The translations under genes and the position numbers were made by a program. Shown here one piece after another: positions 1-64,000 of a stretch of DNA of 64,000 bases (position 1 is the stretch's first letter; the number at the start of each line of letters is the position of its first letter). The stretch covers positions 44,206 through 108,205 of IMG/VR virus record IMGVR_UViG_3300044972_000601; one strand, written 5' to 3'. The DNA comes from a virus. Below the pieces are notes generated by a model. It worked only from the letters and a program-made list of their open reading frames with translations. It did not search any database and was not told where the DNA came from.

Positions 1-2859
1 TCCAAAGTTAACTAGACCAGTGCCTGTGATGAATGTGATTGGGTTCACATGAATGCTTGCTAGCGTATCACGTTGTCCGTTGTTCAATGCAGTTGCATTA
101 AATTCACCAGTTAGCGGATCAACATAACCCACTGAGCTAACATTAGTAATACCGCCACGGCGTGTTCCTGCTGGAGCAAACCATGGATAAGAGACATTAT
201 CGCTTAGAGCAATTGTACGCAACATCATGTGGCTTGGAGGAACAACAATGTTGTTGCCTAACAAGTCTGTGGTATAACCCCATGGATAGAACACACCAAG
301 ATAAGCATCTGTTGCAATTAATCCGTCATCGCCGTTAACTGTTGCGTTTGCTGTGTTGTTACCCCAGTTGCTTAGTGTAGTAGCATCTGGTGTTAAACGT
401 GCTGGTGTATCGCCAACCACGAATGCAGTTTGTCCACGGTCGTAGTTTAAGCCAACCAATGCTGTAATTGCTTCAGTATAACCTGGGCAAGCCATCAAGT
501 TGAAAATAAGTGATTCTTCATCACGCATGTTTGTGTTGCCGTTGATTTCTGCATTGATTGCAGCAAGTACAACTTGACGTACAGCCTTGCGTCCAAATGA
601 TCCAGCACCATTAACTTGGTTGGCAGCATAGCTAACCCAGCGAGCTGGATAGTAGTCTGTCATCACTTCATCACCAAATCGGATGTTACGTGCAAGAACA
701 TCAACATAAGTTTCTTGATAACGTTTAACGTTAAATCCACTACGACGCAAATTCCATAACAATGTTCCTGATGGATACAATGCAGGATCTGGACAGTCAA
801 AATCTACAAAATCGCTGCCTAACAAGTCAACTATAGGACTAGCGTCAGGACCTTCACCAGTTGTGTTCCAACGTGCGTCTGCAAATAAAACACCATTTTG
901 TGTTGTTTGATCTGCGTTATCAAGTAGTACCCATTTCTTAGTGGTAAAGTTAAATTTATAGATTAATGGGAAGTTTTCTAAATCAGCAGTACTGATCCAC
1001 AAATCTCCGTTTACCAGTGCAGTTCCATCAGACTGTAATGTTGGTCTAGTTGCACTAACAATCGGACCTGTTGGATTACTGCCTGCAATACTGCTATAAC
1101 CCTTCCAAATTGTACCGTTATGCACCATGATATCAACTTCGTCAATCATGGTGTTGTACCACAATGTACCGTCTGTTGGTGTTGATGTAGGTGCAGTGTC
1201 ACTTGATGTAATATCAAAAGACTCTGTCCACAAACTTGCAACACCATCTGCAACACCTGTTGGATCTAGGTAGAAATTAGTAGTTGTACCAGCTGCAAAT
1301 AGTTGATTTATCGGAGCACCAGTTCCGTCGGTGAATTTAATGTCGCCGCCGTCTGTGTGACTAATAACAATTTGATTAGTAGTAGTTCTTGTGGCAGTTA
1401 CTGGAAGACCAGTTAGTTGAGAATGTAACTGATCCAACAATGAATTTACGTTTTGCACAGGATCAGTTCCTGCTGTAAATGTAACAGTGACATTGGTGTA
1501 GGTATTTGATCCTGCACGGCTTACGTCCAATTGGAATGTATTAGTGCCAGCAGTGAAATTACGGGCAGTTGTGATTGCAATCGAAGTTACTATAGTTGGA
1601 CCAACTCCTGAACGTGCATAAATTTTAAAATCTGCTTCGTTGGTTGTTTCGGCATCATTTGTTTTTACATAAACAGTACCGATTGCTAGGCCTAGTCCAC
1701 CTGTTAATGGATCTAATCCGTTAAGGGCCTGGGCTGCTGTTGGGTATAACGAAACTGCTTGCTCTACAAAGGCACCAGTAGTTGCACTGTATTTTTTAAT
1801 AATATAGTCTGCACCTTGATTAGGTTTAGTTGTCTTAACCCAGATTGAACCAGTTGGAGCATTGTCTGCATCGAATGTTGGAACTGAAGTGTGTTTGCTG
1901 ATTTGTAATACAGGAGCGATATAAGTAGTTGAAGATAATCCAACTTTTGCTACAGTAGTGCCACTGATCACAATGTCAACACCACTAGAATAAAGATTTA
2001 AAAATCCGCTAATTGCGGCTGCTTTAACACCACCTGCAGAAATGTTTGCAGCATTGATGGCAGCAGCCAATGCAGTCACTGACTCAACACCAGTTACAGT
2101 AACACTGTTAATAACAATTTCGTCGCCCACTAGCAGAGTGGGACTAACTATGTTTCCAGTGGCAGCAGGCCAACTTGCTTTCCAAGCACCTGTTCCAACT
2201 TTAACCCATGTTCCTGCGGCTGTGTTTGTTAAAACTTTTTTGTAGTACAATCTATTAAGACTTGTAGTTGCTACCAGTGCATACTCGCCGTTGGCACCAA
2301 CTGAAGTTGCAGGATCTCCGTCTGCAACTGCTCCGACTAGTTGATTAACATCAGTGATGATTGTTGGGTAACGAACATTGTCCGTGCCAAATGTGCCAGT
2401 GTCTGCGTTATATTGGTTGACGCCAAATTTGGTGTCCGCAGTAGCAAACCAGTATGTTCCGTCAGCTGGTGCACCAGTAGGTGCTTCTGCTTTGCCTGTC
2501 AGTTGGTCAAGATCTAAATCTGCACGTACCACATACGCACGATTGCTCACCCCTAAGAAGCTGTATGCAGCCTCTAAACCATACTCATTCTGTTCACCAG
2601 CATGGATAGGATTGTTGTTTGAGTCAGTGTAAAATTTGGGTATACCAAATGTATCTGAAAGATCTTTCTGGCTAGTAAGCAAATATATTTTGCCTGCGTT
2701 TGCTGCCAGTGTTCCAGGTGCGGTACCAGTACCTGCACCATTTTGTTTATTTTCTGCGGAAGCAACGACAATTAACGGTACAGTGCCGGGGGCAGCTGGA
2801 GTGTAGAAACTCTCGTCTATTACTGTTACGCTTACGCCTGGTGAACTTAATTGAGCCAT
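1..2859 (-). CDS. 18: Tail sheath protein gp18 (3' end cut by window edge)
   Basis: Contractile tail sheath subunit, which polymerises around the tail tube and contracts on infection. The reading frame is open from an ATG at 2859 to base 1, giving 953 codons without a stop. The N-terminus MAQLSSPGVSVTVIDESF is the usual sheath start. The last part (NVSYPWFAPAGTRRGGI, then ITFITGTGLVNFG) is the conserved C-terminal sheath region, so probably only some tens of residues are missing. T4 gp18 is 659 aa, so this one carries several hundred extra residues. Its middle contains repeated Ig/fibre-like stretches such as GTLWYNT...DIMVHNGTIWKG. A GGAG ribosome site and a late promoter box precede the start. 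The family call is firm; the role of the extra domains is unknown. Confidence 0.93.
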   Translation of the reverse strand, partial: MAQLSSPGVSVTVIDESFYTPAAPGTVPLIVVASAENKQNGAGTGTAPGTLAANAGKIYLLTSQKDLSDTFGIPKFYTDSNNNPIHAGEQNEYGLEAAYSFLGVSNRAYVVRADLDLDQLTGKAEAPTGAPADGTYWFATADTKFGVNQYNADTGTFGTDNVRYPTIITDVNQLVGAVADGDPATSVGANGEYALVATTSLNRLYYKKVLTNTAAGTWVKVGTGAWKASWPAATGNIVSPTLLVGDEIVINSVTVTGVESVTALAAAINAANISAGGVKAAAISGFLNLYSSGVDIVISGTTVAKVGLSSTTYIAPVLQISKHTSVPTFDADNAPTGSIWVKTTKPNQGADYIIKKYSATTGAFVEQAVSLYPTAAQALNGLDPLTGGLGLAIGTVYVKTNDAETTNEADFKIYARSGVGPTIVTSIAITTARNFTAGTNTFQLDVSRAGSNTYTNVTVTFTAGTDPVQNVNSLLDQLHSQLTGLPVTATRTTTNQIVISHTDGGDIKFTDGTGAPINQLFAAGTTTNFYLDPTGVADGVASLWTESFDITSSDTAPTSTPTDGTLWYNTMIDEVDIMVHNGTIWKGYSSIAGSNPTGPIVSATRPTLQSDGTALVNGDLWISTADLENFPLIYKFNFTTKKWVLLDNADQTTQNGVLFADARWNTTGEGPDASPIVDLLGSDFVDFDCPDPALYPSGTLLWNLRRSGFNVKRYQETYVDVLARNIRFGDEVMTDYYPARWVSYAANQVNGAGSFGRKAVRQVVLAAINAEINGNTNMRDEESLIFNLMACPGYTEAITALVGLNYDRGQTAFVVGDTPARLTPDATTLSNWGNNTANATVNGDDGLIATDAYLGVFYPWGYTTDLLGNNIVVPPSHMMLRTIALSDNVSYPWFAPAGTRRGGITNVSSVGYVDPLTGEFNATALNNGQRDTLASIHVNPITFITGTGLVNFG

Positions 2860-2891
2860 ATGTTTTATCTCCATGAATACATGTTCTAATG

Positions 2892-2899
2892 TATTTATA
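2892..2899 (-). promoter_or_regulatory. T4-type late promoter for gp18
   Basis: Exact TATAAATA on the minus strand, ending 33 nt before the sheath ATG. The predicted transcript start is about 6 nt further on. It is the canonical box read by the T4 gp55-type late sigma factor. Confidence 0.8.
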
Positions 2900-2960
2900 G
2901 GTTTTTTGGTTTTTCTAGCTGATATAGCGTAATGAAATTGACAAAAAAGGCTTGAAAAGG

Positions 2961-2968
2961 TATAAATA
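2961..2968 (+). promoter_or_regulatory. T4-type late promoter for the HNH gene
   Basis: Exact TATAAATA on the plus strand, 24 nt before the ATG at 2992. The 9-mer AAAAGGTAT occurs at 2955-2963, overlapping the box, and again at 2985-2993, overlapping the start codon. It sits back to back with the gp18 late box. Confidence 0.7.
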
Positions 2969-2991
2969 TTTTCACAAAGGTCTTAAAAGGT

Positions 2992-3711
2992 ATGCATCCA
3001 GATTTAATAAAAAACAAATATACAAAATGGTACGCTTTGATTATTGCTAATTGTAAAATGCGTGTTAAGCCAACTGTTTATACAGAGTCTCATCATATTC
3101 TTCCTAGGAGTTTAGGAGGTGCTGATGTTCCTGAAAATTTAGTAATCTTAACTGCAAGGGAGCATTTTGTAGCACACTTGCTATTAGCTAAAATGTACAG
3201 AGGCGATAGTGGAATTAAGATGGCACAGGCTATTAATGCTATGTCTATGCAGGATCGTGACGGAAAACGTACTCGATTAAATTCAAAAAAATATGCTCTT
3301 GCAAAGTCAATAATTAGTAAAATATATCGACAAGCTGGCAAAGAATATAAAAAAGAAAAAACAATACAGGATGAAATCTTATCTGCACATACTGATCTAA
3401 CAAAAGTATTTGATAGGGGATCTTGTAAGATATGCGGAATTCGACCAAAAACTATTAATTATATCAAAGAAGGCAAGACCTTTTATAGATCAACTTGTAC
3501 TATTTGTAGTAAAGGAGATACACGAGAACGGGTTCCAGATTGGATGCGGGATGGCTATAAAAAATTAACAAATTGCGAAATATGTAATTTTAAATCAAAA
3601 TTTACAGAACAATTACTTGTAAATAAAGAAAATAAAAAATACAAAACAATCTGTTTAAACTGTCAAGTGGCTATTAAATTGACTCCGCCGAAGTTAATTC
3701 CCGATTTATAA
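2992..3711 (+). CDS. Free-standing HNH homing-type endonuclease
   Basis: 239 aa. The HNH core is clear: SHHILPRSLGGADVPENL (HH at residues 34-35, Asn at 49) followed by TAREHFVAHLLL (His 58 and 62). The C-terminal half has two CxxC...CxxC zinc ribbons (Cys 145/148 with 169/172, and 195/198 with 221/224), probably for DNA recognition. Genes of this type in T4-like phages cut phage genomes that lack them and spread by repair. It lies alone on the plus strand between gp18 and the dNMP kinase, is visibly richer in A+T than its neighbours, and its 3' end overlaps the convergent kinase gene by 38 nt. All this fits a mobile intruder. The target site is not identifiable here. Confidence 0.85.
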   Translation: MHPDLIKNKYTKWYALIIANCKMRVKPTVYTESHHILPRSLGGADVPENLVILTAREHFVAHLLLAKMYRGDSGIKMAQAINAMSMQDRDGKRTRLNSKKYALAKSIISKIYRQAGKEYKKEKTIQDEILSAHTDLTKVFDRGSCKICGIRPKTINYIKEGKTFYRSTCTICSKGDTRERVPDWMRDGYKKLTNCEICNFKSKFTEQLLVNKENKKYKTICLNCQVAIKLTPPKLIPDL

Positions 3712-4333
3712 GAGGGTATACTTGGGCGTACAAGTCATCAATGTGTCCATTGTTGTCTAATACAGCATCAAACTCAGTACCAACCCATGCAGTTTCACTG
3801 GCATGAATTCCTAATTCTTCTATTTTAGACTTGCTCAATGCCCAGGTCATGTTGCCTCGGTCACCTTTATTCATGCTGATTGCCGCGTCGTACCATTCAG
3901 GTTCAGTGCCTCGGAGAACACGTACAACAATGCCGCCAGCATCTTTAATTGACTTAATTTCGTTAGGAAAGCGGCAATCACTGATAACAACATCGTCTGT
4001 ACTATTACGTAGCTTGTTTTCTAAACTGGCAATCCAAATATCATCGTGAAATGCTCGACGACATACTTCAGTACCCCAGTATTGTAACACCCAACGTGGT
4101 GTGAGATTGGGTATATTCAAGCGTTCTGACCACCAAGGATCTACCTGTTCACGCCATTCACGGGCTTGTTTAGTGCGTCCTTCTAACATAGTACGGTCCC
4201 AGCCGAACACTTGTGCCACTGCATCTTTAAGACTATTGGCAAATGATTCTCGACGAAATCCGTGAAAGTTAGTAAGGTAGTCGGCAATAGTATCTTTGCC
4301 AGAACCAATAAAACCGCAAACGCCTATAATCAT
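3674..4333 (-). CDS. 1: Deoxynucleoside monophosphate kinase (gp1-like)
   Basis: 219 aa. It phosphorylates dNMPs to dNDPs with ATP for phage DNA synthesis (T4 gp1 is 241 aa). The P-loop is GFIGSGKDT at residues 7-15. The conserved LQYWGTEVCRRAFHDDIWI and VISDCRFPNEI stretches match the T4 gp1 family (an adenylate-kinase-like P-loop fold). A strong ribosome site (AGGGGG) lies just before the ATG. Unlike nearby structural genes it has a sigma70-type promoter, which fits early expression of a nucleotide-metabolism enzyme. It is convergent with the HNH gene. Confidence 0.9.
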   Translation of the reverse strand: MIIGVCGFIGSGKDTIADYLTNFHGFRRESFANSLKDAVAQVFGWDRTMLEGRTKQAREWREQVDPWWSERLNIPNLTPRWVLQYWGTEVCRRAFHDDIWIASLENKLRNSTDDVVISDCRFPNEIKSIKDAGGIVVRVLRGTEPEWYDAAISMNKGDRGNMTWALSKSKIEELGIHASETAWVGTEFDAVLDNNGHIDDLYAQVYPLINRELTSAESI

Positions 4334-4355
4334 AGAGCCCCCTAATAATAGCTCT

Positions 4356-4384
4356 ATTATATAACAGTTTTATTACAAAGTCAA
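4356..4384 (-). promoter_or_regulatory. Sigma70-type (early) promoter of the dNMP kinase
   Basis: On the minus strand TTGACT (4384-4379), a 17-nt spacer and a perfect TATAAT (4361-4356) precede the kinase ATG by about 22 nt. It is the best host-type promoter seen in the window. Confidence 0.72.
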
Positions 4385-4392
4385 TTTATTTG

Positions 4393-5178
4393 TTAGCCAA
4401 TAACAAATGCATAGCCTGTACCACCTGCTATGTAAGTTTCCATTTCTTTGTCAAGATCTTTAAGTTCCGCTGTTCCAGCAGTTAATAATGCTGTACCGTT
4501 TAGTGTGATGGCACTACCTGGCCCTGCAATAGAACCAAACTTACTGCGGGCTTCTCCCAGCATGATTTTACAACTTGCCAGTGTATAGTCTTTGAGCCAT
4601 TGTTTGGCATAGATATCCTGTAGCAATACCCAGTCTGGACGATAGTTCTGACTCTTAATTAAAATTTGTTCGCCTTGTGCAAACGGGCGTTGTAAAATGT
4701 TTAGAATATGACTTGTGGGCTTCCAACTAAATTCAATGAACGATCCAAACATTTTACCCACTAGCTTTTGATAGCCAGCAAATAGTTCATATGTTGCAAG
4801 GCCGCCCATCATACTACCCGACATCAAATAGGTATTTGTATAGGCCAAGTTGAATGGTTCAAACAATGTACCACCTGCACCCATACCACTTCTACTGCCA
4901 ATTGCTCTGCGAAATACACTTTGCACATTGATAATTTCGTCGGGCAAGCGATATTCGTTTTGATCCTGTATTAATTCAAGGAAGCTATAACTTTCCTCCA
5001 CTGCGTTTGGACTGCGTTGTCGAAAGCGATTTAACGCACGATCAAGTCCAGTTTCATAGTGAATAGGGTCAAGCTCTACTTCAATCATGCCATCGCCAAG
5101 CATGGCACGAACATAGTCAAACACTTTGTTTCGTTCCAATAATGAATTAGATTCTGTTGTTGCTGGTAGATCGTCCAT
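4393..5178 (-). CDS. 13: Neck protein gp13
   Basis: 261 aa (T4 gp13 is 309). The neck joins head to tail after packaging. The N-terminal block (NKVFDYVRAMLGDGMIEVEL, then HYETGLDRALNRFRQRSPNA) and the C-terminal KDYTLASCKIMLGEARSKFG followed by SIAGPGSAITLNG are the conserved parts of the gp13 family in marine T4-like phages, as I remember them. A GGAG ribosome site lies 7 nt before the ATG. It is divergent from gp14: gp13 is on the minus strand while gp14 and gp15 are on plus, which splits the 13-14-15 block that is co-directional in T4. A degenerate late box (GCTAAATA, 5202-5195) may drive it. Gp13 is the best identification, based on family recall and neighbours. Confidence 0.75.
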   Translation of the reverse strand: MDDLPATTESNSLLERNKVFDYVRAMLGDGMIEVELDPIHYETGLDRALNRFRQRSPNAVEESYSFLELIQDQNEYRLPDEIINVQSVFRRAIGSRSGMGAGGTLFEPFNLAYTNTYLMSGSMMGGLATYELFAGYQKLVGKMFGSFIEFSWKPTSHILNILQRPFAQGEQILIKSQNYRPDWVLLQDIYAKQWLKDYTLASCKIMLGEARSKFGSIAGPGSAITLNGTALLTAGTAELKDLDKEMETYIAGGTGYAFVIG

Positions 5179-5218
5179 ATAAGTTCTCCATGTATATTTA
5201 GCTGGCGATAAATATCAT

Positions 5219-6622
5219 ATGCCAAGACTATCACTGTATAAACCCGAACGTGGGCAAGATTATAAATTCATGGATCGCCAGATTTCTGAGATGTTTCAGG
5301 TTGGCGGTACAGATGTATACTTGCACAAGTATATGGGTCCAAAATTAAACCCAAACGGTACCGCAGATCAACCTGTAATTGATTCATACAATGTGGCAAA
5401 CATACAGGATTTACTGTTTTTAGAAAACCGTGATAGGAAATACGAAGAAGAAATATACCGTATTCGTGGCATTTATAATGTGCAAAATATCGACTTTAAT
5501 CTAAGTCAGTTTGGCCTGTTCATTGATAACGATACAATTTACATGACTGTGCATATCAACGATTTTATCAAGTATATCGATCGTAAACCTATCAGTGGCG
5601 ATGTGATAGAACTACCGCATTTGAAGGATCAATTTGCACTGAATGATTACGATATTGCCTTGCCACGATATTATGTAATTGAGGATGTGGGCCGTGCCAG
5701 TGAAGGATTTAGCCCAACTTGGTATCCGCATTTGTACAGATTAAAACTTAAGAAAATAACAGATAGCCAGCAGTTTGCTGACATTCTCAACAAACCTGCT
5801 ACAGATGCTAACGGTGATCCAAGTGGTATGACATTGCGTGATTTGCTCAGTACACACAACAAAGAACTGGAAATCAACGATCAAGTTGTTGCACAAGCAG
5901 AAGCAGATGCACCCAAGAGTGGATACGAAACAAGACAGTTTTATACACTTGCAGTTGATTCTACGGGCAAACCAACATTAACAACCGCGGATGAAACTGA
6001 TATATCAGCGGCATCTTCAGTAAGAGCAAGTCAAGTGAATGGTGTTCCGGAGCGTACTGGATATACAGGTTATTTGGTAGGCGACGGTTTTCCAGTTAAC
6101 GGATACGAGTTTGGATTTGGAATACAGTTCCCTATGGCACCAGCACAAAATGATTTCTTTTTGCGTACTGATTTTTTACCCAATAGACTGTTTAGATTTG
6201 ATAGTACTAGATGGATCAAAGTTGAAGATGCAGTACGTATGAATATGACTAATAACGACACAAGACGTACTTTTAAGACTAACTTTATTAACAATACTAA
6301 TCACATGTATACTGATATTGTTGCTACTGATTATGTAAGATTAGAAATTGGAGATACGGTTGTACTTACTAACATTGCGTCCACTGTCACAGCACCGTAT
6401 GTTGTGTTAAAACTTGATACAAACAAATTAGAATATGCACTTGCAGATCATCCAGAGTTAATTTCTATTGCAGGTAGTTTTATACAAATAGCATTGCCAG
6501 TTATTAATCTAACACAAGAAACAATTCCTTACGATGGAGCGTGGACTGTAACGCTATACAATGTACGCGAAGAAGAGAGGCAAAGTCTCTCTAAGGCACT
6601 TAAACCCAAGGCAGATCTATAA
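5219..6622 (+). CDS. 14: Neck protein gp14-like
   Basis: 467 aa, well above T4 gp14 (256). It starts MPRLSLYKPERGQDYKFMDR and contains MFQVGGTDVYLHKYMGP, DLLFLENRDRKYEEEIYRI and FNLSQFGLFIDNDT. These blocks are shared with neck proteins of alphaproteobacterial and cyanobacterial T4-like phages by my recollection. The first 200 residues form the conserved core. The C-terminal half (from about residue 230) looks like an added beta-rich domain, including RFDSTRWIKVED. Its TAA overlaps the ATG of gp15 (TAATG), so the two are translationally coupled. A GATAAATA sits only 4 nt before the ATG, too close to be its promoter. The ribosome site is weak. Confidence 0.7.
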   Translation: MPRLSLYKPERGQDYKFMDRQISEMFQVGGTDVYLHKYMGPKLNPNGTADQPVIDSYNVANIQDLLFLENRDRKYEEEIYRIRGIYNVQNIDFNLSQFGLFIDNDTIYMTVHINDFIKYIDRKPISGDVIELPHLKDQFALNDYDIALPRYYVIEDVGRASEGFSPTWYPHLYRLKLKKITDSQQFADILNKPATDANGDPSGMTLRDLLSTHNKELEINDQVVAQAEADAPKSGYETRQFYTLAVDSTGKPTLTTADETDISAASSVRASQVNGVPERTGYTGYLVGDGFPVNGYEFGFGIQFPMAPAQNDFFLRTDFLPNRLFRFDSTRWIKVEDAVRMNMTNNDTRRTFKTNFINNTNHMYTDIVATDYVRLEIGDTVVLTNIASTVTAPYVVLKLDTNKLEYALADHPELISIAGSFIQIALPVINLTQETIPYDGAWTVTLYNVREEERQSLSKALKPKADL

Positions 6623-8133
6623 TGCAACATTTTTACGATGGTCAAATACGTAGATATCTAACACAAACAATTCGGGTGTTCAGTAATTTTGTAGTCAAAT
6701 ACAGCGACGGTACACTAGTACGTATTCCGGTTATGTATGGTGATGCTGACAGACAAGTTGCCAGTATCATAAGGCAAAATAGTGAAAACAAAGTTAATAG
6801 TGTTCCTAGAATTTCTGTGTATATCGGCGAATTAAGTTTGGATCGTAATAGACTTAGCGATTCAAGTTTTGTAGGAAAAGTACACTTTAGAGAACGTGGA
6901 ATCCAAGTTGACACAGCAACTGGGAATGACACGTATAATCAAAGCCAGGGCCGTAATTATACTGTTGAACGTGTGATGCCAACTCCATTCAAACTGACAA
7001 TGAAAGTAGATATATGGGCCGCCAATACTGACCAGAAATTACAAATCATGGAACAGCTATTGGTGTTGTTTAATCCTAGTTTGGAACTACAAACAACTGA
7101 CAATTACATTGATTGGACCAGTTTAACCACCTTAGAATTAACTGATGTAAAATGGGGCAGTAGAACTGTTCCAGTAGGAACTGATACTCCTATTGACATA
7201 GCTACACTAACAGTAGTAACTCCAATTTGGATTAGTCCGCCTGCTAAAGTCAAACACCTTGGCGTTATTACCAAAATTATCACAAGTTTTTATCAAGATT
7301 CAAACACAAGCCCAAGTGGATACATAGATGGCCTAGGGCAAGATCTTGCTGGCCCAACAATAACATTATCAACAGAGCTGACAAGAATAACCGAAACTAC
7401 CAGCGGTAACTTTGGAATTCAAGTATACGGTGGCGAAGTTAGATTAATGGCTTCGAGTGAAAATGCAATACCTAAAAACAATCTTTTAGAATTGCCGGTT
7501 AAACAAGGGCCAGCTATCAATTGGCTAGTGCTGTTTGAACAATTTCCTCAGCAGTATGTTGCTGGTTCCAGTAGATTGTTTTTAACGCAGCCCAACGGAT
7601 CAAGTGTCATAGGTACTATATTGATCAACCCATTGGATAATACACTACTTAATGTGTCATGGGATACTGATACACTTACTACCAACACCGGCATAGATAG
7701 TAATGGATACTTGGATACTGATATTGGATACAATTTAGGCGGGTGTCACAGAGCCAGTAGTCCGGGCACGTTCGATGCCATCATGGACCCACTGGTTACT
7801 GGGCCCAGTGATGCAAAATTTGTTTCTCGATACGGTGCATTAGCAGCTGGTCGACGTTATTTAATAATAGAAGATATCGGCAGTGTGATCAATACAGACG
7901 GTGCCGATGCTTGGAAAAGCACTGCAAATGTTGATTTTGTGGCACATGCCAACGATATTATCGAATGGAGTGGCACAGCATGGCAAGTAATTTTTAACAG
8001 CATTCAAGAAGCAGACACCATGGTATGGCAGACGAATATATACACTGGAGTTCAGTACGCATGGAACGGAGTTTCCTGGGTCAAGAGCTTTGAAGGTGAA
8101 TATAAGGCCGGCCAATGGATGATAGAACTATAA
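6622..8133 (+). CDS. 15: Tail sheath stabiliser / tail completion protein gp15
   Basis: 503 aa. T4 gp15 (272 aa) caps the tail and binds the neck. The N-terminus MQHFYDGQIRRYLTQTIRVF followed by SNFVVKYSDGTLVRIPVMYG parallels the T4 gp15 start (MFGYFYNSSFRRYATLMGDL). The TPFKLTMKVDIWAANTDQKLQ block, then IMEQLLVLFNPSLELQT, is the other conserved part. The core ends near residue 230. The remaining 270 residues are an extra beta-rich region ending in a fibre-like motif (TGVQYAWNGVSWVKSF). Translation is coupled to gp14 by a TAATG overlap. The Nudix gene starts inside its last 19 nt. Confidence 0.82.
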   Translation: MQHFYDGQIRRYLTQTIRVFSNFVVKYSDGTLVRIPVMYGDADRQVASIIRQNSENKVNSVPRISVYIGELSLDRNRLSDSSFVGKVHFRERGIQVDTATGNDTYNQSQGRNYTVERVMPTPFKLTMKVDIWAANTDQKLQIMEQLLVLFNPSLELQTTDNYIDWTSLTTLELTDVKWGSRTVPVGTDTPIDIATLTVVTPIWISPPAKVKHLGVITKIITSFYQDSNTSPSGYIDGLGQDLAGPTITLSTELTRITETTSGNFGIQVYGGEVRLMASSENAIPKNNLLELPVKQGPAINWLVLFEQFPQQYVAGSSRLFLTQPNGSSVIGTILINPLDNTLLNVSWDTDTLTTNTGIDSNGYLDTDIGYNLGGCHRASSPGTFDAIMDPLVTGPSDAKFVSRYGALAAGRRYLIIEDIGSVINTDGADAWKSTANVDFVAHANDIIEWSGTAWQVIFNSIQEADTMVWQTNIYTGVQYAWNGVSWVKSFEGEYKAGQWMIEL

Positions 8134-8564
8134 CAGAAAAAATCATATGCAGTGGTGCATTGTTTTGTGCCAAATCAACTCAAAGATTTTTATTACTACA
8201 AAAAGCACACGGCAAACATGTAGGCACTTGGGGACTAGTGGGCGGTACTAATATATCTGGAGAATCTCCTTGGCAAGGTCTTCAGCGTGAAATTGAAGAA
8301 GAAATAGGAAAAGTTCCTTACATTAATAAAACGCTACCTTTAGAAAAATTCACCAGCAATGACAGTGTGTTTAACTTTCACACGTACTTCTGTGTTGTGG
8401 AAGAAGAATTTATTCCTATTCTAAGTGACGAACACAGTGCCTGGGGCTGGTTCAGCTTGGATCGGCTTCCTAAACCCGTACACCGAGGACTCGATTTAAG
8501 TCTGCGTAATCGAGTCATTCAAACCAAAATACAAACTGTGATAGATTTAATAGATAACTTATAA
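8115..8564 (+). CDS. Nudix hydrolase
   Basis: 149 aa. Nudix enzymes hydrolyse nucleoside diphosphates linked to another group (oxidised dNTPs, NADH, ADP-sugars, capped RNA) with Mg2+. The Nudix box is nearly perfect at residues 44-66: Gly44, five residues, Glu50, seven residues, then REIEEEIG. The only departure is Lys66 where a hydrophobic residue is usual. The substrate cannot be read from sequence. It is the last gene of the gp14-gp15 plus-strand unit, overlaps gp15 by 19 nt and is followed at once by a bidirectional terminator. In T4-like phages Nudix genes usually lie among metabolic genes, so co-transcription with neck genes is unusual. Confidence 0.9.
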   Translation: MDDRTITEKIICSGALFCAKSTQRFLLLQKAHGKHVGTWGLVGGTNISGESPWQGLQREIEEEIGKVPYINKTLPLEKFTSNDSVFNFHTYFCVVEEEFIPILSDEHSAWGWFSLDRLPKPVHRGLDLSLRNRVIQTKIQTVIDLIDNL

Positions 8565-8565
8565 A

Positions 8566-8595
8566 ACAAAAAAGCCGCATCAAGCGGCTTTTTTG
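8566..8595. terminator. Bidirectional Rho-independent terminator
   Basis: GCCGC (8574-8578), loop ATCAA, GCGGC (8584-8588), flanked by six A on the left and six T on the right. It lies between the convergent ends of the Nudix gene (+) and the 1168-aa structural gene (-) and serves both strands. Confidence 0.93.
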
Positions 8596-8611
8596 TTGGG
8601 TACTGTTTGAA

Positions 8612-11600
8612 TTAAGCCTGCGCTTCACTCCAACGCAACACCAAGTTACAAGGAATAGTTCCTGAACCTGAAGCACGATAGATATTAATAGCCAACACGT
8701 CTGGACCATTTGGATATGTGCCTCGACCACCCAATGTGGTATTTGTAAGTTCTTTCAACGGACTTAGATTCAGTGAATTGGTAGAACCTGGGGCAGCAAT
8801 AAACGAGAAAATCTGCTCGCCTGGTTGTGCGTATGGGGGTTGTCCAAACTTGAATGTTACTGTGGTTGAACCAGCGGTAATTGTTGTAGTATCCGATGTC
8901 TGGTTAAACGTCACACGATAATACTGTGTTGCAAAATACGTGGACAAGGTCACTGATGAAACAAACGTACCACCTGGAAAAATACCGCCAACGTTGACTT
9001 CAGTACCTGTGGTAGCAGAAGTTGCTTCCCAGCTTGCTTTGGTGAAGAATATTAGTGAAGTTCTTGTAAGAGGATAGCTGATTGTCGATGTTAATGTTGT
9101 GGCACCAGCAGTTGAACCGCTTGGGTTTTTACTCAATGTTATGTAGTAGTATTGTGTACCACTGAAACTGCCCCAGAAGTTTATTGAGTTAATAACAGTA
9201 CCAGATTGTATGTTTGATCCTGTAATAGGTTGCCCAGTTTGTAGCCCAGCTGCAATATATGTTGAGTAATTGGCTGCTGTTATAAACAAGTACGGATACC
9301 CGCTAAGAACGGAATTACTGTTACCAGGAATTAGTTCAATGCTAAGTGTTCCAGTTGGAAACGCCACTGACGTAATAGAACTTGTGGTCTGCGTTGCACC
9401 GCTGGCCCAAACAATACCACCGCCACTTGCTACTTGTGAGAAACTGGGCAATCCGCCAGCTCCTGCACCTTGTAATCCGTTCCATGCCACGTCAGAAACG
9501 TTGAGTGGATAATTTTGTGGATTCAGCACACCTTCAATAACAATACCACCCGTGTATGGAGTTGTGCCGGTGTAACCGTCGGACGTAATTTCAAGAGCTT
9601 GTAATAACAATTGAGCACGGTTAATCAGTTCTCTATCACCCAAGTCGCCAATAAGAGCATTGCTCACGCTGGGTGCCAGTCGAATCATGAAAGCTGTTTG
9701 TTTAGTTGTTGATACCAACAAGTTTGTGGCTTGATAGTTGAACAAATATCCACGGTCTTGGTCAAATCCACCGTCTTGAATATAAGCACTACCCCAGTGA
9801 CTGATGTTTGGAGTTGCTGTGGCAGCAACTTGCAATACACCTTCATACTTGGCATGCGTTGCGGCAACACCTGCACTGTATGCTCTTGCAGAACCTGCAA
9901 CAAAGTGAGTGAATGTTGTGGCACGAACTGCACCTGTCAAGTTGCCTGCATTAACACTGGCACTTTTGCCAGTGTATCTAATTAGTTCGTTGTCAATGTA
10001 CACAGTGCCAGCTGTTGGGAAATATGTCAAATCAGATACTGGAATAGTTGTTTGACTGTCAGTCATTGCTTCTGTCAACACACTCTTTGCACCTTCGTTG
10101 ATGACTTCATAACGAACTGGGCTGTTACCTGAACGTTGATAAGCTTCTCTATTTAAATTGTTACCACGCAATCTATGCACAGTGATGTATCGTCCATCAG
10201 GGCCACGCATCATCCAGTCACAGAAACCAGCACCATACCATGTCCACTGCAAGCCAATCATCTGCATCTTGCCCACATCAATGTTAAAACCGCTGGGGTT
10301 ATGCACTCCGCCAGTGCCGTCACAGCGATCCACATTCCATTCTCTTTGCGGAACAGTGTAGTCAACCACACGAGCCATCTTGATACCAGATGCGGTGTTA
10401 ACACCGCGATAGTCTGGAGTAACTGTGATTTGTGTATCGCTGTTAACTTGGCTGACCACGTGAGTCATACCACGAACAACCACACGGTCACCTGCTGCCA
10501 ACTGGGCAATAAAGCGAGTGTTGGTTCCAGTAAGAATATTGCTATCTGGAGAGACTGCAATAGTTCCAGATACTTGGAATGTGCTGGAACGACGTCCAAT
10601 TGCCAATGTCTGGCCATCGTATTGCCAGTAAGGTCCGTTTTGGTCGTCAAATGTGCCTGCACGAACAATCGCACCAGTCCAGTTTTTAACCACCATGAAA
10701 CTTGGTCCGGCCAAATCTGTAGTTGTTGCGCCTAGTGTTTGGGTGGCCAGTACTGTCAATGTTCTTTCATCCACAATACTGGTAACTGTGTATGAGCCAT
10801 CATAGCCCGAGGTAAGTACTCCGTGAAGTTCTATACCTGCGCCAATCTGACATGAATGATCCACGTCATCTGTGATAATAGTAATAATGCTGCCAACAGT
10901 TGTACCAGATGCAGTTACACTTCTGATGTCATAGTTAGGAGCAAACAATGCGCCTGTGTTGTAGTTAATGGCTTTACCAGATTGATAACGAATATATTTC
11001 TTGCTCATACGAATTGCATGACTACCGTAGCTTGGACTTCCTGTGCTTAGAATAACACCGCCATCCAATGGACGATGTAAGAAATAAGCATCAGGACGAG
11101 CGTAAATTATACCACCAATTGTGCCTGTGATAACCACAGCACTTCTGGCGGTATATGTAAGTGTTGTCAATGTTGGAACTGTTTCAACAAAAAACGGGCC
11201 GCCGGCAAATTTGTGATTCAGTGTGTCGCCTGAGTCACTAGTAGTTGATACTATAATTGTGTCGCCAGGTAAAAAGCCGTGGGCAGCTGGAAATGTAACA
11301 GTGATCACAGGAGTTGCGGCTGCACTGTATGTGAACTGTGGAGCACTTACTTGTGACCCAGTATAAAAACCACCCTTACGTAGTTGAATAATTGGGCTGA
11401 ATAAATTGTCGCCGTTTGTAACACCAACTTGTGCCTTAGCATAATAGGTAAAAGTAGTTGTTGTAGGCACACTAAAAATAATAAAACTTCCTTCAGCACG
11501 ACTAAAACCAGTAATGGCAGTGTTGAAACCTTTAATTGTGACGGGCTGACCAACTGTATATCCGTGAACGCTGGATGTTGTGATGGTAATTAAACTTTCG

Positions 11601-12118
11601 CCTGTTGCAGCATTTGTTACAGCCGCACTAACGTTTGCATCAGAACCTGGAAGTTCGTAAATACTTGGATAACCACGCATCAAACTAACTGCTTGCCACT
11701 TGGTAGGTTGTAATCCGTATTCAAAGTCAGCGTCCAGCATGGACAAGGGCTGTGATACACGAGTACGTTCAAACGCATCTGTACCAACTTCTGGCAAACG
11801 TACATCTGTCCAGGGTTTTTCGTAGAATATTTGAAGTGTATCGTTAGCGTTATGACTAGCGGTATTAACTTGTAATGTAATAGTGGTAATGCCGTCAGTG
11901 CTGTCTAATGCATGTGGAAAGTCCGTACTATTTGCTCTGCTAAAACTGATTGCTGTGCTAGCGTTTGTTGTGTCTGCAAAGTTATAAAGAATAACGTTGC
12001 GGGTGGTGTTTGTAATAATCAACAACTGATTAAGGTCAAGTTTACCCGGAACTTTAATAGTACCTACGCCAGCGACACCTGGGGTAAAAACGTAGCTTCT
12101 AATCTGACTTTTGGCCAT
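8612..12118 (-). CDS. Large virion structural protein (tail/baseplate associated)
   Basis: 1168 aa. It is not matched with certainty to a T4 gene. The N-terminus MAKSQIRSYVFTPGVAGVGT followed by IKVPGKLDLNQLLIITNTTR, and the middle VGKMQMIGLQWTWYGAGFCD with WMMRGPDGRYITVHRLRGNN, recur (from memory) in a large structural protein of cyanobacterial and marine T4-like phages. The rest is beta-rich with low-complexity Thr/Ser/Gly repeats (for example VTFPAAHGFLPGDTIIVSTT) and no signal peptide or membrane segment. Its place beside gp13-gp15, where T4 keeps genes 9-12, suggests a baseplate or short-fibre role, but this is inference. The nearest candidate promoter is a degenerate box GCTAAATA at 12154-12147. 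Confidence 0.6.
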   Translation of the reverse strand: MAKSQIRSYVFTPGVAGVGTIKVPGKLDLNQLLIITNTTRNVILYNFADTTNASTAISFSRANSTDFPHALDSTDGITTITLQVNTASHNANDTLQIFYEKPWTDVRLPEVGTDAFERTRVSQPLSMLDADFEYGLQPTKWQAVSLMRGYPSIYELPGSDANVSAAVTNAATGESLITITTSSVHGYTVGQPVTIKGFNTAITGFSRAEGSFIIFSVPTTTTFTYYAKAQVGVTNGDNLFSPIIQLRKGGFYTGSQVSAPQFTYSAAATPVITVTFPAAHGFLPGDTIIVSTTSDSGDTLNHKFAGGPFFVETVPTLTTLTYTARSAVVITGTIGGIIYARPDAYFLHRPLDGGVILSTGSPSYGSHAIRMSKKYIRYQSGKAINYNTGALFAPNYDIRSVTASGTTVGSIITIITDDVDHSCQIGAGIELHGVLTSGYDGSYTVTSIVDERTLTVLATQTLGATTTDLAGPSFMVVKNWTGAIVRAGTFDDQNGPYWQYDGQTLAIGRRSSTFQVSGTIAVSPDSNILTGTNTRFIAQLAAGDRVVVRGMTHVVSQVNSDTQITVTPDYRGVNTASGIKMARVVDYTVPQREWNVDRCDGTGGVHNPSGFNIDVGKMQMIGLQWTWYGAGFCDWMMRGPDGRYITVHRLRGNNLNREAYQRSGNSPVRYEVINEGAKSVLTEAMTDSQTTIPVSDLTYFPTAGTVYIDNELIRYTGKSASVNAGNLTGAVRATTFTHFVAGSARAYSAGVAATHAKYEGVLQVAATATPNISHWGSAYIQDGGFDQDRGYLFNYQATNLLVSTTKQTAFMIRLAPSVSNALIGDLGDRELINRAQLLLQALEITSDGYTGTTPYTGGIVIEGVLNPQNYPLNVSDVAWNGLQGAGAGGLPSFSQVASGGGIVWASGATQTTSSITSVAFPTGTLSIELIPGNSNSVLSGYPYLFITAANYSTYIAAGLQTGQPITGSNIQSGTVINSINFWGSFSGTQYYYITLSKNPSGSTAGATTLTSTISYPLTRTSLIFFTKASWEATSATTGTEVNVGGIFPGGTFVSSVTLSTYFATQYYRVTFNQTSDTTTITAGSTTVTFKFGQPPYAQPGEQIFSFIAAPGSTNSLNLSPLKELTNTTLGGRGTYPNGPDVLAINIYRASGSGTIPCNLVLRWSEAQA

Positions 12119-12186
12119 TTATGACTTCTCCAAATATTATTAATGTTATTTAGCTTAAATTATTGTTGCTAGTGCTGATTTGTAAT

Positions 12187-12651
12187 TTAAAAGTTTTTGA
12201 TGTCAATTGCATCAATTGCTTCGCGTGTTGTACACGCCAATACTTCAGCTTCTAACGCATTATTTGCATCTCGTATTGCTTGCCTAGCTTGTAACACTTC
12301 AAGTACTCGAGAAGTTGTATTTTCAAGCTGATCTTGTTCTTTGGCTCTTTCTAGTTGCCAGTCCAGGGCCATTATCTTTTCAGCAGCCTTAGCCTTGATC
12401 TGCGGAATTCTGGATTCTTTATATTTTTGCAAAGAATCCGCTTCTTTAGCTGAGTTGTATTCTGTAACTTGTTGATCCAATGTTTTGCCTGGCATTGTGT
12501 GTACAACTACGCCGTCAATCAACTTCAAGGTGGCCAACAATTCTGTTGCTGGATTGTATGGATATGCATAGCTGGTGGTGTGTGCGTCTGACTCAGCATC
12601 GAAAAAATTAGTTGCTTCGTTAGTCAGCGGGTCGAATGTGAGATATTTCAT
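12187..12651 (-). CDS. Tail-fibre-assembly-like small protein
   Basis: 154 aa. N-terminal half: KYLTFDPLTNEATNFFDAES, like the short beta domain found in tail-fibre chaperones. C-terminal half: a charged alpha-helical region (MALDWQLERAKEQDQLE, then LQARQAIRDANNALEAEVLA) of the type seen in phage fibre-assembly proteins. It directly follows two putative receptor-binding genes on the same strand (12-nt gap), the usual place for a fibre chaperone. The function is inferred from pattern and position. Confidence 0.5.
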   Translation of the reverse strand: MKYLTFDPLTNEATNFFDAESDAHTTSYAYPYNPATELLATLKLIDGVVVHTMPGKTLDQQVTEYNSAKEADSLQKYKESRIPQIKAKAAEKIMALDWQLERAKEQDQLENTTSRVLEVLQARQAIRDANNALEAEVLACTTREAIDAIDIKNF

Positions 12652-12663
12652 AATTGTCCTGTT

Positions 12664-14061
12664 TTATAAATCATTGAATGGTTTTGTGTCGTACATTAAC
12701 GGCACAATACACGGATAGTCTGTACTGTTGTAGTTACTGCCAATAATTTCAGTGGCTTGAGTTCGTACCATATTGGCCCTAGCAGAATCAGCAGTGGTGT
12801 TCATCAACCAATCACTGGCAATGTGCTGGAAATACAGGCCTGCTCCGCCGTTTGCATTTGCACCGTTTTGACACATGAAATCGCTTTTGCCAATTGGTGT
12901 AAACTGATAGCCACGACTATTGGGATGTTCAAAATCATAAATTGTTTTGCCATCACTTACTCGGATCAATGCACAGTAAATTCCAGCTTGGTAGTAGTAA
13001 CTTGCACAGTACGCCATGACATATCTGCCGTCTGAACTGACTACAAATCTAATACCATAATTCACACCTTGGTCAATGCCATAGCTGGTGGTATTACTTT
13101 GACTTACAATTGCACCTTCTGCTAAGCCAGTTGTTCCCCATCGGTGTACCCAAAATCCATAACTAGGTATCATGTTAACAAAAACAATTTTTCCATTGTC
13201 GCACATCACAGGAATGCCCCGGTAGTTGTCTTCGGTTCCGTTATTAGTTGGGACTCCAGTACTTGCCGCATACGCAGTACTGTAGTTTGCCGCAGTGTTA
13301 AAATATGTGTACAGATTGCTGGAAGTGGCTTGTGTAAAGGCTGCTAATTGCTCAGTGGTTCCAAAAAATTCTCTATTCGAGTACTGACTTAATCTTGGTA
13401 CATTGTTGTAAACCACAGGTTTGTGAACATAACTACCGTTGCTTTCTATAATGCACAGCTGATTTGTTTTGGCATTGTAGCTGACGCGACCGTATCTAGT
13501 ATTACTATATCCTGCATTTTTAGTAGTAACTGTGACATAGCCTTTGCCTAAACTAAATCTCTGAAAGCCGTACCAAGTTGCACTTCTTGGCCCAACAGAA
13601 ATTTCAGCACTGTTATTAAAAATAGCATACACTTGATCTGATTCGTTGACCACTGTGCCTACATCTCTAAAGGCTTGGCCACGTCGAGTCAATTCAGTAC
13701 TTTCTCTAATAAGATCGCCGGCAAACCCTGAGCCCATGGCATGGCTCAGATTGCCTAAAAATCCTGCACTTGGTGCACCTTGACTGTAACAATCCGATGT
13801 GCCGCCCGGTTGACTACTGGTTAGCGCATATCTACTTCCATAGTATTCTTCACTACTAGGTGCTCCTGTGCTACTCATGGTTGCACCACCACCACCACGA
13901 TTACTATTATTCAACATGAATCTACCTACGCAATTATAGTTATGATCATATATGGAGTAGCCGCCATTTGCACTTTGATTTGACCACACTGCAAACGCTG
14001 CCTGCAAGTATGCATTGCTTGGTGTGTAATTTGTTAAAGTATTGCCTAATAAGGTTGGCAT
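12664..14061 (-). CDS. Putative receptor-binding protein, tandem paralogue A
   Basis: 465 aa, a clear paralogue of the next gene (468 aa). Both share YSIYDHNYNCVGRFMLNNSN-type N-termini, NTAANYSTAYAASTG, TNNGTEDNYRGIPVMCDN, YGIRFVVSSDGRYV and ALIRVSDGKT, and end with STDYP...YDT. The spaced SDGRYV and VSDGKT motifs suggest a beta-propeller-like C-terminal half, and Tyr/Asn/Ser richness suits a carbohydrate-contacting tip. It lies between repeat fibres upstream and a chaperone-like gene downstream. No enzyme motif was seen. I do not recognise a named family, so the receptor-binding role is inference from context. Confidence 0.5.
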   Translation of the reverse strand: MPTLLGNTLTNYTPSNAYLQAAFAVWSNQSANGGYSIYDHNYNCVGRFMLNNSNRGGGGATMSSTGAPSSEEYYGSRYALTSSQPGGTSDCYSQGAPSAGFLGNLSHAMGSGFAGDLIRESTELTRRGQAFRDVGTVVNESDQVYAIFNNSAEISVGPRSATWYGFQRFSLGKGYVTVTTKNAGYSNTRYGRVSYNAKTNQLCIIESNGSYVHKPVVYNNVPRLSQYSNREFFGTTEQLAAFTQATSSNLYTYFNTAANYSTAYAASTGVPTNNGTEDNYRGIPVMCDNGKIVFVNMIPSYGFWVHRWGTTGLAEGAIVSQSNTTSYGIDQGVNYGIRFVVSSDGRYVMAYCASYYYQAGIYCALIRVSDGKTIYDFEHPNSRGYQFTPIGKSDFMCQNGANANGGAGLYFQHIASDWLMNTTADSARANMVRTQATEIIGSNYNSTDYPCIVPLMYDTKPFNDL

Positions 14062-14084
14062 TTTATCGATTCCTTGGATTCATA

Positions 14085-15491
14085 TTATGCATTAATATTG
14101 AACAATGCAGTATCATATTGTACAGATGCAAACGCTGGATAATCAGTTGAGTAAAAATTACTGTGCATAAATCCAGGAAGATAAGTTCTGCATATGTTTG
14201 CCTGGGCAAGATCCGCTGTTTCATTCATTATGGAATCACTCGAAATACTTTGATGGTGTATGCCAGCTCCGCTATCGGCATTGACATTTTCTAACCTCAC
14301 AAAATCACTCTTGCCAATTGGGGTGTAAAAATTCGCATAACTGCCACCATTACTTTCATCCCATACAGTTTTGCCATCGCTGACTCTCACTAGGAATACT
14401 TTAGTGCCCGAACCATAATAATTGTACGGGCAATGTACCAACACATATCTGCCATCTGACGACACTTGATGTCTAATACCATATCTAAATCCCTGATCAG
14501 TTCCGTAACTAGTAGTCAAACTTCTATTAATCAATGCACCGGTATGAGTACCATCTGCATTCCACCTGCTCATCCAAACATTATTACTAGGAATCATCTG
14601 TATCCATACTATTTTATCATTGTCACACATCACAGGTATGCCTCGATAGTTATCTTCAGTGCCGTTGTTTGTGGGCTTACCAGTGGCTGCTACATATGTT
14701 GTGCTGTAATTGGCTGCGGTATTAAAAAAGTTGTACACTGGGCCAGTAGTGCCGGCGGCATATGCGGCAGACTGCTCTGCAACTCCTCTAAACAAAGACG
14801 GTGCATAATATCTAAGATTAGGCACTGCATTATACACAGTAGGTCTAGCACCGTATGAATCGTTGACTTCAATGATGCAGACTTTTTTAGTTTTTACGTT
14901 ATAGCTGATACGCCCTTGAATACTATTTAAATTATAACCAGATTGTTTGGCAGTGACTGTGGTGTAATTCTGAGTATTGACGACTCGCTGATGCACGTAC
15001 CAATTCATACTGCGTTGGCCAATTCTTAAATAACCGCTAGTCGACATGAAAATTGCATAGTCTTGATTGGTTTCATTTACTATAACTCCACAATCTGCAA
15101 GACCACGGGCACGTTGTTCATACCCAGATGACCCCATGATGTCTCCGCAGGCATTTGACCCTTGAGTGAAGCCTATTGACAATAAGCAGTTACCAAGATA
15201 ATTATTAAACTGCGACTGTGCATACGTATCATTGTTACCAGTGGTGGTGCTGGTTCGGGTGAATGCACTGGCAGAATATGAGTCAGTCATTTCGTTTGCT
15301 GAAGTAGAAGTCATTGCACCTCCGCCGTTGACGTTGCTGTCATTCAGCATGAATCTACCAATGCAGTGAAAATTGTGATCATATATGGACCAGCCGCCTT
15401 GACTGCCGTTGTTGCTCCAGCAGGCAAATGCAGGTTGCTTGTACGCTTGACCTGGAACATTCCCACCTACAAAATTAGATAATAACGCCAT
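14085..15491 (-). CDS. Putative receptor-binding protein, tandem paralogue B
   Basis: 468 aa, alignable end to end with the 465-aa neighbour. Shared landmarks are WSIYDHNFHCIGRFMLNDSN, NTAANYSTTYVAATGKPTNN, DNYRGIPVMCDNDKIVWIQM, GIRHQVSSDGRYVL and VSDGKTVWD. Divergence is strongest in residues 60-130 and in the last 90 residues. That fits duplication followed by diversification of surface-exposed regions. It is separated from paralogue A by 23 nt and from the upstream repeat fibre by 9 nt, so it belongs to the same operon. Confidence 0.5.
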   Translation of the reverse strand: MALLSNFVGGNVPGQAYKQPAFACWSNNGSQGGWSIYDHNFHCIGRFMLNDSNVNGGGAMTSTSANEMTDSYSASAFTRTSTTTGNNDTYAQSQFNNYLGNCLLSIGFTQGSNACGDIMGSSGYEQRARGLADCGVIVNETNQDYAIFMSTSGYLRIGQRSMNWYVHQRVVNTQNYTTVTAKQSGYNLNSIQGRISYNVKTKKVCIIEVNDSYGARPTVYNAVPNLRYYAPSLFRGVAEQSAAYAAGTTGPVYNFFNTAANYSTTYVAATGKPTNNGTEDNYRGIPVMCDNDKIVWIQMIPSNNVWMSRWNADGTHTGALINRSLTTSYGTDQGFRYGIRHQVSSDGRYVLVHCPYNYYGSGTKVFLVRVSDGKTVWDESNGGSYANFYTPIGKSDFVRLENVNADSGAGIHHQSISSDSIMNETADLAQANICRTYLPGFMHSNFYSTDYPAFASVQYDTALFNINA

Positions 15492-15500
15492 TTATTTCCC

Positions 15501-16694
15501 TTATACCAATTTCCAACCGTAAGTTACGCCTGAATACACCAGTGCAACGCTTACGTTTTTTATGTTTAAAATTAAATCTTCTGTTAACCCCATAATCAAA
15601 CTGGCGTTTCTTGCAACAGTTAAATTGTTACGGTCAAATGTTCCAGCCAAATCAGCAATGTATATGGTTGCATTAGTTGCAGGTGTTGCTGGCAATGTCA
15701 AGGTAAATGCAGATGTGGCAGTATTGGCAAAATATTTTGCACCTGCCACTGCGGTTGTTGCGGTTGTGATAGTAGACCAAGCGCCGCCGCCTGAAGCATC
15801 CACATAACCTTTTGTTGCAGCTTGTAAATCAGTAGTTGGGTTGCCAGCTAGATACACTGCGGCGCCAAAATAACTGACACCGTTGACTCCTATACCGCCA
15901 GCCACTGTAACTGCTCCAGTTGTTGCACTGCTGGATGCGGTAACATCAGTGGATATTAAAGTTGTAAATTTTCCAGAACTTGCTGTGGCACTGCCAATTG
16001 CAGGAGGACTTGCCAAGTAACTGCTAAAACCAGTGCCACTTATACTGGTGGCAGATAATGAGGTAAATGCTCCTGATAATGCCGTTGTTGCACCAATGGT
16101 GACATTGTTAATTGTGCCGGCAGTTGCTGGATTAATGGTAACTGTGCCAGTACCAAGCGGGCTCAGTGTCACTGTTTGATTGGTAGATACCGCTGATAGC
16201 TGGCCTAAAAACGTAGTAAGCTGTCCAGCTGTTCCGAGTGTTAGTGTACTGGTAGGGCTTATAGTGGCCAATCCTGTTGGACTGATTGTTACATTACCGG
16301 TTGGACTTAAAGTCACTGTGCTGGTTGTGGTCAGTGTAGTAAATCTACCAGCGGCTGCTGTTGTTACACCTATACTTACATTGTTTAATGTGCCAGTCGA
16401 AGTTGGACTTAAACTAAAAGAATTCAACGTTAAATTTAAATTTCCAGAAATGTTAACAGTTCCGTCAACAGTTAGTCCGTCCAATGTTCCTGCAATATGT
16501 GTTACACTTGGTCCTAGTGTGGTAGGAGTCAGTAACTCATCGCCGTTGTAACCTAAATACGATCCAGTAGTAAGTTCAATTTTAGTACCAGTCACAGTGA
16601 TAGTATTTGTGACCAAGTTTCCTTGCACATCTACAACAAAATAAGGGCTAACGTAGCCGTGTGCTGATCTAAATAATTTAGAAACTGTAGTCAT
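15501..16694 (-). CDS. Repeat-type tail fibre protein
   Basis: 397 aa. It is built from Ser/Thr/Gly/Asn-rich repeats with the module NPATAGTINNVTIGATTALS followed by GAFTSLSATS, typical of aquatic phage fibres (beta-helical or triple-beta shaft). The N-terminus (MTTVSKLFRSAHGYVSPYFV) is distinct. The C-terminus has ATKGYVDASGGG, a common hinge before a fibre tip, then a small beta domain (NATIYIADLAGTFDRNNLTV). It follows two shorter fibres with the same modules. Virion role is likely; exact position unknown. Confidence 0.65.
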   Translation of the reverse strand: MTTVSKLFRSAHGYVSPYFVVDVQGNLVTNTITVTGTKIELTTGSYLGYNGDELLTPTTLGPSVTHIAGTLDGLTVDGTVNISGNLNLTLNSFSLSPTSTGTLNNVSIGVTTAAAGRFTTLTTTSTVTLSPTGNVTISPTGLATISPTSTLTLGTAGQLTTFLGQLSAVSTNQTVTLSPLGTGTVTINPATAGTINNVTIGATTALSGAFTSLSATSISGTGFSSYLASPPAIGSATASSGKFTTLISTDVTASSSATTGAVTVAGGIGVNGVSYFGAAVYLAGNPTTDLQAATKGYVDASGGGAWSTITTATTAVAGAKYFANTATSAFTLTLPATPATNATIYIADLAGTFDRNNLTVARNASLIMGLTEDLILNIKNVSVALVYSGVTYGWKLV

Positions 16695-16704
16695 ATGTTT
16701 TCCG

Positions 16705-17379
16705 TTAAACCATTGCCATGCCGTATGCGGCTGCTAGGGCGGCTGCATAACCAAATGTAACGGCACTGTTTACACCTGCAGGCTGGCTGGTCATTGTTAA
16801 TGTTGTGAATCTTCCAGTGGATGCTGTGGTGGCACCTATTGAAACATTATTAATATCACCAGTGGTATTTGGGTTTGCAACAAATGTTCCAGTCCCCGAC
16901 GGAGTTATAGATATAATTGCATTTGAGCCGCTAAATGCAACATTGCCTGATGCAGTTAATGCAGTAAATGCACCGGCAGCTGGGGTAATATTGCCAACAG
17001 TGACATTATTCATAGAACCTGTTGTTGCTGGTGCTATTGTTATAGTTCCAGTGCCAGTTGGGCTTAATGTTATTACAGCATTTGAAGAATTAAGATTTAC
17101 AGTGCTAGTTGCAGTTAATGTTGTAAAAGTTCCTGCTTTAGGTGTTATAGCACCAATAATAACGTTATTCATTGCACCAGTTGTCACTGGATTAACTGCT
17201 AAACTGTTGGTCACTGTTAAATCTGCAATTGAGCTACCGGTATTAATAAACAACGTGTTTGTGGTTGCATTTGTTGTGACAGCTATTCCGTTTGTTCCCA
17301 CCACATTTAATACGCTGTTGGATGCGTGAAGATTAATGGCATCTTGCCCACTGACCGCAAGTTGTGTATAACTGTTCAT
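16705..17379 (-). CDS. Short repeat-type fibre protein
   Basis: 224 aa, made almost wholly of the same module as its neighbours (TTGAMNNVIIGAITPKAGTF, TTGSMNNVTVGNITPAAGAF, TTGDINNVSIGATTASTGRF) at intervals of about 50 residues. Its ATG overlaps the TAG of the upstream 396-aa fibre by 4 nt, so translation is coupled. It lacks any tip domain and ends in QPAGVNSAVTFGYAAALAAA, so it may act as a shaft segment or a cut-down duplicate. Confidence 0.6.
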   Translation of the reverse strand: MNSYTQLAVSGQDAINLHASNSVLNVVGTNGIAVTTNATTNTLFINTGSSIADLTVTNSLAVNPVTTGAMNNVIIGAITPKAGTFTTLTATSTVNLNSSNAVITLSPTGTGTITIAPATTGSMNNVTVGNITPAAGAFTALTASGNVAFSGSNAIISITPSGTGTFVANPNTTGDINNVSIGATTASTGRFTTLTMTSQPAGVNSAVTFGYAAALAAAYGMAMV

Positions 17380-18566
17380 ACTGCTGCTCCTAAAAGAATA
17401 GCCTGTAACTGGCCAAGTGTGATAAGTTGATTGCCCTGAGTGCTTTGATTTAAAACTGTTATAGTAGTAAATCTACCAGCAGCCGGTATTGATGATCCAA
17501 CATTTACATTATCTATAGAACCTATATTACTAGGCCCTATATTAACTGTACCAGTACCGCCAGGGCTTATGTTAACTGTTTGATTATTGCTGTTAAAGAT
17601 TCCGTTATTATTAACAGTGAACGTTGTAAAAGAACCACTATTAGAACTTACTAATCCTATAGTGGTATTATTTATAGTTCCCACGGTTGCTGGATTGACT
17701 GTAACAGTGCCGCTGCCTGTTGGTGCCAACGAAATTAGCTGATTATTACTAACAGCAGACACCGCTCCTATTGCTGTCAGTTCTGTAAATGTTCCAGACT
17801 CTGGCGTAAGTGTTCCTATGTTCACATTATTAAAATTGGATACTTCTACAGTATTTGCTGTGAATGTAGTAGTTACATTTAAATTAGCAATATTTTCTAA
17901 ACTAAACGTTATTGCACTAGGAGCAGTTGTAATTGTAATAGCACCATCTGTATTTAAAATGTTTAGTTTTGTTAGAATAAAATCTGGAGCAAGCTCGGTT
18001 TGGCCAGGAACTTGTATTAACCCAATATTACCAATTGCCACGGATCCAGTTTCGTTAATTATCATGAATCCGTCTGACAGGTTAGTGTTATTCCAATTTC
18101 TGAACACACCTAATTCGCCGCCGGCATTTGAACTTTCACCGTCAATTGTTGGAATATAAGTAGGAGTTAGACGTTCAAAATATGTAACTTTAAAAGTTAA
18201 CTTGACATTTACTAATGGAGTAACACCATCATCTTGATAAAATGGGCTGGCTGTTACAATTACCCTAGATGCATCTGCCACGGCACTGAAACTTACTAAA
18301 TCTCTACCATTATTATTCCTGCCACTTACTGTAATTGATGCTTGTTCAGGGCGAGCTGATATTTTTACATTAATATGCTCAACATCGTTTTTTCCGTACT
18401 CTGCAACAATTTCATAAACCGCACTGGAAAACTCACCAACAAACCACGTGTCTATCACAGTGGCCGTTGGAATAGGTATTTCAGATCCTTTTACAGACCA
18501 GTTTACGCCCCTTTTAAGTCTTAGGGTATTTCTTAAGCCTCTAACAAAGTAGTCTGCAAAGTTCAT
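17376..18566 (-). CDS. Repeat-type fibre protein with distinct N-terminal domain
   Basis: 396 aa. Residues 1-200 form a non-repeat region (MNFADYFVRGLRNTLRLKRG, SVKGSEIPIPTATVIDTWFV) that may anchor to the particle. Residues 200-396 carry the module seen in the two downstream fibres (ATVGTINNTTIGLVSSNSGS, SNIGSIDNVNVGSSIPAAGR). It is the first gene of the fibre operon and has a late promoter box 20 nt upstream. Confidence 0.62.
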   Translation of the reverse strand: MNFADYFVRGLRNTLRLKRGVNWSVKGSEIPIPTATVIDTWFVGEFSSAVYEIVAEYGKNDVEHINVKISARPEQASITVSGRNNNGRDLVSFSAVADASRVIVTASPFYQDDGVTPLVNVKLTFKVTYFERLTPTYIPTIDGESSNAGGELGVFRNWNNTNLSDGFMIINETGSVAIGNIGLIQVPGQTELAPDFILTKLNILNTDGAITITTAPSAITFSLENIANLNVTTTFTANTVEVSNFNNVNIGTLTPESGTFTELTAIGAVSAVSNNQLISLAPTGSGTVTVNPATVGTINNTTIGLVSSNSGSFTTFTVNNNGIFNSNNQTVNISPGGTGTVNIGPSNIGSIDNVNVGSSIPAAGRFTTITVLNQSTQGNQLITLGQLQAILLGAAV

Positions 18567-18586
18567 ATAGTCTCACTAGTACAATG

Positions 18587-18594
18587 TATTTATT
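18587..18594 (-). promoter_or_regulatory. Late promoter of the first fibre operon
   Basis: AATAAATA on the minus strand (7 of 8 to TATAAATA), 20 nt before the ATG of the 396-aa fibre gene. No other late box lies between it and the Nudix terminator except a degenerate one near 12150. Confidence 0.6.
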
Positions 18595-18608
18595 CATAGT
18601 CAGATATA

Positions 18609-18637
18609 TTGACTGTGCTCGCTAAAAATGCTAAATT
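18609..18637 (+). promoter_or_regulatory. Possible sigma70-type promoter for the HAD-like gene
   Basis: TTGACT (18609-18614), 17 nt, then TAAATT (18632-18637, 4 of 6 to consensus), followed by AGGAG at 18648 and the ATG at 18659. An overlapping TATAAATT (18640-18647) resembles a late box but lies too close to the start codon. Confidence 0.4.
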
Positions 18638-18658
18638 AATATAAATTAGGAGTTTGAC

Positions 18659-19240
18659 ATGGGTCGTTATTCGGAATATTTCAAAGAAGTATGGAAGTTG
18701 CAGGCAAACCGCAAGGTTATGGGTGTGGGATTGTTCAATGTATTGGTTGACAACACACGGGTTTTTACACCCGGTGATGCAATTATGCCTGTAGAAGGTG
18801 TTGACAAAGCAATACAGATTCTGTCTCAAAAAGGATACGATTTTATCATTATTACGGGCCAACCTTCTAGCAGAACCCGTGCTTTAGAAATGCACGATTT
18901 TGAAAATATTATCACTGGAGCAAGACAGTTTATCGAACAACTAGGCGGCCGAGTTCGCAATGTTTATTATGCACCGGGTACTGATAAAAATGACCCGTAT
19001 GTTAGACCAAATACGGGTATGTGGGAGCGTGCGGCATCAGAAAATAATCTCAAATGGGATGGGGTGCATTTTGTAGGAAGCGAAACAAACGATGTTAAAG
19101 CATCTACTAAAATGAAAGCTATTCCTGTTTTAATTAAAACTGCTAATAGCGAGTCTAAACTCAAAGCGTTTGAACTAACGCATCAAACTAAAGTAAAAGA
19201 ATTTAGCAGTTTATTAGATTTTGCTAATTCGCTGGAATAA
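18659..19240 (+). CDS. HAD-like (GmhB-type) protein with degenerate active site
   Basis: 193 aa. The layout follows histidinol-phosphatase/GmhB-type HAD proteins: PVEGVDKAIQILSQKGYDFI then IITGQPS (motif II region, Thr kept), NVYYAPGTDKNDPYVRPNTG (motif III region) and GVHFVGSETNDVKAS (motif IV region), followed by IPVLIKT. The motif I site reads VMGVGLFNVLVDN where active enzymes have DxDG, so both catalytic aspartates are absent, and the motif IV GD is GS. It is therefore probably not a phosphatase but a binding or regulatory protein. GmhB acts on heptose bisphosphate, and a GT9 (heptosyltransferase-type) gene lies 2.4 kb away. The ribosome site (AGGAG) is strong and a terminator follows directly. 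Confidence 0.7.
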   Translation: MGRYSEYFKEVWKLQANRKVMGVGLFNVLVDNTRVFTPGDAIMPVEGVDKAIQILSQKGYDFIIITGQPSSRTRALEMHDFENIITGARQFIEQLGGRVRNVYYAPGTDKNDPYVRPNTGMWERAASENNLKWDGVHFVGSETNDVKASTKMKAIPVLIKTANSESKLKAFELTHQTKVKEFSSLLDFANSLE

Positions 19241-19266
19241 AAAAAGGAGCTAAATGCTCCTTTTTT
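19239..19266. terminator. Bidirectional Rho-independent terminator
   Basis: GGAGC (19246-19250), loop TAAAT, GCTCC (19256-19260) with an A-run on the left and six T on the right. It separates the convergent HAD-like (+) and oxygenase (-) genes. Confidence 0.92.
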
Positions 19267-19267
19267 A

Positions 19268-19882
19268 TTAAAATACTCTAGAATTTAATATATCATCTGC
19301 ATTTCCAGTGCATCCTTTCCAGAATGTATTAAATGCAATAGTCCTACGTGCTGTATCTAGTTGTGCAGGAAAAACTTGATGTCCAACATTTGACAATATC
19401 AGTAGCAAATGATTTTTAAGATTATCTTCGGAGCCAGCTAAATCTCTAATTGTTGCTTGTATTTGCTTTTTATACAAATAACAAGGAATCTCTTGGGAAC
19501 TAGTATTCATAGCAAAATTTAAATTATCAGGATTATCGTCTAAGTATAATACACCACTGACAACGCTAAATGGGTGTGCGTGGTCTTGATGGCTACCGCC
19601 TTGCGTGGATCTATTAGCCCACGAGTTAGTAATTTCTATTTTTTCAAATAGATTAACATTGTATGCATTTCTTAAATAGTCCTCGCATTCCTTCTCTAAT
19701 GCTTCCTTAATTTCTTTAAATTCAGGTCTATTAAATAAATCTCGATTGATACTTATTTCATTATGTAGATTTTTTGTAAATTCAAGTTTGTCAAACTCTG
19801 ATCTGATGAGATCAAAATCAATCTCATCAGACAAGTCTTTAATTAAAATTAAATTAGTTGACAAATTAAAAAAACTATTCAT
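19268..19882 (-). CDS. 2OG-Fe(II) oxygenase (first of four)
   Basis: 204 aa from the ATG at 19882; a TTG one codon upstream is also possible. It belongs to the small 2-oxoglutarate, iron-dependent oxygenase type common in aquatic phages (Pfam 2OG-FeII_Oxy_5 style). The metal motif HxD is in GGSHQDHAHPFSVVSGVLYL, and the distal His and 2OG-binding Arg are in NVGHQVFPAQLDTARRTIAF. The ATG overlaps the TGA of the carbamoyltransferase (TGATG), so the two are co-translated and probably act on the same product. The substrate (protein, sugar or nucleotide) is unknown. Confidence 0.8.
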   Translation of the reverse strand: MNSFFNLSTNLILIKDLSDEIDFDLIRSEFDKLEFTKNLHNEISINRDLFNRPEFKEIKEALEKECEDYLRNAYNVNLFEKIEITNSWANRSTQGGSHQDHAHPFSVVSGVLYLDDNPDNLNFAMNTSSQEIPCYLYKKQIQATIRDLAGSEDNLKNHLLLILSNVGHQVFPAQLDTARRTIAFNTFWKGCTGNADDILNSRVF

Positions 19883-21594
19883 CAAACTTCCTGCAATTCA
19901 TTCTTCGTTAACAATTTTCCAATTTCAGGCAACCATAAGTATTTCATGCTAGAGCGATTCAAAGTGTCTAATGCTTCGCTTATTTTTTCAACTAGCGGAT
20001 CTCCTGCCAAGTTAAAACTAGTATTGAACAAAATAGGTACACCTTTAATTTTATTAAACTCGCTGATCAAGTTATAATAGTGAGGATTCTGCTCTTGTGT
20101 AACTGTTTGCACACGACAAGTACCGTCTACGTGTGTAATTGCTGGAATCTTATCACGTTTGTCTGCTAGTACGTCAACAGCATACATCATACTAGGACTT
20201 TCTTTCCTACCTGCAAGGTCAAACCAGTCTAATGCGTGTTCTGCTAAACATGATCCAGCAAATGGACGGAACCATTCTCTGTTTTTAACTAGATTAACAA
20301 TGTCTTTACCGTCAGGCACAGTTGGGTCAAATAAAATACTTCTGTTACCCAGTGCTCGTGGGCCTGCTTCGCTACGTCCTTGGAACAATGTAACAATATT
20401 ACCGTCTGCAATAAGTTTAGCTACATCACTAGCAGTAGTACCTTCAACGGTAAATCCGTCAAAGTTTGCGGCTGCATATTCTCCGGATCTATCTGGACCA
20501 ATGTACAACGATGTCAATGGTGTTGGCTCGTTGTTACCTGTAATTTTCCTATAAACATACTGGCATGCACCCATAACTGTGCCGCCATCGTGACTAACTG
20601 GTTCGTGATAAAATTCAACATCTGGGAATTCTTTCAAAAATTCGTAGTTTGCAACGCAGTTTAAAACATAACCGCCGGCCATTACAATTTTCTTTTTACC
20701 TGTAATTTCGATAGTCTGTTTGATCAACGCAATTACCCGCTCTTCTGTAGATTTTTGTACAGCATAAGCTAGATCTTTTTGAAGATCGTTAATTGCAGAT
20801 TCATCCTTATGCCACGATGCATCACTTTCGTGCTCTTTTAACTCGGGATTTAAATCGCATCGAATTACATTGCCTGCTGGAAACTTAGGTTTAATCAAGT
20901 TACGATTGTTAAATTTACCTTCATGAATTTTAATACTATCATTTGGTTTACCGTAAGGTGCAATGCCCATAGTTTTGCCAGCTTCAATAGCATGGAATCC
21001 TAAGTATTGTGTTACAGCTTCGTAACTCTTTGTAATACCATGGCCGTCAGACATTTCAATATATGTATCGTTGTCGGTTAGGCTGAAACTATCTACTAAA
21101 TTAGTGCCGTAATGCACTAGATGTTTGGTAATTTCTGCTGGGTATGACAAACTCCAGATAGATTCTACTTCCCACGATTCATGTTTTAAACCTTCCATAT
21201 CAGGCAAGTCTAAACCGCTGCCGGCGCCGTCGATAACAATAGCTGCGGCATCGTCGAATCCTGAATTATAAAATGCACAAACTGCATGAGTCATGTGATG
21301 ATCATCACCTAACTTAATAGTTTCCATCTTATGCCCAGGTTGTTTCTTTCTTACATAACAGGTATATGCATCTTCGGCTGTCCAAGGAACTTGTCCAAAC
21401 GCATTTCTAGTCCCGCATAAAATTAAGAAATCAATATGATCAGTATATTTGAATGCTTCTTCCATGCCTAAGAAAGGATTGCCATCGTACTTCATTCTGC
21501 TTAATCGATCTTCTTCGATATAGTATACTAGTTTGTTATCTTCGTACAGCGCACAAGCACCGTTGTGCCCTACATTAATAGCCATTAACCACAT
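19882..21594 (-). CDS. Carbamoyltransferase, NodU/TobZ family
   Basis: 570 aa, the usual family length. It transfers a carbamoyl group from carbamoyl phosphate through carbamoyl-AMP to a hydroxyl, typically on a sugar. The N-terminal Kae1-like domain shows NVGHNGACALYEDNKLVYYI, the metal-binding DDHHMTHA (residues 98-104) and IDGAGSG (121-127). The C-terminal domain has the signature GRSEAGPRALGNRSILFDP. The key residues visible are intact. It lies between a glycosyltransferase upstream (12-nt gap) and an oxygenase downstream (1-nt overlap). That makes a carbamoylated glycan or glycosylated virion surface the most natural product. Confidence 0.93.
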   Translation of the reverse strand: MWLMAINVGHNGACALYEDNKLVYYIEEDRLSRMKYDGNPFLGMEEAFKYTDHIDFLILCGTRNAFGQVPWTAEDAYTCYVRKKQPGHKMETIKLGDDHHMTHAVCAFYNSGFDDAAAIVIDGAGSGLDLPDMEGLKHESWEVESIWSLSYPAEITKHLVHYGTNLVDSFSLTDNDTYIEMSDGHGITKSYEAVTQYLGFHAIEAGKTMGIAPYGKPNDSIKIHEGKFNNRNLIKPKFPAGNVIRCDLNPELKEHESDASWHKDESAINDLQKDLAYAVQKSTEERVIALIKQTIEITGKKKIVMAGGYVLNCVANYEFLKEFPDVEFYHEPVSHDGGTVMGACQYVYRKITGNNEPTPLTSLYIGPDRSGEYAAANFDGFTVEGTTASDVAKLIADGNIVTLFQGRSEAGPRALGNRSILFDPTVPDGKDIVNLVKNREWFRPFAGSCLAEHALDWFDLAGRKESPSMMYAVDVLADKRDKIPAITHVDGTCRVQTVTQEQNPHYYNLISEFNKIKGVPILFNTSFNLAGDPLVEKISEALDTLNRSSMKYLWLPEIGKLLTKNELQEV

Positions 21595-21606
21595 GCTTAG
21601 GTATCC

Positions 21607-22530
21607 TTATTTTGTTGTTTTCTTAATATGTTCTTTGATGCCTGCAATGATAGTTTTTAATTCTTCTTTGCTAAAATCCATCAATGTATCGTTTAATCTA
21701 TCCGCTTCTTCGCTTGCAAATCCAGCAATCCTGATAGGACTATAAACTTTCTTTGCACCTTTCTTTTCAACAATATTGAAATGCTCTGGGAATGAAACAT
21801 TAATGCCAAAAGTGCTTCCTAAGATTACAGTGCCAGGTTTATCAAAAGTATATGCAAGATGCTGTCCTACACTATCGCAACCAATAAAATAGTCGGAGCT
21901 TTCAATGATTGCAGCCCATACCCGCAATGGAACTTGTTCTTGAGGTTGGAACAAAGGCAAGTTTACTACGTCTAGTTTATGTTCACCCATGTAAATCATG
22001 TTATAGTCTTTAGATAGTTCTGCTACAAGTTCCATAAACGTTGCTTGTTCAATACTACGACTGCTTCCGTCATATACAATACCTGGACCCATTTGACTGC
22101 TACGGCCAAACGGCTGAATCACAATTGTTTTTTCTTTCTGATGCTGTTGTTTTACTTGAGTCATTAATCCAACAGCTGCCATTTCTTCGTGTTTGTTTAA
22201 GTTTAGGGTGGGCTTTTGATTTTTATCAGTACGCTCGCCTAAAATATCCCACCAAAAGCTCTGCTGTAAGCTACTTCTCTGGTTGTAGTATTCATGATCT
22301 CTATAAGGTTCTGCACTAACACAGATATTGTCCTTAATAAGATCTTCAAATAACCCCTTGTGGTTAACGTCCCAGGCTTTGGCCTGTAATGTCGGATGTC
22401 CCATGAACATCTCTAGTCCGCCTTCGCAAACAATTCCTGCAAGTTCACCTCTGCTATCTAATTCTTCTAGAGCGGGTATACTTGCTATAACACGGCCTGC
22501 GCCACCATTAATAAAGACAACTTTTTTCAT
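21607..22530 (-). CDS. GT9-like (heptosyltransferase-type) glycosyltransferase
   Basis: 307 aa. It has the two-Rossmann layout of heptosyltransferases: KKVVFINGGAGRVIASIPAL at the N-terminus (the glycine loop), KTIVIQPFGRSSQ at the start of the second domain, and the nucleotide-sugar site SDYFIGCDSVGQHLAYTFDK then PGTVILGSTF. GT9 enzymes move heptose (or another sugar) from a nucleotide donor onto lipid A core or similar. The donor is not readable here. It is the first gene of an operon with the carbamoyltransferase and an oxygenase, with a perfect late promoter and an AGGA ribosome site. Confidence 0.78.
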   Translation of the reverse strand: MKKVVFINGGAGRVIASIPALEELDSRGELAGIVCEGGLEMFMGHPTLQAKAWDVNHKGLFEDLIKDNICVSAEPYRDHEYYNQRSSLQQSFWWDILGERTDKNQKPTLNLNKHEEMAAVGLMTQVKQQHQKEKTIVIQPFGRSSQMGPGIVYDGSSRSIEQATFMELVAELSKDYNMIYMGEHKLDVVNLPLFQPQEQVPLRVWAAIIESSDYFIGCDSVGQHLAYTFDKPGTVILGSTFGINVSFPEHFNIVEKKGAKKVYSPIRIAGFASEEADRLNDTLMDFSKEELKTIIAGIKEHIKKTTK

Positions 22531-22549
22531 ATGATTCCTATAGTCTGGA

Positions 22550-22557
22550 TATTTATA
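22550..22557 (-). promoter_or_regulatory. Late promoter of the GT9-carbamoyltransferase-oxygenase operon
   Basis: Exact TATAAATA on the minus strand, 19 nt before the GT9 ATG. It implies that the sugar-modifying enzymes are made late, together with virion proteins. Confidence 0.8.
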
Positions 22558-22570
22558 CTAGCATATAATA

Positions 22571-23338
22571 CTATACAAGGTTTTCTGATATATAGTCAAG
22601 CAAAATTTTGCCGTATTCTTCGTGAACTATTGCATCAAAGTGGCCGGCCATTCGGCGACGGTCAATATGATTAACACTTCCCCAATTGTAAACTGCTTCT
22701 GAATTCAATTTGTAAAAATTTACACAGCTTGTATCGATAATTTTATAGTCAACTTTATCAACTGTGTTTACGAATATATGCTTGTAACCTTTTGATTTTA
22801 AAAATTCATGTAACGCAATTATTCTAGCTTCCTGTTGGGGACGTTGCAGTTCGTCTGTCCACAAATAATCTACACAAAATGGTACAACATCTTCAACTAC
22901 ACTATGAAGTTTACCCTTGGTCTGGACAACGGTTCCACAAGTTGGGTTGACAAACATTGTACCAAAATCTTTAAATTCTATAGGTGCATGTTCGCTTAAA
23001 AAAATATTGTTAAGATTAAGATTAAAATTTGGTATTTTGCTAAACCAAGCAGTACCATCAACTTCTGTTCTATGCAAACTAGACCAACCAATTATAACAA
23101 ATACATCTTCAGGGTTAGTGCCAGTTTTTTCTAACTCAAGTAGATCAAAGATAGTATTTCTAAAAATAAAATCGTTGGTTGCACCGTTATAAGAATTGTT
23201 TATATAAGTTTCGCAATTTAATCCGGATGCAATAACTTTTGGAAATGCATATTCTTTATTATGTTCTTCTCGGTTGTAATCTTCTATAATCTCCATTCCA
23301 AAGATAAATGAATCGCCGTTTGCATATAGTGTTTTCAT
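22571..23338 (-). CDS. SGNH/GDSL-hydrolase-like protein
   Basis: 255 aa. Block I is ANGDSFIFGME with the candidate nucleophile Ser. Block II is NNSYNGATNDFIFR, and the block III region is VFVIIGWSSLHRTEVDG. The last block is NHIDRRRMAGHFDAIVHEEY, with candidate catalytic Asp and His. SGNH proteins are esterases or acyltransferases acting on acylated sugars or lipids. It shares direction with the GT9 operon but is 40 nt upstream of the GT9 ATG, with the late box in between. Catalysis is likely but not certain, because the family contains many diverged members in phages. Confidence 0.62.
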   Translation of the reverse strand: MKTLYANGDSFIFGMEIIEDYNREEHNKEYAFPKVIASGLNCETYINNSYNGATNDFIFRNTIFDLLELEKTGTNPEDVFVIIGWSSLHRTEVDGTAWFSKIPNFNLNLNNIFLSEHAPIEFKDFGTMFVNPTCGTVVQTKGKLHSVVEDVVPFCVDYLWTDELQRPQQEARIIALHEFLKSKGYKHIFVNTVDKVDYKIIDTSCVNFYKLNSEAVYNWGSVNHIDRRRMAGHFDAIVHEEYGKILLDYISENLV

Positions 23339-23341
23339 GAA

Positions 23342-23459
23342 TTATGTACTGTACGGATACCCAATGTTTGTTTGTTGTTTAGCAACCCATTCAAATTGTT
23401 GCTCCATGTGGCCAGACATAGTTTGTAAGCGAACAACCAAAAGTAAAAAGTCTTGCCAT
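23342..23459 (-). pseudogene. Remnant of a second SGNH-like gene (internal deletion)
   Basis: The minus strand from an ATG at 23459 reads MARLFTFGCSLTNYV, the standard start of an SGNH-type phage protein (block I FGCSxT), then WPHGATI and a stop at 23391. In another frame the same stretch reads SGHMEQQFEWVAKQQTNIG then YPYST and stops at 23342. This resembles the C-terminal GH...EW block of the family and the AGHFDAIVHEEYGK of the intact neighbour. The two pieces meet around 23410-23425, so some 200 codons seem to be lost. It ends 3 nt before the ATG of the intact SGNH gene. A decayed duplicate or replaced neighbour is the simplest reading. Confidence 0.5.
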
Positions 23460-23536
23460 TATCTGTTATTGAAAGTATATCCTAGACTATATATATGCAA
23501 ACAAAAACTGTTTCGTGCCTAAACTGGAGATTTATC

Positions 23537-24175
23537 ATGTTGAAAAAAATTGTTAATGCATTTAGCGTACCTATATTAGAAACTCAATTTGATAATGTTG
23601 ATGCGTTGAACGTTTCTCTTTATGAAAATATAACTGCTATGTTTTCTGATATGGACGACAAGCGACTTTTGAGTTATGAATGGAACAACTTTGTACTAAC
23701 AGATAATCCAAAACCAGCAACAGGATATAGTTCGTTTAATCATGCAAGTCTAGTAGATAATCCTAATTTTAAAGAGTTCTTTGATATAATTACTCCGTTA
23801 ATCACTGATTTTTTCAAACAACTAAATTTTCCCGAAGCTTCCCCGTTTATCAATAAGTGGAGTTTTGAAAATTCATGGGCAAGTGTATATCCGGAAGGTG
23901 CATGGGTTCCTAGTCATAATCACGGTAGCAGTCACTGGAGTGGTGTCTACTATGTAAAAGCAGATCCTGCATGTGGTGATTTAATATTCTCGGATCCTAA
24001 AGAATATTCGTTAAGCAACGAACCTGCAAACACTAAATGGCGTGGCAATAATCGCCATATAATGGGAGCAATTCCGGGCAAGATGTATGTTTTTCCTGGG
24101 TATGTCAAACATGAATCACATCCTAATATGTCCGGCGAAGATCGAGTTATTATCAGTTTCAATATTAAAGCATGA
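23537..24175 (+). CDS. 2OG-Fe(II) oxygenase (second)
   Basis: 212 aa from the ATG at 23537, chosen over one 14 codons upstream because GGAGA lies 6 nt before it. It is of the 2OG-FeII_Oxy_5 type: SWASVYPEGAWVPSHNHGSS then HWSGVYYVKA (metal site), GDLIFSDP, and MYVFPGYVKHESHPNMSGED then RVIISFNI (distal His and 2OG-binding Arg). It is the first of three oxygenase genes read as one plus-strand unit. Its TGA overlaps the next ATG (ATGA). The substrate is unknown. A TATATATA at 23490-23497 is the only promoter-like element upstream. Confidence 0.85.
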   Translation: MLKKIVNAFSVPILETQFDNVDALNVSLYENITAMFSDMDDKRLLSYEWNNFVLTDNPKPATGYSSFNHASLVDNPNFKEFFDIITPLITDFFKQLNFPEASPFINKWSFENSWASVYPEGAWVPSHNHGSSHWSGVYYVKADPACGDLIFSDPKEYSLSNEPANTKWRGNNRHIMGAIPGKMYVFPGYVKHESHPNMSGEDRVIISFNIKA

Positions 24176-24750
24176 TATACGATCCTAATTTTCCAGAAAT
24201 ACTACAAACAACATTTGCAATAACTGCTGAGACTAGGCAACGGATGATCGATACTGTCTTGTCACAAAAAGATATTGGAAATTATTACGGTGGCTACACG
24301 TTTCGAGTTGTAGATACAGAACAAGGCGATTTTAAAAAACTGTATAACTATACTATCGAATGCACTGAAAAAATATTTGGAAAGTTAATGCTTGCTCCTA
24401 AGAACAGATCTTGGTGTTGGGCAAATGTTTATAACAAAGATAGTTTTAGAACAAACATGCACGAACATAAAGGAACGTGTTCTATCAACGCAATTTATTA
24501 TCTAAAAATACCCGATGACATTGCTAATAATGAAGGCGGATTGTCACTGGTAAAAGATGAAAAACTGTACGGTACATTTCAGCCGGACGAAGGCGATCTT
24601 GTCATAATGCCAAGCTATGTTCCGCACGAGCCGCAGTATCACTCGTCGACTGATTATAGAATAGCAATTAATATGGAGATTGCAACATCTAATCACAGTT
24701 CAAAATACTACACTAAGGAAAACATTTATGCCAACGCCACCATTCTATAA
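24172..24750 (+). CDS. 2OG-Fe(II) oxygenase (third)
   Basis: 192 aa. SWCWANVYNKDSFRTNMHEH then KGTCSINAIYYLK holds the probable metal ligands. EGDLVIMPSYVPHEPQYHSS then TDYRIAINME holds the distal His and the 2OG-contacting Arg. It is diverged from its neighbour at 23537 but has the same jelly-roll order. It starts by ATGA overlap with the second oxygenase, and its last 23 nt overlap the start of the fourth. Overlaps of this type suggest co-regulated, possibly hetero-oligomeric or sequential enzymes. Confidence 0.78.
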   Translation: MIYDPNFPEILQTTFAITAETRQRMIDTVLSQKDIGNYYGGYTFRVVDTEQGDFKKLYNYTIECTEKIFGKLMLAPKNRSWCWANVYNKDSFRTNMHEHKGTCSINAIYYLKIPDDIANNEGGLSLVKDEKLYGTFQPDEGDLVIMPSYVPHEPQYHSSTDYRIAINMEIATSNHSSKYYTKENIYANATIL

Positions 24751-25270
24751 CCCATCTGTGTACGAACAAATTCGAGTATTATCTAAGCACTTGTTAGAAG
24801 AAGATGTATGTGATAAACTGATTAAAAACTACGATACTGATTTAGAATTAAAAAATCAAGATGGCGACAATAATGTATCTTATAGATCTGTTAAAATAAA
24901 AGATATTGATATTAACGAAATCCCGGGATTACGGGATCAAGTATTATCTGCTAATTTTGAATATTATAGACTCAACGTCAATGCACTTAAATCTGATTGT
25001 TTTTTTGCAAAATATGAAACGGGTATGCATTACCAAGAACTGCATATGGATTGTGTGCCTGGTGATCATCAGCGTAAAATAACTTTTACATTAATGCTGA
25101 ACGACGATTTTGAAGGCGGCCAATTTGAATTGTTAGGCAATACCTATATAGAAAAGGAAAGGGGAAAACTTTTGGTTCTCCCCTCTTTTCTTCCCCATCG
25201 AATCACACAAGTTACATCAGGTGTAAGATATGCAATCTTTGGGTGGTTTTACGGCCCTAACTTTATTTAA
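24728..25270 (+). CDS. Prolyl-4-hydroxylase-like 2OG-Fe(II) oxygenase (fourth)
   Basis: 180 aa from the ATG at 24728 (AGGA 8 nt upstream); a longer start inside the previous gene is less likely. It resembles P4H/PiuC-type dioxygenases: HxD in YQELHMDCVPGDHQRKITFT, GGQFELLG, and LLVLPSFLPHRITQVTSGVR then YAIFGWFYG (distal His and Arg). It differs in subfamily from the three other oxygenases. It ends convergently, overlapping the stop of the next minus-strand gene by 4 nt. Members hydroxylate proline in proteins or small molecules. Its position beside adhesin genes makes a virion protein a possible but unproven substrate. Confidence 0.8.
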   Translation: MPTPPFYNPSVYEQIRVLSKHLLEEDVCDKLIKNYDTDLELKNQDGDNNVSYRSVKIKDIDINEIPGLRDQVLSANFEYYRLNVNALKSDCFFAKYETGMHYQELHMDCVPGDHQRKITFTLMLNDDFEGGQFELLGNTYIEKERGKLLVLPSFLPHRITQVTSGVRYAIFGWFYGPNFI

Positions 25271-25791
25271 ACTGTAGGAATTTCTACAGGTACTAAAGAT
25301 AGTGGTTTTGCCTGAATCTCCACTGGATCTTTATGCTCGCTAGTTACAGTTCCGCCTGGACCAGTTACTGTTAGAACTACACTAATTACGACTTTTGTTG
25401 CTTGTTTTACAAATTCAATTTCGACAAACTCTTCTTGGCCGTATTCTTCTCCGTTGATAACCCAACTGTAAGTATCCCAAATACCGTTAGGAGTTGCATG
25501 GAATCCCAGTTTGACAGTGTTGCCGTTGTCTTTAACAACGTAGTTAGACCAGTCAGCGAACGGCGGCCCTGGCGGCGGTGTTGGGTTTTCAGCAATGTGC
25601 TCTTCTAACCACTGTCCGCCACTGATCCATTCGTCGTTCTTAAATTTCCAACCTACATTAACATGGTCAGGAACTTGTTCCCAATACCCAGGCAGATCGT
25701 TTTTTGCGATCTGATCTGGATGCCACAGTCCCGAAGGATCTTCGTCATGCGTTTGCATGATTTCATTGTTTACTATTTTTGCCCAAATCAT
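25267..25791 (-). CDS. Small tail-fibre-associated protein with Ig/PKD-like C-terminus
   Basis: 174 aa. The N-terminus (MIWAKIVNNEIMQ, then GYWEQVPDHVNVGWKFKNDE) has the pattern of small fibre-assembly or fibre-attached proteins found beside phage tail fibres. A proline-rich linker (ENPTPPPGPPF) leads to a beta-sandwich-like domain (SWVINGEEYGQEEFVEIEFV, then VVLTVTGPGGTVTSE). It follows the Cys/Gly-rich adhesin genes by 17 nt on the same strand, so it is a candidate chaperone or cap for them. No enzyme motif was seen. Confidence 0.5.
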   Translation of the reverse strand: MIWAKIVNNEIMQTHDEDPSGLWHPDQIAKNDLPGYWEQVPDHVNVGWKFKNDEWISGGQWLEEHIAENPTPPPGPPFADWSNYVVKDNGNTVKLGFHATPNGIWDTYSWVINGEEYGQEEFVEIEFVKQATKVVISVVLTVTGPGGTVTSEHKDPVEIQAKPLSLVPVEIPTV

Positions 25792-25808
25792 TTATTTCTC
25801 CTGAATTA

Positions 25809-27449
25809 TTAAGCATCTTTCCAATAGATAATAGCCATACCAGTACCAGCATTGCTAATTCTCCAATCTAACTCACATGCAGGGTATGCTAAAGCAGTAA
25901 CTCCGTCGCCGTTGCAAGTGTTAAACGTACTATTACCATAACAAACGCATAAGATATAGTTTCTAAATACGCCGCCACCACCGCCTTTACCTGCTTTTGA
26001 CATCATGGTACAGATTCCTACTCCGCCTGATCCGCCCAATGTTCCTGCACAACTAATAATGTTAGGAAACAACGATTGTGCAAATCTATCTGAGCAACAT
26101 ACCTTACCTGTCAATCCTAGGCAACATACGAATGGCCAATTTACATATAGTGAATTATTATTGTAATGGAACTGTGTAGCACAGCAAACAAATACTACGC
26201 CGCCTGTTCCTGCGCCTTCACCTGCATTTGCTGGACGAGTTGTTTGATCTTCTCGTGTTGCCCACAGAATTGACCCGCACCAGTAGTCATTATCCCTGTG
26301 ATGGCTTCTACCAGCAGAGCCGGATCCGCACATACTGTGAATGTCGTGCCAGCTGTGAACTATTGGATCTTTACTCGGTGGTGTGTACATAGTACACGAC
26401 GCATAATTACCGCAATAGAAGCCGATACAATCCCAATCAATACATCCGCCAACACCTGAGTGGTTATCATAGCCACCCCAACCGCCGTGGCCTTCGATCC
26501 AGAATCCGCAGGTACAATTGGTATTGTACATATTTTGGCATTCACAACAAGTGCAAATTTGCCATTTTGTTCCGCCGCCGCCGCCCGCGCTGTTTGGAAA
26601 ACAGGCATTACGCTGATGCGGCCCGCCTTGCCCGCCTTGGTTTGCTGAGCCGCACATACAACTGCAAGGGCCGCTACGTACATCTTGTCTAAAGGTATAA
26701 CCTACGCCGCCGCCGCCGCCGGCAGTTGCTCCGTGGCCGCCTGATGCGCCGTATATATCAACTGAATTTTGTGCGCCTTGTCCGTTGCCGCCACATAAAT
26801 GTCCCCACCATCCAGCACTTGCACCGCCGGGATAACGTGCATTACAACATTGATCAGAACCGTGGCCTGGAGTTTGGCCAATGCCAACGCCGGCAACAAC
26901 AATACAATACCCGCAGCAAGTTGTTAAAGAAAAACAAATACATGTTCCGCAATAATGGCTGAGAGAACCACCGCAATAGTTACAACCTTTGCCGCCTGTG
27001 CCGCCAATACTATTCCAATCTCCACCAGATGCTGCGCCTGGTGTACAACCGGCTGCTCCGCCGCCGGTTACTGTTCTTGCTACAGCACTTGAGTTAGTGT
27101 AACTTATTGTTGTATCTTGTTCTTGGCGACCAACAACAACCGAAACAACACAGCCTGGGGACACAGTGTCGTAGCGTTCAGCATATCCGCCGCCGCCGCC
27201 TGCATACCCGCAACAAGTTTCTGTACATTTTGGTTTGCCGCCGCCGCCTACTGAAACTACTCGTAAACAAGTAATTCCGGAAGGAACAGTAAATGAATAG
27301 TTACCAGGAGTGTCTAAAATAACTCTATTTTGCCAACAATCGTTGGAACTATAAGAATATTTTTGAGTATTTGACTGATAACAAGTAGTAGATACTGCAA
27401 GCTGACAACTGTTAGCTTGAGAAGTACCAGTGCTTACATAACGTCCCAT
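25809..27449 (-). CDS. Cys/Gly-rich adhesin-like virion protein A
   Basis: 546 aa with about 48 cysteines by hand count (near 9 %) and many Gly runs. The N-terminal GNYSFTVPSGITCLRVVSVG is the start of the glycine-rich domain common in phage adhesins (Gly_rich_2 type), here with Cys added. The centre alternates Gly-rich loops (GGASAGWWGHLCGGNGQG) and Cys clusters (TCCECQNMYNTNCTC). The C-terminus AGTGMAIIYWKDA is a beta strand usual for these proteins. Glycine-rich T4-type adhesins (gp38 of S16-like phages) fold as packed polyglycine-II helices. The abundant Cys may form disulfides outside the cell or bind metal. Paralogue of the next gene. Confidence 0.6.
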   Translation of the reverse strand: MGRYVSTGTSQANSCQLAVSTTCYQSNTQKYSYSSNDCWQNRVILDTPGNYSFTVPSGITCLRVVSVGGGGKPKCTETCCGYAGGGGGYAERYDTVSPGCVVSVVVGRQEQDTTISYTNSSAVARTVTGGGAAGCTPGAASGGDWNSIGGTGGKGCNYCGGSLSHYCGTCICFSLTTCCGYCIVVAGVGIGQTPGHGSDQCCNARYPGGASAGWWGHLCGGNGQGAQNSVDIYGASGGHGATAGGGGGVGYTFRQDVRSGPCSCMCGSANQGGQGGPHQRNACFPNSAGGGGGTKWQICTCCECQNMYNTNCTCGFWIEGHGGWGGYDNHSGVGGCIDWDCIGFYCGNYASCTMYTPPSKDPIVHSWHDIHSMCGSGSAGRSHHRDNDYWCGSILWATREDQTTRPANAGEGAGTGGVVFVCCATQFHYNNNSLYVNWPFVCCLGLTGKVCCSDRFAQSLFPNIISCAGTLGGSGGVGICTMMSKAGKGGGGGVFRNYILCVCYGNSTFNTCNGDGVTALAYPACELDWRISNAGTGMAIIYWKDA

Positions 27450-27451
27450 TA

Positions 27452-29149
27452 TTATGCTTCCCTATAATATATAATTGCCATTCCTGTACCTGCATTACTG
27501 ACCATTTGATCTAGTAAGCAAGGAGGAAATGCTAGTGGTGTAGCTGCTGTACCGTTACAGCAATCAAATGCACCGCCCCAACATACACAAAGGAATTGAC
27601 ATTTTGCTTGGCCGCCGCCACCGCCTTTGCCGGCTTTGGATGAATATCCGCACCACGACACACCGCCAGAACCGCCTAATGTTCCTGCGCAAGTAATAAA
27701 GAATGGAAATAATGCATCCTGCATTAACCATGCCTGATCACACCAGCCGCAAACGCCTAACTGGCAAATTTTACACCAGTTAACGTTTGGACTTCCGCTT
27801 GTTCCGCTGTTTGCTCCAGCTGTTGTACCAATCATGTTACCCATCATTAAAGGATTACAGCAAGTAGTAGCAATGCCGCCAGTTCCTGCACCTTCACCTG
27901 AGTTTCGTGGACGAACTCCGATGAAAAATCCTCTGCAACCGTTAGTGTTTGCTCTACTTGCAACTGTGCCTGGTGCACCAGATCCGGCCATATCGTGTAT
28001 ATCCCACCATTCTTGTCTTTGAGGGCCTTCTTCGCTACAAGCGTAGCAATGCGTAGTATAGCAGTAAGCAGAACCAAAAGGATACGAACAATATGCTCCA
28101 TAACCCCACTCAACGTGCCATGCTTGTGATTCTTTAGGGTTTGCGCCACCACGGCCTCCGTCACCACCTTTCCATACACCAGACATGCAGTCTTGACTCG
28201 CCCAACTTCTGCATTGTGTTTGTCCTAAACTTGTGCCACCGCCGCCCTGGGCGCTCGGTGGGCAATTTGTACACCAAGTCAAATAAGGAGGAATATACTG
28301 ACACCCCTGCATACAAATACAGTTACAGCAGTTATAATGCCAAGTACAGCCTTGTGCGATCCAGTCGCCAATACCTGCTCCACCACCAACAACTGCTCCG
28401 TGACTTGTGCCGCCGTAGCCGCAAGTACACCAAGATGCGCCGCCACAAGTTGCTAACCAAGAACCTGCGCTTGCACCGCCAACAATATTTGCACTACAGC
28501 AACCGTTACCGTCATGTCCACCTTCAGTATATTGGTAAACTACACAGTATCCACAACAAGTTGTAACACTAAAACATTTACAACTTCCGCAATAGTGACT
28601 GTAAGAACTTCCGCAATTGTTACAAGAATATCCTGACAAGCCGCCGCAACTATTCCAATCTCCACCTGTAGCAACGCCAGAAACACAGCCAGATGCTCCG
28701 CCTGCTGTGTGAGAAGCAACACCATTACAACTTACTGTTGTATCTTGCTCTTGACGGCCTACTTGGATACAGAAATATGTGGAGCCGCCTGTTACTGCGT
28801 GATTTTTCTCGCTGTATGCTCCGCCTGAGCCAGCAGCACTTGCGCACGTTGAACCGCTTGCATCAGGCACACTGCCGCATTTTGGTTTGCCGCCGCCGCC
28901 AACAAGAACTGTTCTGGCACAAACTATGCCAGCTGGCACTGTCCAGCAATATGCTCCGGGTTTATCTAAAACTAACTTGTACTGCCAACATTGCTTGCCG
29001 TCGTAACATGCTTTTCCGCCGTAACGTAAGGTTGTGCCATATGCTTGACTTTGTGCAATGCTACCACCCAAACTTGCGGCTGTCATTTTAAATGCAGCTT
29101 GCTTTTCAGAAGTAATACAAGTAGTTAATACTGGTACAAAACGTCCCAT
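27452..29149 (-). CDS. Cys/Gly-rich adhesin-like virion protein B
   Basis: 565 aa, colinear paralogue of protein A. Both start MGR(Y/F)V, then share VGRQEQDTT, SGGDWNS or TGGDWNS, SHYCG(T/S)C(I/K)CFS(L/V)TTCCGYC, NSGEGAGTGG-type, CAGTLGGSGGV and SKAGKGGGGG, and end ISNAGTGMAIIY or VSNAGTGMAIIY. It is equally rich in Cys and Gly, with variable segments between the shared blocks. The gap to A is 2 nt. The conserved frame with variable loops is the expected form of a duplicated host-range determinant. Confidence 0.6.
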   Translation of the reverse strand: MGRFVPVLTTCITSEKQAAFKMTAASLGGSIAQSQAYGTTLRYGGKACYDGKQCWQYKLVLDKPGAYCWTVPAGIVCARTVLVGGGGKPKCGSVPDASGSTCASAAGSGGAYSEKNHAVTGGSTYFCIQVGRQEQDTTVSCNGVASHTAGGASGCVSGVATGGDWNSCGGLSGYSCNNCGSSYSHYCGSCKCFSVTTCCGYCVVYQYTEGGHDGNGCCSANIVGGASAGSWLATCGGASWCTCGYGGTSHGAVVGGGAGIGDWIAQGCTWHYNCCNCICMQGCQYIPPYLTWCTNCPPSAQGGGGTSLGQTQCRSWASQDCMSGVWKGGDGGRGGANPKESQAWHVEWGYGAYCSYPFGSAYCYTTHCYACSEEGPQRQEWWDIHDMAGSGAPGTVASRANTNGCRGFFIGVRPRNSGEGAGTGGIATTCCNPLMMGNMIGTTAGANSGTSGSPNVNWCKICQLGVCGWCDQAWLMQDALFPFFITCAGTLGGSGGVSWCGYSSKAGKGGGGGQAKCQFLCVCWGGAFDCCNGTAATPLAFPPCLLDQMVSNAGTGMAIIYYREA

Positions 29150-29164
29150 ATTATCTATTTCCTA

Positions 29165-29485
29165 TTAAGTTGTGCTTGTTTCAATACCGTATGCTACAGC
29201 ATTAACACTGGTTGTGCTTGAATAAACAACTAATACTTTTCCAGCATCTAGTACTAAACCTGTACGCTCTAGTACAGCGTTTGCTGGAATAGTTGTACCA
29301 AATTCTAACCACTCTGCACCACCCGGTGTTGCACTACTAGCAAGAGCTAGTCTAACTGTAACACCTGACGCATTCCTATTACAAATTGTTATGTTTACAA
29401 TAGCAAATGTACCTGTAGGGCAAGTATACAAAGTGGTATTCGTTGCTGCTGACAGATCTGCTGTGCCTAATCTTCCTGTTGCCAT
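29165..29485 (-). CDS. Small beta-sandwich virion protein
   Basis: 106 aa. Pattern: TTLYTCPTGTFAIVNITICN, a variable middle, then ERTGLVLDAGKVLVVYSSTT. It resembles two other small proteins in this window (41858-42187 and 46041-46373), which also pair a hydrophobic strand after a Thr-rich start with a GLxLxxGxxL-type motif. I read these as one small all-beta family attached to fibres or capsid. I do not recognise a named family. It lies in the gap between the giant fibre and the Cys/Gly-rich genes, same strand. Confidence 0.5.
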   Translation of the reverse strand: MATGRLGTADLSAATNTTLYTCPTGTFAIVNITICNRNASGVTVRLALASSATPGGAEWLEFGTTIPANAVLERTGLVLDAGKVLVVYSSTTSVNAVAYGIETSTT

Positions 29486-29500
29486 AATTTAATTCTCCAA

Positions 29501-32500
29501 TTATCTTAGTAAGAAGTAGTTTAATGCTAAGGGACTACCGTCTATACCCTGTGTAAAGTTAGCTTTATTCTTTATATTTATCTGAGTTCCTGCCGTGTTA
29601 CGAATCTGAGATCCTGTAATTTCGATAGTTCCTGCTACCAGCGTATTTACGTTAACTGTGCTGTTGCCGCCGCCAATTTGGCTAGCAACATATGCCCTGA
29701 TAGCTTTCTGCGTTGGCACAATCGTATCACTGTTTGCACTGAATGTTGCATCAGTACTGAACTGACTAATACTTGTGTTTGAACTGCCCAATGTAACACT
29801 ACCTAATTGTAATGTTTGTAGGCCGCTCAAGTTAAACGCATTGGCATTCAATGTGGCAATACCTGTTGATTGCTGAACAGTGAACAAGTCGCCCACGTTA
29901 AAGTTACCGTCTTGGTCAGTACTTGTGTAGAACACACGCCCGCCGCCCGCTTCGACAGTTTCATTTGCTATGTCGGCTGCTTGAAGTGGTGTGTTTGGAT
30001 AATTGGTTGTGGCAATTGGGCCGGTACCAATACTCAAGAAGTCGTGTCCAGTTAGTCGAGTTTGACTGTATAATATACGCATTGTGATTGCTACACCATG
30101 TACTGGTGCAAGTGCAATGGTCATAACAGGACTAATTTGTAATGTAGCACTGTAGTTACCCGGTGTTCCTGTTTGACTACTAACTGTTACCAACTTGTAG
30201 TACGAACTATTGCCTGCAAATTGTATGTTACTACCCAATGTAGGAATAGCAGTCATACCACTTACATTCATGTACTGATTATTTTGGAAAATGTCAGCAT
30301 AGCCGCTACCACTGATTGTGGTAGTGGAACTGGTATAGCCAGTGCCGCGATTGGTAAATGTTGGGTTGCCCAAAACGCCTATACCAGTTCTCACTGTGTA
30401 CGTGGCCGTTGACGTGGCATTTGGGTCGCCAAGTGTGATTGTTGGAGGAGTAGTGTATCCAGAACCTGGTTCGTAGATTCTAAAACTACTGATCTGTCCG
30501 CTGGTAACAACTGCACGGGCTTCTGCTCGTGTAAAGTTAGGAATACTCAATGCACTTGTACTGCTACTTGCAATAACTGCCCATGTAGGAGCCGCACTGG
30601 TAATAGTAGTGCTGCCTGTTGAAACAGCATGACTAGTGTCAACTGTCCAAGTACTGCTTGAACCAAACTGTGTTCCAGTCAAGTTAGCAGTGATTGTTGT
30701 GCCAGCAATTACACCAACGCCATTCAACACTGCACCAGTAATAATGCCGCTGCCAGTTGGAGTACTTGTAACAGTTAATGTTGTTCCAGTGATACTACCA
30801 GTAAAGCTAGTGCTGGTATTACCAAATGTCAAAGCATTCCAAGATGCATTGCTCAGTGTGCGTGGAGTCCAGTTAATGCCATCCGGACTTGTTGCACCTG
30901 CACCTGCACCTGTTACACTGGTCCAGTTGCCGCCTACATTACTTGAAATAGTAGTAATTGGTGTTAACGTTGCACTTGTACTAACTTGTATCTGACTATT
31001 AGTCTGATTAATTGAGACAACGTAATATGTTGTGGCTGATGTTAAACCGCCAAATGCAGCACCTGCTGTGATTGCCTGTGTACCAGTAGCAGTTGTAACT
31101 GCCAAATTAGTTCCGCCAAAGCTAGCACTTACTGCTACAGTTGTTGCACTTGGAACTGCTGTGACAAAGTATGTTGTACTATTTGACAAGCCACCAAATG
31201 CTCCCGATACATCAGTTACAAAGCTCTCGCCCACTGCCATGCCAGTAGAAGAATCAACGGTAATCAAATTATTAGTACCGGTTATCAAACCTGGAGTTGT
31301 AACAGTTTGACTTGCGTTCAAAGAATAACTAGATCCAGAAATTGCAATACTACCAGTTGCACCAATGGCAGAACTCACTGTGTATGTGCCTGCACCTCCA
31401 GAGCCTGAGCCAAGAGCAGTAATATATCCAGTCAAATTATCTAATTTGATAGCATTGTTTTGATAAGAAACATATCCCAATGTGTATGTTAGGCCAGTTG
31501 GAGTACCAATAGTAGTTACCACACCAGTTGTTACGTTAGGATTAACATTGCTGGTTGTGCTCAGTGTGAATGTTGTACGACCATTTGTAGCAATCACATA
31601 ATAAGTAGTTGGATTGGCATAGCTGGTAATAGAGCCAGTGCCGCCCAGTGTGCCACTAATTGTTATAGTCATACCAACCGCAAGAGTTGTTGCATCACAA
31701 TTAAACTGTCCGCCAGTTCCAATAATATTAACATTGGCCAATACGGGCTGTGTTAATGTATAATGTTGACCTGCAAATAGTGTGCCTCCGCCCACGGTTG
31801 CTGTGGGTGCTGGACTTATGAAATAAGTTCCTGATCCACCAGTGCCTGTGCCGTTAGCAGTAACAAATGATCCTGCACTTACTACGGTTCCGCCAGCACC
31901 AGTTGCACTTGTGGCACTGTCAAATGTACAGATACTTGCTGAACAAGCTGTTACTTTGAATGTGCCGTTAAAGTTGCTGTTGGCATTGCCTGTGATTGTG
32001 ATTGCTTGTCCTGTGGCAAATGGAGCACTTGCTTGTACACTGCTGAATGTAACTGTAGCACTTAATCCGTTACCGTTAACATTATTGATTGCCAAACTTT
32101 GTGCAACGAAACCGTTTGTCCAGCTGATAACTGTACCCGGAACAACAGTGCCAGAACCCACACCCGATACGTTTAGTGTAATAGGAGTTGCTGTGATTGT
32201 GGTACTTGTAACTGTCTGACTCAAGTTAACTAACCATGTGCTTGGATTACTGGTTGCAGTACCGCTCAAACCTGCAGAAACATAAGTTCCTCCAGTAACG
32301 CCTGTGCCGCTTATCACATATCCCACAACAATGCCTGTTCCTGATGGAGCACTGGTCACAGACATAATGCCGCCTAGGCCTACATCCGTTGCACTTACTG
32401 GTGCAATGCTGGCAGTAAATGTCACTGCTGTACCGGCTGTGATGCCGCCAAAGAATGAACTTGGTGCTGAAGCAGCAATAGTATAACTGGCTCCTGTGAT

Positions 32501-35500
32501 ATTAGGACCACTCACATATGCACCAGCCGCTGGAGTTCCAACACTAGTACCTTGCAAACTTAATACGCCGTTCTTAACTTCTGCAAAGTTGTTAGTAACA
32601 ACTGGCCCGCTGATAGCCTGTCCAACTGCCACTGTACCTGTTATAGTACCACCAACAGTTAATGTTACACCGCTTACGCTGGAACTTGTACTTGTAAAAC
32701 TGTTACTTCCAGTAATATACAATGGCTTGCTGAATACTGTTCCGCCAGATACATATGCAGTAGTTGTTGTGCCTGCAAATGTCACGCTGGTAGCAGTTGG
32801 TTGTCCAGTAACAGTGTAACTGCCATTGTAAGCAATAGGGGCTACACCTTGTAAATCAATAGTTTGACCTGATACAAACGGTACTGGTTTAACATAAGTG
32901 TATGTTAAGCCAGTTGGAGTTCCTGTAGTTGTAACAACACCAACTGTTGGTACTACGTAAACGCTAGTTGCCGCTGTGCCTGCGGTAAATGTCAATGCTG
33001 TTCCACCTGGAACAGAACTGATTGTGATACTGGTACTTGCTACGACACTCAACACATAGTAAGGAGTATTAGCAACCAAACCAATTGTTGCCAAGTTTGC
33101 ACCTGTAAAGTAAATTGGGATTCCAGCTTGTATATTTGTTGTACTAGCCATTGCCAATGCGGATGTGCCGTTGCCGGTAAATGTTTGGCCTGCTGCGGCT
33201 GTTCCGCCTGACAACTGGAATCCTGTACTGTTATTGTTAGTCTTGTTAATAAAATAAGTTGTTGGATTTGCATAACCAGTAATAGAGCCAGTGCCGCCCA
33301 ATGTACCACTAACAGTTACTAGCTGTCCAACTTGCAATGCAGATGCTGTTGCTGTGCAAGTAAATTGCCCGGCTGTTCCTGCAATAACAACTCCAGTTAA
33401 TGCTTCTGTTTGTTGAGCATAAGTGACTGTTACTGTTGATCCAGAACCAGTGACACCTGTTACTGCAATGTTTTGTGCAGTTTGTACATTATTACCAGTA
33501 ACAACCATACCTGTAGCAACAGTTCCTTGATTTGCTGACCCAGGTGTTAACACATTGCCAGCACCAGTAATACCTATTGTGCCAGAACTGTTTAAAGATG
33601 CAACTGCTCTTGTAGTAGCTGTTGCGTTAGTAGTTTGACTAGCGACTGTTGGTGTCCACGCTTGCCCTGTTGCCATACCAGCTGTACTGCTTAAAGTAAT
33701 TTGATTACTACCAGTGTAGGCTGCTGTAACTGTGGGTGTCAAATAAGCTGCTGTAGCAAGGAACGATCCTTGACCGTAGGCAACATTTTTCCAAGCATAA
33801 CTGAATGGTAAAACTGTATTAGGAGTTGTCCAAGTAATACCATCTGTTGAGTATGCTGTTGCTGTGCCGCCCTGGGCAACTGCAACAAATCGGCCATTGC
33901 CCCATGCAATACTTGTCCAGTATGCTGTTTGTGGTAATGCTCCAGCTGTCCAAGCTGCTCCGTCTACTGAATATGCAGTGGCTTGGCTTAACACAGTGCC
34001 GCCTGTAATAGCAACAAATCGTTCTGGGCCAGTGCCATATGCAACAGCTATGTAGTTAGCGTTGGCAACTGAGCCACCGTTGTTCCAAGATGTGCCGTTA
34101 GCACTGTAAGCTGTTACTGTTCCGTTGCCAACTGCAACAAACCGGCTATTACCATAAGCAACGCTGGTCCATGTTCCAGATTGTAATCCAGTCATTGCTG
34201 TCCAGCTTGTGCCATTGGTGCTAGAATATGCAACTGTAGTTGCTGCTGTTCCTGCAACTGTTACAAAATAAGTTGTGGCACTTATTGCACCACTTGCAAC
34301 TCCAACATATGCACTAGCAGAACTCAAGCCAGTCATTGCACTCCAGTTTGCACCGTCTACGCTGTATGCACTGTTGCCATCACTGGAAGAAACTGCCACA
34401 AAACGGCCGCTTGCATAAGTGGTAGAACTCCAATTTGTTGCAGTTCCTGGCATTGTGCGACTGGTAGTGGCAAAACTTGGAGCAGTAAATGTTACCCTTG
34501 GTTCAATGCTGTATGTTGTTGTGCTGTCCATTGTTGCACTAATTGCTGTTCCAACAACCACATGATCCCAACCTGCTGCATTTACAATCATTGTACTGGC
34601 AGTTACATCGGTCAAACCAGTGCTGATTGCAGCACCGCCGCTTGTTGCACTGACTGCAAACTGTGTTGCACTAGTGATGGCCTGTACATAGTAAACAGTG
34701 GCCACAGCAAAGCCGCCGATTGCAGTGCCTGTAAAGACGATTGGTTGATTAACATACAATGTTAAAGTGCTAGCAACTGTGACCAATGCACCAGTTGCTG
34801 TAACTGCACTGGCTGTCAATGCTGTGAAACTTTCTTTAGCAATGTATGCTTGCTTGCCTCCAGCGTTATAAAATGCAATATAACCAAATTGACCAACACC
34901 TAGGCCGCTTGTGATTAGTAAACGCATGCCAAGATAGGATGCACTAACCGCAGTATCTGATCCAGCAATAATAATAGTTGTAGTTGTACCGCTTTGTGCC
35001 GTGTTTGTTGCTGATACAAATCCTGCACCAGTAGTTAACATTCTGTTTTCAAATACAGCATTATCACGAACTTCATCACCTACTGCTGTGGCATTGATGC
35101 CGTTTGCACTGTTAAAGGTAAAAGTTGTTCCTGAATTAGGATATGCATTACCAGCATTACTATATTCTAATCTATAGATACTTGCACCGCTGGTGAATGT
35201 ATTTCCAACCACTGCTTGAACAGCACGGTTATTAACAGTAGCAGTGATAGGAGTTTCTGAACTGTTAACTCCTTCAGATACGCTGCCAAATTTACCGTAA
35301 GAGTTGTTGCCGTTGGTGGCACGAATCTTGCCACCGTGTTCTGCAAGATAACCAATGTGTGCGTAGTATGTAAACACCGAAACTAATTCAGCACGGCCTT
35401 GGTTAGTAATCCAAGCACCGATACCATTGTCAATAACTTGTGTAAAGTCGTTGGCAACAATAGATTGATTTCCGCCGTTGTGTAATGCACCATCTACTTT

Positions 35501-37753
35501 TAGTCCAATTGCACAAGATCCAAATGTAGTGACGTTTTGAATATACGGACTACGGCGTGAAATCCATACGCTAGCATCATCTGGGCCTGCACCTGGATCT
35601 AAACTTGCATATGCACCTGCTGTGGGACGCTGTGTTCCATAACTGTTTGCTGCACCTAGTGTGCCGCTTAATCCTTGCAATGTACAATTACGCAGGCCAG
35701 AGCCGTTTCTCATGTAGAACATATTGCTGGTTGTGTATCCGCTGGAGGGTTGAATTACAGTTGATCGCAATTCGTCGCCAATAATTGCACAGTTTTCAGG
35801 AATACTAATAGGCAGTACTTCGGAATAAACACCAGACTTAACATAAATTGAACTAGTGTATCCTGTCGTTGGCAACGGAATACCAGCTGTGTCTACTGCG
35901 GTTAATGCGTTAATAACAATATCAAACAATGCTCCTGCCGCAGTTGTTGCACCAGCTTCTGATGTGTAAGACAAGTTAATCACTTGATTAACTGCTGGAG
36001 TATAACTGGTTAATGTTTGGTAGTTAGTACCTGGAGCAGTATTTGTTAATGCATTAGTAACAATATTAATTTTTAATCTTTGTAGCAATGCAATAATAAA
36101 CGGCATTGCTGATGTTGTGGCTGCATTAACAAATGTAGTGGAAGTAGCAAAATACATCATTGTTGCATTTACAGTGTTAGTATTACTTCCACTACGTAAA
36201 TCTTGAGTGATAGCATCTAAAATAATTCTTGAATCACGCAATGTTTTTACACCGTCATATACTGAGCCCGGTGCAAACGGTGCAATACTAGTTGTTTTAG
36301 CATATTCGCCATACTGATACATTTCACGAACGGCCCAGTTAACGTTTTCGCCAAACAAATAGATAGCATTGGGAAATAATGTTCCCGCTGCAACTTGAGA
36401 GCAAGCGTAGGCAATAGTTGCCCATGGCTTGTCAAGTGTTTTACCTTGATCAGTTGCTGCGGTGTCTGTACCACCAACAGCAACATAATAAACATTGTTA
36501 ATATTACCAAATGTGTTCCAGTATAAGTTTGTTCCCTGTACTGTCAACACTTGACCGTCGGTACCGATAGGCAATCTTGCTGGGCCTGCGCCGCTGTAAT
36601 ATAGCGTGTCGCCTTGTGTTGTTAACACCGCAGTTTCCGATCCAGCAGCCAACAAGTTCCAATAAGTACCAACTAAATCAACAGTTGGTTTGTTTGTTGC
36701 AGTGGCAGCAGTGTGGCCCAACACGCAAACATATGTGTTTACACCATCCTTGATTGAATCCCCAAGTTTATATGCAGTGCCATTTGTCCATGCACCTAAC
36801 CACTGATATCCTGGGTTTAACAATTCCCAGTATGTGCCGTTTGGTGGTTCGTTGTTGGTGTGATCTAGTTTTGATAGATATGTATAACCATTTAATCTCA
36901 CAACATCGCCTACTTTGTAAGCAGTTGCTCCAGACCAGTTGCCAATAAAGTTGAATCCTGTGCTTAACACAGTCCAATACAATGTTGCTGTACTAGGAGT
37001 TTGATTTGTATGATTTTGCAGAGCCACATAACTATAGCCGCCGTATGTAACAACATCGCCTTTTTGGTAAGTTGTTACACCACTCCATGTGCTTTCAAAT
37101 TGCAAACCTTCTACAAATATTGCCCATTTGGTATCGTCAAATGTGCCAGCAGATGTGTGGTATGTTGTGCAAATCCATAAATCAGCACCGTACTTGACAA
37201 CATCATTAAGTTTGTAACGTGTTGTGCCTGACCAGTCTGTTTTATAGTCAAAACTTCTGTTGACTAAATCCCAAGATGATGTATCACCTTCTAATCCTAT
37301 TGAAGTAGATTGGCTAGTATGTGCGGCATTACAAATGTAAACCGATGCTCCGTACTTGACAACATCTCCAACTTTGTATGTTGTAGTTTGTGACCAAGAT
37401 CCAGTCCAATTAAATGCACTGGCAAACAGTGTCCAGTTGCTTTGATTTGTTTCTAATGTAGTACTGCTGGTATGACCTGTGTTACAAATATAAACGCGGC
37501 CGCCATATTGCACAAGGTCATTAATATTGTAATATGTAGGAGTGGTCCAAGTGCCTCTCCATGTTTGGCCGTCGGCGGTAATGTTCCACTTTGATGCTAA
37601 ATCAGTATAAAAATCTGCCGAGCTTGTGTGCCCTGTGGTACAAATATATACTTTACCACTAACTCTAACTACGTCGTCTTTTACGTATGTGGTAGTTCCC
37701 GCCCAGACACCTTTCCAGACAAATCTAATCCTACCTAATTTAAACTCTGCCAT
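29501..37753 (-). CDS. Giant tail fibre / adhesin, 2750 aa
   Basis: Largest gene of the window. Residues 1-370 hold seven units of about 50 residues of the form WxGxW..TxYxxGDVVxYGGxxYxC..HT....W.L, like chitin/carbohydrate-binding modules (CBM5/12 style). Residues 430-900 form a pectate-lyase-type beta-helix (IYVKSGVYSEVLPISIPENC, STVIQPSSGYTTSNMFYMRN). Then comes a Ser/Thr/Gly region of about 1300 residues with propeller-like blades (RFVAVGNGTVTAYSANGTSW) and Ig-like repeats, absent from the 1224-aa paralogue. The C-terminal 260 residues (GGGRVFYTSTDQDGNFNVGD to the end) match that paralogue again. A late promoter and GGAG precede the ATG. Confidence 0.8.
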   Translation of the reverse strand: MAEFKLGRIRFVWKGVWAGTTTYVKDDVVRVSGKVYICTTGHTSSADFYTDLASKWNITADGQTWRGTWTTPTYYNINDLVQYGGRVYICNTGHTSSTTLETNQSNWTLFASAFNWTGSWSQTTTYKVGDVVKYGASVYICNAAHTSQSTSIGLEGDTSSWDLVNRSFDYKTDWSGTTRYKLNDVVKYGADLWICTTYHTSAGTFDDTKWAIFVEGLQFESTWSGVTTYQKGDVVTYGGYSYVALQNHTNQTPSTATLYWTVLSTGFNFIGNWSGATAYKVGDVVRLNGYTYLSKLDHTNNEPPNGTYWELLNPGYQWLGAWTNGTAYKLGDSIKDGVNTYVCVLGHTAATATNKPTVDLVGTYWNLLAAGSETAVLTTQGDTLYYSGAGPARLPIGTDGQVLTVQGTNLYWNTFGNINNVYYVAVGGTDTAATDQGKTLDKPWATIAYACSQVAAGTLFPNAIYLFGENVNWAVREMYQYGEYAKTTSIAPFAPGSVYDGVKTLRDSRIILDAITQDLRSGSNTNTVNATMMYFATSTTFVNAATTSAMPFIIALLQRLKINIVTNALTNTAPGTNYQTLTSYTPAVNQVINLSYTSEAGATTAAGALFDIVINALTAVDTAGIPLPTTGYTSSIYVKSGVYSEVLPISIPENCAIIGDELRSTVIQPSSGYTTSNMFYMRNGSGLRNCTLQGLSGTLGAANSYGTQRPTAGAYASLDPGAGPDDASVWISRRSPYIQNVTTFGSCAIGLKVDGALHNGGNQSIVANDFTQVIDNGIGAWITNQGRAELVSVFTYYAHIGYLAEHGGKIRATNGNNSYGKFGSVSEGVNSSETPITATVNNRAVQAVVGNTFTSGASIYRLEYSNAGNAYPNSGTTFTFNSANGINATAVGDEVRDNAVFENRMLTTGAGFVSATNTAQSGTTTTIIIAGSDTAVSASYLGMRLLITSGLGVGQFGYIAFYNAGGKQAYIAKESFTALTASAVTATGALVTVASTLTLYVNQPIVFTGTAIGGFAVATVYYVQAITSATQFAVSATSGGAAISTGLTDVTASTMIVNAAGWDHVVVGTAISATMDSTTTYSIEPRVTFTAPSFATTSRTMPGTATNWSSTTYASGRFVAVSSSDGNSAYSVDGANWSAMTGLSSASAYVGVASGAISATTYFVTVAGTAATTVAYSSTNGTSWTAMTGLQSGTWTSVAYGNSRFVAVGNGTVTAYSANGTSWNNGGSVANANYIAVAYGTGPERFVAITGGTVLSQATAYSVDGAAWTAGALPQTAYWTSIAWGNGRFVAVAQGGTATAYSTDGITWTTPNTVLPFSYAWKNVAYGQGSFLATAAYLTPTVTAAYTGSNQITLSSTAGMATGQAWTPTVASQTTNATATTRAVASLNSSGTIGITGAGNVLTPGSANQGTVATGMVVTGNNVQTAQNIAVTGVTGSGSTVTVTYAQQTEALTGVVIAGTAGQFTCTATASALQVGQLVTVSGTLGGTGSITGYANPTTYFINKTNNNSTGFQLSGGTAAAGQTFTGNGTSALAMASTTNIQAGIPIYFTGANLATIGLVANTPYYVLSVVASTSITISSVPGGTALTFTAGTAATSVYVVPTVGVVTTTGTPTGLTYTYVKPVPFVSGQTIDLQGVAPIAYNGSYTVTGQPTATSVTFAGTTTTAYVSGGTVFSKPLYITGSNSFTSTSSSVSGVTLTVGGTITGTVAVGQAISGPVVTNNFAEVKNGVLSLQGTSVGTPAAGAYVSGPNITGASYTIAASAPSSFFGGITAGTAVTFTASIAPVSATDVGLGGIMSVTSAPSGTGIVVGYVISGTGVTGGTYVSAGLSGTATSNPSTWLVNLSQTVTSTTITATPITLNVSGVGSGTVVPGTVISWTNGFVAQSLAINNVNGNGLSATVTFSSVQASAPFATGQAITITGNANSNFNGTFKVTACSASICTFDSATSATGAGGTVVSAGSFVTANGTGTGGSGTYFISPAPTATVGGGTLFAGQHYTLTQPVLANVNIIGTGGQFNCDATTLAVGMTITISGTLGGTGSITSYANPTTYYVIATNGRTTFTLSTTSNVNPNVTTGVVTTIGTPTGLTYTLGYVSYQNNAIKLDNLTGYITALGSGSGGAGTYTVSSAIGATGSIAISGSSYSLNASQTVTTPGLITGTNNLITVDSSTGMAVGESFVTDVSGAFGGLSNSTTYFVTAVPSATTVAVSASFGGTNLAVTTATGTQAITAGAAFGGLTSATTYYVVSINQTNSQIQVSTSATLTPITTISSNVGGNWTSVTGAGAGATSPDGINWTPRTLSNASWNALTFGNTSTSFTGSITGTTLTVTSTPTGSGIITGAVLNGVGVIAGTTITANLTGTQFGSSSTWTVDTSHAVSTGSTTITSAAPTWAVIASSSTSALSIPNFTRAEARAVVTSGQISSFRIYEPGSGYTTPPTITLGDPNATSTATYTVRTGIGVLGNPTFTNRGTGYTSSTTTISGSGYADIFQNNQYMNVSGMTAIPTLGSNIQFAGNSSYYKLVTVSSQTGTPGNYSATLQISPVMTIALAPVHGVAITMRILYSQTRLTGHDFLSIGTGPIATTNYPNTPLQAADIANETVEAGGGRVFYTSTDQDGNFNVGDLFTVQQSTGIATLNANAFNLSGLQTLQLGSVTLGSSNTSISQFSTDATFSANSDTIVPTQKAIRAYVASQIGGGNSTVNVNTLVAGTIEITGSQIRNTAGTQINIKNKANFTQGIDGSPLALNYFLLR

Positions 37754-37779
37754 ATTCTACTCCAGATTTAAGTTCTAAA

Positions 37780-37787
37780 TATTTATC
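37780..37787 (-). promoter_or_regulatory. Late promoter of the giant fibre
   Basis: GATAAATA on the minus strand (NATAAATA form), 26 nt before the ATG of the 2750-aa gene and 10 nt past the end of the 1224-aa gene. A GGAG ribosome site follows. Confidence 0.62.
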
Positions 37788-37797
37788 AATATACATT

Positions 37798-40700
37798 TTA
37801 ACGTGCTCCGCTTGATATAAATGAAGCTGTTGCCAACATATTACCACTTACTCCACCTGTAAAATTAACTTTACTTTTAAAATTAATTGCAGTACCAAGA
37901 GTGTTTGTTATTTGATTTGATGTTGCAATTTTAATTTGGCCCGCTGTTGCTTCGTTAACATTTACGTTTGCACCGCCTCCACCAATTCTACTTGCAATAT
38001 ATGATTTAATTGCTCGCTGTGTTACTAATACATTGTCGCTGTTTGCAGGCAATGTTGCATCTGTTGAGATTTCAGTAACTGTTGCACTAGTTCCACCAAG
38101 CACAATGCCGCCCAGTGTTAATTGAGAAAGCCCGTTAAGTTGGAAGAAGCTGGCATTTAATGTTGCTGTTCCGCTGGCTTGTTCAACTTTAAACAAGTTA
38201 CCAACACGGAAGTTACCGTCTTGATCTGTTGCTGTGTAGAACACTCGGCCACCACCACTTTCTACTGCCAGGTTTTGCGGTTTAACTTCGCTTACGTCGA
38301 TATTTGGATAATTTGTCTCAGCGGTATTTCCTGTACCAATTTCTAAGAAATCGTGTCCAGTTAATCGTGTTTGGCTATAGTTAGTTGTAATAGTAACTGT
38401 TTGACCTTGTGGTGGTGCTTCGGCTAACAATATTTCAGGATAAACGGTAAATCTAGCAGAGTATGGACCAGTTCCTGTTATATGTTCGGCTGCTACCAAT
38501 CTAAAATTAGTGCTTGTACTAAGAAAGTTTACGTTTGCTCCAGGGCCAGGAACCGATGTAAGGCCACTAACATAAAGGTATGAACCGTATTGGTACGCAT
38601 CTTGGTAGCCAGTGCCGCCGGTAATAATTGCACTTGATGTCAAATATCCAGTTCCTCTATTACTAAAAGTGGGCGTAGCCAATACTCCGTTTCCGATCCT
38701 AATTTGATACTCTACTCCAGAACCATTTGGATCACCGATAACTATTGTTGGTGCAGATGCGTATCCGGAGCCAGGTTCAAATACTCTAAATTTACTAATC
38801 CGGCCAGATGTTACCACGGCTCTTGCTTGTGCTCTAGTTCCAGACCCTGGAGCACTAAATGTGATTCTAGGTTCAATACTGTACTGGCTTGTGGTATCAA
38901 GATCTACCACTGCATTAACACTTTGCATAGCATCCCAACCAGCTGTTCCGTTACTTTCTTTTAATATAGTGGCTAATTTAGTTGTTGCACTGTATGAACT
39001 AATATATCCGTATTGTCCTGCACCTCTTCCTGAAATAATAACAATACGCATTCCTAGATAGTTACTTTGCACATTTGAATCTCCCGCTGAAAGATAAATT
39101 GTTCCAGAAGATCCGCTACCTGCCTGTGCATAATTAATAACACTTAAATAGCCACCACCGCCGTAACTGCCAGACGAAGTTATGTCTGTTAATCTAATTT
39201 CGTATACTCCACCATCTCTTACTACAGCAGTGCTAGATGCGGCACTTAATCCTGAACCAGTAAATGAAAATGTTGTTGAACTGTCATAACTAACTCCTGC
39301 ATTGTCATATTCAAATCCTAAAATCTTAGAACCGTCTGTGAATACAAAACCAACAACTGCATGCGACCCACCGTTGTTAATTGTTCCTAGGATAGGAGTC
39401 TCCGTTGCCAGCGTGCCTTCTGCTACTGACCCAAAATCTCCGTAGCTATTGTTGCCGTTAGTGGCACGAATTTTGCCGCCGTTTTCCGCCAGATATCCAA
39501 TGTGTGCATAATACGTGAATACTGAAACTAATTCAGCACGGCCACCGTTAGTAATCCACATACCAATGCCATCACTAATTACCTGTGTGAAGTCGTTGGC
39601 CACAATAGATTTGTTGCCCCCACCATGTAACGCACCGTCTACCTTCATGCCAATACAGCCAGTTCCAAAAGTTGTAACGTTCTGCACGTAAGGACTACGA
39701 TATATAATTTGTGCTGCTGAATCTGCAATGCCGGTTGGATCCAAACTTACATACGCACCGGCTGTGGGGCGTTGTGTTCCAAAACTATTTGCTGTACCTA
39801 GTGTACCTCTCAATCCCTGAAGTGTCATATTTTTTAGAACAGTACCATCCCGCATATAAAACATATTACTAGTTGTGTAGCCAGTCGTTGGTTGAATAAC
39901 GGTTCCTCTTAACTCATCTCCAACTAGTGCAACATTGGATTGTATAGTGATAGGCAGCTCTTCTGAATATACGCCAGATTTAATGTATATAGTTGCTGTT
40001 CCAGTTACATTATTACAAGCATATTTGACAGTTCTAAACGGTTTGTCTAATGAAGTACCGTAACCTGGTGCATCAGTTCCTGCCAGTGAAACATAATAAA
40101 CTTTTGTTCTAACGCCCCATAGTCCCCATACTGGACTATTACCAGATACTTTTAATACTTGTCCGTCAGTGCCGGCTGCTAATCTAGTTTTGGCACCTGC
40201 ATTATAATAAATCATATCAGCAGGGCTGGTCATTACGTTGGTTGTTGTACCTTGTACTAGAATAGTCCAGTAAGTACCAGTGGTGCCGCCGCCAATATCA
40301 GTATCTGGTCTACTGCCAGCTGTTGCTCCGTGGGCCAAGGTGCATTGAAATGTGCTAGGACCGTAGCCAACAATATCGCCTAATTTGTATTGAGTTGCAG
40401 TTGGGATTAGGTCTGTTGTTAGCTCGAACCACGGGCCTCGCCATTTTGAACCTTGGTTAACTACTTTCCAATAACCTACATTTGGAGGTTCTTGAAGTGT
40501 ATTATCTGCTGTAGCAACATACAAGTAGCCGCCTACTCTCACAACGTCACCTACTTTGTATTGAATAGCAACTGGAGATGGGCCGCTGGTAGTGGCTACA
40601 TAATCTCCTACAAAATTATAGTTTGCTACTACAATAGACCAATAACTCAAATTGTTAAACGGTGTTTGATTTTCATTATTTTGCTCTGCACGATATGCAT

Positions 40701-41472
40701 ATCCACCATAAGATACAACATCGCCGCGTTGATACGGTGTTATATTATCCCATGTTGCAGATTCAATTTGTAAACCATCTAAATACACTGACCAATTGGC
40801 TAGATTAGCGGCAAATGCTGTTGCGGTATGACCTGCTGTGGCAATCCATAACGATCCACCATATTTGACTACATCGTTAACTTTGTAACGAATGGCAGTG
40901 GTCCAAGTACCCTTAAAATCATTTTGTTGATATACAACTTGCCAGACTCCAATGTCTGCTTCTAAACCGCTGGCATACGATGCCACACTATTGTGAGGAG
41001 CTGTACATCTGTACACAGTGGCACCGTATTTTACAAGGTCGTTAATTTTATATCGTGTGCTTGTTGTCCAATCTTGTGTCCAGTAATCTGATTTGGCCAC
41101 TGTTTCCCATCTGGAAATATTAGCCTCCAATCCCGAAATGGTGTCAGGGCCTGCAACACCCGAAGTTGTTATGCCGCTGCTGGTATGCGATAACAAGCAT
41201 CTGTAAACAATGCCGTTGTAACGAACCAAGTCACCTGGATTGTACAATGTGCTAGTAGCCCAAGTACTTCTCCAAGCATATCCGTCTAACATCAGTACCC
41301 ATGTTGCAGCTGCCAATGCAGGTGCAAATGTAGAGCCGCTGGTATGTGTAACAAAACAAATGAATGTTTTGCCGCCGTACGCTACTACATCGTCTTTGAC
41401 ATATTCTGTGGCAGCAGCCCAGTTACCTTTCCAGGTATATCTAATTCTTGCTATTTTAAAATCTGTAGTCAT
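37798..41472 (-). CDS. Tail fibre / adhesin paralogue, 1224 aa
   Basis: It has the same architecture as the giant fibre without the large insertion: seven WxxxW..TxYxxGDVVxYGGxxY units (residues 1-380), a pectate-lyase-type beta-helix (IYIKSGVYSEELPITIQSNV to IGYLAENGGKIRATNGNNSY), then TTSQYSIEPRITFSAPGSGT joined directly to RAQARAVVTSGRISKFRVFE, and the shared C-terminal block (GGGRVFYTATDQDGNFRVGN, TDATLPANSDNVLVTQRAIK). It probably represents the ancestral form. Co-directional with the giant gene, 45 nt upstream of it. Confidence 0.78.
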   Translation of the reverse strand: MTTDFKIARIRYTWKGNWAAATEYVKDDVVAYGGKTFICFVTHTSGSTFAPALAAATWVLMLDGYAWRSTWATSTLYNPGDLVRYNGIVYRCLLSHTSSGITTSGVAGPDTISGLEANISRWETVAKSDYWTQDWTTSTRYKINDLVKYGATVYRCTAPHNSVASYASGLEADIGVWQVVYQQNDFKGTWTTAIRYKVNDVVKYGGSLWIATAGHTATAFAANLANWSVYLDGLQIESATWDNITPYQRGDVVSYGGYAYRAEQNNENQTPFNNLSYWSIVVANYNFVGDYVATTSGPSPVAIQYKVGDVVRVGGYLYVATADNTLQEPPNVGYWKVVNQGSKWRGPWFELTTDLIPTATQYKLGDIVGYGPSTFQCTLAHGATAGSRPDTDIGGGTTGTYWTILVQGTTTNVMTSPADMIYYNAGAKTRLAAGTDGQVLKVSGNSPVWGLWGVRTKVYYVSLAGTDAPGYGTSLDKPFRTVKYACNNVTGTATIYIKSGVYSEELPITIQSNVALVGDELRGTVIQPTTGYTTSNMFYMRDGTVLKNMTLQGLRGTLGTANSFGTQRPTAGAYVSLDPTGIADSAAQIIYRSPYVQNVTTFGTGCIGMKVDGALHGGGNKSIVANDFTQVISDGIGMWITNGGRAELVSVFTYYAHIGYLAENGGKIRATNGNNSYGDFGSVAEGTLATETPILGTINNGGSHAVVGFVFTDGSKILGFEYDNAGVSYDSSTTFSFTGSGLSAASSTAVVRDGGVYEIRLTDITSSGSYGGGGYLSVINYAQAGSGSSGTIYLSAGDSNVQSNYLGMRIVIISGRGAGQYGYISSYSATTKLATILKESNGTAGWDAMQSVNAVVDLDTTSQYSIEPRITFSAPGSGTRAQARAVVTSGRISKFRVFEPGSGYASAPTIVIGDPNGSGVEYQIRIGNGVLATPTFSNRGTGYLTSSAIITGGTGYQDAYQYGSYLYVSGLTSVPGPGANVNFLSTSTNFRLVAAEHITGTGPYSARFTVYPEILLAEAPPQGQTVTITTNYSQTRLTGHDFLEIGTGNTAETNYPNIDVSEVKPQNLAVESGGGRVFYTATDQDGNFRVGNLFKVEQASGTATLNASFFQLNGLSQLTLGGIVLGGTSATVTEISTDATLPANSDNVLVTQRAIKSYIASRIGGGGANVNVNEATAGQIKIATSNQITNTLGTAINFKSKVNFTGGVSGNMLATASFISSGAR

Positions 41473-41481
41473 AGTTTACTC

Positions 41482-41847
41482 TTAACTTGAAATACCTGTT
41501 GGGTATGTGTATTTTGTGTTTATTCTAGCTACTAACTGGCCAGCTTCATCAACGTAATAATAAATTCTGCGATTGTCCCAGCGATATTGTTCATACAATA
41601 AGTTTTCATAAACGATGTTATGATACACATCACGGCCTTCATAGAAGTCTGTACCTGTATCAAAGTCTTCGTAATTATTTTCAATATCACCGACTGCATT
41701 GACTGACAGTGTGTCTAATCTACTCATTTGATCAACCAGTGTGAGAGTAATTTCGCCATCGTCGTTGCGTTTAATGCCCATGAAGTATCGAGGTTGAGAT
41801 CCAATCAGTTCATCTTGACTACGTCCAAAAAAGTAATTGCTATTCAT
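41482..41847 (-). CDS. Small conserved virion-associated protein
   Basis: 121 aa. It is acidic, with ELIGSQPRYFMGIKRNDDGE, YEDFDTGTDFYEGRDVYHN and the C-terminus YYYVDEAGQLVARINTKYTY then PTGISS. I recall proteins with this ending beside fibre genes in T4-like phages of alphaproteobacteria, without assigned function. It lies between the 1224-aa fibre (9-nt gap) and a small beta protein (10-nt gap) in the same operon, so a structural or fibre-attachment role is likely. Confidence 0.55.
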   Translation of the reverse strand: MNSNYFFGRSQDELIGSQPRYFMGIKRNDDGEITLTLVDQMSRLDTLSVNAVGDIENNYEDFDTGTDFYEGRDVYHNIVYENLLYEQYRWDNRRIYYYVDEAGQLVARINTKYTYPTGISS

Positions 41848-41857
41848 ATCGGTTCCT

Positions 41858-42187
41858 TTATGCTATTTCAGCGTAACTGGCAATAACATCTAAACTTGCG
41901 GCGGTGTCGCTAATAACACTTAAACTACAACTGTTGCCTAAAATAATCTTTTCGCCATTCTGTACTAATTTTGCCGAGGTATAGGGTGGTATAATAAGTT
42001 GTTTTATATAATAACCCTTGGTTGAAGTAGCATCTGTAATGTACACATCCACAATAACATCATAGTCAACGATGTTTGCCACACTTAATCCAATAAGTGT
42101 AAAAATGTTAGAAGGAGTTGTTGACAAAATTGTCGTTTCAACGGTTCCTATTTCTTTTTCAACTGTTGTTCTAAAATAAGTCGTCAT
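41858..42187 (-). CDS. Small beta-sandwich virion protein (second copy of type)
   Basis: 109 aa. ETTILSTTPSNIFTLIGLSV at the start, VDVYITDATSTKGYYIKQLI in the middle and SAKLVQNGEKIILGNSCSLS near the end give the same strand pattern as the small proteins at 29165-29485 and 46041-46373. No membrane segment or enzyme motif. Its 3' neighbour is the 121-aa protein and its 5' neighbour a fibre gene 5 nt away. Confidence 0.5.
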   Translation of the reverse strand: MTTYFRTTVEKEIGTVETTILSTTPSNIFTLIGLSVANIVDYDVIVDVYITDATSTKGYYIKQLIIPPYTSAKLVQNGEKIILGNSCSLSVISDTAASLDVIASYAEIA

Positions 42188-42192
42188 TTCTA

Positions 42193-43251
42193 TTATCCAA
42201 ATATTAAGGCAGTTTGAATGCCAATGTCTGTGGCCACGTTAGCAGTAACACCTGCGGCTGCACCAGCAACACTAATCCAGGCAGTGCCGTTCCAAATTTC
42301 AACAAGAAACAATTCGTTGTTGTAACGCATCATGCCAGTTTCAACATATATGCCAGTTGGTCTTGCGGCAACAGATCCTACTGGAATTACAACACCACGG
42401 GTGCCAGCAATTTTTATATAGCCGTTATTAGTTTCAACAAATTCAGTTACTGCGTTATTAGAAATATTTGTAATTGTATTATTAAAAATCTTAATATTTC
42501 CAAGAACTACTCCGCCTGTTCCGCTAGTTGTAAAATTAATATTAGTGTCAGCTGTTTTAGCACTGATAGTATTGCCAGTAATTTCTAAATTAACTGTTTG
42601 AAAATTATCAGCTGTGAAATTAGTTGTTGTGATGCTGGATACTGTAACCGCATCACTGTACACGCCCGCCCATTTTAAAGATGGCGTACCAAGTGTAAAC
42701 TGATTGTTCTGACTAGGAATAATGTCACTACCAATTTCGCCTTCAAAGTCAACAACATCTGTAGTTTGATTACCTAATGTGATATTTCCGTTGGCAGTAA
42801 TATTACCAGTGGCATAGATATCACCGTTAACATACACATTACCGTTGACATTAACTTGTCCTGAGCCAGCAGTTGTGATATTTAAATCTTGATTAGTTCC
42901 CAGCGTGGCAATTGTGTTGCCGCTGATTTCAAGTGCAGTTCCGATTAATGCACGGCCTTGATACACAACGCCGTTTGCACCACTTGGTACAAAATTAATT
43001 GTTGAACTTGAACTGCTTATTGTGTTATTTACAAGAGTAAAACTGGCAAGCTGTGCTTGATTATTTACTTCAAGGTTTGTTGATTTTGTTGTGCCGTTGA
43101 CATCGAGTGTGTACTGGGGAGATGCGTTATTAACACCAATTTTATGGCTTGTGACATCTAAGTAAAGTAGGCTCGTCTCAAAGGCCAGATTCACTCCATT
43201 ACGAAGTAAATTATCCTTTAAGAGCGGACCTGAGATACGACCAACAGCCAT
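42193..43251 (-). CDS. Fibre protein, 352 aa
   Basis: The N-terminus GRISGPLLKDNLLRNGVNLA then FETSLLYLDVTSHKIGVNNA is shared with the next fibre (538 aa) and marks a common attachment domain. Residues 100-250 contain ITANGNITLGNQTTDVVDFE then GEIGSDIIPSQNNQFTLGTP and LKWAGVYSD, the usual shaft of aquatic phage fibres. A C-terminal tip follows (MRYNNELFLVEIWNGTAWIS). AAAGGAG lies before the ATG and a late box about 100 nt upstream. Confidence 0.68.
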   Translation of the reverse strand: MAVGRISGPLLKDNLLRNGVNLAFETSLLYLDVTSHKIGVNNASPQYTLDVNGTTKSTNLEVNNQAQLASFTLVNNTISSSSSTINFVPSGANGVVYQGRALIGTALEISGNTIATLGTNQDLNITTAGSGQVNVNGNVYVNGDIYATGNITANGNITLGNQTTDVVDFEGEIGSDIIPSQNNQFTLGTPSLKWAGVYSDAVTVSSITTTNFTADNFQTVNLEITGNTISAKTADTNINFTTSGTGGVVLGNIKIFNNTITNISNNAVTEFVETNNGYIKIAGTRGVVIPVGSVAARPTGIYVETGMMRYNNELFLVEIWNGTAWISVAGAAAGVTANVATDIGIQTALIFG

Positions 43252-43352
43252 TTACGCTCCTTTGTACACCGAGTTTCACGGATAACCACCTTACATAGCG
43301 GGTTTACCACTGTTGAATATCGTAAAAACTTGGTCAGTCTTTACAGTAATAG

Positions 43353-43360
43353 TATTTATT
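43353..43360 (-). promoter_or_regulatory. Late promoter before the 352-aa fibre gene
   Basis: AATAAATA on the minus strand, about 100 nt before the ATG at 43251, giving an unusually long leader for this genome. The 121-nt gap 43252-43372 has no ORF. Confidence 0.55.
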
Positions 43361-43372
43361 ATATTTTGGTTT

Positions 43373-44989
43373 TTAACCCAGTATAAGAGTCCAAATGTCC
43401 ATGATGTCAGTGACCTCGTCTGTTGAAAGAACAGGACTGGTACCAATCATAGGAATCCATTTACGTTGTATACTAATATTATTTCCAGATGCTAAAAATC
43501 CAGTTGCGGCTACATCTACATCAATGCTGACTCCTGGAACAACTCCAGTAATCAACGTTAATGTGGCAAATATTCCCGGAGTAGGTGAACTGACAAAATC
43601 ACCTATTGAAAATCCCACAGTGCTGTCCACATAGATTGTGGTATCTCCAATATTAATATCTGCGGTAACAACTGTTAGTGTAACTGTGGTAGTGTTAGAA
43701 ACATTTGCATAAACTTCAGGCGTAAATGAAGTTGTATTATAACGAATTGTTCCTAAGTCAGGACTAGCAGGCCGCTCTAGGGTAGTTCCTATTGGAATTG
43801 ACCAGCCGGTTGGGCCACCGAATTTAAAATATCCGTTGCCTGTTGAAACAAATTCTAATGGAGTGGAATCATGATGTGAAAATGTATTGTCTTTAATGGA
43901 TAAAAAGCTGTTGAAATTCAAACTGCCAGTGCCACTAGGAACTAAATTAACATCATTAGACGTGACAATGTTACTAATAGCATTGCCACTAATCCTAATA
44001 TTACCTGCATCTAGAGTAGTAATAGTTGCGTTGGTTGTGTTAAAATTTGTTGTTACTAAACTGGTAGCATGTATATTCTTCCAAATTGATGGAGTTGTAT
44101 CTTCGCCTAGATTATACGTACCGCCAATGATGGGAATTATATCACTACCTACATTTGCTCCGAATGTAATAACATCGCCGGTGTCATTGCCCAACGTGAT
44201 GTCTCCGTCAAATGTAATATTACCAGTGGAAGTAATTGTACCATCCACATGTAGATTGGTTTTACTAATTGTCAGTGTTATTGTATCTAACGGATTTAAA
44301 TCTACTAATGGGTTATTACTTGTGAAAATTATATAATAGTCTTGTCCGTAATTTGCAAACGGTCCCTGTACAATGGTTACAGTAGTGCCTTTAATAAATT
44401 GTGCAAGATTAGTAAGATATGATCCTACATCTAATCCACTAGATTCCCAACTTGCTCGCGTAGCATAAAAATAATTTAAACTAGTTGTAGTATAAAATCC
44501 TGGATCATTTGGAACAACTAGTGTGGCTGCTACTCCTGTACCAAAAACTAATCTACCAGTAGGATCGAATATAATATTTTGATCAGCAAGTCCAGTAAGT
44601 TCGGAACCAACAAAATTAAATTTATTTGTACTACCTATACCAGTTAATTGAATAATAGGATCAGTGCTTTGATCTGGAGTGATGTAGATATTTTCATTAA
44701 GATAGTTTGCAATTTGATCTAACGTGCCAGTACCGCCAAACGATAAGTGAGCAATATCTGCTTGGGTGTTTATTATAAGATCATCGGAATATATATCTCC
44801 AAATATATCTAAAGTTCTAACAGGTGTATTGGTATTAAATCCTACAAATTTATTATTGACATTAAGGTACAGTACATCTGTATCAAATGCAAGATCAATT
44901 CCGCTACGCAGTAAATTATCTGACAGCAAAGGACCGCTTATGCGACCAAACTCTTTTCCTGGAGAAACTTGATTAATTTTTAAGGCCAT
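43373..44989 (-). CDS. Fibre protein, 538 aa
   Basis: It begins MALKINQVSPGKEFGRISGP then LLSDNLLRSGIDLAFDTDVL, the same anchor domain as the 352-aa fibre, preceded by 13 extra residues. The shaft again has GNITFDGDITLGNDTGDVIT then FGANVGSDIIP, and there is an added domain at residues 165-235 (YFYATRASWESSGLDVGSYL). The C-terminus carries a pattern of fibre tips (RPASPDLGTIRYNTTSFTPE). Paralogue of the 352-aa gene by duplication. Confidence 0.68.
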   Translation of the reverse strand: MALKINQVSPGKEFGRISGPLLSDNLLRSGIDLAFDTDVLYLNVNNKFVGFNTNTPVRTLDIFGDIYSDDLIINTQADIAHLSFGGTGTLDQIANYLNENIYITPDQSTDPIIQLTGIGSTNKFNFVGSELTGLADQNIIFDPTGRLVFGTGVAATLVVPNDPGFYTTTSLNYFYATRASWESSGLDVGSYLTNLAQFIKGTTVTIVQGPFANYGQDYYIIFTSNNPLVDLNPLDTITLTISKTNLHVDGTITSTGNITFDGDITLGNDTGDVITFGANVGSDIIPIIGGTYNLGEDTTPSIWKNIHATSLVTTNFNTTNATITTLDAGNIRISGNAISNIVTSNDVNLVPSGTGSLNFNSFLSIKDNTFSHHDSTPLEFVSTGNGYFKFGGPTGWSIPIGTTLERPASPDLGTIRYNTTSFTPEVYANVSNTTTVTLTVVTADINIGDTTIYVDSTVGFSIGDFVSSPTPGIFATLTLITGVVPGVSIDVDVAATGFLASGNNISIQRKWIPMIGTSPVLSTDEVTDIMDIWTLILG

Positions 44990-45000
44990 AACTAATGCAC

Positions 45001-46041
45001 TTATTGATCAAAACCATGCAATACAGTTACTGGTTTTCCTGGTGGAACTGGGCTACTAAATTGCAAGTACCAACCATCTCCAATCTGTGAAGGGTTGGCA
45101 ATAGTAATGGCGGTTCCTGCAACAATTGGAGATCCAGTAATTGGATTACTAATATCAATGCTGGTCAATGCACCAGTTGCTAGGTCTGTAGTATATTCCA
45201 CTAATGTTGTAAGTGCTGGAATACCAGTTCCAGATACTGCGGCACCAGTAAGATCCATTGCTGGATAAATTGTATTAATACTTGTAATTGTGCCTGCCAC
45301 AGTTTGAGATCCAGTAGTGGTATTCATATAACTTACTGAAGTTGTATTGCAATTAGTTACAACTGCTTCTCCGTTATATCCGTAAGGTGTCATTCCAGTT
45401 ACTAGTATAGTTTCGCCTATTGAAAATGGTGCAGCTGGTTGTGCGGCAAATGTTAAGGTTGCAGTAGTAGTTGAACCACTTGCACCAGTTGTTTGTAAAC
45501 TGGTATTAAAATATAATCTAGTTGCAGTTACAAGTTCAGTTCTACTAAGGGTGCCGTTATAAGTTTCTGCACTAAAAGTTGGATTTTGTTCAACCAAATA
45601 ATTTGTAGTATGCAATTGAATTACATTTTCAACAATTACTAACAAGTTAGCACCTGTCCATGTATACCCGCGTTGTGCGGTAACAGCATACGGTGACGGA
45701 CTTAACGGCCCAAAGTATACAGTGTCGCCGTCGCCTACTCCAAGAGTTTGTTGAGTAATTTCACCAGATTCTCTATAGCGTAATGCACGCCAAGTACTAC
45801 CTTGATACACTTCTATATCAAGTGTTGTTTCGTTATATCGCATCATTCCATTTTGCGGAACAACCGGGCGTTCGTTATCAACATCGCCAAAACCACCAGA
45901 CGGCACAGTATCATCACCAAGGCCGTTGGGCAACTTTAATGCTGTACGAGAGTCCATTATTACAGAACCGTTCGTATCAACATACAGTGTGTTATCGTAA
46001 ACTGCTCTACGATTTAAAGTTTGTCGTCTTAAATATCTCAT
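45001..46041 (-). CDS. Fibre protein, 346 aa
   Basis: The N-terminus MRYLRRQTLNRRAVYDNTLY differs from the other fibres. The next part (VPQNGMMRYNETTLDIEVYQ then GSTWRALRYRESG) is the common fibre motif for a small beta tip. Then VGDGDTVYFGPLSPSPYAVT and AENVIQ-like strands follow, and a long Thr/Ser region ends in PGKPVTVLHGFDQ. Its ATG overlaps the TAA of the upstream small beta protein (TAATG), so both are co-translated. Confidence 0.62.
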   Translation of the reverse strand: MRYLRRQTLNRRAVYDNTLYVDTNGSVIMDSRTALKLPNGLGDDTVPSGGFGDVDNERPVVPQNGMMRYNETTLDIEVYQGSTWRALRYRESGEITQQTLGVGDGDTVYFGPLSPSPYAVTAQRGYTWTGANLLVIVENVIQLHTTNYLVEQNPTFSAETYNGTLSRTELVTATRLYFNTSLQTTGASGSTTTATLTFAAQPAAPFSIGETILVTGMTPYGYNGEAVVTNCNTTSVSYMNTTTGSQTVAGTITSINTIYPAMDLTGAAVSGTGIPALTTLVEYTTDLATGALTSIDISNPITGSPIVAGTAITIANPSQIGDGWYLQFSSPVPPGKPVTVLHGFDQ

Positions 46042-46373
46042 TATACTGCCAACGTACTTATAGTCATTACTAATGTGCTGCCGTCATCGGCTTTTGCATA
46101 TAGTTTGTCGCCATTTTCTAATACTAATTTTTCTTGATCTAAACTCAATGTTTCTCCAGCTGTGATGGGAAGCCCATTAACAATTAAATTAACATCTGCA
46201 GGTGTGCCGCCACCGGGCACTGCATACAAATAAAAGTTAGTAGCATTAAGTGCAGGATTGCTTGCGGCAAATGGAAATAAATTGCAAACAATTATGCAAG
46301 TGATTGCATTGCTACCGGTACTGGTATATACCGATGCTGCTGTAGTAGTAATAGCCGCTGATGTTATTGCCAT
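46041..46373 (-). CDS. Small beta-sandwich virion protein (third copy of type)
   Basis: 110 aa. SNAITCIIVCNLFPFAASNP, a loop with PGGGTPADVNLIVNGLPITA and then LSLDQEKLVLENGDKLYAKA. The strand order and the LENGDKL turn match the types at 29165-29485 and 41858-42187. Translation is coupled to the 346-aa fibre by a TAATG overlap. A structural partner of the fibre is the best guess. Confidence 0.5.
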   Translation of the reverse strand: MAITSAAITTTAASVYTSTGSNAITCIIVCNLFPFAASNPALNATNFYLYAVPGGGTPADVNLIVNGLPITAGETLSLDQEKLVLENGDKLYAKADDGSTLVMTISTLAV

Positions 46374-46382
46374 AATTTTTCC

Positions 46383-47438
46383 TTATAATAATATACTTAA
46401 TAAAACTGCACGATTCTTACTTACTAATTCGTCTACATTGTTAGTCATGCCAGTTGTACTGGAGTTTTTAAAAAATAATCCAGTTTTACCAGCACCTATA
46501 TTTGCTGTATTTGAAAATACTTGGGTTTTTGTAGCAGATAATACGGGGAATGTTGATTGATTTGTTAAATTTAAAAACGAATTAATTTCAACGTTGTTGT
46601 TATTTGCAAGCAATGTTAAATTATTACTAGATATGTTATTAATAGAATCGTCAAGAATATTTACATTATTAACACTTAATCCATTTTGGCTCAGTGTTGC
46701 TACAATATTTTGATTGTTAAGTATGCCCGAAGGTCCTACAAAGAATTGAATGTTACTGCCAAATGCTTGGATTTTAGTATCTTCATTACCTGGTGCGGCT
46801 GTTGGAGGAAAGTACATCCTGTCAACAGTAGCAACACCGCCACTAGCTGTTACATAGTTTGTGATCGATTTCCAATTTGGAATATTGTTATCGTTGTCAG
46901 ACACGTGTATATAGTAATCGTCATTGTTGCCGCCATTGACAATACGCAACATGCCGCCTGTACTTTTTAAATCAAATATAAAATCCGCAGCACGGTCATT
47001 TACAATACCTGCTAAACTTAGACCAGTAACAATATTACTTGTTGCAGTTTTTAAAACAAATGTACCATATACCTCAGCAGAAACTGCCGATTCGTAGTAC
47101 GATACTTTTTCATCAAATATTATCAGTGCATTTCCATTAGGATGAGCACCGCGGTCAATTTCAATTCCAGAACGTTTGTTGGACTGAGCATCTGCAACAA
47201 TTCCCCAGTCAGGATAAACTGCAAGAGGATTGGTGTTGCCGCCACCTTTGTTAAGAGTTATAAGTCTATCTTCAATGTATAGTTGTGAAGTGTTAACAGC
47301 CGTAGTGTTACCTTGAACTACCAAATCTCCAGTGATATAAGTAGTGCCAGCATCAGGTCCAGTATCCAATGTTATAGTTCCATTGTAACCTGTTTGAATT
47401 CTATAATTGCTTTGACTGACTTTTAATATTCTTGACAT
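46383..47438 (-). CDS. Fibre protein, 351 aa
   Basis: It starts MSRILKVSQSNYRIQTGYNG then TITLDTGPDAGTTYITGDLV. This and the following TAVNTSQLYIEDRLITLNKG form the anchor/shaft of a fibre type common in marine T4-like phages. The middle has a beta domain (SNKRSGIEIDRGAHPNGNAL). The C-terminal half contains QNGLSVNNVNILDDSINNIS and NTANIGAGKTGLFFKNSSTT. It lies 10 nt upstream of the small beta protein and 52 nt after the capsid-linked structural gene. Confidence 0.63.
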   Translation of the reverse strand: MSRILKVSQSNYRIQTGYNGTITLDTGPDAGTTYITGDLVVQGNTTAVNTSQLYIEDRLITLNKGGGNTNPLAVYPDWGIVADAQSNKRSGIEIDRGAHPNGNALIIFDEKVSYYESAVSAEVYGTFVLKTATSNIVTGLSLAGIVNDRAADFIFDLKSTGGMLRIVNGGNNDDYYIHVSDNDNNIPNWKSITNYVTASGGVATVDRMYFPPTAAPGNEDTKIQAFGSNIQFFVGPSGILNNQNIVATLSQNGLSVNNVNILDDSINNISSNNLTLLANNNNVEINSFLNLTNQSTFPVLSATKTQVFSNTANIGAGKTGLFFKNSSTTGMTNNVDELVSKNRAVLLSILL

Positions 47439-47489
47439 CTATTATCCTTAACATTATCCTTAAGTTAGGGGCCGAAGCCCCTAAATTAA

Positions 47490-48473
47490 TTAAGCGTTAG
47501 CAAGTTGAACATATACTCCAACCGGAGCAACTAGTTTCCAAGGAGCTTGTTGACCAGTAGTATACAAATGTCCCGATCCGCCTGCGACTGTTAATGTTGC
47601 CTTGTGTGCTGTAATCTTAGTAGCAAAGTACTCGCCGCCTGCACTATCAAGAACTGCCACACTACATTCGCCAGCAGCATCAGCTAACGAACCAGTTAAC
47701 TTAACAGTACCAGTTAGTGTACCGTCTGTTACTTTATAACGACGACCAGATACTTGTTTCTTAATGTCAACTGATAGTGCTGATCCGCCTGTTAAGAATG
47801 CTGTCATTAAAATGGCATTTTCTTGATTGGTTGTTGAACCAACGTTGCCAGTGTCAGTGGATAAAACAGCAACTTTAGTAGCATTACCGGTCATTGTGAT
47901 TGATGGTGCTGATACATAACCAGAACCTTTTTCATTAATTGCTACTGCTAATACACCCCACGTAATTGTTACACGTAAGTTGTTACCAGTTCCGCCAGTT
48001 GTAAACATTTGTGTAACAGTACTACCCGGATTGCTTGCTGCGGTAGCTCCGTTGTATGCTAATACTGTGTACGAACCGCCTGCAACTAGTTCAATAGTTG
48101 TAGCTGCGCCGCCGCCGTCTATACTTTTAATTCTAAAACTTGCGCGAGTTGTATATGTGCCGTCAACAGTGCCCGTCCCGCCTGCTGCTGATCCGCTGCC
48201 TAACGTTACAACTTCTTCGTCAAGATAGCTGCCGCCGCCGTTATCAATACTAACTGACTTGACAACCATAGTGATAGCGCCTGCTGTTGCAGTAACACCG
48301 CCTGGTAGTGTAGGTGCTGCAAATGTTGCTGTTGGTACTGCAATGTAATTGTTGTTTGTGCCAGCGATAGTAACGCTAGCAACGCCTTGGCCGCCAATGC
48401 CATTATCGGTTGTTACGCTTGTGGAACCAATGTTTCGGTTACCAAAATATTTTTTATTTAAAGGACGTCCCAT
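47490..48473 (-). CDS. Capsid-linked structural protein, 327 aa
   Basis: It begins MGRPLNKKYFGNRNIGS, a start I associate with a structural protein located just after gp23 in aquatic T4-like phages. The rest is Gly/Thr/Val-rich beta sequence with GSGYVSAPSITMTGN, a short repeat also present in the giant fibres (GSGYTTPPTITLGD). The C-terminal third has KKQVSGRRYKVTDGTLTGTV and ATKITAHKATLTVAGGSGHL. It has its own late promoter and a strong AAGGAG. A head decoration or head-fibre role is plausible but unproven. Confidence 0.55.
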   Translation of the reverse strand: MGRPLNKKYFGNRNIGSTSVTTDNGIGGQGVASVTIAGTNNNYIAVPTATFAAPTLPGGVTATAGAITMVVKSVSIDNGGGSYLDEEVVTLGSGSAAGGTGTVDGTYTTRASFRIKSIDGGGAATTIELVAGGSYTVLAYNGATAASNPGSTVTQMFTTGGTGNNLRVTITWGVLAVAINEKGSGYVSAPSITMTGNATKVAVLSTDTGNVGSTTNQENAILMTAFLTGGSALSVDIKKQVSGRRYKVTDGTLTGTVKLTGSLADAAGECSVAVLDSAGGEYFATKITAHKATLTVAGGSGHLYTTGQQAPWKLVAPVGVYVQLANA

Positions 48474-48560
48474 TTTATTTTCTCCTTAAGAAAAGTGGCG
48501 TTTTAGGCCATACGCGGTTGGATTTCCGCATAAAATTCACCCTATGTGAATCATACAAAG

Positions 48561-48568
48561 TATTTATC
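48561..48568 (-). promoter_or_regulatory. Late promoter of the capsid-linked structural gene
   Basis: GATAAATA on the minus strand, 87 nt before the ATG at 48473 and about 10 nt past the gp23 hairpin. It separates the head operon from the fibre cluster. Confidence 0.62.
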
Positions 48569-48578
48569 ACATCGTGAG

Positions 48579-48600
48579 AAAGGGCACCTAAGTGCCCTTT
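48579..48600 (-). terminator. Hairpin after the major capsid gene
   Basis: AAAGGGCAC (48579-48587), loop CTAA, GTGCCCTTT (48592-48600): a perfect 9-bp stem 29 nt after gp23. On the minus strand the stem is followed by CTCACG rather than a full U-run, so it may be a partial terminator or a 3' mRNA stabiliser. Confidence 0.65.
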
Positions 48601-48628
48601 GTAGTTTACAATACCTTTCGGTAATTGA

Positions 48629-49804
48629 TTAACTGAACTTAACGTTACCAGCAGTAATAGCAACACGACCTAAGTAGTCAGCTGCGTTACCTAGAGAAGA
48701 CGCTGTGTTTGACAACTCAACATAACCATAACGTGTCATGAATGATACGACTGGTTCGAATGTTGATGGGTCAAGAACAACACCACTGCTCATCAATGGA
48801 ATGTATGGGCAATAGAATGCTGGTGCATCAGACTCGCTAGCACCTTTGTAACCGATAAGAATATCAGTTGAATCATTTGCATAGCTGTTAACATAAACTT
48901 TCATTGCACTGTTCAATGTACCAACAAACTTGGTGTTTGTAGGTGCTTCGAATGTACCTTCTGTAGTACGAGCAAACGCACTAGTTGTAGCACTTTGTAG
49001 GATGGTCAATGCAAATGGGCTAACCACTGCATAGTTACCAGCACCACGACGTGTACGCTGAGCGATCAAGTTGCTAACACGATTGATCTGAACAGCTAAA
49101 GCAGCATGCTCGTCACCCACGAATGTAGCAGTACCAGAAACGGCAGCTTGGTCATAAGTCTGTGTAGCTGAACCAGCTAGTGACAACAACGAAGCAATGA
49201 TTTCTTGGTCGATTTCAGCAGTAATTTCTTGTGCCAAAGCAGCCATAATTTCTGCTTCAACGTCAATACCTTGTTGGGCTTGTGCGTCTTGAGCAGCTTC
49301 AAACGTCCAGCGAGCTGACAACTTACGTGTCTTAGCTTCAACTGTTTGTTTCAAGATTTGAATGCTTAAACGGTTACCAGCACGGCCTTCTAAGCTAGCA
49401 GTTGAAGCTGCTTTAGCTGAAGAACTGTTCTCGTTACCAGAATAAGATTCTGCAATCTTGAATGGGCTTAGTGCCTCTTCTCCAGCTACAATGCCAGCAC
49501 CTGAAGATGTATCGCTATAACGAACACGTAAAGTGTGGATTTGACCAACTGGGCCTGTCATTGGTTGTACACCAACTAACTCGTTAGCAATAACGGTTGG
49601 CATAACACGACGAATCACCGGTAAAATTACGCGGTTTAATGTTGAGACGTTGCCGGCAGAAGTGGCACCAGCTGTAGCAGATTCTTGCAAATACTTGCGA
49701 GTATTCTCAAGAGTCACGCCCATTACTGATTTTTTTGTGCCTTGTAAGCCTTCTAATAGGGCTTCTTTAGTTTCTGCCCAACGTCCATTTAGTAGTTCTG
49801 ACAT
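48629..49804 (-). CDS. 23: Major capsid protein gp23
   Basis: 391 aa, shorter than T4 gp23 (521). It forms the head lattice. Conserved stretches are NRVILPVIRRVMPTVIANEL then VGVQPMTGPVGQIHTLRVRY, YAVVSPFALTILQSA, and ADYLGRVAITAGNVKF at the C-terminus. A likely prohead-protease site (LQE, residues 39-41) lies before SATAGATSAG, in line with T4's cleavage after a (I/L)xE motif. It is the last gene of the head operon behind gp22 (12-nt gap), has an AAGGAG ribosome site, and is followed by a hairpin. Confidence 0.95.
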   Translation of the reverse strand: MSELLNGRWAETKEALLEGLQGTKKSVMGVTLENTRKYLQESATAGATSAGNVSTLNRVILPVIRRVMPTVIANELVGVQPMTGPVGQIHTLRVRYSDTSSGAGIVAGEEALSPFKIAESYSGNENSSSAKAASTASLEGRAGNRLSIQILKQTVEAKTRKLSARWTFEAAQDAQAQQGIDVEAEIMAALAQEITAEIDQEIIASLLSLAGSATQTYDQAAVSGTATFVGDEHAALAVQINRVSNLIAQRTRRGAGNYAVVSPFALTILQSATTSAFARTTEGTFEAPTNTKFVGTLNSAMKVYVNSYANDSTDILIGYKGASESDAPAFYCPYIPLMSSGVVLDPSTFEPVVSFMTRYGYVELSNTASSLGNAADYLGRVAITAGNVKFS

Positions 49805-49816
49805 TTAAATTTCTCC

Positions 49817-50911
49817 TTAAAATTTTAGTCCTGCGAGCTTGCGAATATCAACGATATTGCTATCTGTCTCGCTGCTACGGGTGGTGTTGGAAATCTTGTT
49901 TCCGGTTACTTCTTTAGCCTCTACTAGTGCCTGTTTCTTCTGCGGAGCCTGGCCAGCAATTACAGCTGGTAGGTACTTGTTAAAACTTTCTTGAAGCTTA
50001 ACAGTCTTTACATTCTCCATCAACTCATTCATAATGCCACGTTGTTCTGCGTTTAGCGGAGCAACTAGTTCACTAATGATTGCTTTTCTTTCTTGAGCTT
50101 CTTTCAAAGCACGTACTTCTGCTTGTTTACTTTCTAGGATTTGTTCAGCTTGAACAACTGCGTGAGCAGCTTCTTTGATAGCTAAATCTTTCAAGTCTAT
50201 GACTTTGAGTAATTTTGCAGTTTCCGATTTTTCATTTAGGTAGCTGGTCGAGTACTCTGCGGCAAAAGCCTCAAATAACTTACGACCAAAATCTGCACGT
50301 CGAGCAGCTTCGATGTCTTCTCTCAGCGATGTAAGCTCAGAACGTAAGTTCTGTGATACAACACCTTCAACCATCTTAGCGGCACGTTGAACAAATTGTT
50401 CTTTGACCTTCTTGATTTCTTGACGACCTTCACGGACTAAGCGTACTTTGGTTTCAGCCAACTCGCGTTTGTCTTTGAAGAATTCTGTGATTTCCTGGGC
50501 TAGAGCCTCAACTACGAATGATTCTAATGCACCAAACTTACTGGCCATTGCAACTTGATCTTCGTGTAGTTCAGAAACTTCAGAAGCCAACTGACGTGTT
50601 ACGAATTCTTTCATAACAGCAGTATCTTTCTTCATCTTCTGTGCATACTTGACTTTCATTTCTGAAAGTTGACGACGATCATCTGCAAACTCAACAAGCT
50701 CAGTAGATAATTGTTCAGAGATCATACGATCCACTGCATCAATCATTGTGTTCTTGTCATGCTCATACTTTTGTGCAAATTCTTCGCGTAATTGTACAGC
50801 AACCGCTTGACGAGCTTCATTAATACGCCCTTCAAATGCTGCCTCAATTGACTCTTTGATCTCCTCAGAAATCACATTGTTTTCAAATAAACTTTTTAGT
50901 GCATCCAACAT
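49817..50911 (-). CDS. 22: Prohead scaffold (core) protein gp22
   Basis: 364 aa (T4 gp22 is 269). It is almost wholly charged alpha-helix with coiled-coil heptads (for example EEIKESIEAAFEGRINEARQ, VKEQFVQRAAKMVEGVVSQN), as expected for the internal scaffold removed by gp21. The C-terminal block LNAEQRGIMNELMENVKTVK then LQESFNKYLPAVI is the conserved gp22 signature. Preceded by AAAGGAG and placed between gp21 and gp23 as in T4. Confidence 0.9.
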   Translation of the reverse strand: MLDALKSLFENNVISEEIKESIEAAFEGRINEARQAVAVQLREEFAQKYEHDKNTMIDAVDRMISEQLSTELVEFADDRRQLSEMKVKYAQKMKKDTAVMKEFVTRQLASEVSELHEDQVAMASKFGALESFVVEALAQEITEFFKDKRELAETKVRLVREGRQEIKKVKEQFVQRAAKMVEGVVSQNLRSELTSLREDIEAARRADFGRKLFEAFAAEYSTSYLNEKSETAKLLKVIDLKDLAIKEAAHAVVQAEQILESKQAEVRALKEAQERKAIISELVAPLNAEQRGIMNELMENVKTVKLQESFNKYLPAVIAGQAPQKKQALVEAKEVTGNKISNTTRSSETDSNIVDIRKLAGLKF

Positions 50912-50923
50912 GTGTTTCTCCTT

Positions 50924-51550
50924 TTATTGGAGTTTGCTTATTATGTTCAATAAGCTCTCTTTGAGATATTTCTGTGCTTTGGGGTTGCCCTTGACCTCTT
51001 CCGCTATGCGTAAGGCACTTAGTCCACCGCGACTATTCATCAGGTGTTCATAAATTGGTGTAGGGTATGCTCCCGGAGCACTAGGTTGAGCCACCATATC
51101 TACTGTGATGATCTCAAAATCTGATACTTCACCGGAACCGCTATCGCTAACGTTTCCGGATCCGCGACTTGACACGCCTAATTTTACGCCGCTTTCCAGC
51201 ATTGTGCGAATTAGTTGTCCCATAGGTGTTGGAAGTATTTTCAACTTCCCGTAACCGTTAGGGCCGTCCATCCACATGTTTGTTATCATGTGCGATACAC
51301 GGTCCAGGTTAATTTTTAGATCATCTGGATGATCCACTTCTCCGAGAACTGAATAACCGTTTTGAATCTGATCGTTAAGGGTCTTAACAGCCTTGCCAAT
51401 CTCATTAACAGGGTACACACGCTGATTTGCATTGCGGATGCCGCCTTGTATACAGATACCACTCATATACAAGGACTTCCCATCTTTGTCATCAGATTCA
51501 ACGATCATTTTTGCTTCGTTGAAACTGAGATTCTCTCGGAGGTATAACAT
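50924..51550 (-). CDS. 21: Prohead protease gp21
   Basis: 208 aa from the ATG at 51550; a TTG three codons upstream is possible (T4 gp21 is 212). It is a serine protease that matures the prohead by cutting gp22, gp23 and other core proteins. The catalytic His is in LGEVDHPDDLKINLDRVSH (residue 74) and the Ser in LGVSSRGSG (127-128). SDFEIITVDMVAQPSAPGAY is the conserved distal block. The Shine-Dalgarno sequence is weak. Order gp20, small, core, gp21, gp22, gp23 is as in T4. Confidence 0.93.
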   Translation of the reverse strand: MLYLRENLSFNEAKMIVESDDKDGKSLYMSGICIQGGIRNANQRVYPVNEIGKAVKTLNDQIQNGYSVLGEVDHPDDLKINLDRVSHMITNMWMDGPNGYGKLKILPTPMGQLIRTMLESGVKLGVSSRGSGNVSDSGSGEVSDFEIITVDMVAQPSAPGAYPTPIYEHLMNSRGGLSALRIAEEVKGNPKAQKYLKESLLNIISKLQ

Positions 51551-51567
51551 ATTTTTCAATGTTTTAA

Positions 51568-52413
51568 TTATTTCTTAGCTTGACGTAACAAACTTTGTTT
51601 GTTATCTGCTGTTTCTCTTGAACCAGCTTTCTCTGCACCATGACCTGGTTCTTTCTTCTTGAACGCTGTCTTGCCTGCATTGGCACCTGGCTTGTTAACA
51701 TTACCAAAGTCTTCCACGCTAGTAGTTGGCTTTAGCAATCCGCCTTGTGTACCGCCTTTCTCTGTTGAGAAAGATTGAGCGATATTTTTGTTAGTGCCGC
51801 CCATGTCGTTTTTCATGTTGTCAATCAACGACTTAGTGTTAACACCGTTGTCACCGCCTTTAGGAACGCTGACTTTGTTTACATATTCAAACAATTGGCC
51901 TTCTAGTTCTTCTTCGTCGCCCATTGCGTCCATTCCGCCCATGTCGTCACCGCCCATTGCGTCCATTCCGCCCATGTCGTCACTGCCCATGTCGTCATCA
52001 CCGCCCATTAATTGTTCAAATTCTGCTTTTAATTCTTCTAACGCATCTTCTAAGTCAAGAATACGATCTGTTTGTTCTGCATCGTCCATATCAGAATCGC
52101 TGCCTTCTTCGTCGCCGAATGGGTTCTCTTCACCTTCTTCGTCATCACCTTCTTCGCTGTCGTCTTCTGCATCGTCAGCTGGTTCTTCGCTGTCGTCTTC
52201 TGCATCGTCGCCAAACATTTCGCCCATTGGCTCTTCACCAGCTTGGCCAGAAGTTGCATTTTCGTCTTCTGATGTAAAGTCTTCTGCTAATAGTTCTTCG
52301 TAAATTTCACGTGATTTAGAAACTACGATGTTGTGAAAAATTTCTTTTGCTGATTCTTGATCTTCGTTGATCAAAGCTTCAAGCATAGCTTCAAATTGTG
52401 CGCGGTCAGTCAT
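51568..52413 (-). CDS. Acidic prohead core protein (gp67/gp68 position)
   Basis: 281 aa. N-terminal helix MTDRAQFEAMLEALINEDQE then SAKEIFHNIVVSKSREIYEE. Residues 45-175 are extremely acidic (runs of D/E) with tandem DDMGGMDAMG repeats. The C-terminal half is basic (GKTAFKKKEPGHGAEKAGSR). It stands where T4 has core genes 67 and 68 between gp20 and gp21. An acidic core protein digested by gp21 would fit. The DNA repeats at 51910-51985 are prone to length change. CACAGGAG is a good ribosome site. Confidence 0.65.
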   Translation of the reverse strand: MTDRAQFEAMLEALINEDQESAKEIFHNIVVSKSREIYEELLAEDFTSEDENATSGQAGEEPMGEMFGDDAEDDSEEPADDAEDDSEEGDDEEGEENPFGDEEGSDSDMDDAEQTDRILDLEDALEELKAEFEQLMGGDDDMGSDDMGGMDAMGGDDMGGMDAMGDEEELEGQLFEYVNKVSVPKGGDNGVNTKSLIDNMKNDMGGTNKNIAQSFSTEKGGTQGGLLKPTTSVEDFGNVNKPGANAGKTAFKKKEPGHGAEKAGSRETADNKQSLLRQAKK

Positions 52414-52520
52414 GTTTATTCTCCTGTGATTGATGATACAAGGCTGTATTATATTTACACTAATATTACAAAAGTGCAGGGATATAGGCTGAAAACAGTC
52501 AGTTTTTAACTATTTTTAAA

Positions 52521-52760
52521 TTATGCTGGTGGTGCTACGGGAGTAGCATACATGGAATGGATAAATTCTAGTTCATTTTCCTGTTCTAGTATATGTGCTT
52601 CGCTTGTTTTTCTTAGCTCATTGATCTGTCTTAATGTCAATCTAGTCTTACGTGTATCCGAACGATGCAAGACTGTGCTGTCACGCTCAGGGCTATAACG
52701 AAGATCGTTGGCCACATGGCGTTTTTCAGGATCAATATAAAACAATTCTCTAAGTATCAT
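52521..52760 (-). CDS. Small conserved head-operon protein (gp67-like position)
   Basis: 79 aa. ILRELFYIDPEKRHVANDLR then YSPERDSTVLHRSDTRKTRL then TLRQINELRKTSEAHILEQE and NELEFIHSMYATP. I recall small proteins with the DTRKTRLTLRQIN block between portal and protease genes in marine T4-like phages. No catalytic motif. The predominantly helical, charged composition suits a core or portal-assembly protein. It starts 8 nt after the gp20 stop. A CATAAATA overlaps that stop but is too close to the ATG to act as its promoter. Confidence 0.6.
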   Translation of the reverse strand: MILRELFYIDPEKRHVANDLRYSPERDSTVLHRSDTRKTRLTLRQINELRKTSEAHILEQENELEFIHSMYATPVAPPA

Positions 52761-52767
52761 GATGTAT

Positions 52768-54507
52768 TTATGCTACAGGTGGTGTGCCAGCTTCTGCAGG
52801 ATTAGGCATTGCGCCTGGTTCACTGCCTGGCTCGCCCGGAACTGCCATATCTTCTGGAGGACTCATGTCACCGGCAAAGCCCATGTCACCTTCAATGCCA
52901 GCTGCACTGAGTCCTGCGCCACGCAATTCTCCGGCGGCATCTGTATTAGTTGGCTCACCTTTGCCGGACTCTTCACCCCACAAGCGTTCGTTTTCTGCAA
53001 TCTCGTCTTCGGTCAGTCCTAAGAAACGTTTTAATGCAAAACGTTTTGACATAAATGGTACTGCTTGAATAGTGTTAAATGTATTAATACGTTCAGTATC
53101 CATGGCCGCTTGACGACTACTTGCAAAGTTCATTGGAGGATTAAACTTCAATTCAAACAAGTTTGCGTCAATATTCATGCCACGTGAGTACATGTATTTC
53201 TTAAATTCGCTGTCAAATACTGCGGTAATAAGTGCTTGCAAACGTTCGCAATACTTGTTAAAGCGTAATTCTTGAATGTATGCAGTACCCACCCGCCCAT
53301 CGTTAAATGATGCTTGCGAGTCATCTGCACCAGTTGGCAAATAGCTACTTGGAATGCGTAGTCCACGGAATAACTTGTTGGTAAAGTACTTTAAGTCATC
53401 AATTTCACCTAGATTAGTACCGCCTGGCAATGTTTCAACTTTGCTTCCTCGGCCTTCTGCTGTTGTTGGAAAGAAATAATCTTCGTTAATGCTTAATGGA
53501 TTGTACGCACTATCAATAACGTTCTGACCACCGCCGCTTTGACTTGGAATTCTGCGTTGATGAATTTCATTTTTAACCCGTTCAACGAATGCCATGGCCA
53601 AGTGACTGGGCATATTACCCACGTCAATGTGAAACACACGGCGTTCTGGAGCACGTTGTATACGATAGATAAGAATAGCATCTTCCAACAATTCTTTTTG
53701 TTTGTAAACTTTAAAGATGTTTTCAAGTAAGCTATTGCCAAACGGATAATTGTTGTCTAATCCTTCTGACAAACTTAAATGTATAATATGTTCACCATCG
53801 ATAGCATGTTCGGTTTCACTTAGTCCAAAGCGACTGCCGCTGGCAGATGGGAAGCCGCTGGATCCTTTGGCACTGGCATTTTGTCCCATACCGCCGGCAA
53901 ACGAACTTGTTCCGCCGCCATTGTTCTTTGGATTGATGTTTGGTGTAATTTGTGTGGCAACTAAATTCATAAAGTTAGGTGCCATATCTTTAATAACATA
54001 TTGCTCAGGTTTTTTGCCTTCGCTTTCATTCACAATAATCTTTGTAATCTTTCCCGGATCAACGTAACTCCATTTTTGATTTTCAGGATCGCGAATAAAG
54101 AATACATCACCGTATTTGAACACATTGCGTACAATACGAAATATTTTTGTATCAAATTGTTGCAGTTTGTTCCACTGTGACATGTACTCGCCGAGTACTT
54201 GTATTTCTGTATTAGTAGCTTGATTTTTCCAAGCAACTGTAAATGGACTCTTGCCGTCTTTTAGTTTTTGTGTGCAGAATTCCGCCAAAATATCCAATGC
54301 GGCATTGACTTCTGGATCACTGTCCATAGTTTCATATTGTTGATAACGCTCAATGCGATTTGGACTGCCGGTGTAAACATCTGGCAGATAACTGCTGTAG
54401 TTAGTACTGGCAGGGCCTGGACGGCTACCAGAGTTCTTGCCGCTAATCGGACTAAGATTGCTGCCGTTTCCTTGATCTACAGGAGAAAAATATTTTTTCC
54501 AACTCAT
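52768..54507 (-). CDS. 20: Portal protein gp20
   Basis: 579 aa (T4 gp20 is 524). Dodecameric head portal and initiator of prohead assembly. Typical stretches are RIERYQQYETMDSDPEVNAA then LDILAEFCTQ at the N-terminus, NVFKYGDVFFIRDPENQKW, AFVERVKNEIHQRRIPS, DDLKYFTNKLFRGLRIPSSY and LKRFLGLTEDEIAENERLWG. The C-terminal 60 residues are a Gly/Ala/Pro-rich tail (EPGSEPGAMPNPAEAG). It is second in the head operon behind the tape-measure-like gene (13-nt gap). Confidence 0.95.
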   Translation of the reverse strand: MSWKKYFSPVDQGNGSNLSPISGKNSGSRPGPASTNYSSYLPDVYTGSPNRIERYQQYETMDSDPEVNAALDILAEFCTQKLKDGKSPFTVAWKNQATNTEIQVLGEYMSQWNKLQQFDTKIFRIVRNVFKYGDVFFIRDPENQKWSYVDPGKITKIIVNESEGKKPEQYVIKDMAPNFMNLVATQITPNINPKNNGGGTSSFAGGMGQNASAKGSSGFPSASGSRFGLSETEHAIDGEHIIHLSLSEGLDNNYPFGNSLLENIFKVYKQKELLEDAILIYRIQRAPERRVFHIDVGNMPSHLAMAFVERVKNEIHQRRIPSQSGGGQNVIDSAYNPLSINEDYFFPTTAEGRGSKVETLPGGTNLGEIDDLKYFTNKLFRGLRIPSSYLPTGADDSQASFNDGRVGTAYIQELRFNKYCERLQALITAVFDSEFKKYMYSRGMNIDANLFELKFNPPMNFASSRQAAMDTERINTFNTIQAVPFMSKRFALKRFLGLTEDEIAENERLWGEESGKGEPTNTDAAGELRGAGLSAAGIEGDMGFAGDMSPPEDMAVPGEPGSEPGAMPNPAEAGTPPVA

Positions 54508-54520
54508 TATTCAGTTATCC

Positions 54521-57500
54521 TTAAGCAAATCTGTTGCCAGACAAACCACGTGTGGCTTTGATTTGAGCTCCAGCAAGGTCAACGCCGCTGGCACTATGTT
54601 CAACTAATTGCCGTATACTACTATTTAACTGAATTAACTGATCGTACAAATCTTTTGCAGTGGCTTCAGAATCATTGAGATTGATTGATTGTGGTTTTTC
54701 ATCTGGTTCTTCTGTTGCATACTCGTCCGGTGTTGGTTCAAACCCTTTCATTACATCAGTAATTGGTACTGATGTAGCTGATTTTTCAACAATATTTCCA
54801 CGTTGTATTCCAGATTCAAATGTAGTTTCTACACTAGTGCCAGCACCGATACGATTGGACAAATCGGATGTCATGGATTTCATACGTGCTTCCAATGCAA
54901 TAGCCTCTGGATTAACTTTTAATTCTTTAAGTACATCTCCTCGTTTTGTATCTGGACCCATGGATTCACTAATTTTATTACTGATTGCCACACGGTCTTT
55001 ATTATACTGGCTTGTCAACGCTTCTAATTGTGTCTGTGCAGACTTTGCATCTTCATTTTGTACAGATTTGCGTGTTGTAGAACCTCCTCCAGTTACTGAA
55101 CTTATAGTTGTTGATACGCTGTCAAATATCTTTTTAATGCCAACATCTGAAGTAAAGGCAGGAGCTGTTGCAAGTGCTGTTTTTTCTGCTTTCTTTTGAG
55201 CATCCGATTGACTCATTCCTTCGGACATGTATTTTTGTATTTCAGAAATGCTTACTGGTTTTGTTGTGGCAGGAGTTGGCATGTTGCTGGGTAACTTGCC
55301 TGATAAATTTCCAAGATCTATTCCAAATTTTGCCAATTGTTTATCAATTATTGAATCTGTTTTATTAGTACTAGTATCTGGAGTTAATGGTTTTGGGGTT
55401 GTTAATGTTACTGGTGGAATAGCTGATACTTTGACATCTGCTACTTTTACTTGTGGTATGCCAGGTACTTTGACATCTGCTACTTTTACTTGTGGTATGC
55501 CAGGTACTTTGACATCTGCTACTTTTACTTGTGGTATGCCAGGTACTTTGACATCTGCTACTTTTACTTGTGGAATAGCTGATACTTTGACATCTGCTAC
55601 TGCCACATTTACTGGTGGTATGCCAGGTACTTTGACATCTGCTACTTTTACTTGTGGAATATCTGGCACTGCTACGTTTATTGGCGGAACAGCTGGTACC
55701 GTTAATGATGTCTTGGATTCTGATTTTCCAGGTTCAGGGGATGTAACACCGTTAATTTCCTTTAAGGCTTTCAATGTGCCGGTGTATATAATATCTGAAG
55801 TTATCGATTCGGGCTTGCTTGCAGAACTAATATTGGTATTAACTGAATCAAACATCTTGGTAATATCAATGCCACCAGATTGGCCAGCACTTTTAGTTCC
55901 AGTCATGTTGGACAACATAGCACTGGCAGTATCACTTGCTGACATCATGCCCACTCCAGATATAAGATTTTTCATCTGTTCTGGAGTTAATACTGTTTCG
56001 CCTTTATGTAGCTTGGCAACTACATCGTTCATTTCAGCTGAGAATCCTGTCTCGCCCACTGTGCCAGTGCCGCGAGTCTCAACAGGTATTGCTTGTGGTG
56101 TTCCAGTAGGACTAATCTGCATTGTTGGGGCGGCAGGGGCATTGTTAGACGGAGTAGTAGGAGTTACCGTAACATTCGGAGATGTTATACTTACATTTGG
56201 CGTAGTTAATTTTAAATCTCCACTTGGAGTCATACCTGGACCACGGACATCTGTAGATGGACCATTGGGATTAAGTAATTTAACAATTTCATCAATGGGT
56301 TTTTGTATGTTTGCTTCTTTTTCTTTTACTGATTCGCTGTTTGGGCCGACTGGTAGTGTTAATACTTTTTTGATTCGGTCAATAACTTCAGCATTTTTCC
56401 CCAGTTGTTCATTTAATTTGGCCAGTGCTCCGGTTGCTGCCGCGGCATTTTTAGAATATGCTTCTGTTAATTCAGAAATAGTTTGAAATACTTTTGCACC
56501 GTCGGCAGTTTTTGGTGGATTTGCACCACTAAATTGTTGTTGTTGTCCCCGTGCGGCTGCACCGCCGGCATTTTCCTGTGCATTTTTTGCAGCCTGTTCT
56601 GGAGTAAATCCTCCCAACTGTCTATTTTTTTGTTCTATTCTAGCAGCTGGCCTGCCTTCCTCAATGGCTTTTTCCAATACGCTTCGATTAGTTCCTTCTT
56701 TCATGCTCTGGGCCAATCTATTTGCTTCTGGAGATTGCTGTCTAGCACGTATTTCTGCCTGAACTCTTCGAAGATTGTCTTCCGCGGCAATACGTTGTGG
56801 ATCGTCTACCTTAAGATTTTTAGTCCGTTGAATATCTTTGACTGCTGACGTAAGTTGGCCGCCCATGCCCATGGTACCAACACTCAGCATTGCTCTATCT
56901 TCTTTTGACAGTCTAGCACCTGAACTTAGTTTAGCAACTAACTTCTCCATCGATTCGCCTGACGGTGTACTGATAGTTTGAGCAGTTTTCATTGCTCTAC
57001 GTGCAGCATCATCTCCTAATGCAGCTTGCCGTATCTGAGATTCATTATTCTCATTCATAGCAATTGAATTTTCTATCAACTTGTCTCTGTTAATGCCGTA
57101 AGCAGATGATATTTGATTTATTAGTGTTGCTTGTTTAGCCATTTCTTTGACTAAGTTGTCTCTACCTTCCTGAGTATCTAATGCTTTATCTTGGCCTTGT
57201 GCTGCCATCATTGCTAGTCTTGGTACATCGGCAGCAGTTATAATATTTTTTTCAATAAGATTTCTAATAGTCTTATCTTTTCGTAACTCTTCTGAATAAT
57301 CGAGAAATTTCTGCGTGGCATCATTTGCACTATATCCTAGCCCTGCCAAACTTCCTCTAAAATTTCCAGCTTCATTTGTTACGCCTTTCAGCATGGCAGC
57401 ATTGTCTTCATAACCAGCTGCTTGAGCTCGAGCACGTTGGCGGACCGGATCGCCTTCGCCAATACCTACGTTAGTATTCTTTTGTGCTTCTTGCCTTAAT

Positions 57501-57841
57501 GAATCGATATGCCTAACAAAATTTCCAACACCTTTGCCAAATATATCAGCTGCATCTTGAAATGCTCTACTAGGAGCTTCAGAACTTCTGTAACCCAGTA
57601 TAGCAGCAGGTATTTGTTTTACTGCATCTGTGTTAATACCCACAGCTTTGGCCATTTCTTCAAGTTTAGTACTAAGATCCTTGAACGATTTTTCGAGATC
57701 TGCAAAACTACCAACAAACGCAGGGCCACCTTTAAGTGATGCACCTTTTGTTTTACCGTCTGGATCTTGCCCGCTGGAATTACCCGTTGGCCGCAAGATA
57801 TCGATCAGGTCTTGTAAGAGTTCTTCTGTAGATTTTGCCAT
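54521..57841 (-). CDS. Tape-measure-like / tail hub protein, 1106 aa
   Basis: The N-terminal 480 residues are Ala/Lys/Glu-rich helix (AKSTEELLQDLIDILRPTGN, DLEKSFKDLSTKLEEMAKAV, SAYGINRDKLIENSIAMNEN). Near residue 610, DVVAKLHKGETVLTPEQMKN is a motif often seen in tail tape-measure proteins. Residues 720-820 contain about seven tandem 13-residue units (KVADVKVPGIPQV type). The C-terminus is again helical. T4's tape measure is gp29 (590 aa), and I see no direct match to it. It heads the portal operon, with a divergent late promoter pair toward gp26. Tape measure is the best guess, not a certainty. Confidence 0.5.
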   Translation of the reverse strand: MAKSTEELLQDLIDILRPTGNSSGQDPDGKTKGASLKGGPAFVGSFADLEKSFKDLSTKLEEMAKAVGINTDAVKQIPAAILGYRSSEAPSRAFQDAADIFGKGVGNFVRHIDSLRQEAQKNTNVGIGEGDPVRQRARAQAAGYEDNAAMLKGVTNEAGNFRGSLAGLGYSANDATQKFLDYSEELRKDKTIRNLIEKNIITAADVPRLAMMAAQGQDKALDTQEGRDNLVKEMAKQATLINQISSAYGINRDKLIENSIAMNENNESQIRQAALGDDAARRAMKTAQTISTPSGESMEKLVAKLSSGARLSKEDRAMLSVGTMGMGGQLTSAVKDIQRTKNLKVDDPQRIAAEDNLRRVQAEIRARQQSPEANRLAQSMKEGTNRSVLEKAIEEGRPAARIEQKNRQLGGFTPEQAAKNAQENAGGAAARGQQQQFSGANPPKTADGAKVFQTISELTEAYSKNAAAATGALAKLNEQLGKNAEVIDRIKKVLTLPVGPNSESVKEKEANIQKPIDEIVKLLNPNGPSTDVRGPGMTPSGDLKLTTPNVSITSPNVTVTPTTPSNNAPAAPTMQISPTGTPQAIPVETRGTGTVGETGFSAEMNDVVAKLHKGETVLTPEQMKNLISGVGMMSASDTASAMLSNMTGTKSAGQSGGIDITKMFDSVNTNISSASKPESITSDIIYTGTLKALKEINGVTSPEPGKSESKTSLTVPAVPPINVAVPDIPQVKVADVKVPGIPPVNVAVADVKVSAIPQVKVADVKVPGIPQVKVADVKVPGIPQVKVADVKVPGIPQVKVADVKVSAIPPVTLTTPKPLTPDTSTNKTDSIIDKQLAKFGIDLGNLSGKLPSNMPTPATTKPVSISEIQKYMSEGMSQSDAQKKAEKTALATAPAFTSDVGIKKIFDSVSTTISSVTGGGSTTRKSVQNEDAKSAQTQLEALTSQYNKDRVAISNKISESMGPDTKRGDVLKELKVNPEAIALEARMKSMTSDLSNRIGAGTSVETTFESGIQRGNIVEKSATSVPITDVMKGFEPTPDEYATEEPDEKPQSINLNDSEATAKDLYDQLIQLNSSIRQLVEHSASGVDLAGAQIKATRGLSGNRFA
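55420..55690. repeat. Tandem 39-bp coding repeats (13-residue units)
   Basis: The unit GGTACTTTGACATCTGCTAC continues with TTTTACTTGTGGTATGCCA (39 bp) and recurs about seven times, some copies with a variant end (GTGGAATAGCTGATA). It encodes tandem KVADVKVPGIPQ units on the minus strand. It is in frame inside the 1106-aa gene, so it is protein repeat and not CRISPR. Confidence 0.85.
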
Positions 57842-57865
57842 AATTTTTTCCTGGAAATATGCGTA

Positions 57866-57873
57866 TATAAATA
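57866..57873 (+). promoter_or_regulatory. Late promoter of gp26
   Basis: Exact TATAAATA on the plus strand, 29 nt before the ATG at 57903, with GGAG at 57893. It overlaps the leader of the divergent minus-strand gene. Confidence 0.78.
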
Positions 57874-57883
57874 CTACACATGA

Positions 57884-57891
57884 TATTTATC
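57884..57891 (-). promoter_or_regulatory. Late promoter of the head operon
   Basis: GATAAATA on the minus strand, 42 nt before the ATG of the 1106-aa gene. The two boxes face each other with a 10-bp gap, so the two transcripts overlap at their 5' ends by tens of nucleotides. Confidence 0.65.
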
Positions 57892-57902
57892 TGGAGTTAA
57901 TA

Positions 57903-58730
57903 ATGGTACAAAATCCCTTACAGCAGTATTTTAGACAGCCAAAAATTTACATATCTCTTCCCAGTAACGGTGTATACAACTCCGTGGGTACTGTGGAAGG
58001 AGACTTAACCAACATGCCAATTTTTGGCATGACAGGTATGGATGAGATTATATTAAAAACTCCGGATGCCTTGATCAGCGGAGAAAGTGCTGTGAAAGTA
58101 ATTGAAAGTTGTTGCCCAAGCATCAAAGATGCTTGGGGATTGTCAGCACTTGATACTAATTTGTTATATGCAGCCATAAAAATTGCAACATACGGAAATA
58201 AAATTTCAGTTACACAGACTTGTCCGGTATGCAGTACTGAAAACGATTATGATTTGGATTTAAATGTAGTGGTGGAACATTATGCAAATTGTAAGTATGA
58301 TAATAAAATTACAATTGGCGAATTAGTTGTTAAAACGCAACCGTTAACATATCGAATGGCAACGGATCTCAGCATCAGAACATTTAAACTACAGCAACGT
58401 CTTGCACAAATTCAGCGATTAGAGTCTGAAGATGAACAAAATGAATTATTTAAAGGCTTGTTTGTTGAGTTGCGTAATGCACAAAACGAATTATATCTTG
58501 CCAGTGTTGAAAGTGTAGAAGCAAATAACACAGTTGTTGTTGAACGTGAGTTCATAGCTGAATGGTTGCATAACTGCGACAAGGAAATTTTTGATTTGCT
58601 CAAGGAACACATTGATAAGAATAGAAATGCATGGAATTTTCCAACATACCCGGTAAAATGTACAAATTGTGAAACTGAATCAAATGTTTATATTGAACTT
58701 GATCAAACAAATTTTTTCGACAACGCCTAA
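57903..58730 (+). CDS. 26: Baseplate hub subunit gp26-like (short product of a frameshift gene)
   Basis: 275 aa from the ATG at 57903 (GGAG 6 nt upstream); T4 gp26 is 208. N-terminus QQYFRQPKIYISLPSNGVYN, then VIESCCPSIKDAWGLSALDT then NLLYAAIKIATYGN. A split zinc ribbon is present: Cys107/Cys110 (TCPVCSTENDYDLDL) and Cys253/Cys256 (VKCTNCETESNVYIEL). This is the Pfam T4_baseplate type, which to my knowledge covers gp26 and gp51. Its last codons TTT TTC GAC AAC GCC lie on a slippery site that leads into a second frame. Late promoter upstream. Assembly factor or hub part of the baseplate. Confidence 0.8.
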   Translation: MVQNPLQQYFRQPKIYISLPSNGVYNSVGTVEGDLTNMPIFGMTGMDEIILKTPDALISGESAVKVIESCCPSIKDAWGLSALDTNLLYAAIKIATYGNKISVTQTCPVCSTENDYDLDLNVVVEHYANCKYDNKITIGELVVKTQPLTYRMATDLSIRTFKLQQRLAQIQRLESEDEQNELFKGLFVELRNAQNELYLASVESVEANNTVVVEREFIAEWLHNCDKEIFDLLKEHIDKNRNAWNFPTYPVKCTNCETESNVYIELDQTNFFDNA

Positions 58731-58759
58731 TCAGTTCTTCCTCGGACGAAATTCAGGCG
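58712..58759 (+). promoter_or_regulatory. Programmed minus-1 ribosomal frameshift signal
   Basis: Slippery heptamer T TTT TTC (58712-58718) in the gp26 frame (codons Phe271, Phe272). Five spacer bases (GACAA) follow, then a stem CGCCT (58724-58728) paired with AGGCG (58755-58759), with a weaker inner TTC/GAA helix. Slip by one base enters the open frame that ends at 58951. The gp26 stop is at 58728-58730. Confidence 0.72.
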
Positions 58760-58951
58760 GATTTAAACAGACTGGATCAAGAGACTAAACAATTTAAAGA
58801 AGAATTGTTTAGGATTTGTTGGTACATGCGTGGAGGAGTTACAGTAAACGATTTACTGTATCTCTACAGCTACGAAGATAGGGAAGCTATCTACGTTATC
58901 ATAAAAGAAAATATAAAAGCAACCAAAGAAACTCAAATGCCGTTACTGTGA
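58718..58951 (+). CDS. gp51-like tail fused to gp26 by minus-1 frameshift
   Basis: The frame is open from just after a TGA at 58700-58702 to the TGA at 58949-58951. There is no ATG or GTG before codon 58826 and only a TTG at 58805, although the sequence is plainly protein-like from the shift point: SSSSDEIQADLNRLDQETKQ then FKEELFRICWYMRGGVTVND then LLYLYSYEDREAIYVIIKEN and IKATKETQMPLL. It therefore needs the frameshift, giving a fusion of 349 aa (272 + 77). The WYMRGGxT...SYEDRE part resembles the small gp51/hub-assembly proteins of marine T4-like phages and the T-part of tail assembly chaperones, by recollection. The 3' end overlaps the next minus-strand gene by 9 nt. Confidence 0.7.
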   Translation, partial: RQRLISSSSDEIQADLNRLDQETKQFKEELFRICWYMRGGVTVNDLLYLYSYEDREAIYVIIKENIKATKETQMPLL

Positions 58952-60208
58952 TTGTATTTTTTTCTGATAGTCTTGACGAGATATCACTGCTTGAGTTTTG
59001 TTATTTTGATAAAATCCAGACTTTGTCTGTGTCCAATCGCCAGGATTAAATTTTTCGTCGGACGGTGTGTTTGCGCTGGGTGAACTGGCTGGAGCAGATG
59101 GAGCAACAGCAGGAGTAGGCGCAACCGCAGGCGGCGTTGATGTGCCTAACGATTTTTTACTTCCTGGCACAGCACTTGGCAATGGTTTGGCTCCAACTTT
59201 TGACAATCCAGTGTTTATATCAACTCCGTATTTTTCAATTAAATCTTCATAGGCCAAAATAAGTGCTTGTTCAAGAGGGCCAACAAGGCCAGCGGCAACA
59301 CCAGCTGTTTTGCCAACTACATAAAATGCATCATCAACTATCAACCATTTAATTGCATCCAGCGGACGTAGAGATTCTTTTTTCCCGTCACTGTTGATGT
59401 CTGCATTCATGATAGGTATATCAGAATTTAAAAAAGCCAAATATCCTGCCAACACAGACTTGGCACCGTAACTGGCAAACTGTCCAAGTGCATTGAGTCC
59501 AGCAGCTACTTTTTTAAAACCAATAAGAGTCAGTGCTCCGTTTCTCAGCAGGTTTAATACTTTAAATACAGCAAGCGCACCGCCCAGTAATAATGTAGGA
59601 GTCTGAAATGCCAATCTGCCAACTGCTATTTTCAAAGTTTCCCTGTGTGCTTCCTCAAAGTTCTCCTGCGTAATTGCCCCTGATTTAAGTCTATCTTCCC
59701 AATAACGCATCACAGGCATGTATCCATTCTTTGGATTATTAAATACTTCATCTACATTTGAAAAAATCTCATAGGCCAATAATGTATTGATAGCAGTTTT
59801 AACACCTGTTAGAAACAAAGATCCGCCTGTGTTACCAGTTTTTGCAGCATCAGCACCAACTTTTGCAGCGGCTGTGGAACGTTCGTGTGCTTTTTTAACA
59901 GCAGTATAGATCATATCCTGAATCCAAGCTTCGCCTTCAGCACCTTCTGATTTTTTAGCAGCCAGTAAACCAGAATCTATATACCGCTCTGCGTCTTTGA
60001 TGTTGGGTGCATGGTCAAGACCTCCGCTCTTCATCTTAGCGGCAATAATATCAGCCAACTCATCGGAAGCTTCTTCAAATGCTCTTTTATCAGCCGCTGA
60101 TATAAATTTACGAGGAACAGCTTTGGCACCACCCTTTAAAAGACCAAGCCATGAAAATGGATTAGCTTCAGTTAGATTGGATTCACAAATAATATCGTAG
60201 ACTTTCAT
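58943..60208 (-). CDS. Unknown virion-type protein with hydrophobic segments
   Basis: 421 aa from the ATG at 60208 (an in-frame ATG 33 codons upstream is less likely because the late promoter box lies between). It starts MKVYDIICESNLTEANPFSW, a start often seen in hypothetical proteins of aquatic T4-like phages. Hydrophobic helices are FLTGVKTAINTLLAYEIF, TPTLLLGGALAVFKVLNLLR and KTAGVAAGLVGPLEQALILA. A Pro/Ala/Ser linker (TPPAVAPTPAVAPSAPASSP) precedes a short C-terminal domain (GDWTQTKSGFYQNNKTQAVI). No Shine-Dalgarno. Function unknown: an internal head protein or ejected membrane-acting protein would fit the helices. Confidence 0.55.
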   Translation of the reverse strand: MKVYDIICESNLTEANPFSWLGLLKGGAKAVPRKFISAADKRAFEEASDELADIIAAKMKSGGLDHAPNIKDAERYIDSGLLAAKKSEGAEGEAWIQDMIYTAVKKAHERSTAAAKVGADAAKTGNTGGSLFLTGVKTAINTLLAYEIFSNVDEVFNNPKNGYMPVMRYWEDRLKSGAITQENFEEAHRETLKIAVGRLAFQTPTLLLGGALAVFKVLNLLRNGALTLIGFKKVAAGLNALGQFASYGAKSVLAGYLAFLNSDIPIMNADINSDGKKESLRPLDAIKWLIVDDAFYVVGKTAGVAAGLVGPLEQALILAYEDLIEKYGVDINTGLSKVGAKPLPSAVPGSKKSLGTSTPPAVAPTPAVAPSAPASSPSANTPSDEKFNPGDWTQTKSGFYQNNKTQAVISRQDYQKKIQSQ

Positions 60209-60228
60209 AGAGAACTGTTCATATGCTG

Positions 60229-60236
60229 TATTTATA
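60229..60236 (-). promoter_or_regulatory. Late promoter of the 421-aa gene
   Basis: Exact TATAAATA on the minus strand, 20 nt before the ATG at 60208. The leader would be about 14 nt and lacks a Shine-Dalgarno. It contains a 5-codon reading frame whose stop overlaps the start codon (ATGA). Confidence 0.75.
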
Positions 60237-60367
60237 ACTATATCAAGATGAACTACGTTCATCTGTTCTTCGCTATCGCTCGAACTTTTATACTTCGTAG
60301 AATACAATCAGTTACGGAGTAATTTTAATATTATCTAGATTGTGTAGTCACACTTAGCCCTGGCGGG
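60237..60367. other. Non-coding gap with hairpins
   Basis: No convincing gene. It contains a perfect hairpin AGATGAAC-TAC-GTTCATCT (60246-60264), a TGTG-TAGT-CACA hairpin (60341-60352) and the left arm of TTAGCCC-TGGC-GGGCTAA (60354-60371). None has a terminator U-run in either direction. Together with the weak ORF to 60670 it makes the least explained stretch of the window. Confidence 0.5.
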
Positions 60368-60670
60368 CTAAAAATGAACATTATCTGAGTTGAGCAGTTC
60401 ACTTAGCGTTACAGCATTACAGTGGCGGTTGTCCGGTACCACGAGCTGAGTCTTAATTACAACGGCAGGTCTACACATATACGCTAACATACACATAGCC
60501 GCGGGTATTTCTCCCTCTTTTAGCCTTTTAAAAATACTTTTCTTATAAATCAAACGGGTTATATATAGGCATATCCCATCGTCGTCCTGTAAAGGATAGT
60601 GATTCACAACTCTGCTGCCAAGCAGAAATTCCATTACCTGAGATGCACGTAGACCAGGCAGTAAGGACAC
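60368..60670 (-). CDS. Hypothetical protein, about 90-100 aa
   Basis: A GTG at 60670 gives 100 aa; an ATG at 60634 gives 88 aa (MEFLLGSRVVNHYPLQDDDG then ICLYITRLIYKKSIFKRLKE). The composition is protein-like (charged and hydrophobic mix, KEGEIPAA, a C-terminal LSELLNSDN), but I see no domain, no clear ribosome site and no promoter. Its stop codon lies in the right arm of the 60354-60371 hairpin. It is on the same strand as the GIY-YIG gene upstream (39-nt gap). It could be a real small phage gene or chance. Confidence 0.4.
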   Translation of the reverse strand: MSLLPGLRASQVMEFLLGSRVVNHYPLQDDDGICLYITRLIYKKSIFKRLKEGEIPAAMCMLAYMCRPAVVIKTQLVVPDNRHCNAVTLSELLNSDNVHF

Positions 60671-60709
60671 TTAACAACGCCAGTGCGGGCTTATTTGGCA
60701 GTAAATTGC

Positions 60710-61144
60710 CTAGATTTGTTGAGCCTTGAGTATATGCGAGCCATGTACACGAACACTAATCTGCCCGTTATAATAGTCTTTTGATTCTAATACTTTGTGA
60801 TTGAATTGTTCTCTGGCCTCTATATAGGAGCATTCTGATTTACTTTTACAATAAAACAGTATCTCTCTACTGAAGTTTTCCTTGCCTAATTTTAATACAT
60901 CTGCGTGTAGTTCTAGATTTGAGCCATAATATTCTTGCCAGTCGCTGTCGACTTTGCTTCGAATTTTCTTTTTTTTCTTAGTGCCATTTTTTAACTTGAC
61001 TACTTTGTAAGTAGTTTTTGCAAATTTAGCTAGTTTTTTGCCTATGTATTTTCTTCCAGAGATGTTATTTGTTATCAAATACACAAACCCTACACAATCT
61101 TCGGGTAGAGTTTCTAGTAATATATTCTGATAGGTCCATGACAT
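60710..61144 (-). CDS. GIY-YIG endonuclease
   Basis: 144 aa. GIY-YIG core: VGFVYLITNNISGRKYIGKK (VYL 21-23, YIG 33-35), then SDWQEYYGSN, NFSREILFYCKSKSECSYIE then AREQFNHKVL with a candidate catalytic Glu (109 or 112), and DYYNGQI. A basic loop (KLKNGTKKKKKIRSK) sits between strand and helix. Proteins of this size in T4-like phages are Seg-type homing or DNA-processing nucleases. It directly follows the gp47-gp46 operon on the same strand (3-nt gap), so it may have become part of the recombination unit. Confidence 0.82.
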   Translation of the reverse strand: MSWTYQNILLETLPEDCVGFVYLITNNISGRKYIGKKLAKFAKTTYKVVKLKNGTKKKKKIRSKVDSDWQEYYGSNLELHADVLKLGKENFSREILFYCKSKSECSYIEAREQFNHKVLESKDYYNGQISVRVHGSHILKAQQI

Positions 61145-61147
61145 GCT

Positions 61148-61402
61148 TTAGTTAGCATCATCTTCCTCGTTGCCTGTATGATCCTGATTTGCCTTGCGTT
61201 CTGCCTTGTCGGCGTCGATCCAATGTCGCCAATCTTGTATGTTTGCTCGTCGCTGCCTTGCTATAATTCTAAGTTCGGATAATAGTTGCCTAGTTTCCAA
61301 TCCTGCCTGTCGTGTGCCTTTATCAAGCCAACGTTGATTGGCTTTGTAATATTCTCTAAATACACGCATGAGTTCATCATGCGTTTCTTCATCTCGTTTC
61401 AT
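61148..61402 (-). CDS. Small conserved protein of the recombination operon
   Basis: 84 aa, highly charged and helical: HDELMRVFREYYKANQRWLD, then RQAGLETRQLLSELRIIARQ and RRANIQDWRHW. I recall similar small proteins (FREYxxAN..W..., RxxLSxIRxxxxxRR) beside recombination or replication genes of marine T4-like phages, with no assigned function. Its ATG overlaps the TGA of gp46 by 4 nt, so it is translated with the nuclease subunit and may modulate it. Confidence 0.6.
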   Translation of the reverse strand: MKRDEETHDELMRVFREYYKANQRWLDKGTRQAGLETRQLLSELRIIARQRRANIQDWRHWIDADKAERKANQDHTGNEEDDAN

Positions 61403-63177
61403 TCACTTACTTCAACATCATTTGCATAACTTGTGAATCCATTTTCTTTAATAACCTTGAGCACATTGTTTACACGACCGATAAGTTCGTCCTTGTGACT
61501 GATAAGGAAAATATTCTTCTTACGTTCACGGCTCATCTTTTTAAGAACAGCCAACGCACCTTCGACACCACTTGCATCAAGACCGTTATCAACCAACTCG
61601 TCCACAAACAACAAGTTAATCTGCTGATACAAACTTTCCCACACGTCACGGAACGCCCAAGACAATGACAAGATAAGTCTATTGCGTTCTCCACGGCTCA
61701 AGTTATCAAAGTCAAGATCCTGACCAAGCTGTGTAATCAACACAGTTAGGTCGTTCTGGAACAATACACTGTGCGGCAAGCCCATCTTGTCGAGATAGTA
61801 GGTAAGTCTGTTGTTTAGATACGCAAGATTCTGATCAATAATCTTTTTACGGATAAAACTATCCTTGCTTGTTAACAGTTTAAGCAAAAACTCTTGATGT
61901 TCTTTCAAACTAGTAAAAGAATTTACCTTATCCCATGTAATTTCTTGCATGGCTGTGTTGCGTAGTTCGTCAATTTGTTCTTGATACGGATCTGTTTCGC
62001 TTGCTTTAACAGTTAATTGTGTTTCAAGTGTTTTTAAATTATTTTGATGCTTGAGTGCTTGCTCAACTGTATCATAATACGTATCAGGTCTTGTGCTTAC
62101 ATCACCGATGTTTGCGATCTCTTTGGTAATCTTGGCCAGATCTGTTGTAACTTTATCCAAATACTTCTGAGCCTCTGCAAGATGCAGAGTAGCTTCCCCA
62201 GTCATGGACTCGTGTTTGTGGTCGTGAAGCTGTTGTTCACAAGCATGACAAGTTTTGTTTGCTAGACTTTCTAATTCTTTTGTATACTTTGTTAGACTTT
62301 TTTCAGCTTGTGTTAATGCACTTTCTAAAGTTGCACGTTCTTTATTCAAACTTTTTAACTGTGCAGTTTGCTCAATGTACAATTTTAACTGATTATGAGA
62401 TGCAAGTTCAGCTTCAATATCAACATTTTCCAATTCAATGATAGCCCGTGCCATCTTTTCAATGTCCACATCGTGTTGAGTATTCCATGCAGTTTGTCTT
62501 GTAAGCAAACTATCAACACTTAGCTGGATCTTTTCATTGGATTTCTTTGCTGCCTCTATATCAGCATTCTCTTGATAGATGTTATCTTTAGTAGTTTTAA
62601 CAAGTTCTTTAAGCAACTCTGCTTTTTCACTTAGCAACGTAATGCCCAACAACTGTTCAATAATAACACGCTGGTCATTTGCCCGCATGGACAAAAATGG
62701 TTCTGTATAAGTGTTTAGTGCTACAATATGTTTGAACATATCGTGACTCATGCCCAACAAATCGTCAAGGTCCTTTTGCGTTTCACGCATATCGCCTTGT
62801 GCGTCGTCAGTTTCTTCTGTTTCTTGTGCTTGATTGTTGACAAAGAACTGTAGCACATTAGGTTTACGACCACGTTCAATACGATAATCGATTCCGTTCT
62901 TTTCAAAACTCAGTGTAACCAACATTCCTTTATTATTAATCTTGTTAATGAGATTATCTTTTTTAATGTTAGTTAAGGCATTGCCGTAAAGTGCATAGCT
63001 TAATGCATTGACGATAGTAGTTTTGCCTGTGCCATTACGACTTCCGCTGTCATCCCCACCTTGATCCAAGTTTTCTCCAAGGACCAGTGTTAAATGTTCT
63101 TTATCAAAATTTACAGCTTGGGTTTGATTACCCACGCTCATGAAATTACGTACTGTTAAATCTTTAATTGTTATCAT
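61399..63177 (-). CDS. 46: Recombination endonuclease subunit gp46 (Rad50/SbcC-like)
   Basis: 592 aa (T4 gp46 is 560). ATPase and coiled-coil subunit of the Mre11/Rad50-type complex that resects DNA ends for recombination-dependent replication. Walker A GSRNGTGKTT (residues 45-54), long coiled coils (about 180-310 and 320-460), zinc hook Cys310-x2-Cys313 (KTCHACEQQ), ABC signature LSRGER (493-498) and Walker B NLLFVDE (521-527). All catalytic parts are present. It overlaps gp47 by 4 nt (ATGA). Confidence 0.96.
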   Translation of the reverse strand: MITIKDLTVRNFMSVGNQTQAVNFDKEHLTLVLGENLDQGGDDSGSRNGTGKTTIVNALSYALYGNALTNIKKDNLINKINNKGMLVTLSFEKNGIDYRIERGRKPNVLQFFVNNQAQETEETDDAQGDMRETQKDLDDLLGMSHDMFKHIVALNTYTEPFLSMRANDQRVIIEQLLGITLLSEKAELLKELVKTTKDNIYQENADIEAAKKSNEKIQLSVDSLLTRQTAWNTQHDVDIEKMARAIIELENVDIEAELASHNQLKLYIEQTAQLKSLNKERATLESALTQAEKSLTKYTKELESLANKTCHACEQQLHDHKHESMTGEATLHLAEAQKYLDKVTTDLAKITKEIANIGDVSTRPDTYYDTVEQALKHQNNLKTLETQLTVKASETDPYQEQIDELRNTAMQEITWDKVNSFTSLKEHQEFLLKLLTSKDSFIRKKIIDQNLAYLNNRLTYYLDKMGLPHSVLFQNDLTVLITQLGQDLDFDNLSRGERNRLILSLSWAFRDVWESLYQQINLLFVDELVDNGLDASGVEGALAVLKKMSRERKKNIFLISHKDELIGRVNNVLKVIKENGFTSYANDVEVSE

Positions 63178-64000
63178 AGGCTATTATAAATTTCCAAAAG
63201 TGTATTTTTGTTAAACTGTTCTGAATCAATGCTAATAATTTGACTAGAAACAATCTGATCCACACTTTCAAATGATTGGATGTCAATGCTTGTATTGATT
63301 TCAAGATCCTTCTTTTCCGCAATCAACGTAAGTTCGCGAATATTGTAATCTGAAATAAACTTTTCTTTAATAAAACTTGCTTCTTCGTAGCTGATATCTA
63401 TGTCTAGTGTAACACGTAAATGTTGCTTGGGCAAGATAATTTTATCCGCATCGTCTATTAGCTGGCTGAGTTTTACTGTACGGAATGTGGGTTGATTATC
63501 CCAAGCATGATACACTGGTTTACCGCCCCATTCTAAAATCATCATACCGCGATCATCGTCCCATGCGTCTGCATAATTGTGTGGGAACGCATTGCCAATA
63601 TAAATCATGTTTTGACGTTGTTGTCGTTTATGAAAGTGTCCGCTAAACCCAAGTTCGTAGTTTTTAAAACTATCCAACTGAATTTCACCATGATCCGGCA
63701 TCTGAACCATGGCATTCATGAAGAAACTGGGCAATTCAAAGTGACCAAAGATATATTTGCCACCTTTCTTGCCTATGGTTTTCCATTCGTCTCCGACAAG
63801 CCACGGACATAAGGTGACGTCGCCAATAGTAGTAGGTTCGTGTACCACAGTAATTCCAGGAATATACTTTCCGAATTCGACGCTGTGAATATCCCGCTTG
63901 TCTTTGTAATAAAGATCATGATTACCAGGAAAGAAATAAAACTTATCAAAAGCCTGTCCCAGTTTCTCAAGGGCTCTAAGGCTGTAGTCCATAGTTGTAA
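63174..64000 (-). CDS. 47: Recombination nuclease subunit gp47 (Mre11/SbcD-like), 5' end cut
   Basis: The frame is open to the right window edge. From the first in-window Met (63992) there are 272 aa; T4 gp47 has 339, so about 70 N-terminal residues with the first metal motifs (DxH, GD) are outside. Present are the metallophosphatase motifs FFPGNHDLYY, YIFGHFELP and LGFSGHFHKRQ, followed by the capping domain. It partners gp46, with ATGA coupling. Nuclease subunit of the end-resection complex. Confidence 0.93.
   Translation of the reverse strand, partial: TTMDYSLRALEKLGQAFDKFYFFPGNHDLYYKDKRDIHSVEFGKYIPGITVVHEPTTIGDVTLCPWLVGDEWKTIGKKGGKYIFGHFELPSFFMNAMVQMPDHGEIQLDSFKNYELGFSGHFHKRQQRQNMIYIGNAFPHNYADAWDDDRGMMILEWGGKPVYHAWDNQPTFRTVKLSQLIDDADKIILPKQHLRVTLDIDISYEEASFIKEKFISDYNIRELTLIAEKKDLEINTSIDIQSFESVDQIVSSQIISIDSEQFNKNTLLEIYNSL

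Follow-up and report, generated by a model that had tools for sequence, protein, structure and literature searches.

A conserved slippery heptamer and a startless gp51-type tail point to two probable chaperone products from one gp26-like gene in T4-related phages

Introduction

In phage lambda, gene G gives rise to a short product and, by −1 frameshifting, to an extended product, GT, which has the same N-terminus. The contractile-tail phage P2 likewise obtains its E and E+E′ chaperone from a −1 shift, an arrangement that resembles the gp26-like gene described here, and the P2 operon sits between the tube and tape measure genes. According to a 2016 review, G-T frameshifting occurs widely among long-tailed phages, with T4 as the exception (PMC5009743). 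Unlike the locus studied here, T4 itself has two separate genes, gp26 and gp51, and no slip site. A 2010 review counts both among the hub assembly chaperones and describes gp51 as essential and of unknown function (PMC3004832). The gp51 of cyanophages and vibriophages lacks the first ~200 residues (Sullivan et al. 2010, PMC3037559).

Tail assembly chaperone genes of T4-like phages were identified by Vladimirov, Gautam and Davidson (2022, Virology 566:9-15), as cited in PMC10885494 and PMC12846349. In the account given by PMC10885494, some T4-like phages pair a short gene with a long, fused one; PMC12846349 mentions poly-T slip signals as known in T4-like TAC-N genes. On our reading of these citing papers, the genes meant are gp26 and gp51. 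As far as the citing papers describe them, the present locus is like them in its PF12322/phrog_150 domain with a putative gp51-type tail, its predicted short and long forms and its poly-T slip site. Vandenendeviridae and Andersonviridae (PMC12846349) also share with it a contractile tail, a poly-T −1 slip at the 3′ end of TAC-N and an unannotated −1 tail, but they are another phage group and their slip motif is GTTTTT. To the extent that the citing papers report it, the general idea of T4-like chaperones as the G/GT counterpart is already published and is not new here.

The DNA analysed, called the window, is a stretch of 64,000 nucleotides from a 108-kb virus record, whose genes include those for T4-like portal, protease and major head proteins and an SbcC-like protein. 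An earlier note, made from these letters alone, had proposed that a gp26-like gene and a gp51-like tail are joined in it by −1 frameshifting. Here, this proposal is compared with related loci.

Results

The gp26-like gene occupies positions 57903–58730 on the plus strand and encodes 275 residues followed by TAA, which would be the short, TAC-N-like product. It carries the domain of the T4-type gp26/gp51 family, matching PF12322, the T4 gp26 family, with E=3.9e-12 and phrog_150 with E=7.3e-15. The AlphaFold model of the protein has a pLDDT of 87 and its fold matches viral gp26-type proteins with E values down to 4.5e-22. Read from the sequence, a GGAG ribosome-binding site lies at 57893–57896, 6 nt before the ATG at 57903. 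A T4-late-promoter-like −10 box, TATAAATA, is found at 57866–57873 (plus strand), 30 nt before the ATG. Such boxes are as common as chance in the window (6 observed, 5.6 expected), so that only the position of this one is suggestive.

The protein has two CxxC pairs, at residues 107/110 and 253/256, which are invariant across 37 relatives and suggest, by sequence, bound zinc. These pairs set gp26 apart from lambda G, and gp26 is also larger than lambda gpG. Further differences from the lambda system are the slip site, TTTTTTC in the window, and the gene order, which is not kept here. The gp26-like gene is the lone plus-strand gene among minus-strand neighbours and adjoins a 1106-aa gene and the portal gene; in this window it is not flanked by recognised genes for the tail tube and the tape measure.

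The 1106-aa ORF (54521–57841, minus strand) is divergent from the gp26-like gene, adjoins the portal gene and contains a 39-bp tandem repeat at 55408–55665, which encodes KVADVKVPGIPQ-type units. At the same place, RaK2 has a protein annotated as similar to tape measure. The 1106-aa protein was rejected as a tape measure, having no family match and no BLAST match to the RaK2, PA5oct, Phosso and HTVC008M candidates. Close to the gp26-like gene there is a SegE-type GIY-YIG homing endonuclease (60710–61144, minus strand; PF19835, E=7e-32). Elsewhere in the window, large minus-strand ORFs at 37798–41472 and 29501–37753 hold six and four CBM_5_12 carbohydrate-binding modules, and a Nol-like carbamoyltransferase is encoded at 19882–21594 (minus strand; phrog_1601, E=9e-156).

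The gp26-like gene ends in the codons AAT TTT TTC GAC AAC GCC TAA. The heptamer T TTT TTC, at 58712–58718 on the plus strand, is in the 0-frame phase, as the earlier note had it, and is followed by what reads as a 5-nt spacer, GACAA (58719–58723). The −1 frame is open from 5′ of the heptamer through to the TGA at 58949–58951, and the gp51-type tail, at 58712–58951 on the plus strand, consists of the slip-site FF and 77 new residues. A slip at the heptamer would yield 272 + 77 = 349 residues, and the frame coordinates thus return the short 275-aa and long 349-aa products with a common N-terminus that had been proposed. Among the ~19,500 codons of the window there are 78 in-phase X XXY YYZ heptamers, and the only in-phase TTTTTTN close to the stop of its own gene is this one. 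Tail divergence is biased to the third codon position (0.363/0.212/0.552), and the AlphaFold model of the tail consists of four helices with a pLDDT of 85.

The earlier note had suggested aligning the gp26 3′ ends of related phages, and this comparison bore out the conservation of the site. In a first round, 65 IMG/VR relatives were fetched and 64 were read (L055 ends before the 3′ end of the gene); at 29–100% identity, all 64 have the heptamer in place and the −1 frame open. The survey was then widened to T4-superfamily reference genomes and to cyanophage and SAR11-phage contigs. Of 163 related loci, a set that leaves ViI and RM378 aside, 162 have T TTT TTY at this position; in L195, the one locus without it, the 0-frame stops prematurely. 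Among representatives at 80% protein identity, the heptamer is kept in 68/68 (64 TTTTTTC, 4 TTTTTTT); its carriers are cyanophages, a SAR11 phage, KVP40, alphaproteobacterial phages and RaK2-like jumbo phages. The site is thus a conserved X XXY YYZ heptamer in the 0-frame phase, as expected of programmed −1 frameshifting.

Errors often break the frame within homopolymer-like runs, and the split could in principle reflect a pseudogene or a sequencing or assembly error in one longer gene. More than 160 loci, each assembled separately, and reference genomes share the offset and the heptamer, leaving this reading virtually no chance. A sequencing error, which the earlier note had named as what might overturn its proposal, is ruled out by the relatives with the same heptamer.

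Codon choice at the site is also constrained. The residue ahead of the two Phe varies (N, S, D, T, H, A or R), yet its codon always ends in T, and the first Phe codon is TTT throughout. With a background use of T-ending codons of 27–76% for these amino acids, the naive product is ~1e-15 for the preceding codon, and it is ~1e-9 for the Phe codon; because the sequences share ancestry, both are to be taken as orders of magnitude only. As a control, T4-type phages with two separate genes have no heptamer at the homologous gp26 position, which reads TTC TTT, TTT ATT or similar.

The start of the tail bears on the alternative to frameshifting in which the tail, gp51, is a small gene in its own right, with its own start or translated by reinitiation. 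GenBank annotates the tail in this way in cyanophages, KVP40 and HTVC008M; in about half of the cyanophage representatives there is, 5 codons past the slip, an ATG that annotators used. Yet about half of the cyanophages have no ATG until codon 11–21, protein conservation of the tail extends right to the slip, and the cyanophage GGAGG is ~25 nt from the ATG as against 8–11 nt from the heptamer. In the window, counting codons from the slip, the tail has its first TTG at about codon 31 and its first ATG, the M of WYMRGG, at about codon 38; hence no start lies ahead of the conserved part of the tail, in agreement with the earlier claim that it has no usable start of its own. In window-clade representatives the −1 frame runs 72–79 codons from the slip, and the ATG comes mostly at codon 31–38 at the earliest, beyond much of the conserved tail. 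Since no ATG occurs before codon 31 in 28/35 of these representatives (the first being at codon 31 or later), an independent start is highly improbable, even with the case of Salmonella phage ViI. In ViI (locus L085, ~2290–2470) there is a −1 frame tail whose apparent coding similarity extends to the join, and the junction, GAA ATT TTC ATT TAA, has no slippery heptamer, which would suit a separate gp51.

Frameshifting at the heptamer is further indicated by what lies 3′ of it. Compared with shuffles, the 60 nt 3′ of the heptamer have a mean folding z of −2.6 (n=68), as against −0.18 for the control. A sliding fold scan peaks exactly at the 3′ edge of the heptamer in two separate clades. The window/jumbo clade reaches a mean z of −3.11 there and the cyanophage clade one of −2.34; elsewhere values lie mostly from 0 to −0.8. 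The stem sequences differ between these clades, and in both the stem-loop directly 3′ of the heptamer is conserved with compensatory changes. Alignment A1, which comprises 24 close relatives, shows a 10-bp stem with pairing in 97.5% of cells and changes on both sides in 12 cells, a result that 0/500 shuffles reached. Its place in the window is 58725–58734 with 58763–58772 (plus strand), where this putatively ancestral, frameshift-stimulating stem is degenerate. It is intact in the close relatives, apart from one mismatch in L033, and broken in the window itself.

In place of this stem, the window lineage has a local stem-loop, CGCCTAAT / ATT.CAGGCG, at 58724–58759 on the plus strand, which uses the same 5′ arm as the ancestral stem and a new 3′ arm. 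This is the CGCCT/AGGCG stem of the earlier note. Its arms are present, CGCCT at 58724–58728 and AGGCG at 58755–58759, but it is not the conserved structure. Its folding energy, including a second hairpin, is −13.3 kcal/mol, with a z of about −1, no better than shuffled sequence, and an 81%-identical relative (L001) keeps only GCCT/AGGC. As a conserved stimulator it was rejected on this z and because the conserved pairing is the other, 10-bp stem. A stimulatory structure 5–9 nt downstream is thus found in the family, and this window has only a weaker substitute. Upstream, cyanophages have a Shine-Dalgarno-like match of 4–5 nt located 8–11 nt before the heptamer in 89% of representatives, against a background of 29%. 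The same element was rejected for the window clade, where matches of at least 4 nt occur in 14%, against 22% in the background.

The site is built around a T run, and transcription slippage on T6 could also yield mRNAs in both frames. In Rhodothermus phage RM378 (locus L092, ~2170–2390), a gp51-like tail is in the +1 frame after TCC TTT TTT TGG; reaching it would take slippage on T7 or a frameshift by +1 or −2, and slippage could serve equally well. Against slippage more generally, the run is short, with T6 followed by C in 64/68, and its 0-frame phase is fixed. The conserved hairpin lies 3′ of the run and is untranscribed while the polymerase is on the run, which makes transcription slippage very unlikely. 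Because the downstream stem-loop is conserved with compensatory changes, ribosomal frameshifting is favoured over both transcription slippage and reinitiation.

Both T4 proteins, gp26 (208 aa) and gp51 (249 aa), match PF12322 and phrog_150, and gp51 alone extends into phrog_634, via its extra C-terminus. By sequence, T4 gp26 and gp51 are paralogues, with gp51 corresponding to the long form fused in frame. Cyanophage tails match the C-termini of T4 gp51 (E=1.8e-10), and the window-clade tail finds its match (E=1.2e-7) in RaK2/CBB tails; the comparison of RaK2/CBB tails with cyanophage tails is suggestive (0/60 column shuffles). Direct profile comparison of the window-clade tail with T4 gp51 was not significant, and the window tail, which occupies the position of the gp51 C-terminal extension, had no direct match to phrog_634. 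Judged from these comparisons, the window tail would be linked to T4 gp51 only through the RaK2/CBB and cyanophage intermediates. In the tree, T4-type gp26 and gp51 are sisters with KVP40 outside, with modest support (82/71 and 84/80), as expected if duplication replaced the frameshift.

Discussion

The slip signal of the gp26-like gene is very probably real. The conserved heptamer, the T-ending codon before it, the covarying stem-loop and the startless tail together uphold the −1 frameshift proposed by the earlier note. We put the probability of the whole explanation, one gene with two chaperone products through a −1 slip on U UUU UUC, at about 0.87. In this mechanism, most ribosomes would stop at the end of the gp26-like frame and release the 275-aa form, and a fraction would slip by −1 on U UUU UUC, with both Phe-tRNAs re-pairing, and append the 77-residue gp51-type tail to make the 349-aa form. 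The stem-loop just 3′ of the heptamer would stimulate the slip in most relatives. It may also be aided, in phages such as the cyanophages, Cr30 and KVP40, by an internal Shine-Dalgarno-like GGAG(G) 8–12 nt upstream. The signal and its conservation are seen directly in the sequences; slipping in vivo and its rate, and the chaperone action of both forms, are what we infer.

Descent from the T4 gp26/gp51 family makes tail assembly chaperones the most likely role of the two forms, which would most likely be TAC-N and TAC-NC, acting on the tape measure and the tail tube. The sequence arrangement in the window is that of lambda G/GT, and the counterpart relation proposed earlier is supported by the short and long paralogues of T4 and by the gene order of HTVC008M: tail tube, gp26, gp51 tail, small gene, tape measure. 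Frameshifting could also be real and its products structural hub proteins instead of chaperones. Older genetic work placed T4 gp26 in the hub (PMC3004832), and its database label is 'baseplate hub'. The comparison with GT-type chaperone structures that had been suggested brought no help to the chaperone reading: the predicted gp26-like fold matches no solved chaperone, with no PDB match at E < 0.6 (HK97 gp13 and YqbN chaperones included). The tail model had no PDB fold match, and a sequence search of solved structures gave no meaningful match. We nevertheless regard a structural role as unlikely, as gp51 is needed for assembly yet absent from the particle, the same review lists both proteins as hub assembly chaperones (PMC3004832), and an assignment as tail assembly chaperones has been published, as reported in PMC10885494 and PMC12846349.

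With two chaperone products as the preferred reading, an evolutionary account can be put forward, which we hold at somewhat better than even odds. Stem-loop-stimulated −1 frameshifting on U UUU UUY would be the ancestral and near-universal control of the two-chaperone ratio in the T4 superfamily. The T4 branch would have lost the frameshift by duplication after the KVP40 split, RM378 would have switched to +1, ViI would have lost the heptamer and the window lineage would have replaced the stem.

The earlier note knew of no annotation of this arrangement in T4-like phages. This holds for joins, as no database record examined joins gp26 and the tail, but not for the chaperone assignment, which dates from 2022 according to PMC10885494 and PMC12846349. 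GenBank starts 'gp51' 3′ of the slip site in P-SSM2, S-PM2, KVP40 and HTVC008M, and the tail is not annotated in the RaK2 and PA5oct records; in the annotated genomes examined, the tail was thus missed or started late. Relative to the 2022 work as the citing papers present it, this study adds the covarying stem-loop, the jumbo/uncultivated clade and two exceptions, RM378 and ViI. On the reading preferred here, many marine and jumbo contractile-tailed phages would join the frameshift scheme known from lambda. This scheme would explain why cyanophage 'gp51' has only a fifth of the T4 length, and it would provide an evolutionary account of T4 gp26 and gp51, in which duplication replaced the frameshift.
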